Shown here piece by piece: positions 1 through 64,000 of a DNA stretch of 64,000 bases. This DNA is from an uncultured Planctomycetaceae bacterium. GTDB taxonomy: Bacteria; Planctomycetota; Planctomycetia; Gemmatales; Gemmataceae. The position numbers were made by a program, and so were the translations under genes. The stretch covers positions 1-64,000 of the forward strand of contig CALARU010000056.1 of the NCBI GenBank assembly GCA_937888715.1. The letters run 5' to 3'. How positions within the stretch are numbered: position 1 is the stretch's first letter; every line of letters begins with the position of its first letter. The notes under the pieces are model-generated. The model saw nothing but the letters and a program-made list of their open reading frames with translations. It was not told where the DNA came from and ran no database searches.

Positions 1-115
1 GTTCCACAGGAGACTTGATCTGTTCCACAGGAGACTTGATCTGTTCCACAGGAGACTTGATCTGTTCCACAGGAGACTTGATCTGTTCCACAGGAGACTT
101 GATCTGTTCCACAGG
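1..115. repeat. 21-bp tandem repeat, five full copies plus a partial
   Basis: The unit gttccacaggagacttgatc+t repeats head to tail at 1, 22, 43, 64 and 85. A sixth copy from 106 diverges after ten bases. The five copies look identical, and 21 bp is seven codons, so copy-number changes keep the reading frame. The array lies inside the minus-strand secreted-protein gene and encodes repeats of IKSPVEQ. It continues to the window edge, so its full size is unknown. Confidence 0.95.
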
Positions 116-238
116 GGCAGCTTCAAAAGGGGCAGGCATAATTAAGGGTTCAACTTCTGCAAAAACTGAAAATGCTGACCCAAAAAAAGCTGCAATCGCT
201 ATTCCAACTCGGAACTTTTCACCATGTAAATTAAACAT
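1..238 (-). CDS. Secreted protein with IKSPVEQ heptapeptide repeats (partial, left edge)
   Basis: The minus-strand frame opens at ATG 238 with a GGGGG stretch about five bases upstream, and stays open to base 1, so the C-terminus is missing. The first 28 residues (MFNLHGEKFRVGIAIAAF... to SVFA|EV) form a typical Sec signal peptide with a likely cut after SVFA. A Pro/Ala-rich stretch follows, and then five or more copies of IKSPVEQ from about residue 45. This gives a secreted protein with a low-complexity, charged and proline-containing stalk or linker. No catalytic domain is visible in the part present, so the function is unknown. The plus-strand open frame over the same DNA is only a by-product of the repeat. 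Confidence 0.75.
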   Translation of the reverse strand, partial: MFNLHGEKFRVGIAIAAFFGSAFSVFAEVEPLIMPAPFEAAPVEQIKSPVEQIKSPVEQIKSPVEQIKSPVEQIKSPVE

Positions 239-481
239 ACATCCCCCAAACGCATAAAAATTAAAAGCATTGTTACAAGCTAAACTCAATCCCCAATGAA
301 TCTAAAAATAACACCTATGACCGCCCAATATTGGTGGATTTACCCTGAAAACAAAAGCTGTCAAGACCATTTTTAATACCACGGTGTATTTATTTTTAAA
401 ATGATCTATAACTAAAGGTAAATAAAGTTATAAAAACGACCTTTATTAATACGATGTCAATTTAATTAGGACCTTATTTAG

Positions 482-1897
482 ATGATTCCATTTAAAACAA
501 AAATAGTAGCAACACTAGGGCCATCAAGTTCCAACGAACAAGTGATAAAAACACTTATGATGGAAGGTGCGAGAATCTTCCGCTTGAATTTCTCGCATGG
601 GCAGCACGATACCCACCTTGCCAACATTGAATTAATAAGATCCATTTCTGAAAAGATAGGAATAGCAACAACGATAATAGCAGATTTATGCGGGCCTAAA
701 ATCCGCGTAGGCTCTTTCGTCGATGGTAAAATACAAATCAATAAAGGTGATACCGTCACCTTAGACACCAACCCTTGCATGGGCGCCAACAATCTTATTC
801 ACTCTCAATACGCACTTCTTGCACAAGAAGTTTCTTTTGGAACTCGCATTTTACTCGATGATGGCTTATTGGAATTTAAAGTTCTCGAGAAAACCGAAAC
901 CCAGGTGATAGCAGAAGTAATTCGTGGCGGTATACTTAAGAACAACAAAGGGATGAATCTTCCGGGATTAGCTCTTTCAGTTCCCGCATTAACAGAAAAA
1001 GACAAAAAGGATGTTGATTTCATCGTAGGTCATCCTGTGGATTACATAGCCCTTTCTTTTGTTCGAAGCGCATCCGATGTAAAAACACTGCAAGATTATA
1101 TTCAAACTAAAAATGCAAACATTCCTGTTATAGCAAAAATCGAGAAGCCACAAGCTGTTGCTAACATTGACGAAATTTTATCACAAGCAGATGGAATCAT
1201 GGTCGCTAGGGGCGATTTAGGCGTTGAAATGGACCCTGAAAAAGTGCCTATCATTCAAAAAGATTTAATCAGAAAAGCACGCGCTGTATTCAAGCCCGTT
1301 ATTGTTGCAACCCAAATGCTTGAATCCATGACAACAAACCAAAGACCAACCAGGGCCGAGGTCTCCGATGTTTCCAATGCAGTTTTCGAAGGTACCGATG
1401 CCTTGATGCTCTCAGGCGAAACCGCTGCGGGCCTTTACCCTGTTGAATCTGTTCAAATGATGCGAAAAGTTTCTAAAGAAGTCGAATCTTGGCAACTCCA
1501 AAACTATCAGTCTGCAGCTAACGCATTTACTGCCAACTTCATTTCCTCTGACCCACTCAGGCAATCGGTAGCAAAAGCAATTGCAAACATCACACGAGAT
1601 ATCGATGTATGTGCAGTTGTCGTAAGAAGCCGGGGTGGTAAATCTGCTTCCGTCGTTTCTTCAACCAGACTATCCTCCCCCATTTTGGCTTTATCTACCG
1701 AACCTGCCATAGTGCGTAAAATGAATCTTCTTTGGGGAGTGACCCCTATTTTGGTTAGCGCAGATGAATTCGAAGAACCAAAGATATACGCCCGAAAATT
1801 AGTTTCTAACATGGGACTTTCTAATCAAGGCAAATTTATTCTACTCCTCTCCGGTTTCGGAAAATCGGAACCCGCAATCACTGTTCTTCCTGCATAA
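482..1897 (+). CDS. pyk: Pyruvate kinase
   Basis: Catalyses phosphoenolpyruvate + ADP to pyruvate + ATP, the last step of glycolysis, in the cytoplasm. The 471-residue product has the normal bacterial length. Recognisable parts are the N-terminal KIVATLGPSS, RLNFSHG, the active-site IAKIEKPQAV near residue 217, MVARGDLGVE near 240, and the signature stretch ATQMLESM...RPTRAEVSDVSNAVFEGTD with LSGETAAG. A C-terminal regulatory-type domain is present. AGGA lies about ten bases before ATG 482. The gene is followed after ten bases by the NAD(P)HX dehydratase gene, so the two are probably co-transcribed. Confidence 0.97.
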   Translation: MIPFKTKIVATLGPSSSNEQVIKTLMMEGARIFRLNFSHGQHDTHLANIELIRSISEKIGIATTIIADLCGPKIRVGSFVDGKIQINKGDTVTLDTNPCMGANNLIHSQYALLAQEVSFGTRILLDDGLLEFKVLEKTETQVIAEVIRGGILKNNKGMNLPGLALSVPALTEKDKKDVDFIVGHPVDYIALSFVRSASDVKTLQDYIQTKNANIPVIAKIEKPQAVANIDEILSQADGIMVARGDLGVEMDPEKVPIIQKDLIRKARAVFKPVIVATQMLESMTTNQRPTRAEVSDVSNAVFEGTDALMLSGETAAGLYPVESVQMMRKVSKEVESWQLQNYQSAANAFTANFISSDPLRQSVAKAIANITRDIDVCAVVVRSRGGKSASVVSSTRLSSPILALSTEPAIVRKMNLLWGVTPILVSADEFEEPKIYARKLVSNMGLSNQGKFILLLSGFGKSEPAITVLPA

Positions 1898-1907
1898 AGA
1901 ATTCGCC

Positions 1908-2768
1908 ATGAACAACCTCATTCCACAACTTCCACACAGAGATGCAGATTCACACAAAGGCACCTTTGGAACGACTTTGATCCTCGGGGGTTGCAAAGGA
2001 ATGTCTGGCGCAATGGTGCTATGTGGCACAGCAGCGTTAAAAAGTGGCGCTGGTTTGGTTCAAATTGGAACCCCCACGTCCATCAGGTCGGAAATCGCAA
2101 TCGGGAACCCATGCTACACCACCATTGGTCTTTCTGAAGATGATGAAGGGCGATTTAATCAACAGGCAATTAAACAAATCAGCCCAATTGTTGGTAGAGC
2201 CAGCGCAGTAGTTCTTGGGCCTGGAGCTGCGCCCACCAAAGCCTGCCAAGAAATGGCAGGCTACTTCCTTAGTCTTGAGATCCCTGTTTTGTTAGATGCG
2301 GATGCACTAAACAGCTTAGCTTCCGATGGATTCCCCACAACATTTAAAAACAAACAAGTTGTAATCACCCCGCATCCAGGCGAGTTTTCAAGGCTAACTA
2401 GATTAACCGCCAAAGAAATTCAATCTGATCGCAAAACTCTCGCAATGAATTTTGCACTGTCACACGGAATTATTGTGGTTCTTAAAGGGCATGGGACCGT
2501 GGTAAGTGATGGTAAAAGCATTTACATCAACGCCACCGGAAATGCCGGAATGGCAACCGGAGGTAGCGGCGATGTGCTTTCAGGAATTATCGGAGCGCTG
2601 CTTGGGCAGGGAATGCAAGCATTTGATGCTGCAAAACTTGGAGTTTATTTACACGGGTTAGCAGGAGACCACGCAAAAAAACAATTGGGCGAGCACAGTT
2701 TGACTGCGCTAGATATTCTTGAGCATATACCAAGCGCATTTCTTTTTCACGAAAAGGCCCTTTTATAG
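1908..2768 (+). CDS. nnrD: ADP/ATP-dependent NAD(P)H-hydrate dehydratase (YjeF C-terminal type)
   Basis: Repairs damaged (hydrated) NADH/NADPH by nucleotide-dependent dehydration. The 286-residue ribokinase-like protein shows VVLGPGA, LLDADALNSL, VITPHPGEFSRL, VVLKGHGTVV, and the catalytic/nucleotide-binding NAGMATGGSGDVLSG near residue 215, which together are diagnostic for the family. It corresponds to the dehydratase half only. The epimerase (YjeF N-terminal) half is not attached, so the organism must encode it elsewhere if it has it. It lies ten bases downstream of pyk, in the same orientation. Confidence 0.95.
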   Translation: MNNLIPQLPHRDADSHKGTFGTTLILGGCKGMSGAMVLCGTAALKSGAGLVQIGTPTSIRSEIAIGNPCYTTIGLSEDDEGRFNQQAIKQISPIVGRASAVVLGPGAAPTKACQEMAGYFLSLEIPVLLDADALNSLASDGFPTTFKNKQVVITPHPGEFSRLTRLTAKEIQSDRKTLAMNFALSHGIIVVLKGHGTVVSDGKSIYINATGNAGMATGGSGDVLSGIIGALLGQGMQAFDAAKLGVYLHGLAGDHAKKQLGEHSLTALDILEHIPSAFLFHEKALL

Positions 2769-2825
2769 GGATGCTTGCTTCCAAGCCGTTAAACAGCAAT
2801 AAGTGAAGGGCACACCAGCATCACA

Positions 2826-3290
2826 CTAGGAATCTGCAGATTTCTTAAGCACGCGTGCAAATTCATAAACCGACTCTTCCTGCATCTCTGTTTCAATTGA
2901 ACCTGGGCGCAAGGTACGAATCTTAGACATCGCCTCTTTAGGGGACATGCCCTTGGCAACATAATAAGAAGCCAGGGCCACTCCCGTTCTTCCCATTCCC
3001 GCTGCACAATGCACCGCAACACCCATATTTGAAATATGCGCTTTTAATATCGATTTTATAATTCGATCTAATTGGGTTAAAGTAGGTGGTTCCATATCCA
3101 CCACGGGCTCATGAATCATCATCAAGCCCGCACCATCAATCCAATTACGAGGCAACTTTTCTTCAGTGAGGGTGATGAGCAAATCGATTCCATTTTTTCT
3201 AAGCCAATCGATTTCTTCTTCGGAAACAGGCCGGGCCAAGCCCGCTAGTTTCTTCTCATCAACCCACGAAAACCCATATGGTTCGCTCAT
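2826..3290 (-). CDS. Dual-specificity protein phosphatase (DUSP23-like)
   Basis: A cysteine-dependent phosphatase of about 154 residues. The P-loop HCAAGMGRTG carries the nucleophile Cys95 and Arg101, and an upstream Asp65 in VVDMEP fits the general acid. The overall pattern (short, N-terminal LARP, C-terminal RPGSIET.EQ) matches the small DUSP23/VHZ-like bacterial and eukaryotic proteins. ATG 3290 is preferred over TTG 3296. The AGGA about eight bases upstream is built from the stop codon of the preceding release-factor-like gene, which suggests translational coupling. The in vivo substrate is unknown. It could act on phosphotyrosine, phosphoserine or small phosphorylated molecules. Confidence 0.88.
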   Translation of the reverse strand: MSEPYGFSWVDEKKLAGLARPVSEEEIDWLRKNGIDLLITLTEEKLPRNWIDGAGLMMIHEPVVDMEPPTLTQLDRIIKSILKAHISNMGVAVHCAAGMGRTGVALASYYVAKGMSPKEAMSKIRTLRPGSIETEMQEESVYEFARVLKKSADS

Positions 3291-3299
3291 CTGCAATTC

Positions 3300-3824
3300 C
3301 TAATACATAAGGTGTTGGCCATACTTTTGCCTAATCTGATTCAATGTCTCCCAAACCTTGTCATCCTGCTTCATGAATCCTACCACAGAAGCGGTTGATG
3401 CACCCAGGGCCTTTGCTGCATCACTAACCCGTGCCTGACAAAGTTCCAACATATCAAGCAGCGCACCTACAGCGGGTAGAAATGCAGGATTTTTCACACC
3501 TACAGAAAGCCTGCCTTGTTTATCTAATGCAGGCAATATTTCTTGATGACTAGCAAGCCATCCGTCCTCTGCCCCGACTTTCAAAGGTTCGCGCAACTTC
3601 AAATAAAAAGCTTTTCGTAATCGCCTTAATGCTTTCGCTTTATTCTCGTGCTGCGACCTGCTTTCTTCCGCTATCACCAGCAACTGGCTGGCAAGATGCC
3701 TTATTCTTACTGCAGAACTAGTTTTATTGCGCTTCTGCCCGCCAGGTCCACTTGCACGGTATGTATCCACCTCGCATTGACGAAGCAACATATCATCAGA
3801 AAGATTTACCCATTCATAGCGCAT
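3300..3824 (-). CDS. Release-factor-like peptidyl-tRNA hydrolase domain protein (GGQ)
   Basis: Class I release factor domain with the GGQ loop at residues 28-30 ([16 protein letters not shown]) and the typical [16 protein letters not shown] helix. It lacks the stop-codon-recognition domains of RF1/RF2, so it is more like ArfB-type ribosome-rescue factors. It has about 85 extra C-terminal residues not seen in ArfB. The ATG at 3824 places GGQ at the usual distance from the N-terminus. A longer frame runs upstream but overlaps the neighbouring gene and a terminator, so it is not favoured. No Shine-Dalgarno is visible, because the U-run of an upstream terminator ends four bases before the ATG. 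Confidence 0.85.
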
Positions 3825-3833
3825 GATAAAAAA

Positions 3834-3862
3834 CAAGGGGCCCTTGGTTGAGGGACCCCTTG
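3834..3862 (-). terminator. Rho-independent terminator of the Gfo/Idh/MocA gene
   Basis: On the minus strand a GC-rich hairpin (CAAGGGG/CCCCTTG plus CCC/GGG with one bulge, eight-base loop) is followed by six T residues. It lies 24 bases past the oxidoreductase stop. Its T-run ends just before the ATG at 3824, so it also forms the immediate 5' region of the release-factor-like gene. Confidence 0.85.
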
Positions 3863-3885
3863 CCAATTGGGATAAAAATCCAAGC

Positions 3886-5274
3886 CTACACTTCCAGCTT
3901 CCAAGGCTTACGCATTGGATTACTGAGCATTGCATTAGCCTCTGAATTATCAAAGGTATAAGCCTTAGGATCCCATTTCAGGCTCTTGCCAGTCCTTAAG
4001 GCAATCGCACCAATTTGGCAAACAATCACAGAACCACCACCAATGGACGCATTACAAATTGGCTTCTTGCCATTTTTTCTGCATTCAAAGAAGTTACCCA
4101 TATGATCGTTTGAAACTTCAAGCCTCATCGCATCTGGCTTAAGTGGTTCTTCAAGCAACTTGGGATCACTTGCAGTAATCTTGCCACGATTTACAAAGAT
4201 CCACTGATTGTTTTCACCCACAAACAAGATACCATTGCCATCTTTGTCACCGATAGTATCGGGCAGGGTGGAATCAGAAACCAACAACTTGGCACCGTTA
4301 GCATAAGTGTAGGTAACCTTGAAATTAGGGTGACAATTATAACCATTGTTACCCTTATAAGGTTCTGCACCTTTGGCTTCAACAGCGATAGGGCCGCTGC
4401 CATCCATTCCCAAACCCCACTGAGCTATATCGATATGATGGGCGCCCCAATCAGTCATTTTCCCACCCGAGTAATTATAGAACCAGCGGAATTCATAATG
4501 ACAATTAGTGAAATCAATCTTCTTGGCATTACCCTTATTATCTTTTCTTTCACCACGGGCTTCAAAAAGATAATCGACCATTGGAGTTGGCCCCAACCAC
4601 ATATCCCAATCCAAAGTTTTTGGAGCTTCAGCTTTGGCAATGGCACCACTCACAGGGTTGCCACCAATTCGGGCTTCAACTTGCTTAATCTTCCCGATAC
4701 GGCCATTGCGAACCAATTCGCAAGCGAGTCGGAATTGTTTGGCCGACCGTTGTTGACTACCAGTCTGGAAGGTACGACCTGATTTTTCAGCAGCCTTCAT
4801 CACTGCCAAGGCTTCTTCGACAGTCAAAGTCAAAGGCTTTTCGCAGTAAACATCCTTGCCTTTTTTGAGTGCTTCAATTGCAACCAAGGCATGCCAGTGA
4901 TCAGGGGTAGCGATTGTTACAGCTTCGATATCCTTGCGGTCAAGTAGTTCACGAAAATCTTTAAAACCCTTAACATCTGCGGAACCGTCTTTCTTCATCA
5001 TGGCAACAGCATTGGCAAGATGGTTTGATTCAACATCACATGCAGCAACGAATGTCGCTTTATTTCTGCGAGCATCGCCGTAAATAGCACGACCCCTACT
5101 TGAAGGACTGCCAATTCCGATGGCGCCCATAACTGGACCATTAGGGGCTTCCTGTTTTTTAGCTTCTTGTGCAGCCACGGTTTCCTTGGCATACCACAAT
5201 GGGTAACCAGCAGATACTAATGCTGCAACTGCCTTCTGGACAAAACCTCGTCTCGACATTGAATCAAAATACAT
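3886..5274 (-). CDS. Gfo/Idh/MocA-family oxidoreductase with Tat-type leader
   Basis: A 462-residue NAD(P)-dependent sugar or inositol dehydrogenase-type protein. The N-terminus has SRRGFVQKA, a twin-arginine-like signal followed by a hydrophobic stretch, indicating export in the folded state. The Rossmann segment starts near residue 49, ATPDHWHA near 123, and the family's EKP motif is at 145-147. The C-terminal part is the planctomycete-type GFO_IDH_MocA C-terminal domain with [25 protein letters not shown] 5274 has AGGAG six bases upstream, which decides the start over the internal Met6. It is a single gene ending at a strong terminator. The substrate cannot be told. Confidence 0.93.
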
Positions 5275-5433
5275 AACTAGCTCCTAAATTGTTGAACAAG
5301 AACATCTACCTTTGCAAATTATAATCGAATGGACCAACAATTGTAAAAGGAATTGGCCTACCCATTCACTTTTTTTCATGTTATTGCCATCTTCGAAGGA
5401 AAAACCCTTTAATTGTTAATATGGAGAAGTAGT

Positions 5434-6378
5434 ATGAATTGGAAAACGAATTTAGCCACTATATGCATGGGATTATCCATTTTAACAACCTCCACCCTAG
5501 GCCAATCGCCACCGTCTAAAAAATTCCCTGCAACCGTTGCCAATATCAATGGCGAGCAAATCAGCGGTGCTGAACTCGAAAGCATCATTAAACAAATGGG
5601 CCCAAGCCCGATTCAAGTGCCAGAAAACACCAGAAAACAAATAGCCCGGGATGCGATGGCAATGCTAATTGATGATTTGCTAATGCAGCAATTTATAAGG
5701 CAAAATACTGCAGCAATTCCAGAGCAAGCTTTGGATCAAAAAATGGCAGAACTTGCAACGGATTTAAAGAAACAAGGAAAAACCATCCAAAGCCTTTGCA
5801 AGGAAACCCAACAAACCGAAGCTCAATTAAAGCGAACCATGCGCCTTAAGTTGCAGTGGGGGAATTTCGCAGCAGCGAAAATCAAAGATGAAAATGTTTA
5901 TAATTATTTTCTTCACAACAAAGATTTCTTCGATGGCACAATGGTTGGGGTTTCACTGATTATTATGCGAATTCCACCTGGAATGAGCCCAAGTGAAACA
6001 GCAAAACTTAAAGCCAAAATGCAGGATGTCAGAAACCAGCTTTTGATGAGTAAAATAGATTTTGCAAGTGCTGCCAAAGCCTATTCGCAAGATGCTTCTG
6101 GCCCAATGGGGGGGAATCTAGGATTAATCCCTAGAAAATATGCCTTGGAGGAACCCTTGGCGAGCGCGGCCTTCAAATTGGCGCCCGGGCAAATCAGTGA
6201 GGTGATTGAAACAGAAATGGGTATTCACTTGATAAGAGTCAACGAAAGAAAAGACGGAAAACTTTCAGACTTTACTAAGATCAAAGACGAAGTCAGAGAT
6301 TTTTGCAGCGAAGAATTTTTTCAGGACACTTTAGCAAGACAAAGAAAAACAGCAAGAATCGAAGTCTTCCTACCCTAA
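5434..6378 (+). CDS. Secreted parvulin-type peptidyl-prolyl isomerase (PpiC/SurA-like)
   Basis: A 314-residue exported protein with an N-terminal signal peptide ending near TSTLGQ, a SurA-type N-terminal helical domain, and a parvulin (PpiC) domain at roughly residues 168-276. The domain shows ASAAKAYSQDAS, MGGNLGLIPR, LAPGQISEVIETEMGIHLIRV. It probably assists folding of exported proteins in the periplasm or envelope. ATG 5434 is chosen because GGAGAA precedes it by about six bases. A TTG further upstream would add seven residues. It is transcribed alone and followed by a clear terminator. Confidence 0.92.
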   Translation: MNWKTNLATICMGLSILTTSTLGQSPPSKKFPATVANINGEQISGAELESIIKQMGPSPIQVPENTRKQIARDAMAMLIDDLLMQQFIRQNTAAIPEQALDQKMAELATDLKKQGKTIQSLCKETQQTEAQLKRTMRLKLQWGNFAAAKIKDENVYNYFLHNKDFFDGTMVGVSLIIMRIPPGMSPSETAKLKAKMQDVRNQLLMSKIDFASAAKAYSQDASGPMGGNLGLIPRKYALEEPLASAAFKLAPGQISEVIETEMGIHLIRVNERKDGKLSDFTKIKDEVRDFCSEEFFQDTLARQRKTARIEVFLP

Positions 6379-6406
6379 AATTTATCAAACAAGCACAATT
6401 CGACAC

Positions 6407-6439
6407 AAAAGCTTCGGGATAATATCCGAAGCTTTTTTT
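6407..6439 (+). terminator. Rho-independent terminator after the parvulin gene
   Basis: Perfect 8-bp stem AGCTTCGG/CCGAAGCT with an eight-base loop, followed by seven T residues, 29 bases after the stop codon of the PpiC-like gene. Confidence 0.92.
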
Positions 6440-6542
6440 GTTATTCTCCCATTCCTTGTTTCATTTCTTCACCGATTTCGTCTAAACTTTATAAAGGGAT
6501 CCAACAAAGTGAAATTCCGACCCTATTGATTAATCGATTAAC

Positions 6543-8981
6543 ATGAGTTCAATCAACCGGTTTCGTTCATACGTAAAATACCTGCCAATACTTTTAGGAT
6601 TGGCCTTTTGGGTTTCATTACAACCACTTTTCAGCCAAGAACTTTCAACCGAACGCGAATTACTTAAAACCGCAGGTTTCAACCCTGCGAATACTCAATC
6701 CTTAATTCCTTTATTTAAAGGTCGTTCTTCATCAATTCCTGCTAACGCAAATATCGAAAAGTTGACTGCCCAACTTATAAACGGTAACCCAGAAGAAAAA
6801 CTTGCTGCTAAAAAAGATTTAATCTGCATGGGCGACTATGTAATCTCAACTCTCAAAAAAGCATCAGGCGAAATACTAGACCCAGCATCTGAAAAAAACC
6901 TTAAAGACTGCATCGAATTGCTAGAAGGTAAAGGGTCTGAAACCCTTATTTCTTCTGCGCTTAAAGTTATAGCATCTGAAGGAAAAGCAGAATCATCTGA
7001 AGTTTTATTTGCTTACCTTCCTTTTGCTGCTGAAGAAATATTGCGCAACGAATGCGAATCTACATTAAGGGTTTTATTTACAACTACAACAACTTCGGGA
7101 ACTCTCTTCGAAAAAACACTAACAGACCCTAACCCATACAAACGAGCTGTCGCTGCAGAAATTCTAGTGCGAAAGGGAAACCCCAAACAGATTTCAATGG
7201 CGAAAAGCCTTCTAAACGACCCCTCTTCTTTAGTCCGAACAAGATTAGTGCTAGCCTTTTTAGAACAGAAAGACCGAATCGCTATGCCTGCTGCCCTTAA
7301 ACTTTTGGCCTCAGATTCTAAGGACACCTCTTCTTTAATCGAAACTGCACTTGCGACTTTGGCAGGCGAATTGGCAATTCAAGGGCCGAAAAATGATGAT
7401 TCAATTTCAAGAAGTATCAATCAAGCAGCCTGGGCTGGCTGGTGGAAATCTATCAACGAACAAGATTTGCTTGCATTATTACGAGAATCAACCGCACCTA
7501 TGGAAATGATTGCGGATGCCGATAAGATTTTCAATGACAACAATATTGAACTGATTAAAAAACACATCAACAGCAAATCATTTAAAAGCAATCCTGCACT
7601 GCAAGCTTTTCTTTTAAATCGCGCAGCCTTCGACATGAAAATTGCGAAACTAATCGAGCCAGATTCCAACGCAATCAAACTCCTATTACAATCAAACCAA
7701 ATAACTCCCGCACTTATCAGGCTAGTTACTTTAGTAAGGCCTGCAAATGCAATCGAGATCATATTGGCCTTTATCCCCTCTTGCAATGATGACAATATTC
7801 AAGATCTTCTAGGGGAATGCTTAGGGCTTTATCTGAATGATCAAAACACAATCCCCCCTGCCTTGATAGCGGCATCAACCTCAAATATTGAGGAACTCAG
7901 AACATTTGCAGGAAAGGTTTTAGCACAGTCGCCAAATGAAATAGCTCAAAAAACCTGCACAACCTTGCTCGCAGATTCATCCGTAAGAGTGCGATTTGAA
8001 GTTGCACGGGAATCGATAAAAAACCAAAACAAATCTGCGATTCCTGTACTAATTGAATTGATGACAAAAGTTTCCGCAGAAAAAGCAGAAACAATAGACC
8101 AAACCCTTAGGGCAATCGCCAAGGGTAAGTCTCCTGAAAGCAAAAACGATAGCAAAATGGATGCTGCAGCGTGGAATACATGGTGGCGAAAAGAAGGACC
8201 TCAGTTGGTCCTGACTCCAGGGGCAAAAATCCAAGAGACGCTAAAAAACTTTCTAGTGGTTGAGTCGTTCAATCAAGAAAAAAAATCAGGGCGAGTCTTC
8301 TTGATCAACCCTTCAGGGAAAACCCTCTGGGAAATTGCAAATCTTTCCAACCCAACCGATGCCCTCTTACTACCAAACAACAAAATTTTGATCACCGAAC
8401 AAGGCGCAAACAGAATCACCGAAAGAGACACCAAAGGAAATATCTCCTGGGAAAAATCAGCTACTAATCCTTTCCTTTCACAGCGCCTATCAAACGGAAA
8501 CATTTTCATAGCTTCCAGAAACAAAATCGTTGAAGTCAGCAGAAATGGCACCGAGATCTTCAGTTTTTCCTACCCTAATCAAACAATTCTTGCTGCCTGC
8601 AAAACACGCACCAACGAATACGCTTTGCTGTGTTATAATGGGGTATTCTTAAAACTCGATTCCAAAGGCAATGAAGTCTCTAAATCACGGATTCCCTTCC
8701 CCACCAACTTCGGCATCAATGGTGGCGCAATAACTCAAAATGATCGCGTTCTTGTAAGCATTCCAACACTCAACAAAATCATGGAGTTTAACTTCAGTGG
8801 CCAATCTACTTGGGAATCAACAATAACAATGCCAGGAATCCCTACTAAACTTCCAAATGGAAATGTAGTGGCACCAAGTTTAAACGGATCAAAAATTGTT
8901 GAAATTCAAATGGATGGCAAGATAATATACGAAAGTGCACCAACTTCTTATCGCTCAATTAAAGTAGGTAAAGCCCCATGA
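6543..8981 (+). CDS. HEAT-like repeat plus beta-propeller secreted protein, paralogue 1
   Basis: An 812-residue exported protein. A signal peptide (to about LFSQ) is followed by HEAT/armadillo-type helical pairs to about residue 560. Two W-x-x-W-W linkers (AAWAGWWK near 295, AAWNTWWR near 540) are embedded in them. A C-terminal beta-propeller of six or so blades follows, with the recurring pattern LPNNKILITEQGANRITERD and WE or WES ends. The propeller resembles PQQ/arylsulfotransferase-type repeats, but no catalytic His is evident. This is the first of four tandem paralogues, and its stop overlaps the next ATG (ATGA). No Shine-Dalgarno is clear. A scaffolding or ligand-binding role is inference only. 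Confidence 0.85.
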   Translation: MSSINRFRSYVKYLPILLGLAFWVSLQPLFSQELSTERELLKTAGFNPANTQSLIPLFKGRSSSIPANANIEKLTAQLINGNPEEKLAAKKDLICMGDYVISTLKKASGEILDPASEKNLKDCIELLEGKGSETLISSALKVIASEGKAESSEVLFAYLPFAAEEILRNECESTLRVLFTTTTTSGTLFEKTLTDPNPYKRAVAAEILVRKGNPKQISMAKSLLNDPSSLVRTRLVLAFLEQKDRIAMPAALKLLASDSKDTSSLIETALATLAGELAIQGPKNDDSISRSINQAAWAGWWKSINEQDLLALLRESTAPMEMIADADKIFNDNNIELIKKHINSKSFKSNPALQAFLLNRAAFDMKIAKLIEPDSNAIKLLLQSNQITPALIRLVTLVRPANAIEIILAFIPSCNDDNIQDLLGECLGLYLNDQNTIPPALIAASTSNIEELRTFAGKVLAQSPNEIAQKTCTTLLADSSVRVRFEVARESIKNQNKSAIPVLIELMTKVSAEKAETIDQTLRAIAKGKSPESKNDSKMDAAAWNTWWRKEGPQLVLTPGAKIQETLKNFLVVESFNQEKKSGRVFLINPSGKTLWEIANLSNPTDALLLPNNKILITEQGANRITERDTKGNISWEKSATNPFLSQRLSNGNIFIASRNKIVEVSRNGTEIFSFSYPNQTILAACKTRTNEYALLCYNGVFLKLDSKGNEVSKSRIPFPTNFGINGGAITQNDRVLVSIPTLNKIMEFNFSGQSTWESTITMPGIPTKLPNGNVVAPSLNGSKIVEIQMDGKIIYESAPTSYRSIKVGKAP

Positions 8982-11443
8982 CAAATAAATTCAGGAATTT
9001 TGAGCAACTTCAGTTTTTTCAAATACTAAGCACCCTTGCTATAAGTTTTGGTATCTTCTTCTATTGCACTCTGCCCCGCCCAATCCTTGCACTTGAAAAT
9101 GAAGACTCTCTCGAAACCGACACGGTTTTTCTGACAAAGGCGGGATTCTCTCTTGCACCTAGCGATCTGGGAAACTGGCTTAACCGAAAATCAAAAGGCA
9201 CATTCACCGAAACTGAAATCGTAAAAGCACTGGCAGATCTTTCATCTTCCTCAAGGGAAATTCAAACTCAAGGAATAATGGCTTTGACCTCAATGGGGCC
9301 GACTGGAAGACCAGCATTAAGAAACCTGGAAAACTCTTCTGAAGGCGCAGTTAAAACACTCGCAAAAAACTGTTTAGATATGGTGGGCACACAATCCAGC
9401 AGAACCGAAATCGCAGTAATTCGAACCTTGGCCGCAAGTTCACCCCAGTTGGCAATTAATGGCATTCTTGAAGTATTCGCTGTTCTAGACGAAGAAACAA
9501 CATGGGATTTTGCCAGAAAAACCCTCTTCGAATTAACATGGAAGAACGAGGCACCAGACCCATTAATGATCGATGCCCTTTCATCGCCTTCAAAAACTCA
9601 AAGAGTTCTCGCATGGGAAATGCTGATTCCTGCTCAGAAACTTCTACCAAAAGATCTGCTTCAAAAAAGCATTAAAGATGAATCTCCCGAAGTGAGATTT
9701 TTAATCGCTTCAACTTTATCACGCAATCTGGATTCATCAGGCATCGAACTGCTGATTGAGTTGCTCCCGATCCTTCCTGAAAACAAAGCCCAAGAATCAG
9801 AAGATCTGCTTCTCGAAATTGCAGGAGATCTTGCACCGCAAGAATTGATTAAGAATAAGGGAACCCCGAAGGGGAATGCTGCGATCTGGAAAAAATGGTG
9901 GACGGAAATCAATGGGGAAAAATTACTACCAGAATTCACGCAAAAAATCCCCACCCCAGAAGATCAAAGAAAAATCAAAGACTTAATCAGGGAGTTAGGC
10001 GATGACAACTTTGAAACTCGCGAGAAAGCTTCTACGAAAATAAAAGCTCTAGGCAACCTCGTCGTCCCCTCGCTTAGATCACTCATCAATTCCATGGATG
10101 TTGAAATTAAAGGCAGAGCAAAAAGCCTTCTCGAAGAAATGGGAGAATCTAAATCGAAACCGATTTCTCCATCGCTTGTAAGAATCCTCGCCTTAAAAAA
10201 AACCAAAGGTTTGTTGCCTGCGCTATTAGCATACTTTCCCGTCGCAGAATCGGATGAACAATTCAACGAATTCCTCGAATCCGCAATCCTTTATGCCCGC
10301 CAACAATCGCTCCCCGATGCAGCAGTCTTAAAATCGCTTACTGCTGAAAACCCAAGGGTTAAACTAGCTTCCGGAATTCTGCTTTTACCATTCGACGATG
10401 CAAATTCCAAAGAAGCAATCAAAACCATCCTTGTGGATAAAAACCCTTGGATTCGAAATCGCATGGCTCTGGCCCTGGCAAATCTTGCGGACAAAACTGC
10501 TATTCCTATTTTGATAAATACGCTCGCAGATTTAAATCAGGAACAATCATCGGATAGCGAAACTTTTCTTTTCGAACTCGCAGGGGCAAACCTCCCCTCC
10601 GATCTTCCGACTTCACCTTCGGACCGAAAAAAAACAAAAGACGCATGGTTAGCTTGGTGGTCTAAAAATGCTGACAAAACATCGTTAACCAAAAACCTTC
10701 TGGGTAACCTTCAAGCTGTTTCCAAGGGAAACACCATCATTTCAAGCCTTGCCAATAATCAAGTTTTCGAATTGGATCGTAATGGCAAAGCCCGGTGGAC
10801 AATTACAGGCCTTTCCGGCCCCATGGATGCACAAGCTCTTCCCAATGGCCGCATTTTAATAACAGAACATCACAACATGAAAATCACCGAACGCAGCACT
10901 AAAGGTGATATTCTTTGGACAAAAGCCATTACCTCTAACCCCCTTAGTGCAACCCGGCATCGCAGTGGCCTTACTTCCATCACCTGCAGAAATATGATCC
11001 TTGAAGTCGATCGATCTGGTAAAGAAATACTTAATTTGCCTAGGCCTCAAAGCGACATCATGAGCGCTGAAAGGCTTAGAGATGGGTCTTACCTTGTTGC
11101 GACTAACCAAATGACTTTGTTGAAAATTGACCGCACAGGCAGAGAATCTAATATTGTCCGATTGCCATTGGGTGTCGCAAGCAATGCCAATGATATTCTT
11201 CAAGATGGTACAGTAATCCTACCCTTAACCTGGCATAACAAACTCCAAGAGATTGATCCTTCAGGAAAAGTTATTTTAGAAATAACGGTCAATCAACCTA
11301 CTGCTGCAGTAAGGTTACCCAATAAAAATATTCTTATCGCAACCCAAACTGTTCCACCCAAGCTGATAGAGTTTGACCGAACGGGGAAGCAAATTTCTGA
11401 AAAACAGGCCCTTCACCCAGTGTTCAGGATTCGAACCAGATAA
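8978..11443 (+). CDS. HEAT-like repeat plus beta-propeller secreted protein, paralogue 2
   Basis: An 821-residue paralogue with the same architecture as the preceding gene. An N-terminal hydrophobic export signal is followed by HEAT-like block 1, the linker AAIWKKWW near residue 301, and HEAT block 2. Block 2 carries the planctomycete-type repeat LGDDNFETREKASTKI from about residue 338. A linker DAWLAWW lies near 555, with a propeller from about 575 to the end (LPNGRILITEHHNMKITERS). Its ATG overlaps the stop of paralogue 1 by four bases, so translation is probably coupled. Function unknown; exported. Confidence 0.85.
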   Translation: MTNKFRNFEQLQFFQILSTLAISFGIFFYCTLPRPILALENEDSLETDTVFLTKAGFSLAPSDLGNWLNRKSKGTFTETEIVKALADLSSSSREIQTQGIMALTSMGPTGRPALRNLENSSEGAVKTLAKNCLDMVGTQSSRTEIAVIRTLAASSPQLAINGILEVFAVLDEETTWDFARKTLFELTWKNEAPDPLMIDALSSPSKTQRVLAWEMLIPAQKLLPKDLLQKSIKDESPEVRFLIASTLSRNLDSSGIELLIELLPILPENKAQESEDLLLEIAGDLAPQELIKNKGTPKGNAAIWKKWWTEINGEKLLPEFTQKIPTPEDQRKIKDLIRELGDDNFETREKASTKIKALGNLVVPSLRSLINSMDVEIKGRAKSLLEEMGESKSKPISPSLVRILALKKTKGLLPALLAYFPVAESDEQFNEFLESAILYARQQSLPDAAVLKSLTAENPRVKLASGILLLPFDDANSKEAIKTILVDKNPWIRNRMALALANLADKTAIPILINTLADLNQEQSSDSETFLFELAGANLPSDLPTSPSDRKKTKDAWLAWWSKNADKTSLTKNLLGNLQAVSKGNTIISSLANNQVFELDRNGKARWTITGLSGPMDAQALPNGRILITEHHNMKITERSTKGDILWTKAITSNPLSATRHRSGLTSITCRNMILEVDRSGKEILNLPRPQSDIMSAERLRDGSYLVATNQMTLLKIDRTGRESNIVRLPLGVASNANDILQDGTVILPLTWHNKLQEIDPSGKVILEITVNQPTAAVRLPNKNILIATQTVPPKLIEFDRTGKQISEKQALHPVFRIRTR

Positions 11444-11469
11444 ACAAACCAGGCCAGGAGGCTATTAAA

Positions 11470-13095
11470 ATGCCGGTAAGACACATAGGGGCATTAATCT
11501 TGGCAGTGTTATTGCCTTTCGCATTAGATAACACGACTGAGGATGAAAAAACACTTGCAGATGCCGGTTTAAAATCAGATGGGAATTCGTTGATTCAATT
11601 TTTAGCCCGCCGCTCTGAGGATAAATTTGACCCCATTCAGATCAAAGCTCTCATTGCAAAATTAGGGGATGATAATTTTGACACCCGCGAACAAACCTCT
11701 GCGACCTTGAATGCCATCGGAATCGCAGCCTTGCCTGATTTGAAAACAGCTTCTAAAAGTACGGATGTCGAAATATCTCGAAGGGCAAAAGATTGCATCC
11801 AAAAAATCGAAGAAGGATCTCGAAAATTTGTCGTCGCAGCGTCAATTCGATTATTGGGCACTAAGAAACCCGAAGGCGCACTGCAAGCTTTAATAAGCTA
11901 TTCACAGTTTTCGGAACTTGATCAAACCACCGAAGATTTAATCTACGCAATCACTGCTACAGGTTCAGAAAATGGAACCCCCTCGAAAATTATCCTTGAT
12001 GCGATTCGCAGCGATAAACCTTTGGTTAAAACGCTTTGCGCAGAAGCATTGGCAAATATCAACCCAGATTTGTTTAAGAAAGAAGCCCTCCCACTGCTTA
12101 ACTCTGATGAACCCAGAGTGCGTTATAAAATCGCCCTAGCCTTTGCCAAATTAGGCGACAAAAGATCTATCGAGCCACTCGTCAGCAGCATTGGTTCCGT
12201 TAGCCAATGGGAATCCTCGCTACTCGATCATTTGCTTAGAAAATTACTGCCATCGAACCCGCCCCCTGTTGGACTTCCTCAACCTGAACTTCAAAAAGAA
12301 TGGGCAAAGCGAACCACAGATACTTCGAAAATACTTGAAGCTCAGCTTGCCTTTAATGCCAAAAACATTGGGAAAACCCTTGTCATTTTATTAGATGCAG
12401 GCAAGTTAATTATGCTGGATTCCAGCAATAATATTCTTTGGAAAATTGACAATCTGCAATTCCCCCTCGATGCCCAAATCCTTCCTGATGAAAAAGTTCT
12501 GGTTGCAGAACATCAGGGAAACAAAGTTACAGAACGAAATAAAAAAGGCGAAATACTTTGGGAAAAGAAAATTGATGGTCCACTGGCAGTACAAAAACTT
12601 GAAGATGGATCCATTTTTATCGCATCAAAATCCAACGTCGTTTTTGTTGATCAAAAAGGCAAAGAAATATCGGAATTTACTCCACCCAACAATGAACCCA
12701 TCATGAAAGCTAACATCGCTTCCAATGGCGATCTTTGCCTCGTCCTTAACACCCCTCAAGGAAATGCAAAGTTCGTCCGATTTGATAAAAACAAAAAACC
12801 TGTCGCCACTTACGACATTGATGTTAGAACCTCAGGCGGAAAAGTAGATATTCTTCCCAATGGCAATTCCCTCATCACTGAAGTTTATGGCAACAGGGTC
12901 ATTGAATTTAACAATGAAGGGAAAGAAGTATGGCAATTTGAATGCGAGCAACCCGTAGCCGCTGTGAGATTACCAAATGGAAACACTCTTATTACATCAA
13001 TGACGCAAATGAAAGCCCTAGAAATAGACCTAAAAGGCAGAGAAATCTGGTCGTACAAATCAAACACCAGAGTTACCCGAGCATTTAGACAATGA
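11470..13095 (+). CDS. HEAT-like repeat plus beta-propeller secreted protein, paralogue 3
   Basis: A 541-residue shorter paralogue with only one HEAT-like block. A signal peptide (RHIGALILAVLLPFALD) is followed by LGDDNFDTREQTSATL from about residue 60 and helical repeats to about 257. A propeller from about 280 shows LPDEKVLVAEHQGNKVTERN and LPNGNTLITSMTQ. The W-x-x-W-W linker is missing. It has the best ribosome binding site of the array (AGGAGG at 11456-11461, eight bases before ATG). It therefore may be translated independently although it is only 26 bases past paralogue 2. It overlaps paralogue 4 by ATGA. Confidence 0.85.
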   Translation: MPVRHIGALILAVLLPFALDNTTEDEKTLADAGLKSDGNSLIQFLARRSEDKFDPIQIKALIAKLGDDNFDTREQTSATLNAIGIAALPDLKTASKSTDVEISRRAKDCIQKIEEGSRKFVVAASIRLLGTKKPEGALQALISYSQFSELDQTTEDLIYAITATGSENGTPSKIILDAIRSDKPLVKTLCAEALANINPDLFKKEALPLLNSDEPRVRYKIALAFAKLGDKRSIEPLVSSIGSVSQWESSLLDHLLRKLLPSNPPPVGLPQPELQKEWAKRTTDTSKILEAQLAFNAKNIGKTLVILLDAGKLIMLDSSNNILWKIDNLQFPLDAQILPDEKVLVAEHQGNKVTERNKKGEILWEKKIDGPLAVQKLEDGSIFIASKSNVVFVDQKGKEISEFTPPNNEPIMKANIASNGDLCLVLNTPQGNAKFVRFDKNKKPVATYDIDVRTSGGKVDILPNGNSLITEVYGNRVIEFNNEGKEVWQFECEQPVAAVRLPNGNTLITSMTQMKALEIDLKGREIWSYKSNTRVTRAFRQ

Positions 13096-14813
13096 GTAAA
13101 AGTCTTCTGCAATCTTTGTTGTTTTTGTTTCTTATCTGCAATATTACACATGGAGGTTGGCCTGAAGATGAAGTGCATTATTGGGATGATATAATCATTA
13201 AAAAATCAGGTATATCGACCAATCCCAAGGATATTCAGACCTGGCTGCAATCCAGAATCCCAAATGTAACAAACGGAATAAAAGCTTCAAAATGGGTTAT
13301 TGATCTTGGAAACGATAGCTTTGAAGTTCGAGAGCAAGCCTCCAGGGAACTTCTAAAACTTAACAATCTCGCAATATTTGAACTAAAAAAAGCGATCAAA
13401 AGTAAGGACATCGAAGTTGCCAAAAGAGCGTCAGACTGCCTTGAACAAATATCTCCTCATGAATCAATCGCTCTCAAAACAGCTATCATCCGACTATTGG
13501 GAAAGTCGAATCCTGAATTGGTTTTCGAATACTTTGCCAAAGTAGTAGATACCCCAGAACTTGACATCCTAACTTCCGAAGCATTGCTGGATGCATTTAG
13601 TATTACAATAAAATCAAACCCAACATTGGTACGAAAACTTGAAGATCGCTCGCAATCCAAGGATATTAAAAGTAGAATCCTTATTGCCCGGGTGCTTGCA
13701 ATTGGGAATCCCAACGGGATTGCATTCAGGAAGCTTTCAACTGATGACCAATCTATCGTAAAAGCAAACGCACTCCTCTCACTTCTTCTAGAAAAAGACA
13801 AAAAGGCCATTGGGTTACTAATAAGCTTATTACCTGAATTGAAAACCAATCAATTGATGCCAATTGCAGGATTACTTAACGAATTGATTCAAGACCAAGC
13901 TTCAGAAAAGGAACTTTCGAAAGAAAAGCCTTCTGCGGTAGAACTGCAAAAACTATTCGCTTCCGCATGGGAGGGCAAAAACGCCTCAACTAATCTGGAC
14001 ACATTTACTTTCAATCAATTACTACCTAAGCGCATCCTTGCATCTCTTGCAGAACCCAACCGGAGTGGAAAAATTTGTTCACTCAATCCAGATGGTTCAG
14101 TTACCGAACTTTTTCGCAACAATTCTTACGCTGACCTAGTTTGCGCAATCAATCATACACTGTTTTTTTTGATGGAACGATCCAGGGGTCACGTGATCAT
14201 CAACAACCTTGGCGAAATTTACGAAAGAAGCGGCCCGCTAATATCCACTTTTGGACTTGATACCGATGGCTTAGGAAAGAAGTTTATTCTGAATCGAAAA
14301 AATCTATTAGTCCTCGATTACACCAACAAAATTATAGAAAGTGTTGAGGTCAATAATGATTGCTTGGCAGGCACCCGCTTAATCAATGGCGACTATGCAA
14401 TTGTTTTCAAAGATAAATCTTTGCTAATTCTTGACGGAAAAAACCTTAAGAAAGAAAAAACAAAGATTTCATTAGGGGCGATTGAACCTGCACGCACTAT
14501 TCTTGGGTATCAAATTCAAGGAACCCGGTCCGGTTCGATTTTAATACCTGAATTCGGAGGCAAAGCGATCAATGAGTATGATCAGGCAGGCAAATTACTG
14601 AAAACCATTAAATTCAGCATAAATACCGGCAATTCCACTATTTATGGCCCAACTTTGACCATAAATACCAATGGAAATTTTTTGATTGGTACCCGACTAG
14701 GCGAAACGGTGACAGAATTGAACATGGAAGGCAAAGAAATAAGAAACTGGGCCCTAGATTCTAAATTACACCGCATTTTTTCCCAACCTTTGCGAATTAT
14801 TTGGCCCGACTAA
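13092..14813 (+). CDS. HEAT-like repeat plus divergent beta-propeller secreted protein, paralogue 4
   Basis: A 573-residue paralogue and the most diverged of the four. A signal peptide (SLLQSLLFLFLICNITHG) is followed by LGNDSFEVREQASREL near residue 75, one HEAT-like block to about 260, and a weakly conserved propeller from about 310 ending with NTNGNFLIGTRLGETVTELN. Blade motifs are more degenerate than in the other copies, suggesting relaxed constraint or a different ligand. Its ATG overlaps the stop of paralogue 3. No terminator hairpin is obvious before the tRNA-Leu gene. Confidence 0.82.
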   Translation: MSKSLLQSLLFLFLICNITHGGWPEDEVHYWDDIIIKKSGISTNPKDIQTWLQSRIPNVTNGIKASKWVIDLGNDSFEVREQASRELLKLNNLAIFELKKAIKSKDIEVAKRASDCLEQISPHESIALKTAIIRLLGKSNPELVFEYFAKVVDTPELDILTSEALLDAFSITIKSNPTLVRKLEDRSQSKDIKSRILIARVLAIGNPNGIAFRKLSTDDQSIVKANALLSLLLEKDKKAIGLLISLLPELKTNQLMPIAGLLNELIQDQASEKELSKEKPSAVELQKLFASAWEGKNASTNLDTFTFNQLLPKRILASLAEPNRSGKICSLNPDGSVTELFRNNSYADLVCAINHTLFFLMERSRGHVIINNLGEIYERSGPLISTFGLDTDGLGKKFILNRKNLLVLDYTNKIIESVEVNNDCLAGTRLINGDYAIVFKDKSLLILDGKNLKKEKTKISLGAIEPARTILGYQIQGTRSGSILIPEFGGKAINEYDQAGKLLKTIKFSINTGNSTIYGPTLTINTNGNFLIGTRLGETVTELNMEGKEIRNWALDSKLHRIFSQPLRIIWPD

Positions 14814-14875
14814 CCATTTTATAACCAATGGGGGCTTGATTTCTTCCACGAAAATACCATACTTAAATTAGCTTC

Positions 14876-14959
14876 GCTGGAGTGGTGGAATTGGCAGACA
14901 CACCATCTTGAGGGGGTGGCGCCCGTAAGGGTATGTGGGTTCAAGTCCCACCTTCAGCA
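14876..14959 (+). tRNA. tRNA-Leu (anticodon GAG)
   Basis: An 84-nt class II tRNA. The acceptor stem is GCTGGAG/CTTCAGC with one G-T pair, the D-arm contains TGGCAGAC, and the anticodon stem is CCATC/GGTGG with loop TTGAGGG giving GAG. It has a long variable arm (GCCC GTAA GGGT) and the T-arm GTGGG-TTCAAGT-CCCAC. The discriminator is A, and CCA is not encoded. The long variable arm and the A discriminator fit leucine. The reading of the anticodon depends on the five-pair stem chosen, which contains one T-G pair. Confidence 0.9.
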
Positions 14960-15068
14960 CTGTTATTTTAGTAAGCCCGCTTTTAAACCCCTCGCTTTTC
15001 ACATTCATTTCGCTTATCATTTTCGGCATACAGTTTTTTGGTTTCCTCCTACTACTGGATTGATCTCC

Positions 15069-16004
15069 ATGTTGATTCATACCATTAAATGCATTATGGT
15101 TTCTTTGACCCTTGCATTACTTGCAACATCGACTTCCATAGCTCAAGATAATCGACAAGCCGATGTTATTTATGGCAGAAAATACGGGCTCGCCCTAACC
15201 ATGGATGTTTTCAAGCCAACGGTGAAATCGAATCGTGCCGCAATCTTGATGATAGTTAGCGGTGGCTGGTTCTCTAGTCCTGAAGCGATTAACCCAAAAT
15301 CCACCAATCCGTTTACAAGCCGTGGCTATCATGTATTTGCAGTGGTGCATGGCAGCCAACCAAAGTTTACCATTCCCGAAGCGATTGAAGACCTTCATCG
15401 TGCTACCAAATTCATAAGATCAAAAGCAAAAGAGTACGACATTGACCCAGAGAAAATTGGGATTTCCGGGGGCTCTGCTGGGGGGCATCTTTCATTGATG
15501 ATGGGAGTTGCAGGAAAAAAGGGTGGCGAATTAAATTCAAAAGACCAAGTTCAAGGATTTGCAAGCGGGGCTAACGCAGTCGCCTGCTTTTTTCCGCCTA
15601 CAGACTTCCTCAACTGGGGTGAAGAAGGTAAAGAACAATTAGGCAGGGGCCCTCAGGCAATCCCAAACATCGTTGCACCCTTTGATTTTGTAGTTTTCAA
15701 TCAGCAAAAAAAACAGTTCGAACCTGTTGAAGACATCATGGAAAGAAGAAAAATCGGTGCAGCTATTTCCCCTATTACTCACATCAGCAAACAATCTGCG
15801 CCATCTTTGATAATTCATGGCGACCAAGACAAACTAGTTTCTATTCAACAAGCTGAATCATTTGTAAAAAAAATGAAAGAGGCTGGTGCAGTTGCGGAGT
15901 TAGACACTCGAAAAGGCGCAGGCCATGGCTGGGCCAACATGGACAAAGATCTCGAAAAGTTCGCGGATTGGTTTGATCTGCACCTATTAAACAAAACAAA
16001 GTGA
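15069..16004 (+). CDS. Secreted alpha/beta hydrolase (BD-FAE/esterase-lipase type)
   Basis: A 311-residue exported carboxylesterase-like protein. A signal peptide ends near TSTSIAQD. The nucleophile elbow GISGGSAGGH has Ser136, the acid is Asp254 in HGDQDKLV, and the catalytic His286 lies in GAGHGW. The oxyanion region lies around SGGWFSS. It resembles dienelactone-hydrolase-like or feruloyl-esterase-like proteins common in planctomycetes. ATG 15069 is preferred, because the open frame runs back into tRNA-Leu. A second Met at residue 10 would also leave a signal peptide. The substrate is unknown. The stop codon lies inside the terminator stem. Confidence 0.9.
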   Translation: MLIHTIKCIMVSLTLALLATSTSIAQDNRQADVIYGRKYGLALTMDVFKPTVKSNRAAILMIVSGGWFSSPEAINPKSTNPFTSRGYHVFAVVHGSQPKFTIPEAIEDLHRATKFIRSKAKEYDIDPEKIGISGGSAGGHLSLMMGVAGKKGGELNSKDQVQGFASGANAVACFFPPTDFLNWGEEGKEQLGRGPQAIPNIVAPFDFVVFNQQKKQFEPVEDIMERRKIGAAISPITHISKQSAPSLIIHGDQDKLVSIQQAESFVKKMKEAGAVAELDTRKGAGHGWANMDKDLEKFADWFDLHLLNKTK

Positions 16005-16031
16005 TGACCTCTAAAGTCATCACTTCGTTTT
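15999..16031. terminator. Bidirectional terminator between convergent genes
   Basis: Perfect 10-bp stem AAGTGATGAC/GTCATCACTT with a seven-base loop, followed by CGTTTTT on the plus strand and flanked by A-rich sequence that gives a T-run on the minus strand. It ends the hydrolase gene, and can also serve the giant surface-protein gene converging from the right. Confidence 0.88.
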
Positions 16032-16056
16032 TCAACTAATCAATATTTAATAATTG

Positions 16057-19000
16057 TTATCCCACAAAAACCCCGCCTGTGAACAATGGGTCGTAGGCGT
16101 AGAAGTTATACAACTGGCCTTTTTGATACCTAAATATTTTAACTTCAGGGCCACCATTGGTGTAAGGCGCAGTTACAATTTCAGCAACACCATCGTTGTT
16201 GATATCCGCCATTGCTACTGATAAGCCGCCCGCAAAGTTAATATCGTAGGCAAAGAAGGTGTCGATCAAGCTGGTTCCGGAACCATTGAACACCTTGATA
16301 TGAGGACCGCCACCAGGGCCTGCTGCGACAACAATATCACTTACAATGTCGCCGTTGTAATCTCCCGCACCAACAAAGACTCCTCGGTTAATTCCTGGAT
16401 CAAAAGCGAAGAAACTCGCAAGTACAACTTGCGTTCCTTGGGAAAGTTGGAAACCGCTGACGGCAAGAACATGAGGGCCACCGCCAGGGCCAGCACCAAC
16501 CACCACATCAGAATAACCATCGCCATTCACATCACCCGAAGCAACACTAATACCGCCGGTAAAGGCTGGATTGTATGCAAAGAAACTAGCAATGTTCGAA
16601 TAATCCAGGCCGCTAAAGACCTGAACATGGGGACCACCACCCTGCCCTGCACCGGTTATGATATCTGCATAGCCATCGCCATTCACATCACCCACCGCAA
16701 CGAATATGCCATCATTAAAGGCTGCGTTATAAGCATAAAAACTATGGATAAGCTGAAGGTTGGTGCCATCATAAACATTAACTTGAGGACCACCCCCTGG
16801 GCCTGCTGCTACAATAACATCAGCAATTCCATCGCCGGTGACATCGCCGGAAGCCACGCGCACACCGCCTCTAAAGGATGGAGCAAAAGCAAAGAAGTCC
16901 GTCGTTTGTTGAGTTAAAAGGTTGTAAACATTCACTTGCGGGCCACCCCCAACATTCGTGCCAGTAATCACCAAATTGCTGGTTGCGGTAACAGCTTGGA
17001 AAATCGTTGCTGTTGAGGAAGAGAAGTACCTGGTAATCGAACCATTAGGTGATCCAAGATAATTTGCAGTAATCGTATGACGACCACCTGCCAAAGTACT
17101 TGTAGAATAAGTTGCAACATTATTGCTAACCGCGACAGGAGCTCCCAAGGCAACGCCGTTATCTAAGAATTGCACTAATCCAATCGTGGACTCTGCAGGA
17201 ATAATCGGATTGGTTACGCTTGCTGTAAAAGTAATGGTCGCAAGTCTATCTGCAGGATTTCTTGAGGAAACCAGTCCTAGGGTGGTTATCGCCGTTGTTA
17301 AAATCTGCTGATTAAATATAGGAGAAAAAGCACTACCATTTACATTGCTATCTCCAAGGTATAAAGCATCAATTGTATGAAAACCAGTGGTGCTTATGGA
17401 AGTAAGCAACGTAGCAGTAGTAGCACCTGTAGTTGGATCTGTAACGGTAGTACTTATGGTTTGCAATGGCTGAATTACGCCATCGATTCTTATTAGAACC
17501 TGGCCGGTTGCAGGGCCACCTGCGTACTGAGGAGTAACAGTAGCCGTTACGGTCAATGGCAGATTAGTACCATAAACCTGACTGTTCGTGGTAACAGCAA
17601 CACTGGAACTCGATTTGTTAACGCTTTGAGCGATGATATTAGAATTACTGTCGCCAAAAATCCCCTGGCCAACAAAACTGGAAGTAATCACATGAGGCGA
17701 ACCATTAACATTTAAGGTGGTAGTAGTAAAAGTTGCTACGCCATTAGATACTGGAACTTGCCCTATAGAAACCCCTTGGTCGAAGTAAGTTACAGTACCG
17801 CTTGTAACCGTTCCTGTTACTGCTGAAATGGTAGAGGTAAAGGTAACAGATTCCCCATATTGGGTAAGATTATCAACATCGCTCGATGTCAATATATTTG
17901 TGGTTAGTACACCGACACAAGTCAAAGTTACATCGTTGCCAGTTCCACCAACATAAGAAATACGATAAGAAACGCTATCCCCTGAGGCGTCAAGAACCGT
18001 AATTAAAGAACCTTCAGCCTGACCATTAAATGTACCAACCACAGGGTCTGATCCATCATTGTTGATAATGGTATAATTGTTTCCGCGAACTATTGGGTTG
18101 AAATTCAAGTTAACATGAAGCACAGGGCTGCCAGAAAGATTTACTGTCCCATTAACAGCAAGTTGATCATAAGCTGTGCCTGCAACCGCACCTGATGTAT
18201 TTAAGTCAAAGGAAAAGACCCCAACAGAACTTTGCGCACTAATGCCAGAAGTAGTAAGCACGGAAACATTAGAAGTTTGCGTTCCAGGGGTTACCGTACC
18301 GTTCTGGCCGGCGCTCATGTTAAGAACACCAATCCGACCACTACCTTGAAGTGTACCGCTTGTATTAACAAATACCGGTACATTATCTTGACCAAGTTGG
18401 TATACAGTTCCTGCGCCAACCACGGTACTACCTTGATTATTGCCAATACCTGAAATGATCAAAGTGCCAGCACCAGTTTTTTGCAATGTGGAAGAACCAC
18501 CGTTGATTTTCCCAGAAAGGGTAAGTGTGCCCGTATCAACTCCAACATAAGCGAGTTGCATAGTTCCAGCCAGATTCACATTGCCGCCCCAAGTATTATT
18601 TCCACTAATACTTCGAAGCGCCCCTGCCCCGGCAACACCTGTGCCATCAAGATTTAAGGTTCGATTAGAAATGGATATTGCCCCTGCGGTGCCGCCATCC
18701 AAAGCAAGAGTTGCAGAATTTACAGGTACCGAGGTGGAAACGGTAACTTGGTTAGTTCCAATACCAAGATTACCAGGCGCTTGAACTAACAAAGTGCCTT
18801 CCTGAACTGAAATAGGAAGATTCAAACTAGTCTGAGCCTGAGAAACTACAACTGTTCCTGCTCCAGTTTTAATCAACTGGCTACTGACTGGAATCCCTGC
18901 AGCCTGAGTAATCTGGCCATTTATTATAAACTCACTCCCTGCACCACCCCCAAGGGATGATGTACCAGCAACGGTTATAGTTCCACTCCATGTGTTTTGC

Positions 19001-22000
19001 CCAATACTTTGCAATGCTCCAAAACCATTAAAGCCCGTTCCTTGGATGGTCACATTATTCGCAATATTCAAGCCACTTCCATTTACCTGTATTGAACCTG
19101 CACCTGAAAGCGCTGGTAGCGCAGGGGAAGTCTGAGTAACATTGATTGATGTTGGACTTCCCAAGGCATTGTTGTTAAGCAATTGCAAGTTACCATTACT
19201 TACCAACCAACTACCAGAAAATGCAGTGTTATTTGCACTTAATCCCAGATCCATTGACCCTCTTTTTTCAAGCTGAATTCCAGGGGAGGCAATTGTTACC
19301 GTAGGCGCTGAAGTATAATTGATACCACCATTTGCAACCGTAATGGATGTTACAACCCCGTTAGTCAAAACTGCAGTTGCGGAAGCTCCAGTGCCCCCAC
19401 CACCGGTTATGGTGACTGCTGGAACAACGAGATAACCACTTGACCCTGAAATTACTGGAATTGTTGTAACCTGCCCAAGAGCAATCGTTGGGATACCAGC
19501 AGTTGCGCTGGTAGCCAAGGAAGAAATCTGGCCACTGATCAATAGCGAAGAGTTGGGAGTTCCGCCAATAGATGCGTTGGTCTGAAGGCTCACGCCACCT
19601 TGCCACTCTACCGAATTAGGATTATTATTTGGCGAAACAACTTGCAATGCTCCAAGCCCTTCGACTCTTGATCCTGTGCTTAATGGTTGGCTAGGGTTTT
19701 GATCAGGGCCATTATTTGAAATAGTACTAGTATTGCCATCCTGAAGTATAAGATTATACTGAGAGCCAAAAACAAGATCCTGTCCACCATTTATTGCATC
19801 ACCCAAAGTCAAGGCGCCCCCCAATTGTTGGTTAGCCCCAAGCAGACTCGCAGGCAATTCACGAACAATAATGTTTTTTGGTGTACTAACTGGCCCTAAA
19901 GATGTCTCATTTTGCGCATTTAAAAACCCATCAAAAATCACTACATCACCACTAAAAGTATTGGCTTGAGTTAATTCAACGACGCCTTCGCCCCATTTAC
20001 GCAATCCTGCAACGCCACTTACCACGCCATTTATCTCTGTGATACTTGCAAATTCTTGACCAACACTTGGATCTCCACTTGGGTTTGCAATGCTATTGCC
20101 TATCAAATTAGCAGTTGCAGTTGCAGCCGTAGTTGCACCGCCACCAGTAAAAGTTAAAGCAGGAGCGACCAAGTAACCATTGCCACCCGATAAAATTGGT
20201 ATCGAAGTGATTACCCCGCCAACAAATGTGGGAGTACCTAAAATCGCTTGCCCGGGAGCTTGTATTGTAATTGTTGGTTGCGAAGTATAGCCATTTCCAT
20301 TGTTTGTAACTGTAATGGAAGCAACGGCCCCATTTACCAAATTGCCCACGGCTGTGGCTCCGGTTCCACCGCCACCAGATATAGTTACAATTGGTGCGGT
20401 CGAATAACCACTTCCGCGAAGGGAAACTGGAATTGATACGATTCGCCCATTTACTATGGTTGCAACACCAGAAACGGCTTCACCTGGGGCTAAAATGTTT
20501 ACCGTGGGGGCCGACGTATAACCAATTCCACCGCTTACTATATTAATTGATGTAACGAATCCATTTAAAACTGTTGCAGTAGCAGTAGCACCGGTTCCAC
20601 CGCCGCCAGTAAGCGTAACAAGTGGAGCACTCGAATAACCACTTCCAGAGGTAGCTACTGGAATGGAGGTAATTGCCCCAAGAGCATTTAATACAGGCAC
20701 ACCGGCTGTTGCTTCACCAGGTGCTAATATTGTAACGGTGGGTGCCGAGGTGTAACCTGCTCCTCCATTTAAAATATTAATTGAAGTAACAGATCCCCCT
20801 GTTAGCCCGTAAGTATCTCCTGAAACTGCTGAAGTTGTAACTTCAGCAGCATTTGAATTTAATGTTACGGTTCCGTTCCATTGATGCGGGAGAGCGCCAA
20901 ACGACAAATTAGAATCACGACCGGTAAATTCCCCAAAAGGTACATTTACAAGGTTCACATTTGATGCCACATTAGCATCCAAGGGAATATAGCCATCTCC
21001 ACCCAAAAGTATTAAGTTGCGATTGTTTATTGTAATAGGAGATGCGGATCGCTGGTTTACTCCCCCATTTGTATTAGTCCCGTATTCATCTATACTCAGC
21101 ATCAAAGTACCATTAGAAACCTCAACATTAGAATTTGTCAAAGCACTTCCGAGCCCATTACTATCTGAAACAATGAGTAAACCTTGTTGTACGGTAGTGG
21201 AACCCGTGTATGCATTATTTGATTCAAAAACTAATATCCCAAGTCCTTGCTTAACTATTTTGTTGTTATTTACATCGTTGAGCAATATATAGCCTCCTGA
21301 AGTATTGCCCCCATTAGAATCTTCATGAATGTCCGAATCTAGAATCAACCAAGACCCTTCCTGAACCACATTAAATACAAACGAAGACCCCGCTGGTGCA
21401 TTTGGATTTCCAACATTGATGGGGCTGTATATCCAATTTGCATTACCAGCGGAAGTATCCGAAGGAGTTGTAAGCGAACTTCCCACATAATTTGCCACCA
21501 TTTGCGTTTGAATATTTAAAGGCACTGCGGGGTTAAACGAAATATTTGTATTGGGATCAACCGTGGCAGGATCCACATAGACAAGAGCAGTACTAAGGCC
21601 ATTCGCCCGGTATGTAAAAGGGTTAAAGAATGGCGTGGTATTATCGTTTGTAGCACCGGGATAAAAGAACTCCGCTGTAATTGTTGTAGGAAATGTATTG
21701 ATCGGGGAAATCTGTCTGTTAAAAGGACCGAATTGAGGATTATCCCTGCCGTACATATAATATCCAGCTCCATCAAATTGAATCGCATCCACATAAACAA
21801 GGGGATTAAAATAATTAGCCCCGGTTACAGGGTCGCGCAAATAACCAGGAAGGTTTCCCGAGGCATCAGGTGAAAGATCATTGATTAAATTAACCTGAAT
21901 CGGCCCAGGCGGCGGACCAACCGGGGTAGCAGATGTATCAATTCGCGTAAGATCACCAAAGACCCCCTCTGTTGGTGTAGTCAACTGAGTATCAGCAATA

Positions 22001-22338
22001 TTTGGAAAAACTAGCGTATCACCATTCTGTGGAAGCGAAGTTTGCCCTAAAGTGGGATCCCAGTTCCCGCCAAGACTGTTAAACGCACTGCCGCCACCGG
22101 GGCCTGCTGCGGCCATAAATGAACTAAAAGTGGGGTCTCCATTGCTACCATATTCTACAGGAGGCCCAAGCACAGCATTAGCTCCTCCACTAACCAAACT
22201 GCCGTTCCACACTTTGGTGGCGCATTCAATTCGCTCTTCCAAGTTTTCAATATTAAGTTTTCGGGCTGTTATGCCCTTGTTCGATTTCTTTAAACCAAAC
22301 ATTCTCTTGATCGATTCCAACTTCCAATTGAATAGCAT
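16057..22338 (-). CDS. Giant surface protein: autotransporter-type beta-strand repeats, Ig-like domains, FG-GAP repeats
   Basis: A 2093-residue protein with ATG 22338 and GGAG upstream. The basic N-terminus is followed by NIENLEERIECA, resembling the N-terminal motif of Gemmata-type exported proteins. Residues about 350-1450 contain autotransporter-associated beta-strand repeats (for example GTGTLTLSGKINGGSSTLQKTG in shorter variants). Inserted in these are composite GYTSAPTVTI/GGGGTGATA repeats at about 510-750 and 960-1020. Roughly 1490-1790 are three bacterial Ig-like units (VTYFDQGVSIG, VQFLDNGVALG). Residues 1790-2093 are FG-GAP/VCBS-like repeats with calcium-type DVNGDGYAD motifs and AGPGGGP. 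It is probably a surface adhesin or fibre. No autotransporter barrel is seen, so the name describes the repeat and not the secretion route. Confidence 0.9.
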   Translation of the reverse strand: MLFNWKLESIKRMFGLKKSNKGITARKLNIENLEERIECATKVWNGSLVSGGANAVLGPPVEYGSNGDPTFSSFMAAAGPGGGSAFNSLGGNWDPTLGQTSLPQNGDTLVFPNIADTQLTTPTEGVFGDLTRIDTSATPVGPPPGPIQVNLINDLSPDASGNLPGYLRDPVTGANYFNPLVYVDAIQFDGAGYYMYGRDNPQFGPFNRQISPINTFPTTITAEFFYPGATNDNTTPFFNPFTYRANGLSTALVYVDPATVDPNTNISFNPAVPLNIQTQMVANYVGSSLTTPSDTSAGNANWIYSPINVGNPNAPAGSSFVFNVVQEGSWLILDSDIHEDSNGGNTSGGYILLNDVNNNKIVKQGLGILVFESNNAYTGSTTVQQGLLIVSDSNGLGSALTNSNVEVSNGTLMLSIDEYGTNTNGGVNQRSASPITINNRNLILLGGDGYIPLDANVASNVNLVNVPFGEFTGRDSNLSFGALPHQWNGTVTLNSNAAEVTTSAVSGDTYGLTGGSVTSINILNGGAGYTSAPTVTILAPGEATAGVPVLNALGAITSIPVATSGSGYSSAPLVTLTGGGGTGATATATVLNGFVTSINIVSGGIGYTSAPTVNILAPGEAVSGVATIVNGRIVSIPVSLRGSGYSTAPIVTISGGGGTGATAVGNLVNGAVASITVTNNGNGYTSQPTITIQAPGQAILGTPTFVGGVITSIPILSGGNGYLVAPALTFTGGGATTAATATANLIGNSIANPSGDPSVGQEFASITEINGVVSGVAGLRKWGEGVVELTQANTFSGDVVIFDGFLNAQNETSLGPVSTPKNIIVRELPASLLGANQQLGGALTLGDAINGGQDLVFGSQYNLILQDGNTSTISNNGPDQNPSQPLSTGSRVEGLGALQVVSPNNNPNSVEWQGGVSLQTNASIGGTPNSSLLISGQISSLATSATAGIPTIALGQVTTIPVISGSSGYLVVPAVTITGGGGTGASATAVLTNGVVTSITVANGGINYTSAPTVTIASPGIQLEKRGSMDLGLSANNTAFSGSWLVSNGNLQLLNNNALGSPTSINVTQTSPALPALSGAGSIQVNGSGLNIANNVTIQGTGFNGFGALQSIGQNTWSGTITVAGTSSLGGGAGSEFIINGQITQAAGIPVSSQLIKTGAGTVVVSQAQTSLNLPISVQEGTLLVQAPGNLGIGTNQVTVSTSVPVNSATLALDGGTAGAISISNRTLNLDGTGVAGAGALRSISGNNTWGGNVNLAGTMQLAYVGVDTGTLTLSGKINGGSSTLQKTGAGTLIISGIGNNQGSTVVGAGTVYQLGQDNVPVFVNTSGTLQGSGRIGVLNMSAGQNGTVTPGTQTSNVSVLTTSGISAQSSVGVFSFDLNTSGAVAGTAYDQLAVNGTVNLSGSPVLHVNLNFNPIVRGNNYTIINNDGSDPVVGTFNGQAEGSLITVLDASGDSVSYRISYVGGTGNDVTLTCVGVLTTNILTSSDVDNLTQYGESVTFTSTISAVTGTVTSGTVTYFDQGVSIGQVPVSNGVATFTTTTLNVNGSPHVITSSFVGQGIFGDSNSNIIAQSVNKSSSSVAVTTNSQVYGTNLPLTVTATVTPQYAGGPATGQVLIRIDGVIQPLQTISTTVTDPTTGATTATLLTSISTTGFHTIDALYLGDSNVNGSAFSPIFNQQILTTAITTLGLVSSRNPADRLATITFTASVTNPIIPAESTIGLVQFLDNGVALGAPVAVSNNVATYSTSTLAGGRHTITANYLGSPNGSITRYFSSSTATIFQAVTATSNLVITGTNVGGGPQVNVYNLLTQQTTDFFAFAPSFRGGVRVASGDVTGDGIADVIVAAGPGGGPQVNVYDGTNLQLIHSFYAYNAAFNDGIFVAVGDVNGDGYADIITGAGQGGGPHVQVFSGLDYSNIASFFAYNPAFTGGISVASGDVNGDGYSDVVVGAGPGGGPHVLAVSGFQLSQGTQVVLASFFAFDPGINRGVFVGAGDYNGDIVSDIVVAAGPGGGPHIKVFNGSGTSLIDTFFAYDINFAGGLSVAMADINNDGVAEIVTAPYTNGGPEVKIFRYQKGQLYNFYAYDPLFTGGVFVG
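20090..20820 (-). repeat. About 80-residue composite repeats inside the giant surface protein
   Basis: Three consecutive units of about 226-241 bp. The GGGGTGATA-coding segment recurs near 20137, 20363 and 20604. Each combines a GxGYTSAPTV half and a GSGYSSAPxVTxTGGGGTGA half. A fourth, separated copy lies near 19290-19460. The strong amino-acid and partial DNA similarity indicates intragenic duplication. Confidence 0.85.
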
Positions 22339-22541
22339 GTGAGGCTCCTGCCTATGAAAATAACTTCCGACAATCCATTCGGTTTATCTATCGGCAGAAT
22401 AGCCCTCACAACTTTTACAAGTTGTATTTTCATGCAGATCGTTTTAATCTTTACGAGTTGAATAATCGGCAGAGTCTACCAACTGAACCAAAACAACCCC
22501 ATTTAACTAGGGCCCCTATAGTTAAAATTGCGTTTTGTGTA

Positions 22542-22988
22542 TTACCGTGGATTATCGAGAATGAAAGTGCAAGGAATCGCTTTTTTTTGTTCGTTCACCC
22601 ACCAGAGCCCAAATTCGGGAATCGTTTTGACATTCCCGACTATTAAATGCAAAAGATTGGTACCATCGATCATGTCTAAGTCTTTTTTACTCATCTTGGG
22701 AAACGAAACAGGATGGGAATGATAAATCACCAGCATCTCTTCACCTTTTTGCCTTAACTCCTTTACCACCTTTAACATACTTTCAGCAGAGGAAAGAAAT
22801 TCAATTTCGCTTTTGAGAGAATTTTCGAGCTTATAGACCGTGGAAACAACTCCGATTTTTTCGGTTTCTCTGGTCTCAAACCGCCCACCCAGCACCCCAC
22901 AACATTCATTGGGGAGCTCTTCGATGGCATGATTTAGCATTTCATTTAGAAAACCTTCTGTAACCAAAAGCTGAAAAGGGATTGACAT
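22542..22988 (-). CDS. JAMM/MPN+ metalloprotease (Mov34/Mec-like)
   Basis: A 148-residue stand-alone JAB1/MPN domain. The zinc site is complete: Glu28 in PNECCG, His90 and His92 in YHSHP, Ser100 and Asp103, spaced H-x-H-x7-S-x2-D. Bacterial members remove C-terminal residues from ubiquitin-like sulfur carriers (for example in cysteine or thiamine pathways) or act on other small proteins. No ThiS/MoaD-like or E1-like partner is seen beside it here. AGGAA precedes ATG 22988. It is divergent from argG with an 86-base shared promoter region. Confidence 0.9.
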   Translation of the reverse strand: MSIPFQLLVTEGFLNEMLNHAIEELPNECCGVLGGRFETRETEKIGVVSTVYKLENSLKSEIEFLSSAESMLKVVKELRQKGEEMLVIYHSHPVSFPKMSKKDLDMIDGTNLLHLIVGNVKTIPEFGLWWVNEQKKAIPCTFILDNPR

Positions 22989-23074
22989 ACTTCCTACGGT
23001 CTCGAGAATAAAGGTGTAGCTTTCACAAGCGCAAATGCTATTTTACCCATTTTACCAATCAGACGAGAATCTTC

Positions 23075-24343
23075 ATGGCAGGAACTAAGGGAAAACGCGA
23101 TAGAGTTATTCTGGCATACTCTGGTGGCTTAGACACCTCTGTTATGGTTCATTGGATTCAGGAAAAGTACGACCTCGATGTTATAACCTTCACGGTCGAC
23201 CTAGGCCAAGGTGAAGACATCGAAGCAATTAGGCAGAAGGCCCTTAATACCGGCGCAGTCGAAGCCATCGCACTCGATGCTAAAAACCTCTTTGTCGATT
23301 GCTTCGTATGGCCCGCCTTGATGGCAGGCGCAATTTATGAAGGTAAGTACCCCCTTGCTACTGCTCTAGGTAGGCCCCTAATCGCCAAGCTTATGGTCGA
23401 TGCAGCTAGGCAGCATAATGCCAAAGCAGTAGCCCATGGCTGCACCGGCAAAGGAAACGACCAAGTACGATTCGATATGACATTTCAAACTCTTGCACCC
23501 GATTTAAGAATCATTGCACCAGTGCGCGAATGGAAGATGACCCGGGATGAAGAAATCGCTTTTGCAATCGAGCGAAATATTCCCGTCAATATTTCTAAAG
23601 ATAATCTATTCAGTATCGATCAAAACATTTGGGGCCGAAGTTGCGAAGCAGGCGTGCTTGAAGACCCATGGATCGAACCGCCACCAGAAACTTTCGCCTG
23701 GACCAAAGATGTTGCCCATACCCCAAATGACCCTGCTTATGTGGTCATCGATTTCGATAAGGGTATCCCTGTTGGTCTTGATAACAAGAAAATGGATGGC
23801 GTTGAACTCATCAGCAATCTAAACAAACTCGCAGGCGAGCATGGTATAGGCCGTATTGATCATGTTGAAAACAGATTAGTGGGCATCAAATCTCGTGAGT
23901 TGTATGAAGCCCCAGCAGGCGTGGTCCTTCATTTTGCACATCGCGAAATGGAATCGCTTACCATGAGCAAACAGGCACAGCGCTTTAAATCCATCGTCTC
24001 GCAGGAATATGCGGACCTTATTTACAACGGGCAATGGTTTAGTGCATTCCATCAAGATCTCGCTCAATTCGTGGTCAGCAGCCAGCGTTTTGTTTCAGGC
24101 CAAGTGCGTATGAAACTCTTCAAAGGAAGCGCATCCGTGGTTGGTCGTAAGAGCGAAAATAGCCTCTACAGCAAGAACCTTGCAACCTACGAAAAAGGCG
24201 ATCAATTCGATCACGATGCAGCCAAGGGCTTCATTCGCCTATGGGGTCTCAGCCAACAAACCCAAGCACAATTGCAACTGCTTAAAGGCGGAAAAGGCTT
24301 CGAACTTCCAGGCATTCTCACCGATAAATCCAATAACAAATAA
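23075..24343 (+). CDS. argG: Argininosuccinate synthase
   Basis: Cytoplasmic enzyme joining citrulline and aspartate with ATP to form argininosuccinate in arginine biosynthesis. The 422-residue product has the PP-loop AYSGGLDTSV at residues 14-23. It also shows the citrulline/aspartate-binding blocks HGCTGKGNDQVRF and SIDQNIWGRSCEAG and the C-terminal VGRKSENSLYSKNLATYE. No other arg genes are adjacent. The HTH-EIIA gene follows after 18 bases and may share its transcript. Confidence 0.98.
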   Translation: MAGTKGKRDRVILAYSGGLDTSVMVHWIQEKYDLDVITFTVDLGQGEDIEAIRQKALNTGAVEAIALDAKNLFVDCFVWPALMAGAIYEGKYPLATALGRPLIAKLMVDAARQHNAKAVAHGCTGKGNDQVRFDMTFQTLAPDLRIIAPVREWKMTRDEEIAFAIERNIPVNISKDNLFSIDQNIWGRSCEAGVLEDPWIEPPPETFAWTKDVAHTPNDPAYVVIDFDKGIPVGLDNKKMDGVELISNLNKLAGEHGIGRIDHVENRLVGIKSRELYEAPAGVVLHFAHREMESLTMSKQAQRFKSIVSQEYADLIYNGQWFSAFHQDLAQFVVSSQRFVSGQVRMKLFKGSASVVGRKSENSLYSKNLATYEKGDQFDHDAAKGFIRLWGLSQQTQAQLQLLKGGKGFELPGILTDKSNNK

Positions 24344-24361
24344 CCTTCAAAGGCTTCTTTC

Positions 24362-25069
24362 ATGCCCTATGAATCGATGAATATTGATGAACTTGCAAAG
24401 TACCTCAAGCAGGATGCTAGAGATGTACACAAGCTTGCAAACAAAGGTTCCATCCCAGGAAAAAAAGTGGGGGGTGAATGGCGCTTTCATCGCAATGAAA
24501 TCAATTATTGGATTGAATCCAATCTTCACGAACATGAAAACGAAACCTTGGTTCACTTTGAAAGCCATGCGCCCATTGAATGCGAACGCGGCTTACTGGT
24601 CAGTAAGTTTCTAGGCGAAGCCTGCATTGCCAGCCCTTTAAAAGCCAGCACTAGGGCTTCGGTATTAAAAGAACTCGTAACCCTTGCTGAACAATCTTGG
24701 CAAGTTTACGACCCCACATCGATCCACGCTGCACTTGTCGAAAGAGAAGGCATTGCCAGCACTGCCCTTGCAGGAGGCATCGCAATTCCTCACCCGCACC
24801 ACCCAATTAAAAACACCTTGGGCGAATCAATCATCTCGTTGGGGATTGTTCCCAATGGCATTCCATTTGGCGCACCCGATGGCAAACTTACAAGTATCTT
24901 TTTCCTTGTTTGCTGCATCGATGATAAAACCCATCTTCAGGTACTCGCACGGCTTACCAGGCTATTCCGCAGAGAAGGATTTTTAGAAGCTTTGCGCGAG
25001 ATGAACTCTCAGGCAGATATCTGGCATTTAGTTCGCCAGACTGAACTCTCACTCATGCTGCCCGGCTAA
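24362..25069 (+). CDS. Excisionase-type HTH fused to PTS EIIA (fructose/nitrogen-PTS) domain
   Basis: A 235-residue protein. Residues 5-55 form a MerR/excisionase-like DNA-binding domain (MNIDELAKYLKQDARDVHKL...GGEWRFHRNEINYWI). Residues about 80-230 form an EIIA domain of the fructose/PtsN type with the phosphorylatable His144 in GIAIPHPHHP. It is probably a PTS-phosphorylation-responsive regulator, although the DNA-binding part could also mediate protein contacts. It lies 18 bases after argG, and its stop is one base from the stop of the convergent hpnE-like gene. No PTS transporter genes are nearby. Confidence 0.88.
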   Translation: MPYESMNIDELAKYLKQDARDVHKLANKGSIPGKKVGGEWRFHRNEINYWIESNLHEHENETLVHFESHAPIECERGLLVSKFLGEACIASPLKASTRASVLKELVTLAEQSWQVYDPTSIHAALVEREGIASTALAGGIAIPHPHHPIKNTLGESIISLGIVPNGIPFGAPDGKLTSIFFLVCCIDDKTHLQVLARLTRLFRREGFLEALREMNSQADIWHLVRQTELSLMLPG

Positions 25070-25070
25070 T

Positions 25071-26438
25071 TCAACGCATGTCGGGTTGCAAACAGCGCAC
25101 CCTTTTTCCTTCGTTTTCAAGAATTCTTTCAGCAGCAAGATACCCGGATCGCACTGCGCCTTCCATAGTTGCAGGCCATCCTGTTTGGGTATAATCCCCT
25201 GCCAGATAAAGGCCTTTGATCTGCGTAGTTTGCAAGGGCCTATATTCATCCACACCATACGAAGATTCAAAAGTTGCCTGCTTCTCGCTAACCACTCTGC
25301 CACGAATTAATTGAGCTTTTGCAACATCCGCAAAGAAGCCAGGCAGTTCAGCCATAACTGTTTTTAACACCGCATCATGTCCGCTCTTCAACAATTCTGC
25401 AGAAGAACTGATTACCACTTGGTAATAATATTCGCCCTGCTCATTTTTTCCCCGCGAGAAAAGCCATTGGCCAATCGAATCCAAAAGCACAACATGCGGA
25501 AGGTCGGTGATCGGCTGATCAAACCACAAATGCACACTTGTGATAGGCGCAGTTCTCAAGCCTTGCAACCTTCCTATAGCTGGGTCTAAATGGGCTATTG
25601 GACCAAGTAAATCTGCAACCCGCTGAAAAGGCACCGCAAGCACAATATTGTCTGCATTAATCACCTCAGCGTTATCTAACAGAACTTCCCAAGAAGTATC
25701 ACTTTTCACCCCAACCGTTTTAACGGCATTACCGAGGCGAATTTCTACACCTGTTTTCTTAAGCCATGTAATCACCTCTTCACCATAAAGTCTGGAAAGA
25801 GGCACCACAGGTAATCCAAGTTGATAGGCTTTGGTGTTTTTCCAAAACACATCAACAAAGACTTTCCGCGCGTAATGCAATCCGACTTTTTCCATGGGCG
25901 TATTTAACGCACTTATTAATACTGGAGCCCAAAAACGCTCAATGCAACGCTGCGACTGAAAATGATTTGCTAACCATTCCAAAAAGGGCGCATCTTCTTC
26001 TTCCTTCGATAACCTTAATAAAACCATCCCTAAACTTAATCTGATTTTTTCATTCCAACTGAGAAAATGGGCATCTAAAAAACTCTTGGCAAAATGCAAA
26101 GGCGCAGGTAATTGGGCGCCCTTGAAAAGACTGGTTTTGCCATCAGGGGTCCGCCAAAACATGCTTGGCTCATCTTTTATGTAATGACCTATGCCAATTT
26201 CTTCACAAAAATACTGCAAGTTTGTACAGCACTTCATGCTCACATGTTGGCAATTGTCAATTAGGTCGCCGCTGGCGGTATCCACAAAAGATGTAGCTCT
26301 ACCCCCTATTTTTCCCTTAGATTCAATTAAAACAACCTTTTGTCCATGGCCAGACAAGGCACCCGCGGCCGCCAAACCTGCCAATCCGCCACCAATTACT
26401 ACAGTAATTGCTTTTTTCGTACCTAACTTTATGTCCAT
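25071..26438 (-). CDS. hpnE: HpnE-like hydroxysqualene dehydroxylase (squalene-associated FAD-dependent desaturase)
   Basis: A 455-residue FAD-dependent amine-oxidase-fold enzyme. The dinucleotide-binding VVIGGGLAGLAAAGAL is at the N-terminus and IESKGKIGGRATS follows. The family hallmark DNCQHVSMKCCTNLQYF is present, and the C-terminal FAD motif is LYLAGDYTQTGWPATMEGAVRSGYLAA. HpnE reduces hydroxysqualene to squalene in the HpnCDE route to hopanoids or sterols. hpnC and hpnD are not in this window. Related phytoene-desaturase-like enzymes are the main alternative. Confidence 0.85.
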   Translation of the reverse strand: MDIKLGTKKAITVVIGGGLAGLAAAGALSGHGQKVVLIESKGKIGGRATSFVDTASGDLIDNCQHVSMKCCTNLQYFCEEIGIGHYIKDEPSMFWRTPDGKTSLFKGAQLPAPLHFAKSFLDAHFLSWNEKIRLSLGMVLLRLSKEEEDAPFLEWLANHFQSQRCIERFWAPVLISALNTPMEKVGLHYARKVFVDVFWKNTKAYQLGLPVVPLSRLYGEEVITWLKKTGVEIRLGNAVKTVGVKSDTSWEVLLDNAEVINADNIVLAVPFQRVADLLGPIAHLDPAIGRLQGLRTAPITSVHLWFDQPITDLPHVVLLDSIGQWLFSRGKNEQGEYYYQVVISSSAELLKSGHDAVLKTVMAELPGFFADVAKAQLIRGRVVSEKQATFESSYGVDEYRPLQTTQIKGLYLAGDYTQTGWPATMEGAVRSGYLAAERILENEGKRVRCLQPDMR

Positions 26439-26523
26439 TAATCCATAAACTCATCTTGCCGAGATTGAATGCAGAACTTATCTTTTATTATAGGTAATGC
26501 AAGATAATGTCTTGGTACCATAT

Positions 26524-26595
26524 TTCCCGATAGCTCAATGGTAGAGCGCCTCGCTGTTAACGAGGATGTTCAAGGTTCGAGTCCTTGTCGGGAAG
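26524..26595 (+). tRNA. tRNA-Asn (anticodon GTT)
   Basis: A 72-nt tRNA with acceptor TTCCCGA/TCGGGAA, D-arm GCTC...GAGC with TGGTA, anticodon stem CCTCG/CGAGG with loop CTGTTAA, T-arm CAAGG-TTCGAGT-CCTTG, and discriminator G. CCA is not encoded. Its 3' half is overlapped on the other strand by the end of an integrase remnant, the classic arrangement of an element integrated at a tRNA 3' end. Confidence 0.95.
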
Positions 26596-26875
26596 CTTTC
26601 TTTTTCAGCAATTCCTCGGTGATTCTAGTTAAAATGCTAGAATCTAAGCCATTTTCAATTAAGTTTGACACACTATGACCAATAGTGGCATCGCCTGAAT
26701 ATGTCGTAAAATGTGCCATTTCAGTACTCAATGTGTCATTTTTTGTGTGACTTTTTGTAGTGGTACTTGCTGCCCTTTCCCAATCAGAATCAATTACTTG
26801 AAGATAATGCCCTATTGCAACCGTTGGGGTGTTTCCAATCCATGCTGCAACAACGTGAAGCGGTTGTGATATCAC
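26570..26875 (-). pseudogene. C-terminal remnant of a tyrosine recombinase (integrase)
   Basis: The fragment (about 101 codons from GTG) begins with SQPLHVVAAWIGNTPTVAIGHYLQV. This matches the end of planctomycete tyrosine integrases, including the conserved HxxxW, and a Tyr in GHYLQV at the position of the catalytic tyrosine. The upstream catalytic domain is absent, and an in-frame TAA lies directly before the GTG. A weakly similar stretch may continue in other frames up to about 26940. The C-terminal residues SRQGLEP are translated from the antisense of the tRNA-Asn 3' end. It is not a functional recombinase. Confidence 0.75.
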
Positions 26876-26990
26876 TTAGGATTGTAACCGCCCAATCAGA
26901 GAAAAGTGAACCTCGTTGTCTCCTTGATATCGGTTCTAATTGGATGTCTTAAATTGCGAGACTAATTTTCAAAAAAGATAGTTATAATTA

Positions 26991-27323
26991 TTACCGAGGA
27001 GAGAATTTAGTATACAACCAAACTGCATAAATTATTGCCCCAACAACAAAAATCCAGCGAAAACATAATCTAACAAATCTGCCCCAGACAAGAATCCAGA
27101 TAACACTTAAGCTAAAAAACCTGAAAAAATATATAAAAAAAACCCTGCCCCACTTAACAAGTGTTGGTTGAGATTCAGCAGCACACTTTTCGCATACCGT
27201 TCTTATACCGTACACTTTATTTGAAGAATTACTGCCAAATAAATTTAAAACCTCTGTAACACATTGCGTAGGAATACCTTCACCCTCAGTTAAAGATGCA
27301 CTACACAAATAACAGTTGGCCAT
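26991..27323 (-). CDS. Small zinc-ribbon-like membrane protein, hypothetical
   Basis: A 110-residue protein. The N-terminal part has Cys4-x2-Cys7 and Cys44-x2-Cys47 pairs (CYLC, CEKC) plus Cys21, suggesting a metal-binding ribbon. Residues about 57-105 form two strongly hydrophobic segments, consistent with two membrane helices and the Cys domain in the cytoplasm. ATG 27323 is favoured; a TTG two codons earlier is possible. It is very AT-rich and unlike the GC-rich genes later in the island. I do not recognise the family. Confidence 0.55.
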   Translation of the reverse strand: MANCYLCSASLTEGEGIPTQCVTEVLNLFGSNSSNKVYGIRTVCEKCAAESQPTLVKWGRVFFIYFFRFFSLSVIWILVWGRFVRLCFRWIFVVGAIIYAVWLYTKFSPR

Positions 27324-27503
27324 ATCCAAAACCCTTTAGTACATAAAAAGCTAACCCTAAGGAATGAACCTTGAAGCCTTTAAACTTAAAAACCACCCAA
27401 GATTCTTTATGTAAGGCTAGTTTGAACTATGTTAAAATAAAAATCAAATAGCATCTTAATAATTATTAATTTGGACTATTGAAGAAACCGGCAAGCAATT
27501 TGT

Positions 27504-27780
27504 CTATGTTGAGGGCAAATTATTATTAATCATTTTCTGGTATTTATATAAAAGTTTTGCTGCTTCTTTTCTATCTTTTTTCTGTGTCTGATTTTTCGCC
27601 TTAGCACAGCAACAATTAAATCCGCAACCTACTCTATATTGTTTCCGTTCTAGTTGTGTTTTTTTGTGAGGCTTCAAGTATTTTCTTCAATATTTCGGCT
27701 AAAATTTTCACAGGGTTAATTCCCTGCCAAGAATCTTTTTTGTCTATCCCCGCTATAACTAAATTCAGACTTAAAACCAT
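27504..27780 (-). pseudogene. Small Cys-containing gene interrupted at an A7 run (hypothetical)
   Basis: On the minus strand, ATG 27780 opens MVLSLNLVIAGIDKKDSW and continues for 48 codons to a stop. If one frame shift is made at the A7 run (T7 at 27659-27665 on the plus strand), the frame instead runs on through RKQYRVGCGFNCCCAKAKN and a Lys-rich tail to a stop at 27504-27506, giving about 90 residues. This could be decay, a sequencing error or programmed slippage. The product is unrecognised. Coding is supported only by the coherence of the joined frames. Confidence 0.3.
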
Positions 27781-27840
27781 GACCTATAAAAGGTAATGGC
27801 TTCAGGCTTATCGTGTGTAAGTTTCAACCCCTGTTGGTAT

Positions 27841-28316
27841 GATTTATCCATTATTAGATATATCACAACTACTTATATATTCTTATCTGTCGCCTACTTT
27901 GCGCCTGTTCACGCCGCTGATTTATAAGCTAATAAACCAAATATCATTTTCATCCTCGCAGATGACTCGGGTTTAGCAGGCTTTGGTTGCTATGGGCATT
28001 CCTATTCTCGCACTCCTAACATTGATAACCTCGCAACCGATGGCACCCGCTTTACGCAGTTCTATGCAACTGGAGTCACTTGCTAGCCAACTCGTACAGG
28101 ATTAATGACGAGCAAGTGGCCCGCATCCTATCCCACTTATCTGGCGAATGGTGGTTTTGCAGGCCAGGTAACGATCACGGAATTGCTGCACAAAAACGGC
28201 TACACAACCGGCCACTTCGGCAAGTGGCACATCGGGCCAGAAAACCGGATGTTGTGCAAAGTCTTTCTAAGAAAATTAAGGATTGGATATCTACGCTACC
28301 TAAAGAATACATCTAG
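27841..28316 (+). pseudogene. Sulfatase pseudogene with two internal stops and a large internal deletion
   Basis: One frame reads a signal-peptide-like stretch (FLSVAYFAPVHAAD), a TAA at 27925, NKPNIIFILADDSGLAGFG, and the active-site region VTC-TAG-PTRTG. The stop at 28084 therefore sits inside the C-x-P-T/S-R formylglycine motif. It continues to GYTTGHFGKWHIGP. Directly afterwards, in another frame, comes KPDVVQSLSKKIKDW..LPKEY, the usual C-terminal end of such sulfatases, ending at 28316. The roughly 300 central residues are gone. This is clearly a dead gene. Confidence 0.88.
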
Positions 28317-28571
28317 ATCGACGACAAAGACTAAAACACCAATCGATATTATGCAGCGCGTTACTCCGGGTTGCATGTTGTTGCGTTCCTACAAAGATGG
28401 CCGCATGACGCTTGTATAGCCACTGAAGATCGAGCATCACAGCAACACGGCGTGGTTTTATGGCCATAGATCATTTTCTCAAAATCAATGATGATTTTCT
28501 CACAAACAGTGATACGAAATACTATAGTAGGTTTGATAATACACCGGTCTTAATTTATAAAGGAACGAGTA

Positions 28572-29711
28572 ATGAAACTAAGATTACTGAAAATAATGTT
28601 ACTAAGTGCTACGGCCTCTGGGTTGTTATTGTTAGGGATGCCCTTTGGATCATCTCAGGAAATCGCACAACCTGCGCCTAAACAGCAAGTACTTAAACAT
28701 GACGGCAAGCCTGCGGATATGACCAAGCCCGTAAAGGTATTTATCCTGCTTGGGCAATCCAACATGGTTGGCCTCGGAAAGATAAAAGGCCCGGACGGCT
28801 CGCTCGAGTTCGCGGTGAAGGAGAAGAAGAAATATCCCTACCTCGTTGATGATGGCAAGTGGACGGAGCGGAAGGATGTCCGCTTTGTGCAGTATATGTC
28901 CGGCAAGGGCCCGCTGAGAAATGAATGGATGACAGTCACTGGCGGCAACCTCGGGCCTGAATACGGCATCGGCCACCCGCTGGGAAATGCGATCGACGCA
29001 CCCGTGATGATCCTCAAGTGCTGCATCGGCAACCGCGCTCTGGGCTGGGACCTCCTGTCGCCCGGCAGCGAGCGCCGCGAGTTTGTCTCCAAGGACAAGG
29101 CGGGAGTGGAAAAAAAGTTTGTCTATGCCGGCTACAAGGACAAACCCGAATTCTGGGAAATGGACCCCGCGAAGGGCCTCAAAACAGAACCTGCCCCTTG
29201 GGTTGATAAGAGCGGCAAGCCCATCCAATGGTATGCAGGCAAGCAATGGGACGATGACACCGGCGACGCCAAAAAGGCCCTGACGGATCTCGAAAAACAC
29301 TATCCAGGAGCCAAGGGCTACGAGGTCGCAGGATTCTTCTTCTGGCAGGGTGAGCGGGACGCCGGCAACGCCGGACATGCCGCCCATTATGAGAATAACC
29401 TCGTCCGTTTCATCAAGGCGGTGCGAAAGGAATTCAACGCACCCAATGCGAAGTTCGTGCTTGCCACCATGGGGGAATCCGTAAAGGGCAACGGCGGTAA
29501 GATTCTCGAAGCACATCTCGCAGTTGACGGCTCAACAGGCAAGTACCCCGAGTTCAAAGGCAATGTTGCAACCATCTACACACACCCCATGGCACAAGGC
29601 GGTAGCGGCAACGGCCATTACGGCGGCAAAGCCGAGGTTTACATGGATGTTGGTGAATCAATGGGCATGGCCATGACAAAACTACTAGGCAAAGGCAGTG
29701 CCAGCAAATGA
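28572..29711 (+). CDS. Secreted SASA-type carbohydrate esterase (sialate O-acetylesterase-like)
   Basis: A 379-residue exported esterase of the SASA/CE6-like family. A signal peptide is followed by block I FILLGQSNMVG with Ser63, then GGNLGPEYGIG, FFFWQGERDAGN near residue 258, and GNGHYGGKAEVY near 349 supplying the catalytic His. It would deacetylate acetylated sugars or xylan-like polymers outside the cytoplasm. AGGA lies about ten bases before ATG. The coding region is GC-richer than the surrounding AT-rich DNA. The next gene overlaps its stop by ATGA, so the two are coupled. Confidence 0.88.
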   Translation: MKLRLLKIMLLSATASGLLLLGMPFGSSQEIAQPAPKQQVLKHDGKPADMTKPVKVFILLGQSNMVGLGKIKGPDGSLEFAVKEKKKYPYLVDDGKWTERKDVRFVQYMSGKGPLRNEWMTVTGGNLGPEYGIGHPLGNAIDAPVMILKCCIGNRALGWDLLSPGSERREFVSKDKAGVEKKFVYAGYKDKPEFWEMDPAKGLKTEPAPWVDKSGKPIQWYAGKQWDDDTGDAKKALTDLEKHYPGAKGYEVAGFFFWQGERDAGNAGHAAHYENNLVRFIKAVRKEFNAPNAKFVLATMGESVKGNGGKILEAHLAVDGSTGKYPEFKGNVATIYTHPMAQGGSGNGHYGGKAEVYMDVGESMGMAMTKLLGKGSASK

Positions 29712-31012
29712 TTTTCAGAATATCGTTTTATATCACACTAATGTGCAGATACGTTTTCACTTTGCTCGCTGCATTAATCATGGTCAGCGCAGCTTTGTCT
29801 GCAGATGAACGCACAGCCATTGATACACTTCGTGCCCAGGCTTCTGCTGGTGATATAAAAGCTCAACTCGATCTCGCCTTTCGTTATCGAGATGGAAAGG
29901 GTGTTGCTAAAGACGATGCAGAGGCCATGAAATGGGCCCATAAGGCGGCGGATAGAGGCAATGAGAAAGCGATGGATTTCGTGGGTTGGATGTACTTCAC
30001 GGGAAACGGCGTAAAGCGCAACCCGCAGATCGCTGCTGGTTACTTTAAAGCTGCCTCTGCGAAATCCGCTTCCGCTTCCTGGAATTTAGGTCAATGCTAT
30101 TTCGGAGCTCAAGGGGTAGATCAAGACATTGTGAAAGCGGTCGAATCTTGGAAGAATGCAGCGGCTAAAGGTCATGGGTTTGCTGCTTCGAATGCCGCGA
30201 TGGTTTACCTTTCCGGAGAGGGGGTCGCACCCGATGCAGCCGAAGCTAGGAAACTTGCTGAACGAGCAGCGGAATTAAACGATCCTAACGGCCTCGTTTT
30301 GTTGGGAGAAATCGAGTTTCAATCTGGCAAAATTGAGCAAGCTCGCTCCTACTGGACTAAGGTATCCCAGACCAAGCAGGTAGGCGCCACCGGCCACCCT
30401 GAGCAATCCTCTGACAGCGTCGCTGCCCAGCAGGGTGCCGATCTCATCAAACTCATTGATTACCGCAGGCGCAAAGCAGAGCCCGGTAAATTCGCACTCG
30501 TCGCATCTCCTCACATTCATCAGGGTTGGAACAACTGCGGGGCAACTTCCTGCGCCACTCTTGCCCGTTTTCAGGGGTCCAAGATCGGTGCTTGGGATTT
30601 TAAACGCCTCTGCCCCTCGCCACTAGGCACAGGCACCGATTGGGCGGATCTGCTTAAGGCTTCAGCTAAAATCGGTCTCAAATGGAAGCTTATCACCTTC
30701 ACTCCCGATGATCAGGGGTTTATTAAAGCCACCCAATTCCTGCGTTCAGAGCTTGATGCTGGGCGACCCGTAGTTATTGATTTTAAATACATCGGCCCGC
30801 AATATCCTAACGGCGAAGCTGGTCACACTCTTGGCGTCGTTGGCTATATTGCTGCTGAAAAACTTTATGTTCTTTGCAATCCTGCGATTGCCACTCCCGG
30901 CCTGCAACTGATCACTGCAGAGCAATTGAAGCACTTCTGGCGTTCCGATCATTACAGTGAACTGTCCAAGGAAGTCCTTTCCAGGCCGGCCATCGTCATC
31001 GAGAGGAATTGA
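29708..31012 (+). CDS. Sel1-repeat protein with C39-like (papain-fold) peptidase domain
   Basis: A 434-residue exported protein. The hydrophobic leader ends near ALSADE. Sel1/TPR-like repeats occupy about residues 40-225 (AFRYRDGKGVAKDDAEAMKW and similar). A C39-like domain covers about 255-430 with Cys277 in WNNCGATSC, His373 in AGHTLGVVGY and Asn391 in LCNPAI, a complete Cys-His-Asn triad. Such domains cleave peptides or peptidoglycan-linked substrates. Its start overlaps the SASA esterase stop, and the FAD oxidoreductase follows after three bases, so all three look operonic. The substrate is unknown. Confidence 0.82.
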   Translation: MIFRISFYITLMCRYVFTLLAALIMVSAALSADERTAIDTLRAQASAGDIKAQLDLAFRYRDGKGVAKDDAEAMKWAHKAADRGNEKAMDFVGWMYFTGNGVKRNPQIAAGYFKAASAKSASASWNLGQCYFGAQGVDQDIVKAVESWKNAAAKGHGFAASNAAMVYLSGEGVAPDAAEARKLAERAAELNDPNGLVLLGEIEFQSGKIEQARSYWTKVSQTKQVGATGHPEQSSDSVAAQQGADLIKLIDYRRRKAEPGKFALVASPHIHQGWNNCGATSCATLARFQGSKIGAWDFKRLCPSPLGTGTDWADLLKASAKIGLKWKLITFTPDDQGFIKATQFLRSELDAGRPVVIDFKYIGPQYPNGEAGHTLGVVGYIAAEKLYVLCNPAIATPGLQLITAEQLKHFWRSDHYSELSKEVLSRPAIVIERN

Positions 31013-31015
31013 TGC

Positions 31016-32782
31016 ATGATCCACACAAACAAAAATTACGATGCGATCATTATTGGTGGGGGCCACAACGGACTCGTGGCTGCGTGCTATCTCGCAAAGG
31101 CAGGCAAAACCGTACTCCTGCTCGAAGCGCATGACGAACTCGGTGGTGCCACCACTAGCGTGAAACCTTTCCCCGAATATGATGCTAGGCTTTCGCGCTA
31201 TTCCTATTTGGTATCGCTGCTACCCGATCAGATCGTAAGTGATTTGGGCATCAACTTCAAAACCCTCGGGCGCGCCGTCGCCTCCTACACACCTTATCAA
31301 CGAGCCGGGCGGGACGATGGACTTTTGGTTTCCACAGAGTGGGATGAAACAACTGCGAACAGTTTCAATCGGCTGACCGGATCCGACCAAGAAGGTACCG
31401 CCTGGCGAGAGTTTTATGGTGGGATTGCAATGCTGGCAAAACGCTTTGCGCCCTCCATGCTCCAACCCCTCAAGAGCGCCTCGAAACTCAAATCTGAAAT
31501 GGGGTTGCCTGAGGTATGGCGTAATTTGATGGAGATCCCGATTGGCGAAGTCATTCGCAATCGATTCAGTGATGACCTGGTGCAAGGTATGGTCCTCACC
31601 GATGCGCTTATCGGAACTTTTGTTTCAGCCAATGACATGCAAGCCAACCGCTGTTTCCTTTATCACCTGATAGGCAATGGAACCGGACAATGGCGCGTAC
31701 CTCAGGGAGGCATGGGTGCTCTCGTTAATGAACTATGTCGCATCGCCACATTGATGGGTGTGATGATCAAACTCCGATCCAAAGTATCTGTGTTGGAAAG
31801 TAGTCAAGCAGGCGTTAGAGTTGAAACAGAATCCGGCGAGTGCTACACCGCCAAAGATTTACTCTTTGCCGCCGCTCCTCAACATCTCGCCCGTTTACGC
31901 GGGCAAGCTGTGCCCAAGTCTCTTGAGGGAGCGCAATTGAAAATCAACATGCTTGTGTCACGCTTGCCTCGTCTCAAGTCAGGCATTGACCCAAAGCTCG
32001 CTTTTGCAGGCACTTTTCATGTCAATGAAAGCTATTCCCAATTAGAAGCTGCCTACCAATGCGCTTCCGCTGGAGATATGCCTCTGCCTTTACCTCTGGA
32101 AATGTATTGCCACACTTTGACAGATCCTTCGATCTTATCTAAAGAGTTAAGCGAGAAAGGTTTTCACACTCTTACCCTGTTTGGATTGCATACCCCCGCC
32201 CAACTCTTCGATGCAAATCCAGAGCAAGCCAAAGCATTAATCAAAGAAAATACCCTCGCCAGTCTGAATCAATACTTACTCGATCCCATCGAAACAGTCT
32301 TGGCTCCCTGCCACGATGGGTCGCTTGCGATTGAAGTGAAATCTCCTCTCGACCTCGAGAAAGATATCTTTCTACCTCGCGGAAATATCTTCCATCGAGA
32401 TCTCGAGTTTCCCTTCCTTAACCCCGACTCTGGGGATCCTGAAAAGCTTCTCTGGGGCGCAGAAACTGATGACCCGCACATCTACCTCGCAGGAGCAGGG
32501 GCCCGACGGGGCGGCGGCGTCAGCGGTATCGCCGGCCATAATGCTGCCATGGCCTTGCTATCTTCCACCTTGAAACTTATCTTCATACTCTTCGCCTTAC
32601 TGCCCATCTCTGCTTTTGCCGCTGAGAAAACTCCCGAACACACCAACCGCAACCTCGATGGCTGGGTCGTCAGCATGAAGGCCCATCTGCTTAAAGGCGA
32701 ACATGAGGTTCGGGGCGAATCGTCGGCATTGAAACTCAGTTTCAAGAATTCCACGATAGATAAGTTTGATCTACTGGTCTGA
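31016..32782 (+). CDS. FAD-dependent oxidoreductase (phytoene-desaturase/PYROXD2-like) with an unrelated C-terminal fusion
   Basis: Residues 1 to about 510 form a complete FAD oxidoreductase, with IIIGGGHNGLVAACYLA at the N-terminus and the C-terminal IYLAGAGARRGGGVSGIAGHNAA. From Met512 the frame continues through a typical Sec signal peptide (LKLIFILFALLPISAFAAEK) and about 55 residues of what looks like the N-terminus of another exported protein. It then stops at TGA 32780-32782, which coincides with the likely left end of the IS3 remnant. The extension is best read as an in-frame deletion fusion of two genes, the second cut by the IS. Confidence 0.85.
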   Translation: MIHTNKNYDAIIIGGGHNGLVAACYLAKAGKTVLLLEAHDELGGATTSVKPFPEYDARLSRYSYLVSLLPDQIVSDLGINFKTLGRAVASYTPYQRAGRDDGLLVSTEWDETTANSFNRLTGSDQEGTAWREFYGGIAMLAKRFAPSMLQPLKSASKLKSEMGLPEVWRNLMEIPIGEVIRNRFSDDLVQGMVLTDALIGTFVSANDMQANRCFLYHLIGNGTGQWRVPQGGMGALVNELCRIATLMGVMIKLRSKVSVLESSQAGVRVETESGECYTAKDLLFAAAPQHLARLRGQAVPKSLEGAQLKINMLVSRLPRLKSGIDPKLAFAGTFHVNESYSQLEAAYQCASAGDMPLPLPLEMYCHTLTDPSILSKELSEKGFHTLTLFGLHTPAQLFDANPEQAKALIKENTLASLNQYLLDPIETVLAPCHDGSLAIEVKSPLDLEKDIFLPRGNIFHRDLEFPFLNPDSGDPEKLLWGAETDDPHIYLAGAGARRGGGVSGIAGHNAAMALLSSTLKLIFILFALLPISAFAAEKTPEHTNRNLDGWVVSMKAHLLKGEHEVRGESSALKLSFKNSTIDKFDLLV

Positions 32783-32854
32783 TCCAAATAAATTAGAATG
32801 TGTGTTAAGCTCGTAATGTATAGTAAAAGATATCCATTAAACGAGGAGTAAGCC

Positions 32855-33145
32855 ATGAAGAAGGTAAGGGCTGTGTATTCTAAAGAGTTCAAAGTATCAA
32901 CAATAAGAATGATGGAAAGCAAAGGTATGAGTGCTAAAGAGTTGGAAGAGTCATTGGGGGTACCAGCGCATACTATTCGCCAATGGCGTCGCCAAATTAC
33001 CGCAGAAGGGCCAGAATCATTCACAGGTAAGGGTCGAATGAACGAGAAGGATGCCGAGATAGCCAGACTGAGATTCGAGAATCGAAGGTTGCTGGCAGAG
33101 CGAGAGATTTTAAAAAAAGCGGCGGTCTTTTTTGCGCAGCATTAG
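32855..33145 (+). CDS. IS3-family transposase OrfA
   Basis: A 96-residue OrfA with an N-terminal helix-turn-helix (EFKVSTIRMMESKGMSAKELEESLGV in part, HTIRQWRR) and a C-terminal leucine-zipper-like helix ending EREILKKAAVFFAQ, typical of the group. GAGG lies about nine bases before ATG. Near its end is an A7G run (33112-33119), the standard slippery site for -1 frameshifting into OrfB. The protein looks intact although the element is not. Confidence 0.9.
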   Translation: MKKVRAVYSKEFKVSTIRMMESKGMSAKELEESLGVPAHTIRQWRRQITAEGPESFTGKGRMNEKDAEIARLRFENRRLLAEREILKKAAVFFAQH

Positions 33146-33147
33146 GA

Positions 33148-33640
33148 TTGCGGTATCAATTTATTGTCGAGCACAAAGTTAGATGGCCTGTGAAATGGAT
33201 GTGCTCGGCATTGCAAGTAAGCATGTCGGGGTTTTATCGATGGCGATATCGGAAGCCATCAGCAAGAAGTCGTCGATGGCAATTTTTATTGGTGCAAATC
33301 CAAGAGATACATGAGCAGAATCATAAACGGTATGGTTACAGGCGCATACACAATGAGCTTGAAAAAAAGGGTTTGAAAGTTTGTATGAATACTGTACGAA
33401 GCATCATGAAGGTGGAAAATATCAGACATTGGTATGTAAAAAAGCGTAGGAAAGCACGATCAATACAACCAGAAAGCCTAGCGGCTCCCAATCGAATAAA
33501 GCAGAAATTCAAGGTAGGAAAGTTAAATTCAGCCTGGTTGGCAGACATGACAGAAATCGAAACACCGGATGGAAAACTATATTTATCAATAGTGGAAGAT
33601 ATGGATAGTCGCTGATGGTGGGTTATGCAATGTCAACTCG
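33148..33640 (+). pseudogene. IS3-family transposase OrfB, truncated and frameshifted
   Basis: The frame is -1 relative to OrfA and open upstream to the A7 run, so an OrfAB fusion could once have formed. It contains the HTH_21-like KRYGYRRIHNELEKKG and the start of the rve integrase core with the first catalytic Asp in WLADMTEI. After VEDMDSR it meets TGA (33613). The expected continuation (MVGYAMSTRM) is in another frame and then stops matching. The second Asp and Glu of the DDE triad are missing, so it is inactive. Confidence 0.85.
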
Positions 33641-33894
33641 AATGAGCCACTACAAGCACCCAAGAACCCCTTAAGGAAAAGAAAGCTTCCTAAAAGCCTT
33701 ACCATCCATTCGGACTAAAGTAGTCAAAATCAAAGCAAGGTGTACCAACAAGAATTAAAAAAAATATACCAGAGATTTGTTTCTGAACTAGTAACCCGCC
33801 TATTATACAACTTAGAATCTGAAATTTCTCCAATCGAGACTGCGAGTAACACATGTCGATCCGAACCGCTTCTATCATTCAATCAGGAAAAACG

Positions 33895-35610
33895 ATGATA
33901 CACAATTCCAAGTATCTGCTTCTGATGGTCGTTTCTCTCTTAGTTCTAGGTGGAGAGCAAGCGTGCAGGGCCGAGACGCCCGAAGAAGCTGCGACCATCG
34001 GCCGCAAACTCGGCGGCATCGAGAAAGCCAGTACGTTCGTGAAGCTGTTGAAAGATACGGACGCAGCCAAAAACTTACTTTTCAGCAGTAACGGCACGAC
34101 GACCGTATTTGTGCCAACCAACAAAGCTTTCGAGAAACTGTCTAAGGAACGCCTACAGGCCCTGACCGACCCAGCGAACAAGCAGTATTTAGAGCGCATT
34201 CTCACCTACCACGCCGCTCACAACACGCGGATCGACCGGTATGTGCTCCGGCGAATCGGCTTCCTTCGCAGCGGCTTAGGGCAGTACCTGAAGATCAAAC
34301 CTGACCGCACTGGCGATGTGATCACAGTGGATGGCGCCACGATCGAGGAGTACGACTTGGCCTGTTCCAATGGGGTCGTCCACTTCATCGACACGGTTCT
34401 CGACCCCATCGAGCTAGATCTGTTCGAGTACCTCGAAAAGGACGGGCGTTTCGCTATCCTCACGAAGCTGATCAAGCGCAGCGGGCAGACCAAACTGTTC
34501 CAGAACCGGCACGATGTTTACACCGTGTTTGCCCCGACGGACGAGGCATTTGCAAGCCTGCCCAAGGGCACGGTAGACGCTCTGCTTCTGCCTGAGAAAC
34601 TCGACCTGCTATCGGATGTAATCAAGACGCACATCGCTTTGGGAACTTGGACCGTCGCGAAAATCCCTGATGTGCCCCCGCTTGGCACACCCGGAATCGA
34701 TGTCACCAATCAATACGGGCAGGAACTTGTATACCGCACTGCCAACGGTCGCAGCACAATCGACAACATTACTATAAGTACTGCCGATCTTGTTACCCGC
34801 AACGGATTCGTCCATGTCATTGATCGCCCGCTTCTGCCGAAGCGAGACAGCATCATCGCAGCACTCGAGCGGAACGGTGGTTTTGGGGAGTTTCTTAACT
34901 TGGCCCGGGACGGCGGTATTTACGACGTGCTCGGCCAGTTTCAGTCGCAATTGACCGTGTTCGCCCCGACGGACGCAGCACTGAAGTCAGATGCTCTCAA
35001 AGAACGCCTCAAGATGCTCAAGGATCCTGCCAACCGCGAGCGCCTTCGGGCAGTACTGTTGCGGCATGTGGTTTCGGGGCGCATTCTGACAACGAATTCA
35101 ATCGATTTCCTGCGGTTCACCTCGCAAATCGACGCCCGTGTCGATCTCGTTCGCGAAGAAGCGAAACGCACGATTCAGGGCGTTCAGATTGTCGAAACCG
35201 ATATCCTAGCGCGAAACGGCGTCGCTCACGGGGTCGACGGCATTATCGGCGAAGCGATGGAAGCGCCAGACACCGATCAGACTTGGCAGAATTTCGTCGG
35301 CTACGTGAAAGAAACAATTCGCAGCGGGAGCGAGCTTTACACAGCCGGCAAGTACTCGCAGGCCAGTGACTACTATGCCCGCCGCGGGTACGAGTTGAAG
35401 GCCCGCTTCGCCGGCAATATCAGCCGTTTCTATGGCATTAACTCCCTAAGCATTCTGAACAACGATGTTCTCCGAAACCGAGATTACGACTTCGCCTCCA
35501 CGGCGTGGATACAACGCAATAAGTTTCTCGAGTTGCAGCGCCAGCTTGAAACGAAAACTCCGCTTCAGATCGACGAGATTGAATTGCGAACCCCCGCAAA
35601 AAAACAATGA
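33895..35610 (+). CDS. Secreted protein with three fasciclin (FAS1) domains
   Basis: A 571-residue exported protein. A signal peptide (YLLLMVVSLLVLGGEQACRAE) is followed by three FAS1 domains at about residues 40-160, 170-310 and 320-455. These show the H1/H2-type motifs TTVFVPTNKAFEKL, YTVFAPTDEAFASLP and LTVFAPTDAALKS, each with a later VVHFIDTVL/FVHVIDRPLLP/VAHGVDGII segment. About 115 residues of unknown type follow. FAS1 domains mediate adhesion. ATG 33895 is preferred, since AGGAAAAACG precedes it; ATG 33853 would add 14 residues. It is GC-rich, and the first gene of a likely three-gene unit. Confidence 0.9.
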   Translation: MIHNSKYLLLMVVSLLVLGGEQACRAETPEEAATIGRKLGGIEKASTFVKLLKDTDAAKNLLFSSNGTTTVFVPTNKAFEKLSKERLQALTDPANKQYLERILTYHAAHNTRIDRYVLRRIGFLRSGLGQYLKIKPDRTGDVITVDGATIEEYDLACSNGVVHFIDTVLDPIELDLFEYLEKDGRFAILTKLIKRSGQTKLFQNRHDVYTVFAPTDEAFASLPKGTVDALLLPEKLDLLSDVIKTHIALGTWTVAKIPDVPPLGTPGIDVTNQYGQELVYRTANGRSTIDNITISTADLVTRNGFVHVIDRPLLPKRDSIIAALERNGGFGEFLNLARDGGIYDVLGQFQSQLTVFAPTDAALKSDALKERLKMLKDPANRERLRAVLLRHVVSGRILTTNSIDFLRFTSQIDARVDLVREEAKRTIQGVQIVETDILARNGVAHGVDGIIGEAMEAPDTDQTWQNFVGYVKETIRSGSELYTAGKYSQASDYYARRGYELKARFAGNISRFYGINSLSILNNDVLRNRDYDFASTAWIQRNKFLELQRQLETKTPLQIDEIELRTPAKKQ

Positions 35611-35643
35611 GTTGGGGATAACTTACTAACTCAAAAGGCACAA

Positions 35644-35700
35644 ATGAAAACCCTGAACCTGATTCGATCTGCGGCAATCACCCTGCTACTATTCGCAACG
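35644..35700 (+). repeat. Signal-peptide-coding sequence shared with 37689-37745 (copy 1)
   Basis: The first 57 bases of this gene match the first 57 bases of the leucine-rich-repeat gene at 37689 at 52 positions. The mature proteins are unrelated, so the shared part is limited to the signal peptide. Confidence 0.9.
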
Positions 35701-37632
35701 GCTTGCGCACTTGCGGACGAAAAAGCGAAGCTGGTTCAGGAGTTGCCCCTTGCTCTCAAAGAAAAAGACCAGGACCAGAAACTCACGAACTCTCTCGGAA
35801 TGCCGTTCGTCAAAATCCCCGCAGGCGAGTTTCAGATGGGGATCACCGAAAATGACGCCAAACGGCTTATTCAACGCCGTCTTGTTGACTGGCCCTTGGA
35901 TAACTGGGAAAAGCAAGTCCACAAGGTTAAGCTGACGAGGAACTATTACATCGGCAAGCACGAAGTGACTGTGGGTCAGTTCCGCAAATTCGTCGAGGCC
36001 ACCCAGTACGAGACAAACGCCGAGGATGGTTTCAATGCCGTTCGGACCACGGTCATCGAAGGGGCGATCACTGCCGGCACTTGGCGCGATCCGCAATTCA
36101 AGCAAGGTGAGGATCACCCAGTCGTTTGCGTCACCAGCGTGGACGCGCAAAAGTTCATTAACTGGTTGAACAAGACCGACAAGAAGAAGCCTGAAGGGTG
36201 GGAGTATCGCCTGCCAACCGAGGCGGAGTGGGAGTATGCCGCCCGTGGACCCAAAGGGACCAAGTACCCGTGGGGAGACGAGTGGAACGAAGGGTGTTCC
36301 CGGCCCGCTCCCGAAGGACTTTGTTTCAACCTATTCAAGCCCGAGTGCCTCGAACTTCGGACATTGCCAGTAGGATCGTTCAGCCCGAAAGGGGATAGTC
36401 CGTTCGGTGTGTGTGATATGTCCGGCAATGTCAGCGAGTGGTGTTTGGATTGGTACGAAGACAATTATCCGAAGAAAGACCAAGTCGATCCACTCGGCCC
36501 TGTACCGGGAACTATAAGCCGGAATGGCATCTACGCTTCGCCAAATACTAGAGACGAAGAGAGTTATTTGCGGATACAGCAAACGATGAGATCGAAATTA
36601 TTCAAAGGCGACTCCTGGTACGATACACAGAGATACATGAGCATCGCCCAGCGCCGCAATCATCCGAACGGTCAGAGATCTTACATAGGCTTTCGCGTGG
36701 CGTTGGCACCGATTGTTCCGGAACGAAATTGGCCGGTGGCGCGCGCCGTTCCACCTCAGCCCGGCGTTAACGTTATGGCTCCGACCAAATTGTCGCGCGA
36801 GCGGTTGGCGACCTTCAAGGCCGATGCCGCTGTCACCGAGGATCTCTACAAGGAAATCGTAGCTGCGGACCAGATGGGAATCCTTGTGTCGCTGGACAAT
36901 AAACCCGAACGAGCGATCGCGAAATATTACACCCTGATGGAAGACCTGTCCCATCGCACGAGTCGCTTCAACCGCGGTGATGAGGACCAGCGGCCCCCCA
37001 CCATGGGTGAACTGGGTTTGCTACTTCTTGCGGGCAGCGACCCGCGGATGCCAAAGTCGAGCGCCTTTGAAAAAGGTTTTAGCACGATCAGAGACTGCAG
37101 CGAGATCGTACAAGACGAAGCCAAACCGCGCCGCTTATTACTGCGGCAATTGATAAAATCTTGGATGCTGGTCTGGGTTTCAGGCAAGAAAGAGTTCAAC
37201 ATGATCGCGCAGTTTTACGGGCTGAAAGAAGTGGCCGCGGAAATCGCAGCAGTAGCGGTGGCCCCAGATACGAAATCGGAGATCCGCTTCAACGCCCTCG
37301 CCACGCTCGTTAATCTCGGCAGCAAGAAGGAACTGGACACACTCGACAAGCTTCTGAAAAATGAAGACAAGGTACCCGCGGAATTCTTTCAGAGTGCCCC
37401 GGGAGGATTCGATGCTCGTCTACCCAAGGAGTGGCGAGATCTGGCACTACTGGTCATGATCCGAATCGTGGGCGATAACCCAGTTGATTACGGCTTCGCC
37501 ATGCGGAATGCAGACTCTCAACCTAGTAGGTACGACTTGGATCTCGCTTTCTCTGTTATCACAGAACAAAAAGCGGCGCTTGAAAAGTGGCAGGCCCGCG
37601 CAAAGAAATTGGCCCCCGCACCCCCTAAGTAA
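35644..37632 (+). CDS. Secreted SUMF1/FGE-like domain protein with helical C-terminal region
   Basis: A 662-residue exported protein. The signal peptide (NLIRSAAITLLLFATACALA) is almost the same as that of the next gene. Residues about 45-365 are a formylglycine-generating-enzyme-like fold (FVKIPAGEFQMG, KHEVTVGQFRKFVE, RLPTEAEWEYAARG, VCDMSGNVSEWC, YIGFRVAL). The catalytic Cys pair of true FGE is replaced (MSIAQRRNHPNGQ), so sulfatase activation is unlikely. It is more likely a structural or sugar-binding variant. Residues about 380-662 are helical, with weak HEAT-like character. It lies 33 bases after the FAS1 gene. Confidence 0.85.
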   Translation: MKTLNLIRSAAITLLLFATACALADEKAKLVQELPLALKEKDQDQKLTNSLGMPFVKIPAGEFQMGITENDAKRLIQRRLVDWPLDNWEKQVHKVKLTRNYYIGKHEVTVGQFRKFVEATQYETNAEDGFNAVRTTVIEGAITAGTWRDPQFKQGEDHPVVCVTSVDAQKFINWLNKTDKKKPEGWEYRLPTEAEWEYAARGPKGTKYPWGDEWNEGCSRPAPEGLCFNLFKPECLELRTLPVGSFSPKGDSPFGVCDMSGNVSEWCLDWYEDNYPKKDQVDPLGPVPGTISRNGIYASPNTRDEESYLRIQQTMRSKLFKGDSWYDTQRYMSIAQRRNHPNGQRSYIGFRVALAPIVPERNWPVARAVPPQPGVNVMAPTKLSRERLATFKADAAVTEDLYKEIVAADQMGILVSLDNKPERAIAKYYTLMEDLSHRTSRFNRGDEDQRPPTMGELGLLLLAGSDPRMPKSSAFEKGFSTIRDCSEIVQDEAKPRRLLLRQLIKSWMLVWVSGKKEFNMIAQFYGLKEVAAEIAAVAVAPDTKSEIRFNALATLVNLGSKKELDTLDKLLKNEDKVPAEFFQSAPGGFDARLPKEWRDLALLVMIRIVGDNPVDYGFAMRNADSQPSRYDLDLAFSVITEQKAALEKWQARAKKLAPAPPK

Positions 37633-37688
37633 GCCAATTCGAAGCAACGAGATCCGATTCACTCTTAACCACCACGCACGAGGCAAAA

Positions 37689-37745
37689 ATGAAAGCCCTG
37701 AACCTTATTCGATCTGCGGTCATCACCCTGCTACTGTTCGCAACG
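37689..37745 (+). repeat. Signal-peptide-coding sequence shared with 35644-35700 (copy 2)
   Basis: Second copy of the near-identical leader segment, with five mismatches in 57 bases. Similarity falls sharply after codon 19. Confidence 0.9.
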
Positions 37746-39671
37746 ACGGCCGCCAGCGCCGATGAACCGGCGAAGCTATCCCCTGCCGATCGCGAAGCCG
37801 TGCTGGCGAAACTCAAGGCGAACAAAGTCAGCCTGGGTGGACTGACGATCGAATCGAAAGACGGCGGCCCGGCGATCAACCTTGGTACCGGCTTAGACGG
37901 ATCCGAGGCGAATAACGCCAATGATGATATTCTGCGGCTGATCGCCCAACTACCGGAGGTCGAGCGAGTGATGGTGTACAAGGGCAAGATTACAGCGGAC
38001 GGACTAGCTGCCCTCGCAGCACTGCCGAAACTCCGCTACCTCCAAATGTATGGCCCCGAAATGCCAGCCGCCGCGTTTGCCGTACTGCCAAAACTGAAGC
38101 AACTTAAGTCCCTGAGCCTAGGCAACTACGCCGTGACGGACGAGGTCATCGGCTACGCCGGGCAGATCAAGGGATTAAAAACGTTCGACCACACCCAGTC
38201 CGCCATGACCTCCGCGGGATTCCTAAAGTTCCTCAACAGCGTCGAGAGCCTGGAACAACTCACCCTGTTTGGGGACTATGTGGATGACGCATGCATGAAG
38301 CGGATCGGCGAGATGAAAGACCTGAAGCGATTCTGGACGAACAGCAAAAGGATCACCTCCGCGGGTTGGGTGCACCTAGCCGGGTTGGCTAATATAGAAG
38401 ACCTCTTTTTGTCCGAGACGAATTTTGGCGATGACGATTCGCGCTCTTTAGACGGCATGAAGAATTTGAAATTCTTGGGCCTGAACAAAACCAAGATCAC
38501 TGACGCTGGGATGCCGCCACTCGCCGGGCTGACCAAACTGCACGACCTCGGGCTGGATGGCACCAAGGTCACGGACAAGGGAATGGTCGCACTGAAAGGG
38601 ATGACGGAGATGGACAACATCTATGTTGGCATGACCGAAGTCACCGCCAAGGGACTGGCCCTTTTGCCAATGAAGGAACGGATGCAAATGATGCGTGTCG
38701 GCAAGGGAGGAATGACGGCGAAACAACTGGATGAAATGATGGCACTATTTCCGAAAACTCAAATCTTCGACCCGAGCGGGTACTGGACGCCGCAGCGGAT
38801 CAAGGCGGCGATGAATGAGCTGGGGAAAGATGTACCCGGGTGGAAGAAGGACGCCGATTCGATCGAAGGGCGGAAAGTAGAGGCCGCCTCCAAGAAGCGA
38901 TGGCAGGCCGTTCGCGATCAAGACGTTGCCGCGTACAACACTGTGGTCTTTGATGCAGAGTTCAACCGGACCGGACCCGATGCGAAACGCCGGGACTATT
39001 CCGCGGTCGCGTTGGAGACGTTGAACGACCCGAAAAAGAAGCTCGACGCAGTAACCGTGTCGGACCAGGTGATTGTGGTCCTCGGAGGCGAGACTGCGAT
39101 CGAGACCGGAAGGGCCGTAGGGACCAAGAAGGATCTCAAGGAGCCAGTTTGGGATGTCCTGTATACTGCGACATGGGTCCGCAAGGATGGAAAGTGGTGG
39201 GTTGTCAACGAACACCAAACACCGGCGAAGCAATCGACACCGGGTAACAAATCCTCAGCAGTACCGCCCACGAGGAAGCTACCTAAGCTGCCAGGCAAGG
39301 CACCGGACTTCGCAATTGTCACCAAGGTTGACGAGATGGCCGAGAAGTTCAACTTCTTCCTGCTCTTTGATGAAATCGTGAACACTGAAAAGATAGTGGA
39401 GGATGAAAAAGGGATCGTCAAAAAACGAACCGCCGACCGCGTAATGACCAGTCTCTACGAAGAAAAGACGGACCGACCGTTGAAGGGTAGCATCGTCTCC
39501 ACAGGAGAAGGCAAGATTATCCCACTCAAGCAGGCGATGGAGCAATTGCCCGGTAAGCTCGTAATTATTTGCGATGATTTCGAAGGACTGCATCCGACAT
39601 ACCGCAAGATGCTGGCAAAAGACACTTGGATCATCGAGATTGAGAAGCCAAAGGGCTTGCGCAAAGAATAG
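37689..39671 (+). CDS. Secreted leucine-rich-repeat protein with NTF2-like and unknown C-terminal domains
   Basis: A 660-residue exported protein. The signal peptide (NLIRSAVITLLLFATTAASA) is followed by irregular planctomycete-type leucine-rich repeats at about residues 80-340 (LPKLRYLQM, GLTKLHDLGLDGTKVTDKGM). Residues about 405-500 (KKRWQAVRDQDVAAYN... to DGKWWVVNEHQTP) look like an NTF2/SnoaL or DUF4440-type domain. The last 120 residues (KFNFFLLFDEIVN... KLVIICDDFEGLHP) are unrecognised. It lies 56 bases after the SUMF1-like gene, is strongly GC-rich, and is the third of the secreted trio. Function unknown, probably protein-protein interaction at the surface. Confidence 0.85.
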   Translation: MKALNLIRSAVITLLLFATTAASADEPAKLSPADREAVLAKLKANKVSLGGLTIESKDGGPAINLGTGLDGSEANNANDDILRLIAQLPEVERVMVYKGKITADGLAALAALPKLRYLQMYGPEMPAAAFAVLPKLKQLKSLSLGNYAVTDEVIGYAGQIKGLKTFDHTQSAMTSAGFLKFLNSVESLEQLTLFGDYVDDACMKRIGEMKDLKRFWTNSKRITSAGWVHLAGLANIEDLFLSETNFGDDDSRSLDGMKNLKFLGLNKTKITDAGMPPLAGLTKLHDLGLDGTKVTDKGMVALKGMTEMDNIYVGMTEVTAKGLALLPMKERMQMMRVGKGGMTAKQLDEMMALFPKTQIFDPSGYWTPQRIKAAMNELGKDVPGWKKDADSIEGRKVEAASKKRWQAVRDQDVAAYNTVVFDAEFNRTGPDAKRRDYSAVALETLNDPKKKLDAVTVSDQVIVVLGGETAIETGRAVGTKKDLKEPVWDVLYTATWVRKDGKWWVVNEHQTPAKQSTPGNKSSAVPPTRKLPKLPGKAPDFAIVTKVDEMAEKFNFFLLFDEIVNTEKIVEDEKGIVKKRTADRVMTSLYEEKTDRPLKGSIVSTGEGKIIPLKQAMEQLPGKLVIICDDFEGLHPTYRKMLAKDTWIIEIEKPKGLRKE

Positions 39672-39808
39672 CAGTGGGTGGGTGAAGTCAAAAAGCCGTA
39701 CATCAATTAATATGCGATGCTAATCCGGTTCAAGATAGATTCCCTGAACTTGGTGAAACACAAGTTTTTCTAAAAAGTTAATGTTCGAGCAATTTTGCTT
39801 TATGTTAA

Positions 39809-39844
39809 ACAAAAAAGCGAAGCTGATAGATTTCAGCTTCGCTT
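39809..39844 (-). terminator. Rho-independent terminator of the small secreted-protein gene
   Basis: Perfect 12-bp stem AAGCGAAGCTGA/TCAGCTTCGCTT (39815-39826 with 39833-39844), six-base loop, followed on the minus strand by a run of six T residues. It lies 20 bases beyond the stop of the gene at 39864. Confidence 0.93.
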
Positions 39845-39863
39845 GAGTTAATAAATTTACAAG

Positions 39864-40199
39864 TTACTTGGAGGTAACTTTGAGAACTTTAACATCTTTA
39901 TCACACTTAACTTTTACATTAGCTCCAACTTTAAGAAGCTCCATTCCAGCAACACCCGAAGACAACTTTCCCGCAACATCAAATTCCACATCTTCGCTGA
40001 TGCTCAACTCGCGATCGACTTTTTCGTTTCCCACTTTTTGATTAATGATCAAAATGCCTTTGGCTATATCGATAGATTTAATCGTCCCCGTAACCATCTG
40101 GTTGTTCTTGGCCTTAGTTTGATTTTGCGCAGAACAATCTGCGGTGACAAAGAAAAACGTTACGCTGAGCGCAAACATTGATGTAAAAGTGCGTATCAT
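39864..40199 (-). CDS. Small secreted protein of unknown function
   Basis: A 111-residue protein with a clear signal peptide (FTSMFALSVTFFFVTADCSAQ), GGAGG five bases before ATG 40199, and a strong terminator. The mature part (VTGTIKSIDIAKGILIINQ..., DVEFDVAGKLSSGVAGMELLKVG) is a short all-beta pattern. It resembles small OB-like or DUF5666-type periplasmic domains, which is a weak guess. Composition is host-like, so it marks the return from the island. Confidence 0.75.
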   Translation of the reverse strand: MIRTFTSMFALSVTFFFVTADCSAQNQTKAKNNQMVTGTIKSIDIAKGILIINQKVGNEKVDRELSISEDVEFDVAGKLSSGVAGMELLKVGANVKVKCDKDVKVLKVTSK

Positions 40200-40339
40200 A
40201 AAACCTCCATAGAGATAGAAGTGCTAAAGCTTTCTCGCAAAGATACACTTATTAGACACTTAAACTAAAATAAAGTTCCGCACAATCACCTATTTTATTA
40301 CCGGGCCGGGCGCAATTCGAAATTCTAAAAGCTATGCTC

Positions 40340-41350
40340 CTACCGCCCTGAACCGATCGCCTTCTCCATCAAGAACTTCCAGTCCCATTCTATATTCTCT
40401 AACGCCTTAGGGTCTTTTTTAATCTGATAGGCAAGCCTCATTTTCTTGGAACTTATCTCCACCACAAAGAATCCTTTTTCTGTTTGCCCAGTATTAATAC
40501 AATCCAAAGGTTTTTCTTCTCCGTCAGGCTTCCACTTTTTTAGCCCAGTGCCACTATGGCCATAAAAAAAACCAATCACATTATAAGGTTTCAAAACATT
40601 ATAAAAATCGGCCCAATCTTCTGGATTCCACCAATCCGTATCAACCCCACAATGAGACATAATCACAACGGGTTTGCAATTGTTTCCTACATTTTTTTTA
40701 AGATCCTCTTTTATAAAAGAAAGAGCGCCCTGAGGATCATGCCAAGGCAAGGAGTAACGAACTTTGACATGCTGTTTGTCTGCAGGATAAAGATTTGACT
40801 GAATAAAATGAACATCATTCCAATCCCAGGAGTAGTGCAACCCATTATCTGCAATATTTGAGATTCTACCAGCATTCTTACGCATAAGATTGCGAGCCTT
40901 AATTTGTGCTTGAACACTAAACCCGAATTTTTCCTTACCTATTGGAGGGCCATCATGATTCCCCCAACCTTCAAAAACAGGGTACTTCAACAACCCATCT
41001 TTACCATCCAGACCAAAATGCTTTTCAAAGTTACGCCATTGACCAGCGGTTTCATTTCTTCTATCTCCATCATCGATTAAGTCGCCCAGTACCAGTACTC
41101 CCTTTGGATTGGCGATTTTACCTCCACCTAATTTATCAGGCCAGAATGTTCCCGGGAGACCGTTCATTCTTTCTAGCGTAGCTTTGTTTCGGTCGTTTCG
41201 ATCTAGATTTTGAATCAATTCAAAATGAGAATCGGATGTGACAAAGAATGTAACACCTTCGTTTAGTTCACCTGCTGCAGGGATCAATAACGGGAAGGCA
41301 AGCAGTGTAAGCGCCTGTAAAAAAATCACTATGACAATATTCCGATTCAT
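40340..41350 (-). CDS. Secreted metallophosphoesterase
   Basis: A 336-residue exported calcineurin-like phosphoesterase. A signal peptide (IVIVIFLQALTLLAFPLLIPAAG) is followed by the metal motifs TSDSHFE (Asp40, His42), LVLGDLIDDGD, GNHDGPP, IMSHCG and FYGHSGTG in the expected order. ATG 41350 has GGGAG upstream and puts the signal peptide at the N-terminus. An earlier ATG would add 15 residues. It probably hydrolyses a phosphate ester or pyrophosphate outside the cytoplasm. It stands alone, divergent from the malonate operon. Confidence 0.9.
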   Translation of the reverse strand: MNRNIVIVIFLQALTLLAFPLLIPAAGELNEGVTFFVTSDSHFELIQNLDRNDRNKATLERMNGLPGTFWPDKLGGGKIANPKGVLVLGDLIDDGDRRNETAGQWRNFEKHFGLDGKDGLLKYPVFEGWGNHDGPPIGKEKFGFSVQAQIKARNLMRKNAGRISNIADNGLHYSWDWNDVHFIQSNLYPADKQHVKVRYSLPWHDPQGALSFIKEDLKKNVGNNCKPVVIMSHCGVDTDWWNPEDWADFYNVLKPYNVIGFFYGHSGTGLKKWKPDGEEKPLDCINTGQTEKGFFVVEISSKKMRLAYQIKKDPKALENIEWDWKFLMEKAIGSGR

Positions 41351-41616
41351 AAATGCTCCCTCAAAAAAATCTCGCAATCCCGATGAATTCATCAACTAGA
41401 ATCCTAATTTATCACATCTCTAACACAAACGGTCAAATGTAAGCTTTAACTTATTTAAATTGCTTGAGGCTTTTCAATTTAAGAAGGCAGCATAACTACC
41501 ACTTATTTTACAAGACTTAAAAAAGCCTTGTATCCTTTTCAGTTACTCGATCAAATCATTGCCCTTCCATACAAATCAATGGTATCATTCTATCTACAAA
41601 AACATCTGGAGCATTC

Positions 41617-41991
41617 ATGATCATTTACGGGACCGCATTACTTTCAATATGCCTGCTCTTGGGATTGACTATGGGCAGAATTCTGGGCAACCTTGCAGGA
41701 GTAAATGCGGATATTGGCGGAGTAGGCATCTCCATGCTTTTATTGATACTAAGCTGCGATTATCTTCAACGCAGCGGGCGAATGAAGCCCCCCACCGAAG
41801 CGGGAATTGCATTCTGGGGATCCATTTATGTTCCTATCGTTGTAGCAATGACTGCAAGCCAGAATGTACTAGCAGCGTTACAAGGCGGGGCGGTTGCACT
41901 ACTTGTAGGCACTTTAACCGTGGGGGCAAGCTTTGCACTTGTTGGTTTTTTTGTAAAAGCGGGAAACTCTAATTCGCCTGCAAAGGGTTGA
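41617..41991 (+). CDS. madL: Malonate transporter subunit MadL
   Basis: A 124-residue membrane protein with about four hydrophobic helices (IIYGTALLSICLLLGLTMG, ILGNLAGVNADIGGVGISMLLL in part, AFWGSIYVPIVVAMTASQNV). It matches MadL of the MadLM malonate/sodium symporter. GGAGC precedes ATG. madM follows after three bases, and an acyl-CoA synthetase gene follows that, forming a malonate uptake and activation unit. Confidence 0.93.
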   Translation: MIIYGTALLSICLLLGLTMGRILGNLAGVNADIGGVGISMLLLILSCDYLQRSGRMKPPTEAGIAFWGSIYVPIVVAMTASQNVLAALQGGAVALLVGTLTVGASFALVGFFVKAGNSNSPAKG

Positions 41992-41994
41992 TTC

Positions 41995-42768
41995 ATGCCA
42001 AGTGCGTTTCAATCATTGGAAATCGTATTAATTAAGAATTCTTTGTTAGTCGCATTTGCCATCATGGGCATAACGGTCTGGATTTCTTACTTTTTATCAG
42101 ATCGACTTACAAGAGGCCGTCTGCATGGCTCTGCAATCGCAATATTTATCGGGTTAGTCATGGCATGCATCGGGGGCATTATTACGAACGGAAAACAGGG
42201 TATCGCAGATATTACCGCCCTTTCTGGCATTGGATTAATGGGTGGCGCAATGCTTCGAGATTTAGCAATCGTTGCAACTGCATTTGGGGTAAAAGCAGAA
42301 GAGTTTGGCAAAAGCGGTCTAGTTGGAATACTTTCTTTGTTAACAGGAATTACATTATCGTTCTTAGTTGGAGGAACTGTTGCATATGCCTTTGGTTACC
42401 GCGATGCAATCAGCATTACAACGATTGGTGCGGGCTCTGCAACTTATATCGTCGGCCCAGTGACGGGCAGTGCCATAGGGGCAACTTCCGAAGTAATCGC
42501 TTTAAGTGTTGCGGCAGGTTTGGTCAAAGCAATCTTGGTGATGATACTTACACCATTCTTGGCCAAATACATTGGATTAGATAACCCTCGAGCCGCGATG
42601 ATCTTTGGTGGAATAATGGGAACCAACAGCGGAGTGATGGCGGGATTGGCAGCGACGGATCCAAAGCTAGTGCCTTATGGCGCGATGACTGCAACTTTCT
42701 ATACCGGGCTTGGGTGCCTGCTTGGCCCATCAGTTATTTTTATTTTCATACGCACTATTTTTGGATGA
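41995..42768 (+). CDS. madM: Malonate transporter subunit MadM
   Basis: A 257-residue inner-membrane protein with about seven or eight hydrophobic segments and the family's glycine-rich GAGSATYIVGPVTGSAIGAT and MIFGGIMGTNSGVMAGLAATDPKL in shorter blocks. It is the partner of MadL in malonate import. AAGGG lies about nine bases before ATG. The stop overlaps the start of the synthetase gene (ATGA). Confidence 0.93.
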   Translation: MPSAFQSLEIVLIKNSLLVAFAIMGITVWISYFLSDRLTRGRLHGSAIAIFIGLVMACIGGIITNGKQGIADITALSGIGLMGGAMLRDLAIVATAFGVKAEEFGKSGLVGILSLLTGITLSFLVGGTVAYAFGYRDAISITTIGAGSATYIVGPVTGSAIGATSEVIALSVAAGLVKAILVMILTPFLAKYIGLDNPRAAMIFGGIMGTNSGVMAGLAATDPKLVPYGAMTATFYTGLGCLLGPSVIFIFIRTIFG

Positions 42769-44273
42769 ACATGAGCGAACTACTGATTATAAAACGAGCA
42801 ATGTTGCATCGCAATTTCATAGCTTTTAAAAACGAATTTAGCGAACAAACCTACCAATATCTGCTGGATCGATCCGAGCAATTAGCAGCACAACTCCTGG
42901 AAAACGAAAGTGACTTAAAAAGTGCCACCGTCGCGATGTTGATCCCCGCAGATTCAGATTTTGTTTGTGTTCAATGGGCTATTTGGCGAGCTGGGGGTAT
43001 TATGTTGCCCCTATGCCTTTCTGCCACCCAGCCTGAATGGGAATACTCTCTTAGCGATTCAAACACAAGCATAGTTATTACTACTCAAGAGCTAAAACAT
43101 GAGATCAGTGATTTATGCAACAAATTAAAAGTGCGTTTGTTGATCATCGAATCACATCACGCAAAAAAAGAAATAGTTCTTCCGGCAATAAAAAGTACAC
43201 GCCCTGCAATGATTTTGTATACCAGTGGCACGACCGATAAACCCAAGGGTGTTCTTACGACACATGCCAATATTGAAGCTCAGATCGAAAGCTTGGTAGC
43301 GGCGTGGAAATGGCAAGCTTCTGACAGAATCCCCTTGTTTCTGCCACTCCATCACATCCACGGAATCATCAATGTAATTTGCTGCGCGATGTGGTCCGGA
43401 GCCTTGGTCGAACCATTCGCTCGTTTCGACATCCATGCTATTACAAACAGGGTTAGGCAAGATGCTTACACCATATTCATGGCAGTACCCACCATTTATG
43501 TGAAGCTGATTCAAATGCTTGAGAGTACGGAAAAAGATCGCAGAGACCCGATCATTGCAGGATTTAAAAATATGCGGCTGATGGTTTCCGGATCTGCTGC
43601 ACTTCCTGCAACCGTACATGACACCTGGTTTAACCTAACAGGGCAAAAACTTTTGGAACGCTATGGAATGACCGAAATCGGCATGGCACTTTCCAACCCA
43701 TATGATGGTGAACGCAGGCCGGGTTCTGTGGGTAAACCTTTGCCGGGGGTTAACATCCGCTTGAAGTCTGACTCGGGGAAATTTATCGAAGTTGAAAACG
43801 AACCGGGTGAAATACAGATCTCGGGGCCTGGGATTTTCAAAGAGTATTGGAACCGACCTCAAATCACCTCAGAATCTTTCGATGAAGAAATTTGGTTTCG
43901 CACAGGAGACATGGCTGTTATTGAACACGGTTATTACCGGATCATGGGTAGGCTCTCAACAGACATCATTAAAAGCGGAGGATACAAACTTTCAGCCTTG
44001 GAAATTGAATCCACACTTCTTCAACACCCGCACATCAGCGAGTGTGCAGTTGTTGGAATCGAAGATGAAACCTGGGGCGAAGCTGTGGCGGTGGCAGTGG
44101 TATTAAAAGAAGCAACTGCTTTAAAATTAGAGGAGTTCCGCGAGTGGTGCCGTGCTAGATTATCAGTTTACAAGATCCCAAAACATCTTGTAACAGTAGC
44201 AGCGTTACCTAAAAACGCCATGGGTAAAGTAGTAAAAAAAGAAGTAAACACCCTATTCAAACAATCCAAATAA
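42765..44273 (+). CDS. matB: Acyl-CoA synthetase, probably malonyl-CoA synthetase (MatB-like)
   Basis: A 502-residue AMP-forming acyl-CoA ligase. The P-loop YTSGTTDKPKG is near residue 152, followed by LPLHHIHG, the A5-type YGMTEIGM near 299, FRTGDMA, KSGGYKLSALEIE near 406, and the catalytic C-terminal Lys in PKNAMGKVVKKE. It overlaps madM by ATGA. That context makes malonate the likely substrate, giving malonyl-CoA for fatty-acid synthesis or decarboxylation. ATG 42771 is an alternative start. Malonyl-CoA decarboxylase is not nearby. Confidence 0.9.
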   Translation: MNMSELLIIKRAMLHRNFIAFKNEFSEQTYQYLLDRSEQLAAQLLENESDLKSATVAMLIPADSDFVCVQWAIWRAGGIMLPLCLSATQPEWEYSLSDSNTSIVITTQELKHEISDLCNKLKVRLLIIESHHAKKEIVLPAIKSTRPAMILYTSGTTDKPKGVLTTHANIEAQIESLVAAWKWQASDRIPLFLPLHHIHGIINVICCAMWSGALVEPFARFDIHAITNRVRQDAYTIFMAVPTIYVKLIQMLESTEKDRRDPIIAGFKNMRLMVSGSAALPATVHDTWFNLTGQKLLERYGMTEIGMALSNPYDGERRPGSVGKPLPGVNIRLKSDSGKFIEVENEPGEIQISGPGIFKEYWNRPQITSESFDEEIWFRTGDMAVIEHGYYRIMGRLSTDIIKSGGYKLSALEIESTLLQHPHISECAVVGIEDETWGEAVAVAVVLKEATALKLEEFREWCRARLSVYKIPKHLVTVAALPKNAMGKVVKKEVNTLFKQSK

Positions 44274-44286
44274 AAAGGTGAGGAAC

Positions 44287-45651
44287 ATGAAAGTTATCAG
44301 CAAGCTTCGAAGTCAGATGATTTTATGCATTTCAACTTTGGGCATTTTGCTTTGTTATGGAAGCCTACATGCCCAAACCAACTGGCCTCAGTTTCGGGGT
44401 GCCCAATCCAGAGGAATCAGTTCAGAAATCAATCTGCCCAGCAAATGGTCCGCTACTGAAAACATTGCCTGGAAATCGGATATCCCTGGTAGAGGTTGGT
44501 CATCACCCATCGTTTGGGGTAATCAAATTTTCGTTACCTCGGTTATCAATTCGGGTACTACTGAAGAGGCGAAGAAGGGTCTATACTTTGGGGGTGAACG
44601 CCCAAAACCACCGACCACAGTTCACCAATACAAAGTTTATTGCCTTGATTTATATACCGGCAAAATCATCTGGGAACGGCTCGCCCACGAAGGCATCCCC
44701 GAAACACCTATCCACATTAAAAGCAGTTACGCTTCCGAAACACCTGTAACTGATGGCGAAAGACTTTATTGCTACTTCGGCAACATGGGAGTTTTTTGCT
44801 ACGATTTTAAAGGTACACCAATTTGGAGCCAGAAGCTCAAACCAGAAAAGACCCGCTTTGGTTGGGGCACTGCTGCTTCCCCGGTGCTTCACAAAAACAA
44901 CCTTTACATTGTCAACGATAATGAAAGCGGTTCCTATCTTCTGGCATTGGATTGCAAGACAGGCAAAGAATCGTTAAGAATACCTCGCGATGAAAAAAGC
45001 AATTGGGCTACGCCTTACATATGGCAAAATAGCTTCCGCACAGAAATTGTGACTGCAGGTAGCGGAAAAGTTCGTTCCTATAGCTTGGAAGGCAAGCTCC
45101 TTTGGTCTCTCGAAAAAATGTCGAGTATCACCATTGCAACACCTTACGAACACAACGGTTTGCTTTACATTAGTTCTGGTTATGTGCTTGATCGATCAAA
45201 ACCCATTTATGCAATTAAACCCGGTGCAGAAGGGAACATCTCACTTAAACAAGGTGAAACATCCAATGAGTTTATAGCATGGAGCCAACCCAATGCAGGC
45301 CCTTACAACCCCACTTCCATCATCTACAAAAACTTTTTATATGTGCTTTACGATCGGGGTTTGGTTGCATGTTTTAACCCAGTGGATGGCAAAGAAATCT
45401 ACACAGCCCAACGCATTCCAAACGGTGGCTCCTTCACTTCCTCGCCTTGGGCCTATGATGACAAAATCTTCTTCTTGAACGAAGATGGCACCACTTTTGT
45501 TCTTAAAGCAGGGAAAGATTTTCAAATCCTGCACACCAATACTCTTACGCCAGAGGATATGGGCATGGCCTCACCCGCAATAGTTGGCGACAGGCTACTA
45601 CTCCGAACTTCATCAAAAATTTATTGCATCAAGAATAAAGACCTGAAGTAG
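44287..45651 (+). CDS. Secreted PQQ-like beta-propeller protein
   Basis: A 454-residue exported protein. A signal peptide ending near LHAQ is followed by WPQFRGAQSRGISSE, the usual opening of planctomycete PQQ-like propellers. Tryptophan-docking blades follow (IAWKSDIPGRGWSSPIVWG, YCLDLYTGKIIWER, ASPVLHKNNLYIVND). No quinoprotein active site is evident, so it is a BamB/PQQ-like scaffold or unknown enzyme. ATG 44287 is favoured, with GTGAGGAAC before it. It is 13 bases after matB and may be co-transcribed. Confidence 0.88.
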   Translation: MKVISKLRSQMILCISTLGILLCYGSLHAQTNWPQFRGAQSRGISSEINLPSKWSATENIAWKSDIPGRGWSSPIVWGNQIFVTSVINSGTTEEAKKGLYFGGERPKPPTTVHQYKVYCLDLYTGKIIWERLAHEGIPETPIHIKSSYASETPVTDGERLYCYFGNMGVFCYDFKGTPIWSQKLKPEKTRFGWGTAASPVLHKNNLYIVNDNESGSYLLALDCKTGKESLRIPRDEKSNWATPYIWQNSFRTEIVTAGSGKVRSYSLEGKLLWSLEKMSSITIATPYEHNGLLYISSGYVLDRSKPIYAIKPGAEGNISLKQGETSNEFIAWSQPNAGPYNPTSIIYKNFLYVLYDRGLVACFNPVDGKEIYTAQRIPNGGSFTSSPWAYDDKIFFLNEDGTTFVLKAGKDFQILHTNTLTPEDMGMASPAIVGDRLLLRTSSKIYCIKNKDLK

Positions 45652-45692
45652 TCTGGCGCCCATCTTTGGCAAATCGCCCCATCACCACCTCA

Positions 45693-46001
45693 TTAGCAGG
45701 GTTTAAGAATCTGCAACTGGATGGATTTGACATAATCTTTTACTTTAGGTCGAAAATCGATCATATGCTGAGCGTTGCGATGAACATTCAGCGCATCAAG
45801 ATCCGCCCACTTTTCAACAACAACAACAGTGTTTTCACCCAAGGTAAGTTGATCTGCGGCGCCGCTTGCAAGATCAACTGCGGGGCCATATTCTAGGCAA
45901 CCGTTCTCTGCTTTTACTAATGGAACGATCTTTTTCATTTCCACAACAAAAGCATCTCGGGTACCGGGGTTTAAATCAATTATTGCAATTACATGAATCA
46001 T
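45693..46001 (-). CDS. Antibiotic biosynthesis monooxygenase (ABM/YgiN-like)
   Basis: A 102-residue dimeric ferredoxin-like-fold protein (MIHVIAIIDLNPGTRDAFV, PLVKAENGCLEYGPAVD, VVVEKWADLDALNVHRNAQHM). Relatives include quinol monooxygenase and heme-degrading enzymes; the actual reaction is not predictable. AAGGA lies before ATG 46001. It converges with the PQQ-propeller gene and stands divergent from the sulfatase gene. Confidence 0.9.
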   Translation of the reverse strand: MIHVIAIIDLNPGTRDAFVVEMKKIVPLVKAENGCLEYGPAVDLASGAADQLTLGENTVVVVEKWADLDALNVHRNAQHMIDFRPKVKDYVKSIQLQILKPC

Positions 46002-46119
46002 AATTCTACATCCTTAAGTTTAAAAACTCTGCTGATATCAAAAACCCTTTGATATAAATATTAGTATATAGTGTTATTTATAGTAAGTAACAACTGTGCT
46101 ACTTTTACAAAGAATAACC

Positions 46120-47517
46120 ATGCGAATATTAATTCCCATCCTTTTTTTGCTGCTACCAACCATTGCTTCTGCAGCAGATCGCCCCAACATCATTTTCATG
46201 CTTGCAGATGATCAAGGATGGAATGGCTTATCCGTAGCAATGCACCCGACTGCAGCAGGGTCAAAGAGCGATATCTTTCACACGCCGAATCTTGAAAAAT
46301 TTGCAGGCCAAAGCATGAGGTTTAGTGCAGCCTATGCTCCTGCACCAGTTTGCTCGCCAACCAGAATCAGCCTACAAACAGGAAAAAGCCCAGCGCAGTT
46401 GCACTGGACAAAAGCTGCGCCTTCAGTGGAAGGCCAAAGACTCATCGAACCAAGAATCATTAAGGATATTTCTGCAAACGAAAAAACCATTGGCGAAATG
46501 CTGCGTGGTGCGGGCTATGCGACTGCACATTTTGGAAAATGGCATATTCGCGGTGGTGGCCCTGGCCAGCATGGTTATGACGAACACGATGGAGACACAG
46601 GCAACGAGCAGGCTTTAAAGTTCCTCGATCCTAATCCTGTTGACATTTTTGGTATGGCAAAGAAAGCCGCTACCTTCATGAAGAAAATCAAACAAGCCAA
46701 AAAGCCTTTCTTCATTCAACTTTCTTGGAATGCTTTGCATGGCGAAGAAAATGCACTCAAAGCAACGCTTGCCAAATATGAGAAACTTGGCAACAGAAGA
46801 AGTGCCGAACGAGCAGCCATTACTGAGGATCTCGATACCGGAGTTGGTATGGTTTTAAAATCCGTGCATGACCTTGGGCTCTCCGAAAATACATTCATTA
46901 TTTATATGTCTGATAATGGCAGCGGAGGTGGCCGGGGCGCACTATCTGGTGGCAAGGGCGATGTATATGAGGGTGGAATTCGCGTGCCACTTATCATCAG
47001 GGGGCCTGGTGTAAAAGCAAACTCCTGGTGTCACACACGAGTTGTTGGATACGATCTATTTCCAACTTTTTGCGAATGGGCGGGCATCACCGCAAGCATA
47101 CTACCCAAAGAATTAGAAGGTGGAAGCATTGCCTCTTTGTTATCAAATGATGGACAAGGCAAGGTCACTAGACTTAGGGATTCATTGGTTTTCCATTTCC
47201 CTCATTATCAGGGTGATACCCCGCACTCTGCAATCATCAAGGGAGACATGAAACTCATCAAATTCTACGAAGACAACAAACTCCTACTTTTCGATCTCTC
47301 AAAGGACCTTAGGGAAAGCAATAATCTTGTGACAAAAATGCCAGATGAAACAAACAGCCTGCACAAGGCTCTAAATGAATACCTAACTGCAATTCAAGCA
47401 CAATTGCCAACACCAAACCCAAAATATGATCCGAATCAAAAGCCAATGCTTCTTAAAAAAGGTAGTAATAAAGGCGGCCTCGACTCTGGCATACAAAAAG
47501 GAAAGATGGGCTCCTAA
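46120..47517 (+). CDS. Secreted formylglycine-dependent sulfatase
   Basis: A 465-residue type I sulfatase. A signal peptide ends near TIASAAD. NIIFMLADDQGWN supplies the metal-binding Asp pair, and the C-S-P-T-R motif has the Cys converted to formylglycine at residue 78. It also shows GYATAHFGKWHI, YMSDNGSGGG and YEGGIRVPLIIRGPG. ATG 46120 is preferred over a GTG further upstream. It would remove sulfate from a polysaccharide or small sulfate ester; the natural substrate is unknown. Activation needs a real FGE elsewhere, because the SUMF1-like gene in this window lacks the key cysteines. Confidence 0.93.
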   Translation: MRILIPILFLLLPTIASAADRPNIIFMLADDQGWNGLSVAMHPTAAGSKSDIFHTPNLEKFAGQSMRFSAAYAPAPVCSPTRISLQTGKSPAQLHWTKAAPSVEGQRLIEPRIIKDISANEKTIGEMLRGAGYATAHFGKWHIRGGGPGQHGYDEHDGDTGNEQALKFLDPNPVDIFGMAKKAATFMKKIKQAKKPFFIQLSWNALHGEENALKATLAKYEKLGNRRSAERAAITEDLDTGVGMVLKSVHDLGLSENTFIIYMSDNGSGGGRGALSGGKGDVYEGGIRVPLIIRGPGVKANSWCHTRVVGYDLFPTFCEWAGITASILPKELEGGSIASLLSNDGQGKVTRLRDSLVFHFPHYQGDTPHSAIIKGDMKLIKFYEDNKLLLFDLSKDLRESNNLVTKMPDETNSLHKALNEYLTAIQAQLPTPNPKYDPNQKPMLLKKGSNKGGLDSGIQKGKMGS

Positions 47518-47705
47518 TAAACTTGCACCAAAGTTTATAGGTACTGTGGTGCCTCAATAGCTGATACAGATGAAAACAAATTGTTCTTTTGGTATTCAAT
47601 CAAGATCAAGTTTTTTACCTTTCACACTACTATTTCAAAGGGTAATATCACATGGTAGATAATTACTATTACAAGAATCACACCTGCTAGATTGAGATTT
47701 ATTCA

Positions 47706-48980
47706 ATGAAACTTGCCACTGGTACAACGGTAATTTCCAACGGTACCCTTTTCGTTGGAACCGATTCACCTCCAATTCCAAATGCTGCTGTGGTAATCAA
47801 GGATGGAAAAATAGTTTTTGCAGGCCCAGAAAAAAGCGCACCAACAATTGAACCAGATGCTGAAAAAATTGATGCCCTAGGCGGCACCATTCTACCTGGA
47901 TTGGTTGAGGCGCATTTTCACGCAACTTATTTTGATGTAGCTGCACTTGAAGATTTAGATATCAAGTATCCAGTTGAGTATGTAACTCTTCTTGCTGCTG
48001 CCAATGCAAAGTTAGCCTTAGAATGTGGTTACACAGCGGCACGCAGCGGGGGAAGCCTTTTCAATATTGATGTATGGTTAAAAAAAGCTATTGAATGTGG
48101 AATTTCCAGCGGCCCAAGACTTGTTGCAAGTGGCAGGGAAATTTGTGGTGTAGGCGGACTCATGGATTGGAATCCAGACTTTCGCAAGATTGGTATGGAT
48201 GGCTTGGTTCTTTTGATCAACGGTGCTGATGAAGCTCGGGCAGCAGTTCGCAAACTTGTAAAAGACGGTGTTGAATGGGTAAAAACCTACCCCACCGGCG
48301 ATGCAGCTTCACCTGATCTCAACGATCATCATACGCTTTGTATGACCTTCGAAGAAATGAACGCAGTAGTTGCAACCGCCCACAACCATGGGCTAAAAGT
48401 CACTGGCCATTGCAGAGCAAATGCAGGAATCAAAAACGCCCTTCGTGCTGGGTATGATGCAATTGAACACGGAACCTTTATGGATAATGAAGCGCTGGAT
48501 CTTCTGCTTAAGCGCGATGTGCCGTGTGTTCCAGCCCTCTACTTTGAATACGCAAGTATTGAGCATGGTCCAAAATATGGCATGTCAAAAAGTGTAATTG
48601 ATGGTCATAAAGAAACTTTGGAAGCTGGTGCAGAAAGTGCAAAAATGATTCTCAAGGCAGGTGGAAGATTAGGCATGGGCGGGGATTATGGTTTTGCATG
48701 GAATCCACACGGAGATTACGCCAGAGAATTAACCTTCTTTGTGAACTATGTTGGCCTTAACTCGCACACCGTCTTGCAATGTGCAACCCGAACCGGGGCA
48801 GAAATCATGGGCCTCGCAAATGAAATTGGTACCGTTGAAGTAGGCAAACTTGCAGACATTCTTATTGTGGATGGGGATGTACTTAAAGACATTTCGATTC
48901 TAGAAAACAAAAGCAAATTTGTTGCAGTCATTCAAGGCGGCGTGATCAAAGCTGGCCGATTGGCAGTTAACAAAGTTTGA
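47706..48980 (+). CDS. Metal-dependent amidohydrolase
   Basis: A 424-residue cytoplasmic-looking amidohydrolase with a composite beta-domain and TIM barrel. Metal ligands are His70 and His72 (EAHFHA), VKTYPTGD, the GHCRA and EHGTF histidines, and Asp in GMGGDYG. The C-terminal GKLADILIVDGDVL is typical. It resembles imidazolonepropionase-like or Xaa-Pro dipeptidase-like amidohydrolases. No signal peptide. The substrate is unknown. It is separated by 188 bases from the sulfatase gene and is followed by the DUF1552 gene after 40. Confidence 0.9.
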   Translation: MKLATGTTVISNGTLFVGTDSPPIPNAAVVIKDGKIVFAGPEKSAPTIEPDAEKIDALGGTILPGLVEAHFHATYFDVAALEDLDIKYPVEYVTLLAAANAKLALECGYTAARSGGSLFNIDVWLKKAIECGISSGPRLVASGREICGVGGLMDWNPDFRKIGMDGLVLLINGADEARAAVRKLVKDGVEWVKTYPTGDAASPDLNDHHTLCMTFEEMNAVVATAHNHGLKVTGHCRANAGIKNALRAGYDAIEHGTFMDNEALDLLLKRDVPCVPALYFEYASIEHGPKYGMSKSVIDGHKETLEAGAESAKMILKAGGRLGMGGDYGFAWNPHGDYARELTFFVNYVGLNSHTVLQCATRTGAEIMGLANEIGTVEVGKLADILIVDGDVLKDISILENKSKFVAVIQGGVIKAGRLAVNKV

Positions 48981-49020
48981 TAAAACCCTAACGGCTGAAC
49001 TAACAAAAGTGAGTCAAATA

Positions 49021-50289
49021 ATGCAAAACAAAGTTATTAACAGGCGTCGATTTCTCGAATCCAGTTCCGTGGTACTCGCTCTTCCTTGGCTGGAAAGCCT
49101 GGCACTTGCAAATGAAACTGCGCCTCCCAAAAGAATGGTCAATATTTGCACCAGTTTCGGACTCTATGGCCCATCATTCTTTCCTGAGAAATCAGGAAAA
49201 GATTATGAAACTAGTGAGTACCTTAAATCCTTCGAGGATCTGCGCCAGCATTTCACTGTGTTTTCAGGTATCTCCCACCCTGAAATCGGTGGCGATCATG
49301 CTTCAGAATCCTGCTTTCTTACCAGTGCTAAGCACCCGACCAAAGGTGGGTTTCGTAATACTGTCTCGCTGGATTATGTTGCAGCCAAGCATGTTGGAGG
49401 CGCAACACGCTTCCCCCTACTTTCTCTTTCCACTTTAGAAGCAAGCCCTCTTACCCATACGCCCAGTGGTGCAGGCGTTCCCGCTCTAAGCAGGCCTTCT
49501 GATATTTTCGCCCGAATGTTCTTGGCAGGTAACAAAAACGAAGTTCAAAAAGAGTTAGACCGGCTCAAACACGGACAGAGTGTGCTCGATCGCATGGGGG
49601 ATAGGTTTATCGAACTTAAAAAATCACTTAGCCAAAGCGATCAACAACAAATTGCGGACTACACCGAAGCTGTTCGAGACATGGAAAAACAGCTCAAAGC
49701 AGATGAAGCTTGGGTGAATCGACCAAAACCAAAAATGGATGAGCCACAACCATCAGAACAATACCCTAGCCCATTTGCGGATCGCAGTGACAGCATAGGC
49801 CGTGCCAAGGTTATGCTCAATTTAATCCGCTTGGCACTTAAGAGTGATTCAACCCGGGTTATCTCTTTATTTATTCGTGGCATGGATGAAAAACCTCCTA
49901 TCCCAGGCGTAACAGAAGGGCATCATGGGCTTTCGCATCACGGCCGTAATCCCGCAAAGATTGAGCAACTCAAAATTGTAGAGCGCTTGGAAATACAAGT
50001 GTTTCACGACTTCCTTGCTTCTTTGCGTGATACCAAAGAAGGAGCAGGAACTCTTTTAGATAATACACAAGTCCTTATAGGAAGCAATTTAGGAGATGCC
50101 AGCGGCCATGGAACCTCCAATCTTCCAATCCTTTTGGCGGGCGGGGGATTCAAGCATGGCCAGCACATCGCAGGCGACACGAAAAACAACACACCATTGG
50201 GTAAACTTTTTGTCAGTATGCTTCAACGATTCGGCATGGAAACAAACAGTTTTGGATCTGGCACAGGAACAATCACAGGCTTAGTTTAA
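49021..50289 (+). CDS. DUF1552 protein with Tat-type leader
   Basis: A 422-residue exported protein with NRRRFLESSSVVLALPWLE, a twin-arginine-like signal, followed by the DUF1552 core (RMVNICTSFGLYGPSFFP, GDHASESCFLT, STRVISLFIRGMDE, GHHGLSHHG, IGSNLGDASGHGTSNLP). The fold is related to alkaline-phosphatase-like proteins. These genes regularly sit beside DUF1592-type genes, as here, 58 bases upstream. The molecular function is not established. ATG 49021 is chosen over GTG 49009, since the twin-arginine region follows it directly. Confidence 0.92.
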   Translation: MQNKVINRRRFLESSSVVLALPWLESLALANETAPPKRMVNICTSFGLYGPSFFPEKSGKDYETSEYLKSFEDLRQHFTVFSGISHPEIGGDHASESCFLTSAKHPTKGGFRNTVSLDYVAAKHVGGATRFPLLSLSTLEASPLTHTPSGAGVPALSRPSDIFARMFLAGNKNEVQKELDRLKHGQSVLDRMGDRFIELKKSLSQSDQQQIADYTEAVRDMEKQLKADEAWVNRPKPKMDEPQPSEQYPSPFADRSDSIGRAKVMLNLIRLALKSDSTRVISLFIRGMDEKPPIPGVTEGHHGLSHHGRNPAKIEQLKIVERLEIQVFHDFLASLRDTKEGAGTLLDNTQVLIGSNLGDASGHGTSNLPILLAGGGFKHGQHIAGDTKNNTPLGKLFVSMLQRFGMETNSFGSGTGTITGLV

Positions 50290-50347
50290 AACTTTAATCC
50301 CGCTAGATGGTTTTTATAACAACAATGCTCACTACCCTAAACAGATC

Positions 50348-52792
50348 ATGAACATGAAAACTTTTTGCTTTGTCATTGTACTAGGATTGCATTTTATCCT
50401 TCCAGCATTTACACATGCTGATGATGCTGCAACTGCATTTAAATCCCGGGTTATGCCTGTGCTTAATGCGCATTGCACTAAATGCCATGGAGAAGAAAAA
50501 CAGAAGGGGAAAGTTAATCTTTCTGGTGTTCGCACACTTGAACAATTTAGTGCAGATTCAAAATTATGGTTCCGGGTTTTAGAGCAAATCGAATCAGGAA
50601 CGATGCCACCCAAAGGTGAAAAACCTCTTTCAACTTCGGAAAAACAAGCCCTTGCTTCATGGACAAATGTTGAGCTCGTTGACTGGCTTTCAAGTGTTGA
50701 ACTAAAAGAAGGACGAAGCAAATTCAGACGCCTCAATCGCAATGAATATGCCAACACCATTCATGATTTATTTGGTTTTCGACCAGCAGTAGTTCGAAAT
50801 CTTCCAATTGATGGCAGAGTAGATGGTTACGATAAAGTAAGTACAGCACTACCTTTTTCTTCTGCTAGTGCAGCAGGTTTTGTCAAAATCACAGAAGATA
50901 CTCTTGACCGGGTAATGAGGCCCTATCCGAAATCAGGCGAAACAAAATATCGCCTGTGGGCAGGTGCTAGCGAGCAATCCGCAGGCCATATTCTCGAGCT
51001 CGAAGATGGCACCATGGTTTCCTTTAACACCGACACAACATCTGGGCCATTACGATTAAAAAACAAAGAGGGCAAACTTCAAGGTGCGCCGGGAACTCGC
51101 ATTCCTGGAATTCACAAACTTCGCATTTCTGTTTATGCCTATCAAACCGATAAGCCTATGGTTTTCGGAATTTATGCAGGTCACACCGGGGCTTATCCAC
51201 AGATGATTGATCTTGTGAAAATTCTTGAAGCCCCGCCTGGTAAACCAGGTATTATCGAAACTGAAATATACCTTCGAACCAGCGAAAACAATGATGTTGC
51301 AGAAGTCTCTGATGGTTTCAGACTGATTCCTTTTGGCTTAGGGGTTCAGGTGCCAAAGAATACCTTGGCCAAAAATTGCAAAGGCCCAGGGCTAGCGGTT
51401 CAATGGGTGGATATCGAAGAACCCGAACTTCCTCTTTTAGGAAACCGCTGGCTTAATGCAGATCTTCCACCCAATATGCTTGAAGCCTTTTTACGCCCAA
51501 ATACCACTTTAAAATTATCGAAACTAAGCCGTGAGGAAGTTATTGCAACAATGCAAAAAACTTTTAAACGAGTGAGCATTCGCCTTTTCCGCAGAGAACT
51601 TAACGAAAAAGAATTGATCTTGATCACTGATAATTTCGCCAAGGAAATCGATGCAGGAGTGTTTTTAGCAACCGCCCTAAGGAATCAAATCTCAGCCTTA
51701 ATGACTGCCCCAGATTTTCTATGCATCGTCGAACAACCAGGAAGATTAACCAACTTCGCACTTGCTTCGCGCCTTTCCTACTTCCTTTGGAATTCTACTC
51801 CCGATGAAGAGCTACTAGAAATTGCCCGCCTAGGAAAACTAACCGATTCAGCAGTGTTAAAAACCCAGACAGACCGCCTTCTAAAAGATCCCAAATCGCA
51901 ACGATTCATCAACGACTTCGCAGACCAATGGCTGGGGCTTCGAAGTATCAACGACACAACACCCGACACTGATCTTTACCCCGAATATGATGACTTGCTC
52001 AAAATTTCCAGCGTGATGGAAACGCAACAAACTCTCAAGCACATGATTGATAAAAACTTGAGTGTACGAGATTTTGTTGCGCCTAAGTGGGCCCTCGTCA
52101 ACGAACGACTTGCAAAACATTATTCAATGCCCGAAGCAAAAGGCTTCGCTCTTCAAGAAGTAAAACTTCAGCCAGACTCTTCATTTGGTGGCATCTGGAC
52201 GCATGCATCAACAATGAAAGTCACAGCAAATGGCACATCAACTTCGCCTGTAAAAAGAGGCGTTTGGGTAGCTGAGCGTTTATTGGGCACACCCATTCCG
52301 CCACCTCCACCCAATATCGACCCCATCGATCCTGATACTCGAGGGGCAAAAACTTTGCGTGAGCAATTAGCTTTACATAGCGGCAAAGGTTCTTGCGCAG
52401 CCTGTCATGCCAAGTTCGACCCTTATGGATTTGCGTTAGAAAGTTTTGATGTAATGGGAAATCTCCGCACAAATTATCGAACGGCTGACGCTGCAGCCAT
52501 CAAGGGTAAAAGCAAGTGGAAAGACGGGCCGCCCGTTGATTCAACCGGTATCTCACCAGAGGGTGCGGCTTTTTCAGGTATTAAACAGCTTAGAGAGATA
52601 TTAGCCAAAAATCCTGAGCAACTTGCACAGGGTGTTACACGCAATTTGGTCACTTATTCCACGGGATCACCTGCTTCTCAATTAGACCAAAAAGCAATCG
52701 AAGCTATTGTAAAAAATTCCCAATCTGATGATTATGGGTTACGCTCTATAATCCATGGAGTGATTCAAAGTGATTTGTTTCGTTCAAAATAA
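50348..52792 (+). CDS. DUF1587/1592/1588/1585 cytochrome-c-like planctomycete protein
   Basis: An 814-residue exported protein. A signal peptide is followed by a cytochrome-like c-type heme site (Cys43-x2-Cys46-His47) with MPPKGEKPLS, then DUF1587 (FRRLNRNEYANTIHDLFG), a carbohydrate-binding-like beta domain, and DUF1595/1592 (RLFRRELNEKE, LASRLSYFLWNSTPDEEL). It ends with DUF1588/1585 and a second C-x-x-C-H (SCAACHAKFDPYGFALE). Partner of the DUF1552 protein. The pair is thought to act in the periplasm, perhaps in an electron-transfer reaction, but the substrate is unknown. Confidence 0.94.
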   Translation: MNMKTFCFVIVLGLHFILPAFTHADDAATAFKSRVMPVLNAHCTKCHGEEKQKGKVNLSGVRTLEQFSADSKLWFRVLEQIESGTMPPKGEKPLSTSEKQALASWTNVELVDWLSSVELKEGRSKFRRLNRNEYANTIHDLFGFRPAVVRNLPIDGRVDGYDKVSTALPFSSASAAGFVKITEDTLDRVMRPYPKSGETKYRLWAGASEQSAGHILELEDGTMVSFNTDTTSGPLRLKNKEGKLQGAPGTRIPGIHKLRISVYAYQTDKPMVFGIYAGHTGAYPQMIDLVKILEAPPGKPGIIETEIYLRTSENNDVAEVSDGFRLIPFGLGVQVPKNTLAKNCKGPGLAVQWVDIEEPELPLLGNRWLNADLPPNMLEAFLRPNTTLKLSKLSREEVIATMQKTFKRVSIRLFRRELNEKELILITDNFAKEIDAGVFLATALRNQISALMTAPDFLCIVEQPGRLTNFALASRLSYFLWNSTPDEELLEIARLGKLTDSAVLKTQTDRLLKDPKSQRFINDFADQWLGLRSINDTTPDTDLYPEYDDLLKISSVMETQQTLKHMIDKNLSVRDFVAPKWALVNERLAKHYSMPEAKGFALQEVKLQPDSSFGGIWTHASTMKVTANGTSTSPVKRGVWVAERLLGTPIPPPPPNIDPIDPDTRGAKTLREQLALHSGKGSCAACHAKFDPYGFALESFDVMGNLRTNYRTADAAAIKGKSKWKDGPPVDSTGISPEGAAFSGIKQLREILAKNPEQLAQGVTRNLVTYSTGSPASQLDQKAIEAIVKNSQSDDYGLRSIIHGVIQSDLFRSK

Positions 52793-52839
52793 ACAATTGA
52801 ACTTATAGTTATTTTAGTTGCAAAAGACACCTGCTCCTT

Positions 52840-54318
52840 TTATTTCTTCACTTTCTTTGGAGCCCCAGATTCATTGGGATTCTTATCAAATTTATCAGGG
52901 GTGAACGGTGTAGAGTAATCCTTACCCGCCTGACTTGACTTGCAAGATTCTCGAAACTCAACCAATTTAACCTTCATTGCTTTCACAATCTCGGGGAATT
53001 GTAATGCGATATTTTTAGTTTCGCTCTTATCATTCAATAAATCAAACAATAGGTCTGTGGCCCCTTTCCCATCCATATCAGTAAGCAATTTATACTGATT
53101 ATCAACAAGGGCCATTCGTGGAGAACCGCGTGAAGCGTTTGATCCAGTTCCACCGAGAGTTTCAAATGGAATAGCAACGGGTCGCTGTTTTAGTTTCCCC
53201 TCAAATACTGGCAATAGACTGATACCATCCATGGGCCTTGCCTCACCCTTCATCTTGAACCCCACAGCATCAAGCGTGGTTGGAAAATAATCAAGAGTGC
53301 TAGAAGGAAATGCAGTGGTACCGGGGCTTATTTTTGCTGGCCATTCAATCAAACTAGGCACACGAATTCCACCTTCATAAAGACTACGCTTACGACCACG
53401 AAAAGGCCCTGCAGAACCTCTGGTAGTGCCTTTATCCCCGGAATCTCCTTCAGGGCCATTGTCGCTTGTGAAACAAAGCATGGTGTTATCAGCAACCCCA
53501 AGATCGCGTAGCTCTTTTCGTAATCTACCTACTTGAAGATCAAGTGCAGATACTACGCCGTAGTAATTTTTCTCGCCCTCAGAAAAGTTTGGGTACATGT
53601 TCAAAAACTCTGGCCCAGCTACAACTGGTTCATGGGGCGCATGAAACCAAATCACCGCTAAAAAAGGAGTCTTATCACTTGCAGCTTTGCGAATAAAAGG
53701 AATCGCACGATCCATCAGTACTCTAGAATCACAGCCATCTGTGTTTTCTACCTCTATTTTGCCGTTATGATAATAAGGGTTCACCGTATTATTTTTGATA
53801 GGGTCCCAAGTCTTAACGGAGTACTCAGTAGAAAACCATTCCTTAAAACCATTAACCCCGGGAGTAGAAAAGTTACGCTCCGCATTCCGGCCTTTACCCT
53901 TTCCAGAAGCACTAGGGTCAAGCGTACCAAGATGCCATTTACCAAAATGGCCTGTCGTATAACCTTGAGCTTTAAGAACTTCTGCAAGTGTAACTTCTTC
54001 TTTACGCATATGCCCCTGATTGGCATACCAGATTCCATAGCGATAAGGATGGCGACCTGTGATGCAACTGCCCCGGGTAGGAGAACAAACAGGGGCGCCA
54101 GAATAAAACCTTTCGAAGCGCAAACTATTTTTCGCCATCGCATCAAGGTGGGGCGTTTTGATGATTTTATTACCATTGAACCCAGGATCACCCCATCCTA
54201 AATCATCCGCCATACACAGGATGATATTTGGCTTGGAAGAGCTTGCAGTTTGTTGCGAAAAAAGGTTTGGAGTAGAAACCAAGATAAATGCAAACAAGGA
54301 AAAAACAAAAACTTTCAT
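52840..54318 (-). CDS. Secreted formylglycine-dependent sulfatase
   Basis: A 492-residue type I sulfatase. A signal peptide ends near TPNLFSQQ, NIILCMADDLGWGDPG gives the metal Asp pair, and C-S-P-T-R-G-S has the formylglycine Cys at residue 78. It also shows TTGHFGKWHLG, CFTSDNGPEG and YEGGIRVPSLIEWP. AAGG lies before ATG. It starts two bases after the stop of the GH29-like gene, so the two are co-transcribed and probably act on the same sulfated glycan, which the context suggests could be a sulfated fucan. Confidence 0.93.
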   Translation of the reverse strand: MKVFVFSLFAFILVSTPNLFSQQTASSSKPNIILCMADDLGWGDPGFNGNKIIKTPHLDAMAKNSLRFERFYSGAPVCSPTRGSCITGRHPYRYGIWYANQGHMRKEEVTLAEVLKAQGYTTGHFGKWHLGTLDPSASGKGKGRNAERNFSTPGVNGFKEWFSTEYSVKTWDPIKNNTVNPYYHNGKIEVENTDGCDSRVLMDRAIPFIRKAASDKTPFLAVIWFHAPHEPVVAGPEFLNMYPNFSEGEKNYYGVVSALDLQVGRLRKELRDLGVADNTMLCFTSDNGPEGDSGDKGTTRGSAGPFRGRKRSLYEGGIRVPSLIEWPAKISPGTTAFPSSTLDYFPTTLDAVGFKMKGEARPMDGISLLPVFEGKLKQRPVAIPFETLGGTGSNASRGSPRMALVDNQYKLLTDMDGKGATDLLFDLLNDKSETKNIALQFPEIVKAMKVKLVEFRESCKSSQAGKDYSTPFTPDKFDKNPNESGAPKKVKK

Positions 54319-54320
54319 AG

Positions 54321-55457
54321 TTAAGCCTTCTTTAATTTTTTTCGTTCTAAACGATCCATGAGTTTGGGTTCAGGAAAACCATTTTTACGAATCTTCATCC
54401 CCGCTTCACGAAGTGCAGCAATATCAGCAGGATGTATGGACCCATCCGGAAGAGACCCGGTATTCAGCGTAAGATTTGCCTTTTGAGCAAACGCATCTGC
54501 AAGAAGTGCAAGCGCCTGCTCCGCATTGATATGTTCACAGCCCTCCAAATAAATCCAAGAGGGTGGCGCAACTTGCATATTGGTACAAATATCGCCTCGC
54601 TTGTTTCGGTTTAACTCCCAAGCCTTTTGCGCAATGGGTTCTTTCTTGGTATGCATCCAGCCTTCGGGGGCGACAAAATCTTCTACTCCTGTGCCCTGTT
54701 TGAACGAAATCAAACACTGGGGCTGCAAAGATCGGATCAGTGCATAAAACTCGCCAAGCCTACTATACAATTTCGGTTCATCATAATAGGAACCGATACC
54801 ATCAAGCCAGATACCTGCAATGGGGCCATACTGCGTCAATAATTCTCGAATAACTGTGCAGTTGCGATCAAATATTTCCTGGGGTTCAGTTTTGGCAACA
54901 TCAGGTGGGCAGTAAAGAAATAGCCCAAGCCCCTTCTTCTGGCATTGCTTTGCCAATTCAGCAATTAAGTCACGCTTTGCTGGAGAATTCAAACTGTTGA
55001 AATCCGAAGTTTTAGTTCGAAACATATATAAGTCACCCAGATGACGGGTGGTGAAATTGATATAGCCCATTTTGGCTTCTAATGCGAGATCGGTGATAAA
55101 ATCAGCGTCAAACTTTTCCGCTTTAAACTGATCCTTTATCTTTACATACTCTGCCTGAGTGCCCTGCTTTAATTTTTTCCACTCATCACCTGACTGTTTA
55201 TGCGCTGCTAATGCCTGCTTTGCAGTGATCCCATGAAGGCTATGCAAGGCATAATGAATAAACATCCCCCATTTGGCATTACGATGCCATTCCACCGCAG
55301 CAGCACGAGGGTTAATACGATACTGAGCTTCATAACCTTTTAAATAAGAGGGAACCTCTAGGGCATTATTATTAGGAGCTGATTGAACAAATTTATTTGA
55401 TGAACAAATACCACCAGCTAAAATAGTTAGAAACTGCTTGCGAGTCAAATCAACCAT
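54321..55457 (-). CDS. GH29-like (alpha-L-fucosidase-family) protein with Tat-like leader
   Basis: A 378-residue exported protein. The leader TRKQFLTILAGGICSS resembles a Tat or lipoprotein-type signal. The body matches GH29: WHRNAKWGMFIHYALHS, the nucleophile candidate Asp219 in AGIWLDGIG, and NLTLNTGSLPDGSIHP at the end. The usual His pair before DGF is replaced (TTRHLGDLYMF), so substrate or activity may differ from classical fucosidases. GGAG lies before ATG 55457. It is followed at two bases by a sulfatase. Confidence 0.82.
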   Translation of the reverse strand: MVDLTRKQFLTILAGGICSSNKFVQSAPNNNALEVPSYLKGYEAQYRINPRAAAVEWHRNAKWGMFIHYALHSLHGITAKQALAAHKQSGDEWKKLKQGTQAEYVKIKDQFKAEKFDADFITDLALEAKMGYINFTTRHLGDLYMFRTKTSDFNSLNSPAKRDLIAELAKQCQKKGLGLFLYCPPDVAKTEPQEIFDRNCTVIRELLTQYGPIAGIWLDGIGSYYDEPKLYSRLGEFYALIRSLQPQCLISFKQGTGVEDFVAPEGWMHTKKEPIAQKAWELNRNKRGDICTNMQVAPPSWIYLEGCEHINAEQALALLADAFAQKANLTLNTGSLPDGSIHPADIAALREAGMKIRKNGFPEPKLMDRLERKKLKKA

Positions 55458-55706
55458 ATTGTCTCCATATAAATCCAGAGAACCCAGATGCTGTTACATT
55501 TCAATCCAGCAAAAGAAAACTAAACTTACTTTAATATCAGTGATCAACCCTGTATCGACCTAATAGTTTCGCTCCATAATTCATTTGACACCAAAGCAAT
55601 AAACTCTGACAATTTAAAGGTATATACCGCTGATTTAGTAATCCCTTGATGTATGGTCTAATCAATATACATCACCTTGTGCCTACCCTAAAAGAACCAA
55701 GTTACC

Positions 55707-56417
55707 ATGAAGTATCTTTTTTTATTCTCCTTCGTTTTTCTGGTTAACTCTCACTCTGCACTTTATGCAGAAGTTTGGGTCACTAAATTAAAAGACCGCA
55801 TTCAAACTCAAATAAGACCCAAGTCTTTCAACCAATGGCACCATCAAGAAAAACCTTCATCTTTAACTATCAAAAAAATGCAGGCACTAGCCAAAGATCG
55901 AAAGTGGAAAGACCTGATCGAGGAGTTCTCAAAAGAAAATTTTGGGAACTGGAATACCGAATCACCCATAATCAAAGCTGAAGCTTATCATTTGCGAGCC
56001 CAAGCCTATTACTTCACCAAAAACGGAAAAGAATCAGAAATCGATTCCAAAGCTGGGTTAGCACTTTCCCCCAAGAGCGAACTGCTTTTATTAACCTTAG
56101 CGGACAACTATTCCAACAACCTCAAAGATGAAGAACAAGCACTTACCACCTATCGAAAAATCATTGCGCTAACTGGAAAAACAAATGGCTGGTTGCCCAT
56201 AAGCACCACCCTTGCCATTGCCAGCATACTAACCGATCAAGTTAAAACAGACGATGCACTAGCTGTACTGCATCAATATGCAGACAATAAAACCATGGCT
56301 CCGGTATGGCGCATCAAAATTCTGCGTGCTTATGGACATGCTTATGCTGCACAAGGAAAAGAAAAAGAATCACTTGAGAAATTCCGTGAGGCTTTACTGC
56401 TTGAATCTCAAAAATAA
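55707..56417 (+). CDS. Secreted TPR-like protein, hypothetical
   Basis: A 236-residue exported protein. A signal peptide (FLFSFVFLVNSHSALYAE) is followed by helical repeats consistent with tetratricopeptide units (EAYHLRAQAYYFTKNGKESE, LLLTLADNYSNNLKDEEQA, GHAYAAQGKEKESLEKFREA). It is probably a protein-interaction partner of the downstream secreted enzymes. It opens a plus-strand run of six genes with gaps of -1 to 93 bases. No specific family recognised beyond TPR. Confidence 0.75.
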   Translation: MKYLFLFSFVFLVNSHSALYAEVWVTKLKDRIQTQIRPKSFNQWHHQEKPSSLTIKKMQALAKDRKWKDLIEEFSKENFGNWNTESPIIKAEAYHLRAQAYYFTKNGKESEIDSKAGLALSPKSELLLLTLADNYSNNLKDEEQALTTYRKIIALTGKTNGWLPISTTLAIASILTDQVKTDDALAVLHQYADNKTMAPVWRIKILRAYGHAYAAQGKEKESLEKFREALLLESQK

Positions 56418-56456
56418 ACCACCCATCTCCACGACCACCATTAAAGGACTAACTCA

Positions 56457-57221
56457 ATGAAATTAACCTTATGTAAAAGCATGGCTTTCTTGTTTCTAAT
56501 GGGAACCATTGCAAACATTTCCAATGGAGACGCCCTAAAAGAATCACCTAAAACTTTGAAAGTATTATTGGTGGGCAACAGTCAATGCCCCACAATCGTG
56601 GGGAATCAACTGCTTGAAAAACTTGCAGCGTCTGATAAAGGCGGCACATTAATTAAAGTGGGCGGATGCATCAAGGGTGGCGCATCATTGAAATCCCATT
56701 GGGAAGCGGGCACAGTCAAAGGCTCTGCTCGTGAAATGATTGGAAGTGGCAACTGGGATTTCATCGTACTTCAAGATATTTACAATGTTCAAGAACCTGC
56801 GTTTCAACCATATGCCCGCCTCTTTAATGATTTGATAAAAAAAACAGGTAAGCAAACGATATTGTTTGGAACAGCTTCCATACTAAGCGACTTCCCCAAA
56901 GGATTTGAACGCCAGCATCGATTGCATTTAAACATGGGCAAGGAACTGGGGGTCCCAATTGTTGATTCAAGCGAAGCATACATCAAATACTTTGGCGCCA
57001 ACCCATCCAAAGAAAAAATGGAAAGTTTATTCGCAAAAGACAAAGCACACCCTGGCCTCTGGGGATCTTATCTTTATTCATGCGGCATCTACAGTGTGGT
57101 AACAAGTCGAACCCCAATCGGCTTAGCATTTCCTGAGAGCATTCCGGCAGATATCGCAAAAAACCTACAGGAAACAGCTTGGGCACAGTACAAAGAAACA
57201 GCAACCGAACTTAAGAAATAA
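56457..57221 (+). CDS. Secreted SGNH/GDSL-like hydrolase
   Basis: A 254-residue exported protein with a signal peptide. Block I is VLLVGNSQ with the nucleophile Ser42, block III is a VLQD segment, and block V is DKAHPGLWG with Asp195 and His198, giving a plausible Ser-Asp-His triad. SGNH members deacylate sugars or lipids. AAAGGA precedes ATG by about eight bases. The stop overlaps the ceramidase-like gene start (TAATG). Confidence 0.82.
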   Translation: MKLTLCKSMAFLFLMGTIANISNGDALKESPKTLKVLLVGNSQCPTIVGNQLLEKLAASDKGGTLIKVGGCIKGGASLKSHWEAGTVKGSAREMIGSGNWDFIVLQDIYNVQEPAFQPYARLFNDLIKKTGKQTILFGTASILSDFPKGFERQHRLHLNMGKELGVPIVDSSEAYIKYFGANPSKEKMESLFAKDKAHPGLWGSYLYSCGIYSVVTSRTPIGLAFPESIPADIAKNLQETAWAQYKETATELKK

Positions 57222-58585
57222 TGGAACCATTGATGAAGAACTCTAATCTGCTATTCAGTATTTGTGTTATTTTCATACTGCTTGGTACTACACAGAAAAT
57301 CCATGGCAAAGATGAAACTGCAAACTTGTTGGCAGGTACTGCCAAGGTTGATATTACACCACCCGAAAAAGATGCGGTAAATTTGGCAGGGCAACCCCTT
57401 CGAAAAAGAGATTCCCTTTATGCACGAGTAGTAGTGCTTAAGGATCAAAAAATCTCGCTAGCAATTGTGTCTGTCGATTTAATTGTTTTCTCTTCCTTAA
57501 AAGTGATTACAGAAGCTAAAAAAAAATGGGGCGTTGATCATGTAATTCTTTGCGCAACACATACCCATGCAGCAATGGCCCCTCGGGGTCTTTTAATCAA
57601 ACCGCCATTCTCTCCCGATTGGACCAGAAATGGGAAAGACCCAGGCACCACAATCGATTGGCCAGCTTTATCATCTGACCCTTGGTATGCAGAAACAGAA
57701 GACAAAATAATAGCAGCGATCGGCAAGGCGATGAACAATCTGTTCGCAGCTAAACTTGTTTCAGGCAAGGGCCCATTTGAAAGCGCATATATGGCGCACA
57801 ATAGAAGGCTGGTTCGCGAAGGCAGCACTGTTTTAGCAATGTGGGAAAACCCCGATAGAAGGCCCACCAAACCTATTGACCCGACAGTAGGCGTCATTCG
57901 CATCGACGACCTGAAAGGTAAGCCCAGAGCACTCATGGTTCAATATGCATGCCATCCTGTAGCTACCATGAGCGCGGGAATGGTTTCACGAGATTTCCCC
58001 GGCGCAATGGTTGACCATATTGAACAGGAGTTGGGTGATAATTGCATGGGCATGTTTCTTCAAGGGGCCCAAGGCGATCTTGATCCCTACGACCTTCACA
58101 ATCTAAAAGGCGAAAACAGATTCAACATTGTTCGCATGGCTGGAATATCTTTGGCCAAGGGTGCGTTAAAAATCGCCTCCACCTTTAAGGAAACACCAAA
58201 AACAGAATCCACCCCCATTCAAATAAAAGAAAGCCTACTAACACTTGCGCATCGTAATGGTACAAATAAAAGTAATGTTGGAATTCTTACCGTTATTATT
58301 AATAAAGATTTGGCATTGGTTGCAATTCCCGGAGAACCCTTTATCAGCCATCAAATCGAATTAACTTCAAAATCTCCCATAAAGAACACTTTAATTTTGG
58401 GATTGGCATACCATGGAAAAGGATCCCCATTTGTTGTATACATCCCAACGGTACAAGCTGTAAAGGAAGGTGGATATGGGGCGGCTGAATGTAGTTTTTT
58501 GGCAGCCGATGCTGGTGAAAAAATGATTTCAGAAGCGGTACTATCCATCCAATCTCTACTTAAGCAAACAACCCCTTCAAAGTAA
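57221..58585 (+). CDS. Neutral/alkaline ceramidase-family N-terminal domain protein
   Basis: A 454-residue exported protein with LLAGTAKVDITPP, LAIVSVDLIVFS, CATHTHAAMAPRG (His114, His116 as likely zinc ligands), VQYACHPVATMS, and FLQGAQGDLDPYD. These identify the neutral-ceramidase N-terminal catalytic domain common in planctomycetes. Length is shorter than true ceramidases (no C-terminal Ig-like domain visible), so N-acyl amide hydrolysis is only a family-level inference. Met1 (overlapping the previous stop) or Met5 at 57233 may be the start. Confidence 0.85.
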   Translation: MEPLMKNSNLLFSICVIFILLGTTQKIHGKDETANLLAGTAKVDITPPEKDAVNLAGQPLRKRDSLYARVVVLKDQKISLAIVSVDLIVFSSLKVITEAKKKWGVDHVILCATHTHAAMAPRGLLIKPPFSPDWTRNGKDPGTTIDWPALSSDPWYAETEDKIIAAIGKAMNNLFAAKLVSGKGPFESAYMAHNRRLVREGSTVLAMWENPDRRPTKPIDPTVGVIRIDDLKGKPRALMVQYACHPVATMSAGMVSRDFPGAMVDHIEQELGDNCMGMFLQGAQGDLDPYDLHNLKGENRFNIVRMAGISLAKGALKIASTFKETPKTESTPIQIKESLLTLAHRNGTNKSNVGILTVIINKDLALVAIPGEPFISHQIELTSKSPIKNTLILGLAYHGKGSPFVVYIPTVQAVKEGGYGAAECSFLAADAGEKMISEAVLSIQSLLKQTTPSK

Positions 58586-58629
58586 ACTTTTCCGACAATT
58601 TCAGAAGACAGCCAAACAGGAAAATAAAA

Positions 58630-61299
58630 ATGGATATGTCAATAAGCCCAATTCAACCAGTAAAATTTATATGTTGCGTAATACTAATAATATTTATTAC
58701 AGCCGCACGGGGTTTTGGTGCGGAACTAATTCTGGCCTCATCAAACAAAACCGATTATCAGATTGTAATCCCGAAAGTAAATGCCTCGGACTCAGTAGGT
58801 GATGGTTTAAAGCAAACCGCAAAACTAATGCAGGCAGCTTTTCAAGCTAATGGTTTCAATATAGCAATCATCTTGGAAGGGGCTCATGATGCCTCAAAAC
58901 CTGCAATTTATCTTGGGAACACCAACTACGCAAAAGATAAGAAAGTTGATGTTTCAAAGCTTAATGGGTGGGGATATCACCACAAAGTTGTTGATAATAA
59001 TCTTATCATAGCGGGGCGGGATGAAACTGCGCCTGCAAAATCCATCGAACCACGACGCCCTTATTGGGATCGATTTGGTACAGCGAAAGGCGTTGTAGAT
59101 TTTCTACAAAAATATGTTGGTACACGATTTCTTTATCCCGACCTTGGTCCTGCGCAGCCGATATCTTCTTCTACAAAAATTGACCTGCTAAAATCTCCAG
59201 CGATTGAATACCTAAAAATTTCTTCCATCAGTATTCCCACAAACCTCGACATTATTAAAACACCCTCGATTGAATTCAATACCGCCCATCCAGCAAGAGG
59301 CAGTTTTTACGACATCGCCCACAACCGCTTCCCGATGGTTGACACACTGTTTGGCGGCCACACTTACGAAAGGGCAGTACCCAGAGAAAAATACGGAGAA
59401 ACTCACCCTGAATATTTCGCACTCATCAATGGCCAACGAACTGCAAATGCACCCGGAAATGCACAATATTGTATTTCCAATCCTGATGTCCAAAAACTTA
59501 TTTACGAAGATATGATCAACTCAATTAACACTGGTTTTAAAGCGGTTGATATTGGCCAACCTGATGGTTTTCGCGCGTGCCAATGTGAAAAATGCGAAAA
59601 ACTTTACAACACCGGTAAAGATTGGGGTGAAAAGCTATGGCTCTTTCATCGATCACTTGCTGAAAAAGTAGAGATCGAAAAACCGGGCAATCGTGTCACC
59701 ATCATGTCGTATATTCAAACCGAAAACCCACCAAAATCATTTAAATCATTCCCAAAAAACACACGGATACTTTTAACTGGCACAAACGAAGAGGATATCG
59801 CACCGTGGTTAAACCATGAGGTACCTGCAGGTTTCTCATCTTATATTTACAACTGGTGTCCAAACCTTGGCACCCGCTACACCCCGATGCGTACACCACT
59901 TTTTGTGGAATCTCAAGTTCGAAGATTAGTTCACAATCGTATTGCTTCGGTTTATCGAGATGGCCCCGGTGATCTGTATGGGCTTGAAGGGCCTGTTTAT
60001 TACACCATGGGAAAAATGTTCGATGACCCGATCAATCTTAACGCCAACCTTCTCGTGAAGGAATTCTGCAGCGCTTCTTTTGGCAAAGCTTCTCCACCTA
60101 TGATTCAATTTTACGATCAACTTTACCACGCGATTGAATTGTATTCAGATTATCTGGGCACCCGGGCACCCGCTTGGGTTTATCATAATATTTATGGGCA
60201 ACGAAGAAAACATTTGACGGATCCTTTCCAACTCATGGGGTTCCTTTACACCCCATCCCTTCTTGCCTCGATGGAAAATCAACTTTCCACCGCTGAAAAA
60301 ACTGCAGACTCCGACAAAGCAAAAACCAGACTTGCAGTGGTCCGCAAAGAATTTGATTACCTCAAAGCTTTTGCCCAGGTTGTACACCTCACTCATGCTT
60401 TCCAAATCCGCCCGGATATAAATTCTAGAAACCGTTTACTCGATTCAATCGATGAAAGAAATGCCCTCATCGATTCCTTCTTCACCAACAATGGCAAAAA
60501 CCCAAAAAATACGGGTGAATGGGCCTATGTAATGTTTCCACCTGTTGGCCATGATGCAAAGCACCTAAAACTTTTCTACGATGGTTATCAGGAGCCCTAC
60601 GCAAACTCACCTATGAACTGGGACACCAAGGCAATGAGAAATGCAGCATTGCCTGGAGCTAAAAAACTATTCATTGGAAGTGTAAAATCAATCTCAGCAA
60701 TTGCGCTGGACTCTCAAGAATGGAATCTTGCAGAAAAACACTCTTTGAACTTAATACAAAATCAAACAGAATCAAAAAACAAATCATCATTCAAAATTCT
60801 AGCAGATCAAACTAATCTTTATGTTTTAATTGAAAACCAACTTCCCCAAGAACTATTAAAAGCGCCGATCGAAGACCTCGCAGAGCAGGATACCATCCAC
60901 CTATTATTCGAACCCAAAACCGGGAATGATATTGTCTACCGTTTCACTGTTAATCCAAATCAAAAATCAAAGCAGGATGCTGCTAAAGGATTCGTAAAAG
61001 ATCCTCTTGACCCTCGGTTTGGCCGTTTTGATCCCGACTGGAATGGCAACTGGACTTATTCGACGAAACTTGATGTTAACAACTCAAGATGGGTGGGTTT
61101 CCTTACGATCCCTTTCAAAACCCTTGGTATTGAAAACCCTGGCCAGGCATCGCTATGGCGTGGGAATATTAGTAGGATTCGAATTGAAAATAAAGATCAG
61201 CTAGAAACCTCCCAATGGTCCTTTAATTCCAGTACCAAAATTCTTGATGACCCGAATGACTTTGGAGAATTTGATTTCGGGGTATCAAAAGGAAAATAA
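58630..61299 (+). CDS. DUF4838 secreted protein with a CBM9-like C-terminal domain
   Basis: An 889-residue exported protein. A hydrophobic leader is followed by a glycoside-hydrolase-associated beta/alpha domain (AIYLGNTNYAKD, VVDFLQKYVGTRFLYPDLGP). The DUF4838 domain covers about 230-520 (ETHPEYFALINGQRT, FRACQCEKCEKL with two CxxC pairs, TGTNEEDIAPWL). From about residue 680 a CBM9/carbohydrate-binding-like domain is seen (LFIGSVKSISAIALDSQEW, FGRFDPDWNGNW). DUF4838 proteins resemble GH20/GH67-type barrels. AGGA lies before ATG. Confidence 0.85.
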   Translation: MDMSISPIQPVKFICCVILIIFITAARGFGAELILASSNKTDYQIVIPKVNASDSVGDGLKQTAKLMQAAFQANGFNIAIILEGAHDASKPAIYLGNTNYAKDKKVDVSKLNGWGYHHKVVDNNLIIAGRDETAPAKSIEPRRPYWDRFGTAKGVVDFLQKYVGTRFLYPDLGPAQPISSSTKIDLLKSPAIEYLKISSISIPTNLDIIKTPSIEFNTAHPARGSFYDIAHNRFPMVDTLFGGHTYERAVPREKYGETHPEYFALINGQRTANAPGNAQYCISNPDVQKLIYEDMINSINTGFKAVDIGQPDGFRACQCEKCEKLYNTGKDWGEKLWLFHRSLAEKVEIEKPGNRVTIMSYIQTENPPKSFKSFPKNTRILLTGTNEEDIAPWLNHEVPAGFSSYIYNWCPNLGTRYTPMRTPLFVESQVRRLVHNRIASVYRDGPGDLYGLEGPVYYTMGKMFDDPINLNANLLVKEFCSASFGKASPPMIQFYDQLYHAIELYSDYLGTRAPAWVYHNIYGQRRKHLTDPFQLMGFLYTPSLLASMENQLSTAEKTADSDKAKTRLAVVRKEFDYLKAFAQVVHLTHAFQIRPDINSRNRLLDSIDERNALIDSFFTNNGKNPKNTGEWAYVMFPPVGHDAKHLKLFYDGYQEPYANSPMNWDTKAMRNAALPGAKKLFIGSVKSISAIALDSQEWNLAEKHSLNLIQNQTESKNKSSFKILADQTNLYVLIENQLPQELLKAPIEDLAEQDTIHLLFEPKTGNDIVYRFTVNPNQKSKQDAAKGFVKDPLDPRFGRFDPDWNGNWTYSTKLDVNNSRWVGFLTIPFKTLGIENPGQASLWRGNISRIRIENKDQLETSQWSFNSSTKILDDPNDFGEFDFGVSKGK

Positions 61300-61392
61300 C
61301 ATCAAATCGATTTCTGAAAAAAGAACAAATTGCTTCTTTTTCATTATGATTGCCGTTTCAACTAATCGATCTATTTCCCAAGGTTTTAATTT

Positions 61393-62694
61393 ATGTACAA
61401 TTCAGGCTCAAGCCTTCATCCACAAAAACAATCAATCGTTTTTAGAATAATGATTTTATTTATATTCCTTATGGCAACTACTGTGTCGGCAGAAGATTGG
61501 TCAAGTTGGCGCGGACCCACTGGGCAAGGGGTTTCTAAAGAAAAAAACCTTCCATTAAATTGGAACAAAGATGGCACCAACATTCTTTGGAAAGCAAAAC
61601 TTCCCGGGCAAGAAGGAAAAAACCGCCAAGATCAGAATCAATCTAGCCCCATTATTATAAAAAACCAAATCATTATTAGCGCCAGTTTCTGGCGTGAGGG
61701 TATTGATGCCCCCAAGGAATACCCAGAACATCACATTGCTTGCTTCGACCTTATCTCTGGAAAGCAGTTATGGGATACATTGGTCAAAGCCGGGCCGTGG
61801 AAATTTAGTGATCTTCGTGGTGGTTATACAGTCCCCACTCCCACATCTGATGGGGATCGAATTTATGTGGTGTTCGGATCTTCTGTAATCATCGCACTCG
61901 ACCTTGAAGGAAAAGTCCTCTGGCGTACAGAAATTGTGCCCTTTGATTTTGATGTTGCAATTGGATCCAGTCCGATAGTAGTTGGCGATTTAGTAATATT
62001 GCAATGCGATGGTGCGCGAAAATCGTCTAGGATTGTTGCTTTTGATAAAAAAACGGGAGCGATACTATGGGAGAAAAAGCGACCACAAAACGATTTCAGT
62101 CATAGCACTCCCACTCTAGTTAAAATTGGAGAGAAAGAGCAGCTCCTTGTAGCCGCATCAAACGCCCTACAGGGGGTTGACCCGACAGATGGCACCATCC
62201 TTTGGTCATGCGCAGGGAAAGGCGATACGGTTTCACCTGTAATGAATAAAAATATTGTTTACATGGATAGCGGCCGAGGTGGGCCTGGAATTGCAGTTGA
62301 TCCAACAGGCATGGGCGATGTTTCTAAATCACACCTAAAATGGAAAATACCTCAGATTCCGGAAGGGCTTTCATCCCCCATTATTGTTGGTGATTTGCTC
62401 TATCGAAGCCAAAACCCTGGAATTATATCTTGCCGTAATTTAAGTGATGGATCTATCGTGTTTTCCGAACGGCTTCAAGATATTTCCACTCTTTCGAACC
62501 CATTCGTAACATCTGATGGTTATATTTATTTTGCCAGTGCGGGAAAAACATTTATCCTAAAGTCTGGGCCCAAGTTTGAATTAATATCGACCAATGATCT
62601 TGGCGACTTGGCCCCCTCGTCTCCCGCTGTTTCTCAAGGGCGTATCGTGATCAAAGGAAAACAATATCTTTACTGTATAGGCACTAAACCATAA
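61393..62694 (+). CDS. Secreted PQQ-like beta-propeller protein
   Basis: A 433-residue protein. A hydrophobic leader (MILFIFLMATTVSAEDW, residues 20-36) is followed by WSSWRGPTGQGVSKE, the typical start of PQQ-like propellers, and repeated blades (GTILWSCAGKGDTVSPVMN, KTGAILWEKKRPQ). It is close in type to the gene at 44287. ATG 61393 has AAGG about ten bases upstream; ATG 61450 would put the signal peptide at the N-terminus and is equally plausible. Function unknown. A BNR-like gene follows after ten bases. Confidence 0.85.
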   Translation: MYNSGSSLHPQKQSIVFRIMILFIFLMATTVSAEDWSSWRGPTGQGVSKEKNLPLNWNKDGTNILWKAKLPGQEGKNRQDQNQSSPIIIKNQIIISASFWREGIDAPKEYPEHHIACFDLISGKQLWDTLVKAGPWKFSDLRGGYTVPTPTSDGDRIYVVFGSSVIIALDLEGKVLWRTEIVPFDFDVAIGSSPIVVGDLVILQCDGARKSSRIVAFDKKTGAILWEKKRPQNDFSHSTPTLVKIGEKEQLLVAASNALQGVDPTDGTILWSCAGKGDTVSPVMNKNIVYMDSGRGGPGIAVDPTGMGDVSKSHLKWKIPQIPEGLSSPIIVGDLLYRSQNPGIISCRNLSDGSIVFSERLQDISTLSNPFVTSDGYIYFASAGKTFILKSGPKFELISTNDLGDLAPSSPAVSQGRIVIKGKQYLYCIGTKP

Positions 62695-62704
62695 GGATTC
62701 TCCC

Positions 62705-63691
62705 ATGCGATTTATTCTCGGATCTGTTTTTATTGTTTTATGTTCCCCTCTATTTGCTGCTGATTGGGAAAAGGTAACGGACAACCTTGCAAAAAAAGAA
62801 AAGGCAGGTTACGGCGGATTGTGTGGAATTACGATCGATCATTCCAATGGTCACATTTACCTCAATGTTAGCGATAAAGGGATTTATCGTTCTACAGATC
62901 AAGGCTCATCTTTCTCCTTATTTTCAAATGAAGTTAAAGGACGAACAGAATGGCCTGGCTGTATGATGTTGGATCCCACAGGAAAAACCAAAAGGCTGGT
63001 TGCAGCTTTAGTTTATGGCTCCCCTATTCTTATGGGAGATAGCGAAGGCAAGAAATGGAATGTTTTAGACAAAAAATCTTCTCATGTAGATTGGTGTGCG
63101 ATCAACTGGACAGGCCTTGACTCAAAGTTTATTTTAGCATTCAAGCATGAATCTAATGGCATGATTCTTCTTTCAAATGATGCCGGCCAATCTTTTACTG
63201 AAATTGGCAAAGGCTTCTCTTCAGCCTGGGTATTCGACAATAAAACTGCAGTTGCAATGCAAGCAAAAACAAAAGAACAGCCCGAGCCAAAAATAATGCG
63301 CACCACGGATGCAGGAAAATCTTGGACCCCGGTTGCTAATTTCACCACCCCTGCTCTTCCTCAATGGAGGGACGGAAAACTGTATTGGATTGTGGATGGT
63401 GGCGCGATTATCACAACAGCCAATAAAGGCGAGACTTGGGACAAATTGAGCGAAACTAAGGAAGGAAAATTCGGGCCGATGTTCGGCAAAAGCTCTAGCC
63501 ATCTGCTAGTTCTAGGAAAAACCGGTATCTTGGAATCTATTGACGAAGGTAAAACTTGGAATAAACCTATTCCGTTACCAGCAGACCTAAAAGGATGGTC
63601 ATCACTAACTTGGTTTGATTACGACCCAATCAATGATGCACTCTATGTGATGAAAATGGGTTCGGAATTATACCGTATGAAGCGAAAATAA
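62705..63691 (+). CDS. Secreted BNR/sialidase-like beta-propeller protein
   Basis: A 328-residue exported protein. A signal peptide (RFILGSVFIVLCSPLFAADW) is followed by several Asp-box-type blades (STDQGSSF, SNDAGQSF, TTDAGKSW, ANKGETW, SIDEGKTW). It resembles Ycf48/sialidase-like six- or seven-blade propellers. No sialidase Arg triad or Tyr/Glu catalytic pair is evident, so it is most likely a binding or assembly protein. AAGGA precedes ATG, and it ends the six-gene run before a shared terminator. Confidence 0.82.
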   Translation: MRFILGSVFIVLCSPLFAADWEKVTDNLAKKEKAGYGGLCGITIDHSNGHIYLNVSDKGIYRSTDQGSSFSLFSNEVKGRTEWPGCMMLDPTGKTKRLVAALVYGSPILMGDSEGKKWNVLDKKSSHVDWCAINWTGLDSKFILAFKHESNGMILLSNDAGQSFTEIGKGFSSAWVFDNKTAVAMQAKTKEQPEPKIMRTTDAGKSWTPVANFTTPALPQWRDGKLYWIVDGGAIITTANKGETWDKLSETKEGKFGPMFGKSSSHLLVLGKTGILESIDEGKTWNKPIPLPADLKGWSSLTWFDYDPINDALYVMKMGSELYRMKRK

Positions 63692-63705
63692 TAATTTCCC
63701 CCAAT

Positions 63706-63752
63706 CAAAGCATTCATTCACTTAGCAAAACAAGTAAGTGAATGCTTTATCA
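63706..63752. terminator. Hairpin terminator between convergent genes
   Basis: AAAGCATTCA pairs with TGAATGCTTT around 63706-63750, with TTCACTTA/TAAGTGA extending the structure. T-rich sequence follows on the plus strand. It lies after the BNR-like gene and includes the stop codon of the DUF1801 gene on the minus strand, so it may serve either or both. Confidence 0.6.
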
Positions 63753-64000
63753 TTTCTTTCAAGACGGAGAAATCAACATCCTCAAGTTTATTAATATAAA
63801 GGCAGGCTTTTGAAGTTTTATGTTTCCCTAATTTTCCTAGCAATTCCGCATACTTGCTAAAACCCGATGGGATATACAAAGAGAAATTTGATTTCCTTGG
63901 GGAAAACCCAACCTTAAGCCATTGAATTTCCTTACCCGTGGCAAGCTTGTACGAACTATCCCCAAATCCAACAATACTGGGACCCCACATTCTTGCTTCA
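63718..64000 (-). CDS. DUF1801 (YdhG-like) protein, partial at the right edge
   Basis: The frame is open past the window edge (upstream codons Glu-Ala-Arg before MWGPSIVGFG), so the N-terminus is missing and the internal Met is not the start. The visible part (MWGPSIVGFGDSSYKLATG, VGFSPRKSNFSLYI, LGKLGKHKTSKACLYINKL) is the C-terminal half of a DUF1801/YdhG-like protein with a frataxin-like fold, of unknown biochemical role. The terminal stop overlaps the hairpin at 63706-63752. Confidence 0.88.
   Translation of the reverse strand, partial: EARMWGPSIVGFGDSSYKLATGKEIQWLKVGFSPRKSNFSLYIPSGFSKYAELLGKLGKHKTSKACLYINKLEDVDFSVLKEMIKHSLTCFAK

Follow-up and report, generated by a model that had tools for sequence, protein, structure and literature searches.

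An ordered array of four HEAT-propeller paralogues next to a SurA-like parvulin gene in Gemmataceae

Described proteins closest to the array

The named family closest to the array proteins in its function-bearing domain is BamB, a lipoprotein with an eight-bladed propeller, a length of about 375-390 aa and no HEAT arm. The products of the four-gene array found in the 64,000-nucleotide stretch of Gemmataceae DNA analysed here (the window) carry a propeller of the same broad class as BamB and PQQ_2 (PF13360), as PQQ_2 matches were obtained in 16 of the 18 family members scanned and E. coli BamB was among the fold matches; a SurA-like gene also neighbours the array. They are unlike BamB in having about six blades, a HEAT solenoid in front of the propeller, and a family that in the present sampling is confined to Gemmataceae. 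The BamB model TIGR03300 gave a weak local match, the best reaching 26.6 bits (copy 3) against an equivalog cut-off of 285.2, and inspection by eye of the four N-termini in the window found no clear lipobox. On this score BamB orthology is rejected; the architecture differs as well. In planctomycetes BamB occurs as multiple paralogues whose role is unclear (PMC8567305, PMC10632474): 28 BamB-like paralogues are annotated in T. immobilis (PMC8567305), and the accessory Bam genes of P. limnophila are non-essential, not found or multi-copy (PMC10632474).

A solenoid and a propeller are also joined in the PVC membrane-coat proteins, which have an N-terminal propeller and a C-terminal alpha-solenoid (PMC2799638). 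The array proteins resemble one member of that type, the membrane-coat-like gp4978 of G. obscuriglobus (PMC2799638), in combining both folds in one chain and in coming from the same bacterial family. However, the propeller comes first there, whereas the solenoid comes first in both array models (copies 3 and 4), and the array proteins are apparently exported; the reversed domain order rules out membership of the PVC membrane-coat group. The propeller proteins of pore-containing G. obscuriglobus membranes (PMC5287468), here compared by description only, likewise have a C-terminal propeller and come from a Gemmata relative. The antibody target in that study was annotated as a Na-Ca exchanger/integrin-beta4, suggesting a protein of the FG-GAP surface-protein type.

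Among eukaryotic proteins, Raptor, with HEAT repeats followed by a WD40 propeller, was the top whole-chain Foldseek match for copies 3 and 4, but with 11-12% identity, a TM-score of about 0.33 and an rmsd of about 23 Å, which implies no homology; it probably tops the fold list only through the common solenoid-then-propeller order. BACCAC_01654 of Bacteroides caccae (3no2) was among the closest solved sequences to the propeller half (E 5e-10) and was a fold match as well, but it is a stand-alone propeller without a HEAT arm. The constituent domains are known and the ordered array appears to be undescribed: in line with the original prediction, which could name no system with this layout, we found no description of it in the open-licence literature.

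The four genes and their products

The array and its immediate flanks contain the following features:

5431..6378, + strand: SurA-like parvulin-type PPIase, immediately upstream of copy 1 and with an N-terminal hydrophobic segment too
6407..6436, + strand: terminator-like hairpin (12-bp stem and T run) separating copy 1 from the PPIase gene
6543..8981, + strand: copy 1, 812 aa, long form, position-1 ortholog group (98/99)
8978..11443, + strand: copy 2, 821 aa, long form, position-2 ortholog group (99/97)
11470..13095, + strand: copy 3, 541 aa, short form, position-3 group (100/100)
13092..14813, + strand: copy 4, 573 aa, short form, weaker position-4 group (95; 87/71)
14876..14960, + strand: tRNA-Leu (GAG) downstream of copy 4, the right-hand boundary of the array

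The PPIase open reading frame as listed starts at a TTG (5413), the ATG at 5431 being the likelier start. The four adjacent reading frames had been predicted with exactly these coordinates, all on the + strand, and the predicted 4-nt ATGA overlaps at junctions 1/2 and 3/4 were confirmed, the start of copy 2 overlapping the stop of copy 1. Junction 2/3 is a 26-nt gap, and a spacing of -4, 25 to 27 and -4 nt was also seen in two other species of the window genus. Neighbouring copies align nearly end to end (copies 1 and 2, E 3e-56, 27% identity; copies 2 and 3, E 8e-62, 30%; copies 3 and 4, E 1e-23, 25%), which by sequence comparison puts the homology among them far beyond chance.

Copies 1 and 2 are laid out as an N-terminal hydrophobic segment, HEAT block A with a W-WW linker, HEAT block B with a W-WW linker, and a C-terminal propeller. 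Copy 3 has a single HEAT block (model residues 22-298) between its N-terminal hydrophobic segment and the propeller (303-540), and copy 4 shares this short architecture. The HEAT part of our family profile accordingly matches twice in each of copies 1-2 and once in each of copies 3-4. Among Pfam domains, HEAT_2 was above cut-off in copies 1-3 and below it in copy 4 (E 0.0013); PQQ_2/BamB- or ASST-type propeller matches were below cut-off in copies 1 and 2 and above it in copy 3, and the propeller half of copy 4 retrieved other weak propeller-type matches. AlphaFold, run with family alignments for copies 3 and 4, yielded confident models of both (mean pLDDT 87.7 for copy 3; mean pLDDT 87.8 and pTM 0.85 for copy 4), each a helical solenoid followed by a beta-propeller with a low-confidence N-terminus. 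The number of strands in the copy 3 model is compatible with a propeller of probably about six blades. The proposed common build of HEAT-like repeats and a C-terminal propeller is thus borne out in all four products by Pfam, the family profile and the models of copies 3-4; structure prediction for each product, which had been suggested as a check, supports it for these two copies.

The export-type N-terminal segment that was also proposed is present in each: all four copies begin with a hydrophobic stretch that has at least one basic residue ahead of it, and the four products are probably exported, judging from these segments. An N-terminal hydrophobic segment was scored in 127 of 130 family members, by a measure that is not specific for signal peptides, as it also finds an internal stretch of the same kind in 102 of the 130.

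The original prediction had the products shrink along the array by loss of one HEAT block. Copies 1 and 2 do have one block more than copies 3 and 4, but the difference appears to be a single old event common to copies 1 and 2 rather than a loss along the array. When HEAT blocks are entered in a tree one by one, block A, the additional block of the array long forms, comes out as one clade (99) and would thus have been present before copies 1 and 2 separated; block B falls among the blocks of short forms. An independent doubling of the block seems to have given rise to a second long lineage (L087, L103, L109). As the short form is the usual one in the family and doubling apparently happened a second time, gain is more parsimonious than loss, and we infer from this unrooted tree that the common ancestor of copies 1 and 2 acquired an additional HEAT block.

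The predicted drop in propeller conservation at copy 4 could be quantified: in the propeller, copy 4 matches the family-majority residue at a fraction of 0.25, against 0.43-0.51 in copies 1-3, whereas in the HEAT part its value of 0.33 lies in the normal range (0.31-0.40 in copies 1-3). Copy 3 is the most family-typical of the four. Going by sequence and model, the copy 4 propeller is the most diverged in sequence with its predicted fold kept.

Array order, orthology and family distribution

We defined a Gemmataceae HEAT-propeller family by a HEAT block with a W-WW linker followed by a C-terminal propeller with an invariant glutamate (E518 in copy 3 numbering), and all four window copies match its profile. 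Strong matches to the profile were found in 93 of 95 genomes and in all 39 of the Gemmataceae genera sampled. In class-wide sampling, the full HEAT-propeller architecture was not seen outside Gemmataceae, the matches listed elsewhere being HEAT halves or stand-alone propellers. Copy number per genome ranges from one (e.g. in the large-genome genera g17, g46 and g53) to many, and HEAT-only tandem relatives exist as well (L232).

The long-long-short-short order is present in five genera (the window genus, G017, G023/G072, which are one genus, G076 and G088) and long-long-short in two more (G044 and G100). Other arrays consist of three short copies (G009, G019, G067, G090 and G093) or, in further genera, of two copies. 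Copies scattered and in variable number among relatives, with no interaction predicted, had been named as grounds for abandoning the idea of an assembly; copy number does vary and some genomes hold scattered extra copies, but the ordered array is conserved.

In a careful tree of 54 members, copies 1, 2 and 3 each join their positional counterparts from G017 and G023, with supports of 100/99, 100/98 and 100/100, respectively, and the position-4 group is recovered at 87/71. In a quick tree of 101 members, 4 changes account for the position labels, whereas shuffled labels require 22.3, and the position-3 and position-4 groups have supports of 100 and 95. That tree puts copy 1 of the window genus and of G088 beside the position-2 group. 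A careful tree of the long forms separates positions 1 (98/99) and 2 (99/97), and we took the placement of copy 1 in position 1 from it, over the quick tree. On these trees, positions 1, 2 and 3 are separate ortholog groups, and position 4, the fastest-evolving position, is a weaker one. The suggested survey of relatives thus found ortholog groups that are specific to position and keep their order from genus to genus. It also contradicts the idea of a recent stepwise duplication: same-position copies in other genera are closer kin than neighbours within the window, so the array is older than these genera. Within the window genus, dN/dS was 0.085-0.20 for every copy where it could be estimated, a range by which all four copies are under purifying selection and maintained as proteins.

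The parvulin neighbour and possible roles of the array

Six genera have a SurA-like parvulin gene 129-240 nt upstream in the same orientation: the window genus, G088, G044, G072/G073, G009 and G069, with two parvulin genes in tandem in G009. The other flanking genes differ among these genera, except that the window genus and G088 have further neighbours in common and are therefore not independent cases. In several array genera, the flank examined held no parvulin. The array genomes checked have 3-5 parvulin matches each, and with so few parvulins per genome and differing other flanks, a functional link between the parvulin and the array is likely from gene context. In the window itself, the hairpin at 6407-6436 suggests that the parvulin gene and the array are on separate transcripts; the terminator scan as a whole found no more terminators than in shuffled sequence, and this hairpin had the longest stem.

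The residues R73, W278 and E518 (copy 3 numbering) are invariant in the 93 members that are not copy 4; E518 is present in 8 of 8 copy-4 rows, and the tryptophan is missing from some of them. One reading of the propeller is that it is a lyase, lactonase or arylsulfotransferase-like enzyme for which the HEAT arm serves as a docking domain. The weak ASST matches and the fold likeness to virginiamycin B lyase and 6-phosphogluconolactonase would fit, and its conserved Asp, Glu and Arg residues leave room for metal-dependent chemistry. However, propellers in general give fold matches of this kind, and across the propeller of the 93 members no position has a His or Cys conserved above 60%, which favours binding over catalysis; we consider an enzyme very improbable. 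The best bacterial neighbours of the propeller by sequence and fold include BamB, 3no2, YxaL and BtuG2, which are binding or non-enzymatic propellers, and NHL domains and virginiamycin B lyase are also among the solved propellers close to it.

Planctomycete envelopes are unusual and heavily folded, and the accessory proteins of their outer-membrane assembly are poorly known. The best explanation that we can offer for the architecture, the conserved order, the orthology of positions 1-3, the purifying selection and the parvulin adjacency is that the array encodes four specialised, exported, non-enzymatic scaffold paralogues, which would handle periplasmic clients or outer-membrane proteins with the upstream SurA-like parvulin and might form one hetero-oligomer. 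We hold it tentatively, as somewhat nearer to wrong than to right, and export, a periplasmic site, client handling and complex formation would all be steps beyond those observations. Each paralogue, a HEAT solenoid arm followed by a C-terminal beta-propeller of the BamB/NHL-like type, would face the periplasm and bind partners or clients through both parts, and the parvulin would act jointly with it on clients or outer-membrane proteins. Long and short subunits, two of each, would occupy different, non-interchangeable places, possibly in a single hetero-oligomer; position-specific orthologs, conserved order and selection on each copy are consistent with four specialised subunits. Against this scaffold stand the terminator-like hairpin between the parvulin gene and copy 1 and the array genera with parvulin-free flanks; moreover, propellers of the BamB type are widespread among planctomycetes, and having one does not place a protein in a particular pathway. 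Many relatives make do with a single member, so the basic function cannot depend on a four-part complex. The family occurs in all the Gemmataceae genera sampled and, with its ordered array of differentiated subunits and an adjoining SurA-like chaperone, is a candidate for a lineage-specific envelope-assembly machine.

The four proteins could instead be independent exported binding proteins with different ligands or partners that never meet in one complex, the array being kept for co-expression only. Variable copy number and scattered extra copies speak for this, as do the mere 25-30% identity among array copies, the strongly diverged propeller of copy 4 and the different arrays elsewhere (three short copies in G009, G019 and G067). 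Yet a fixed order in five genera and position-specific orthologs go beyond what co-expression would call for, without being proof of contact, and we regard independent binders as rather unlikely while giving them real weight. An assembly that forms a coat or pores and gives the invaginated envelope its shape, like PVC membrane-coat or nuclear-pore-like proteins, has in its favour the same two fold types as eukaryotic coats and PVC membrane-coat proteins (PMC2799638), a family restricted to Gemmataceae in present sampling, the heavily invaginated membranes of its members T. immobilis and G. obscuriglobus (PMC8567305), and long and short forms in a fixed set. With the domain order reversed relative to the membrane-coat architecture, proteins that appear exported, and no sequence link drawn to the G. 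obscuriglobus membrane proteins of PMC5287468, which were compared by description, such an assembly is improbable. A bolder version of our preferred scaffold is a hetero-oligomeric extracytoplasmic lattice or hub, specific to part of Gemmataceae, in which long and short subunits (two of each) would organise the periplasm or outer membrane of the heavily invaginated cells, as a reversed-order periplasmic counterpart of coat-like assemblies; it strikes us as decidedly unlikely. A lineage-specific tandem expansion with little functional coupling and weak selection would agree with the many BamB-like paralogues of planctomycetes (28 in T. immobilis, PMC8567305) and with the HEAT-only tandem relatives (L232). 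This account is disfavoured to the point of being hard to credit: the low dN/dS of every copy, the orthologous positions retained across genera and a parvulin neighbour kept although other flanks differ all argue against it.

PADLOC gave weak HEAT-type matches only, and a defence role was rejected. Some single-copy members have a gene with an MlaD domain close by; all four loci concerned belong to one genus (g17), and a link to Mla phospholipid transport was likewise set aside. Separately, an ImpE-domain gene adjoins another paralogue clade.

Genes flanking the array

In the genome G017, the four-gene array has a gene for a reverse-transcriptase-domain protein immediately upstream, at the place taken by the SurA-like parvulin gene in other genera, and the array of three short copies in the genome G009 is preceded by a tandem pair of such parvulin genes.

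Locus L078 (G017), 10763-12736, minus strand: reverse-transcriptase-domain protein
Locus L083 (G009), 4608-6588: tandem pair of SurA-like parvulin genes

A surface-type protein with PATR, Big_3_5 and FG-GAP elements neighbours the array both in the window genus and in the genome G088.

Window 16057-22338, minus strand: surface-type protein, 2093 aa; PATR, Big_3_5, and FG-GAP repeats at the C-terminus

In type, this window protein resembles what the annotation (Na-Ca exchanger/integrin-beta4) suggests for the pore-associated propeller protein of PMC5287468.

HEAT-only relatives

Tandem proteins in the genome G069 match the HEAT-propeller family in the HEAT half only; their C-terminal part has no domain assignment.

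Locus L232 (G069), 4254-8890: three proteins in tandem, about 470-490 aa each

GC-rich stretch of the window

The GC content is 0.50-0.53 at window positions 28000-40000, compared to about 0.42-0.45 in the surroundings, and this stretch is possibly acquired DNA.

Window 28000-40000: SASA esterase; Sel1/C39 protein; amine oxidoreductase
Window 28000-40000, further genes: three-fasciclin protein; FGE-sulfatase-type protein; LRR/DUF4440 protein
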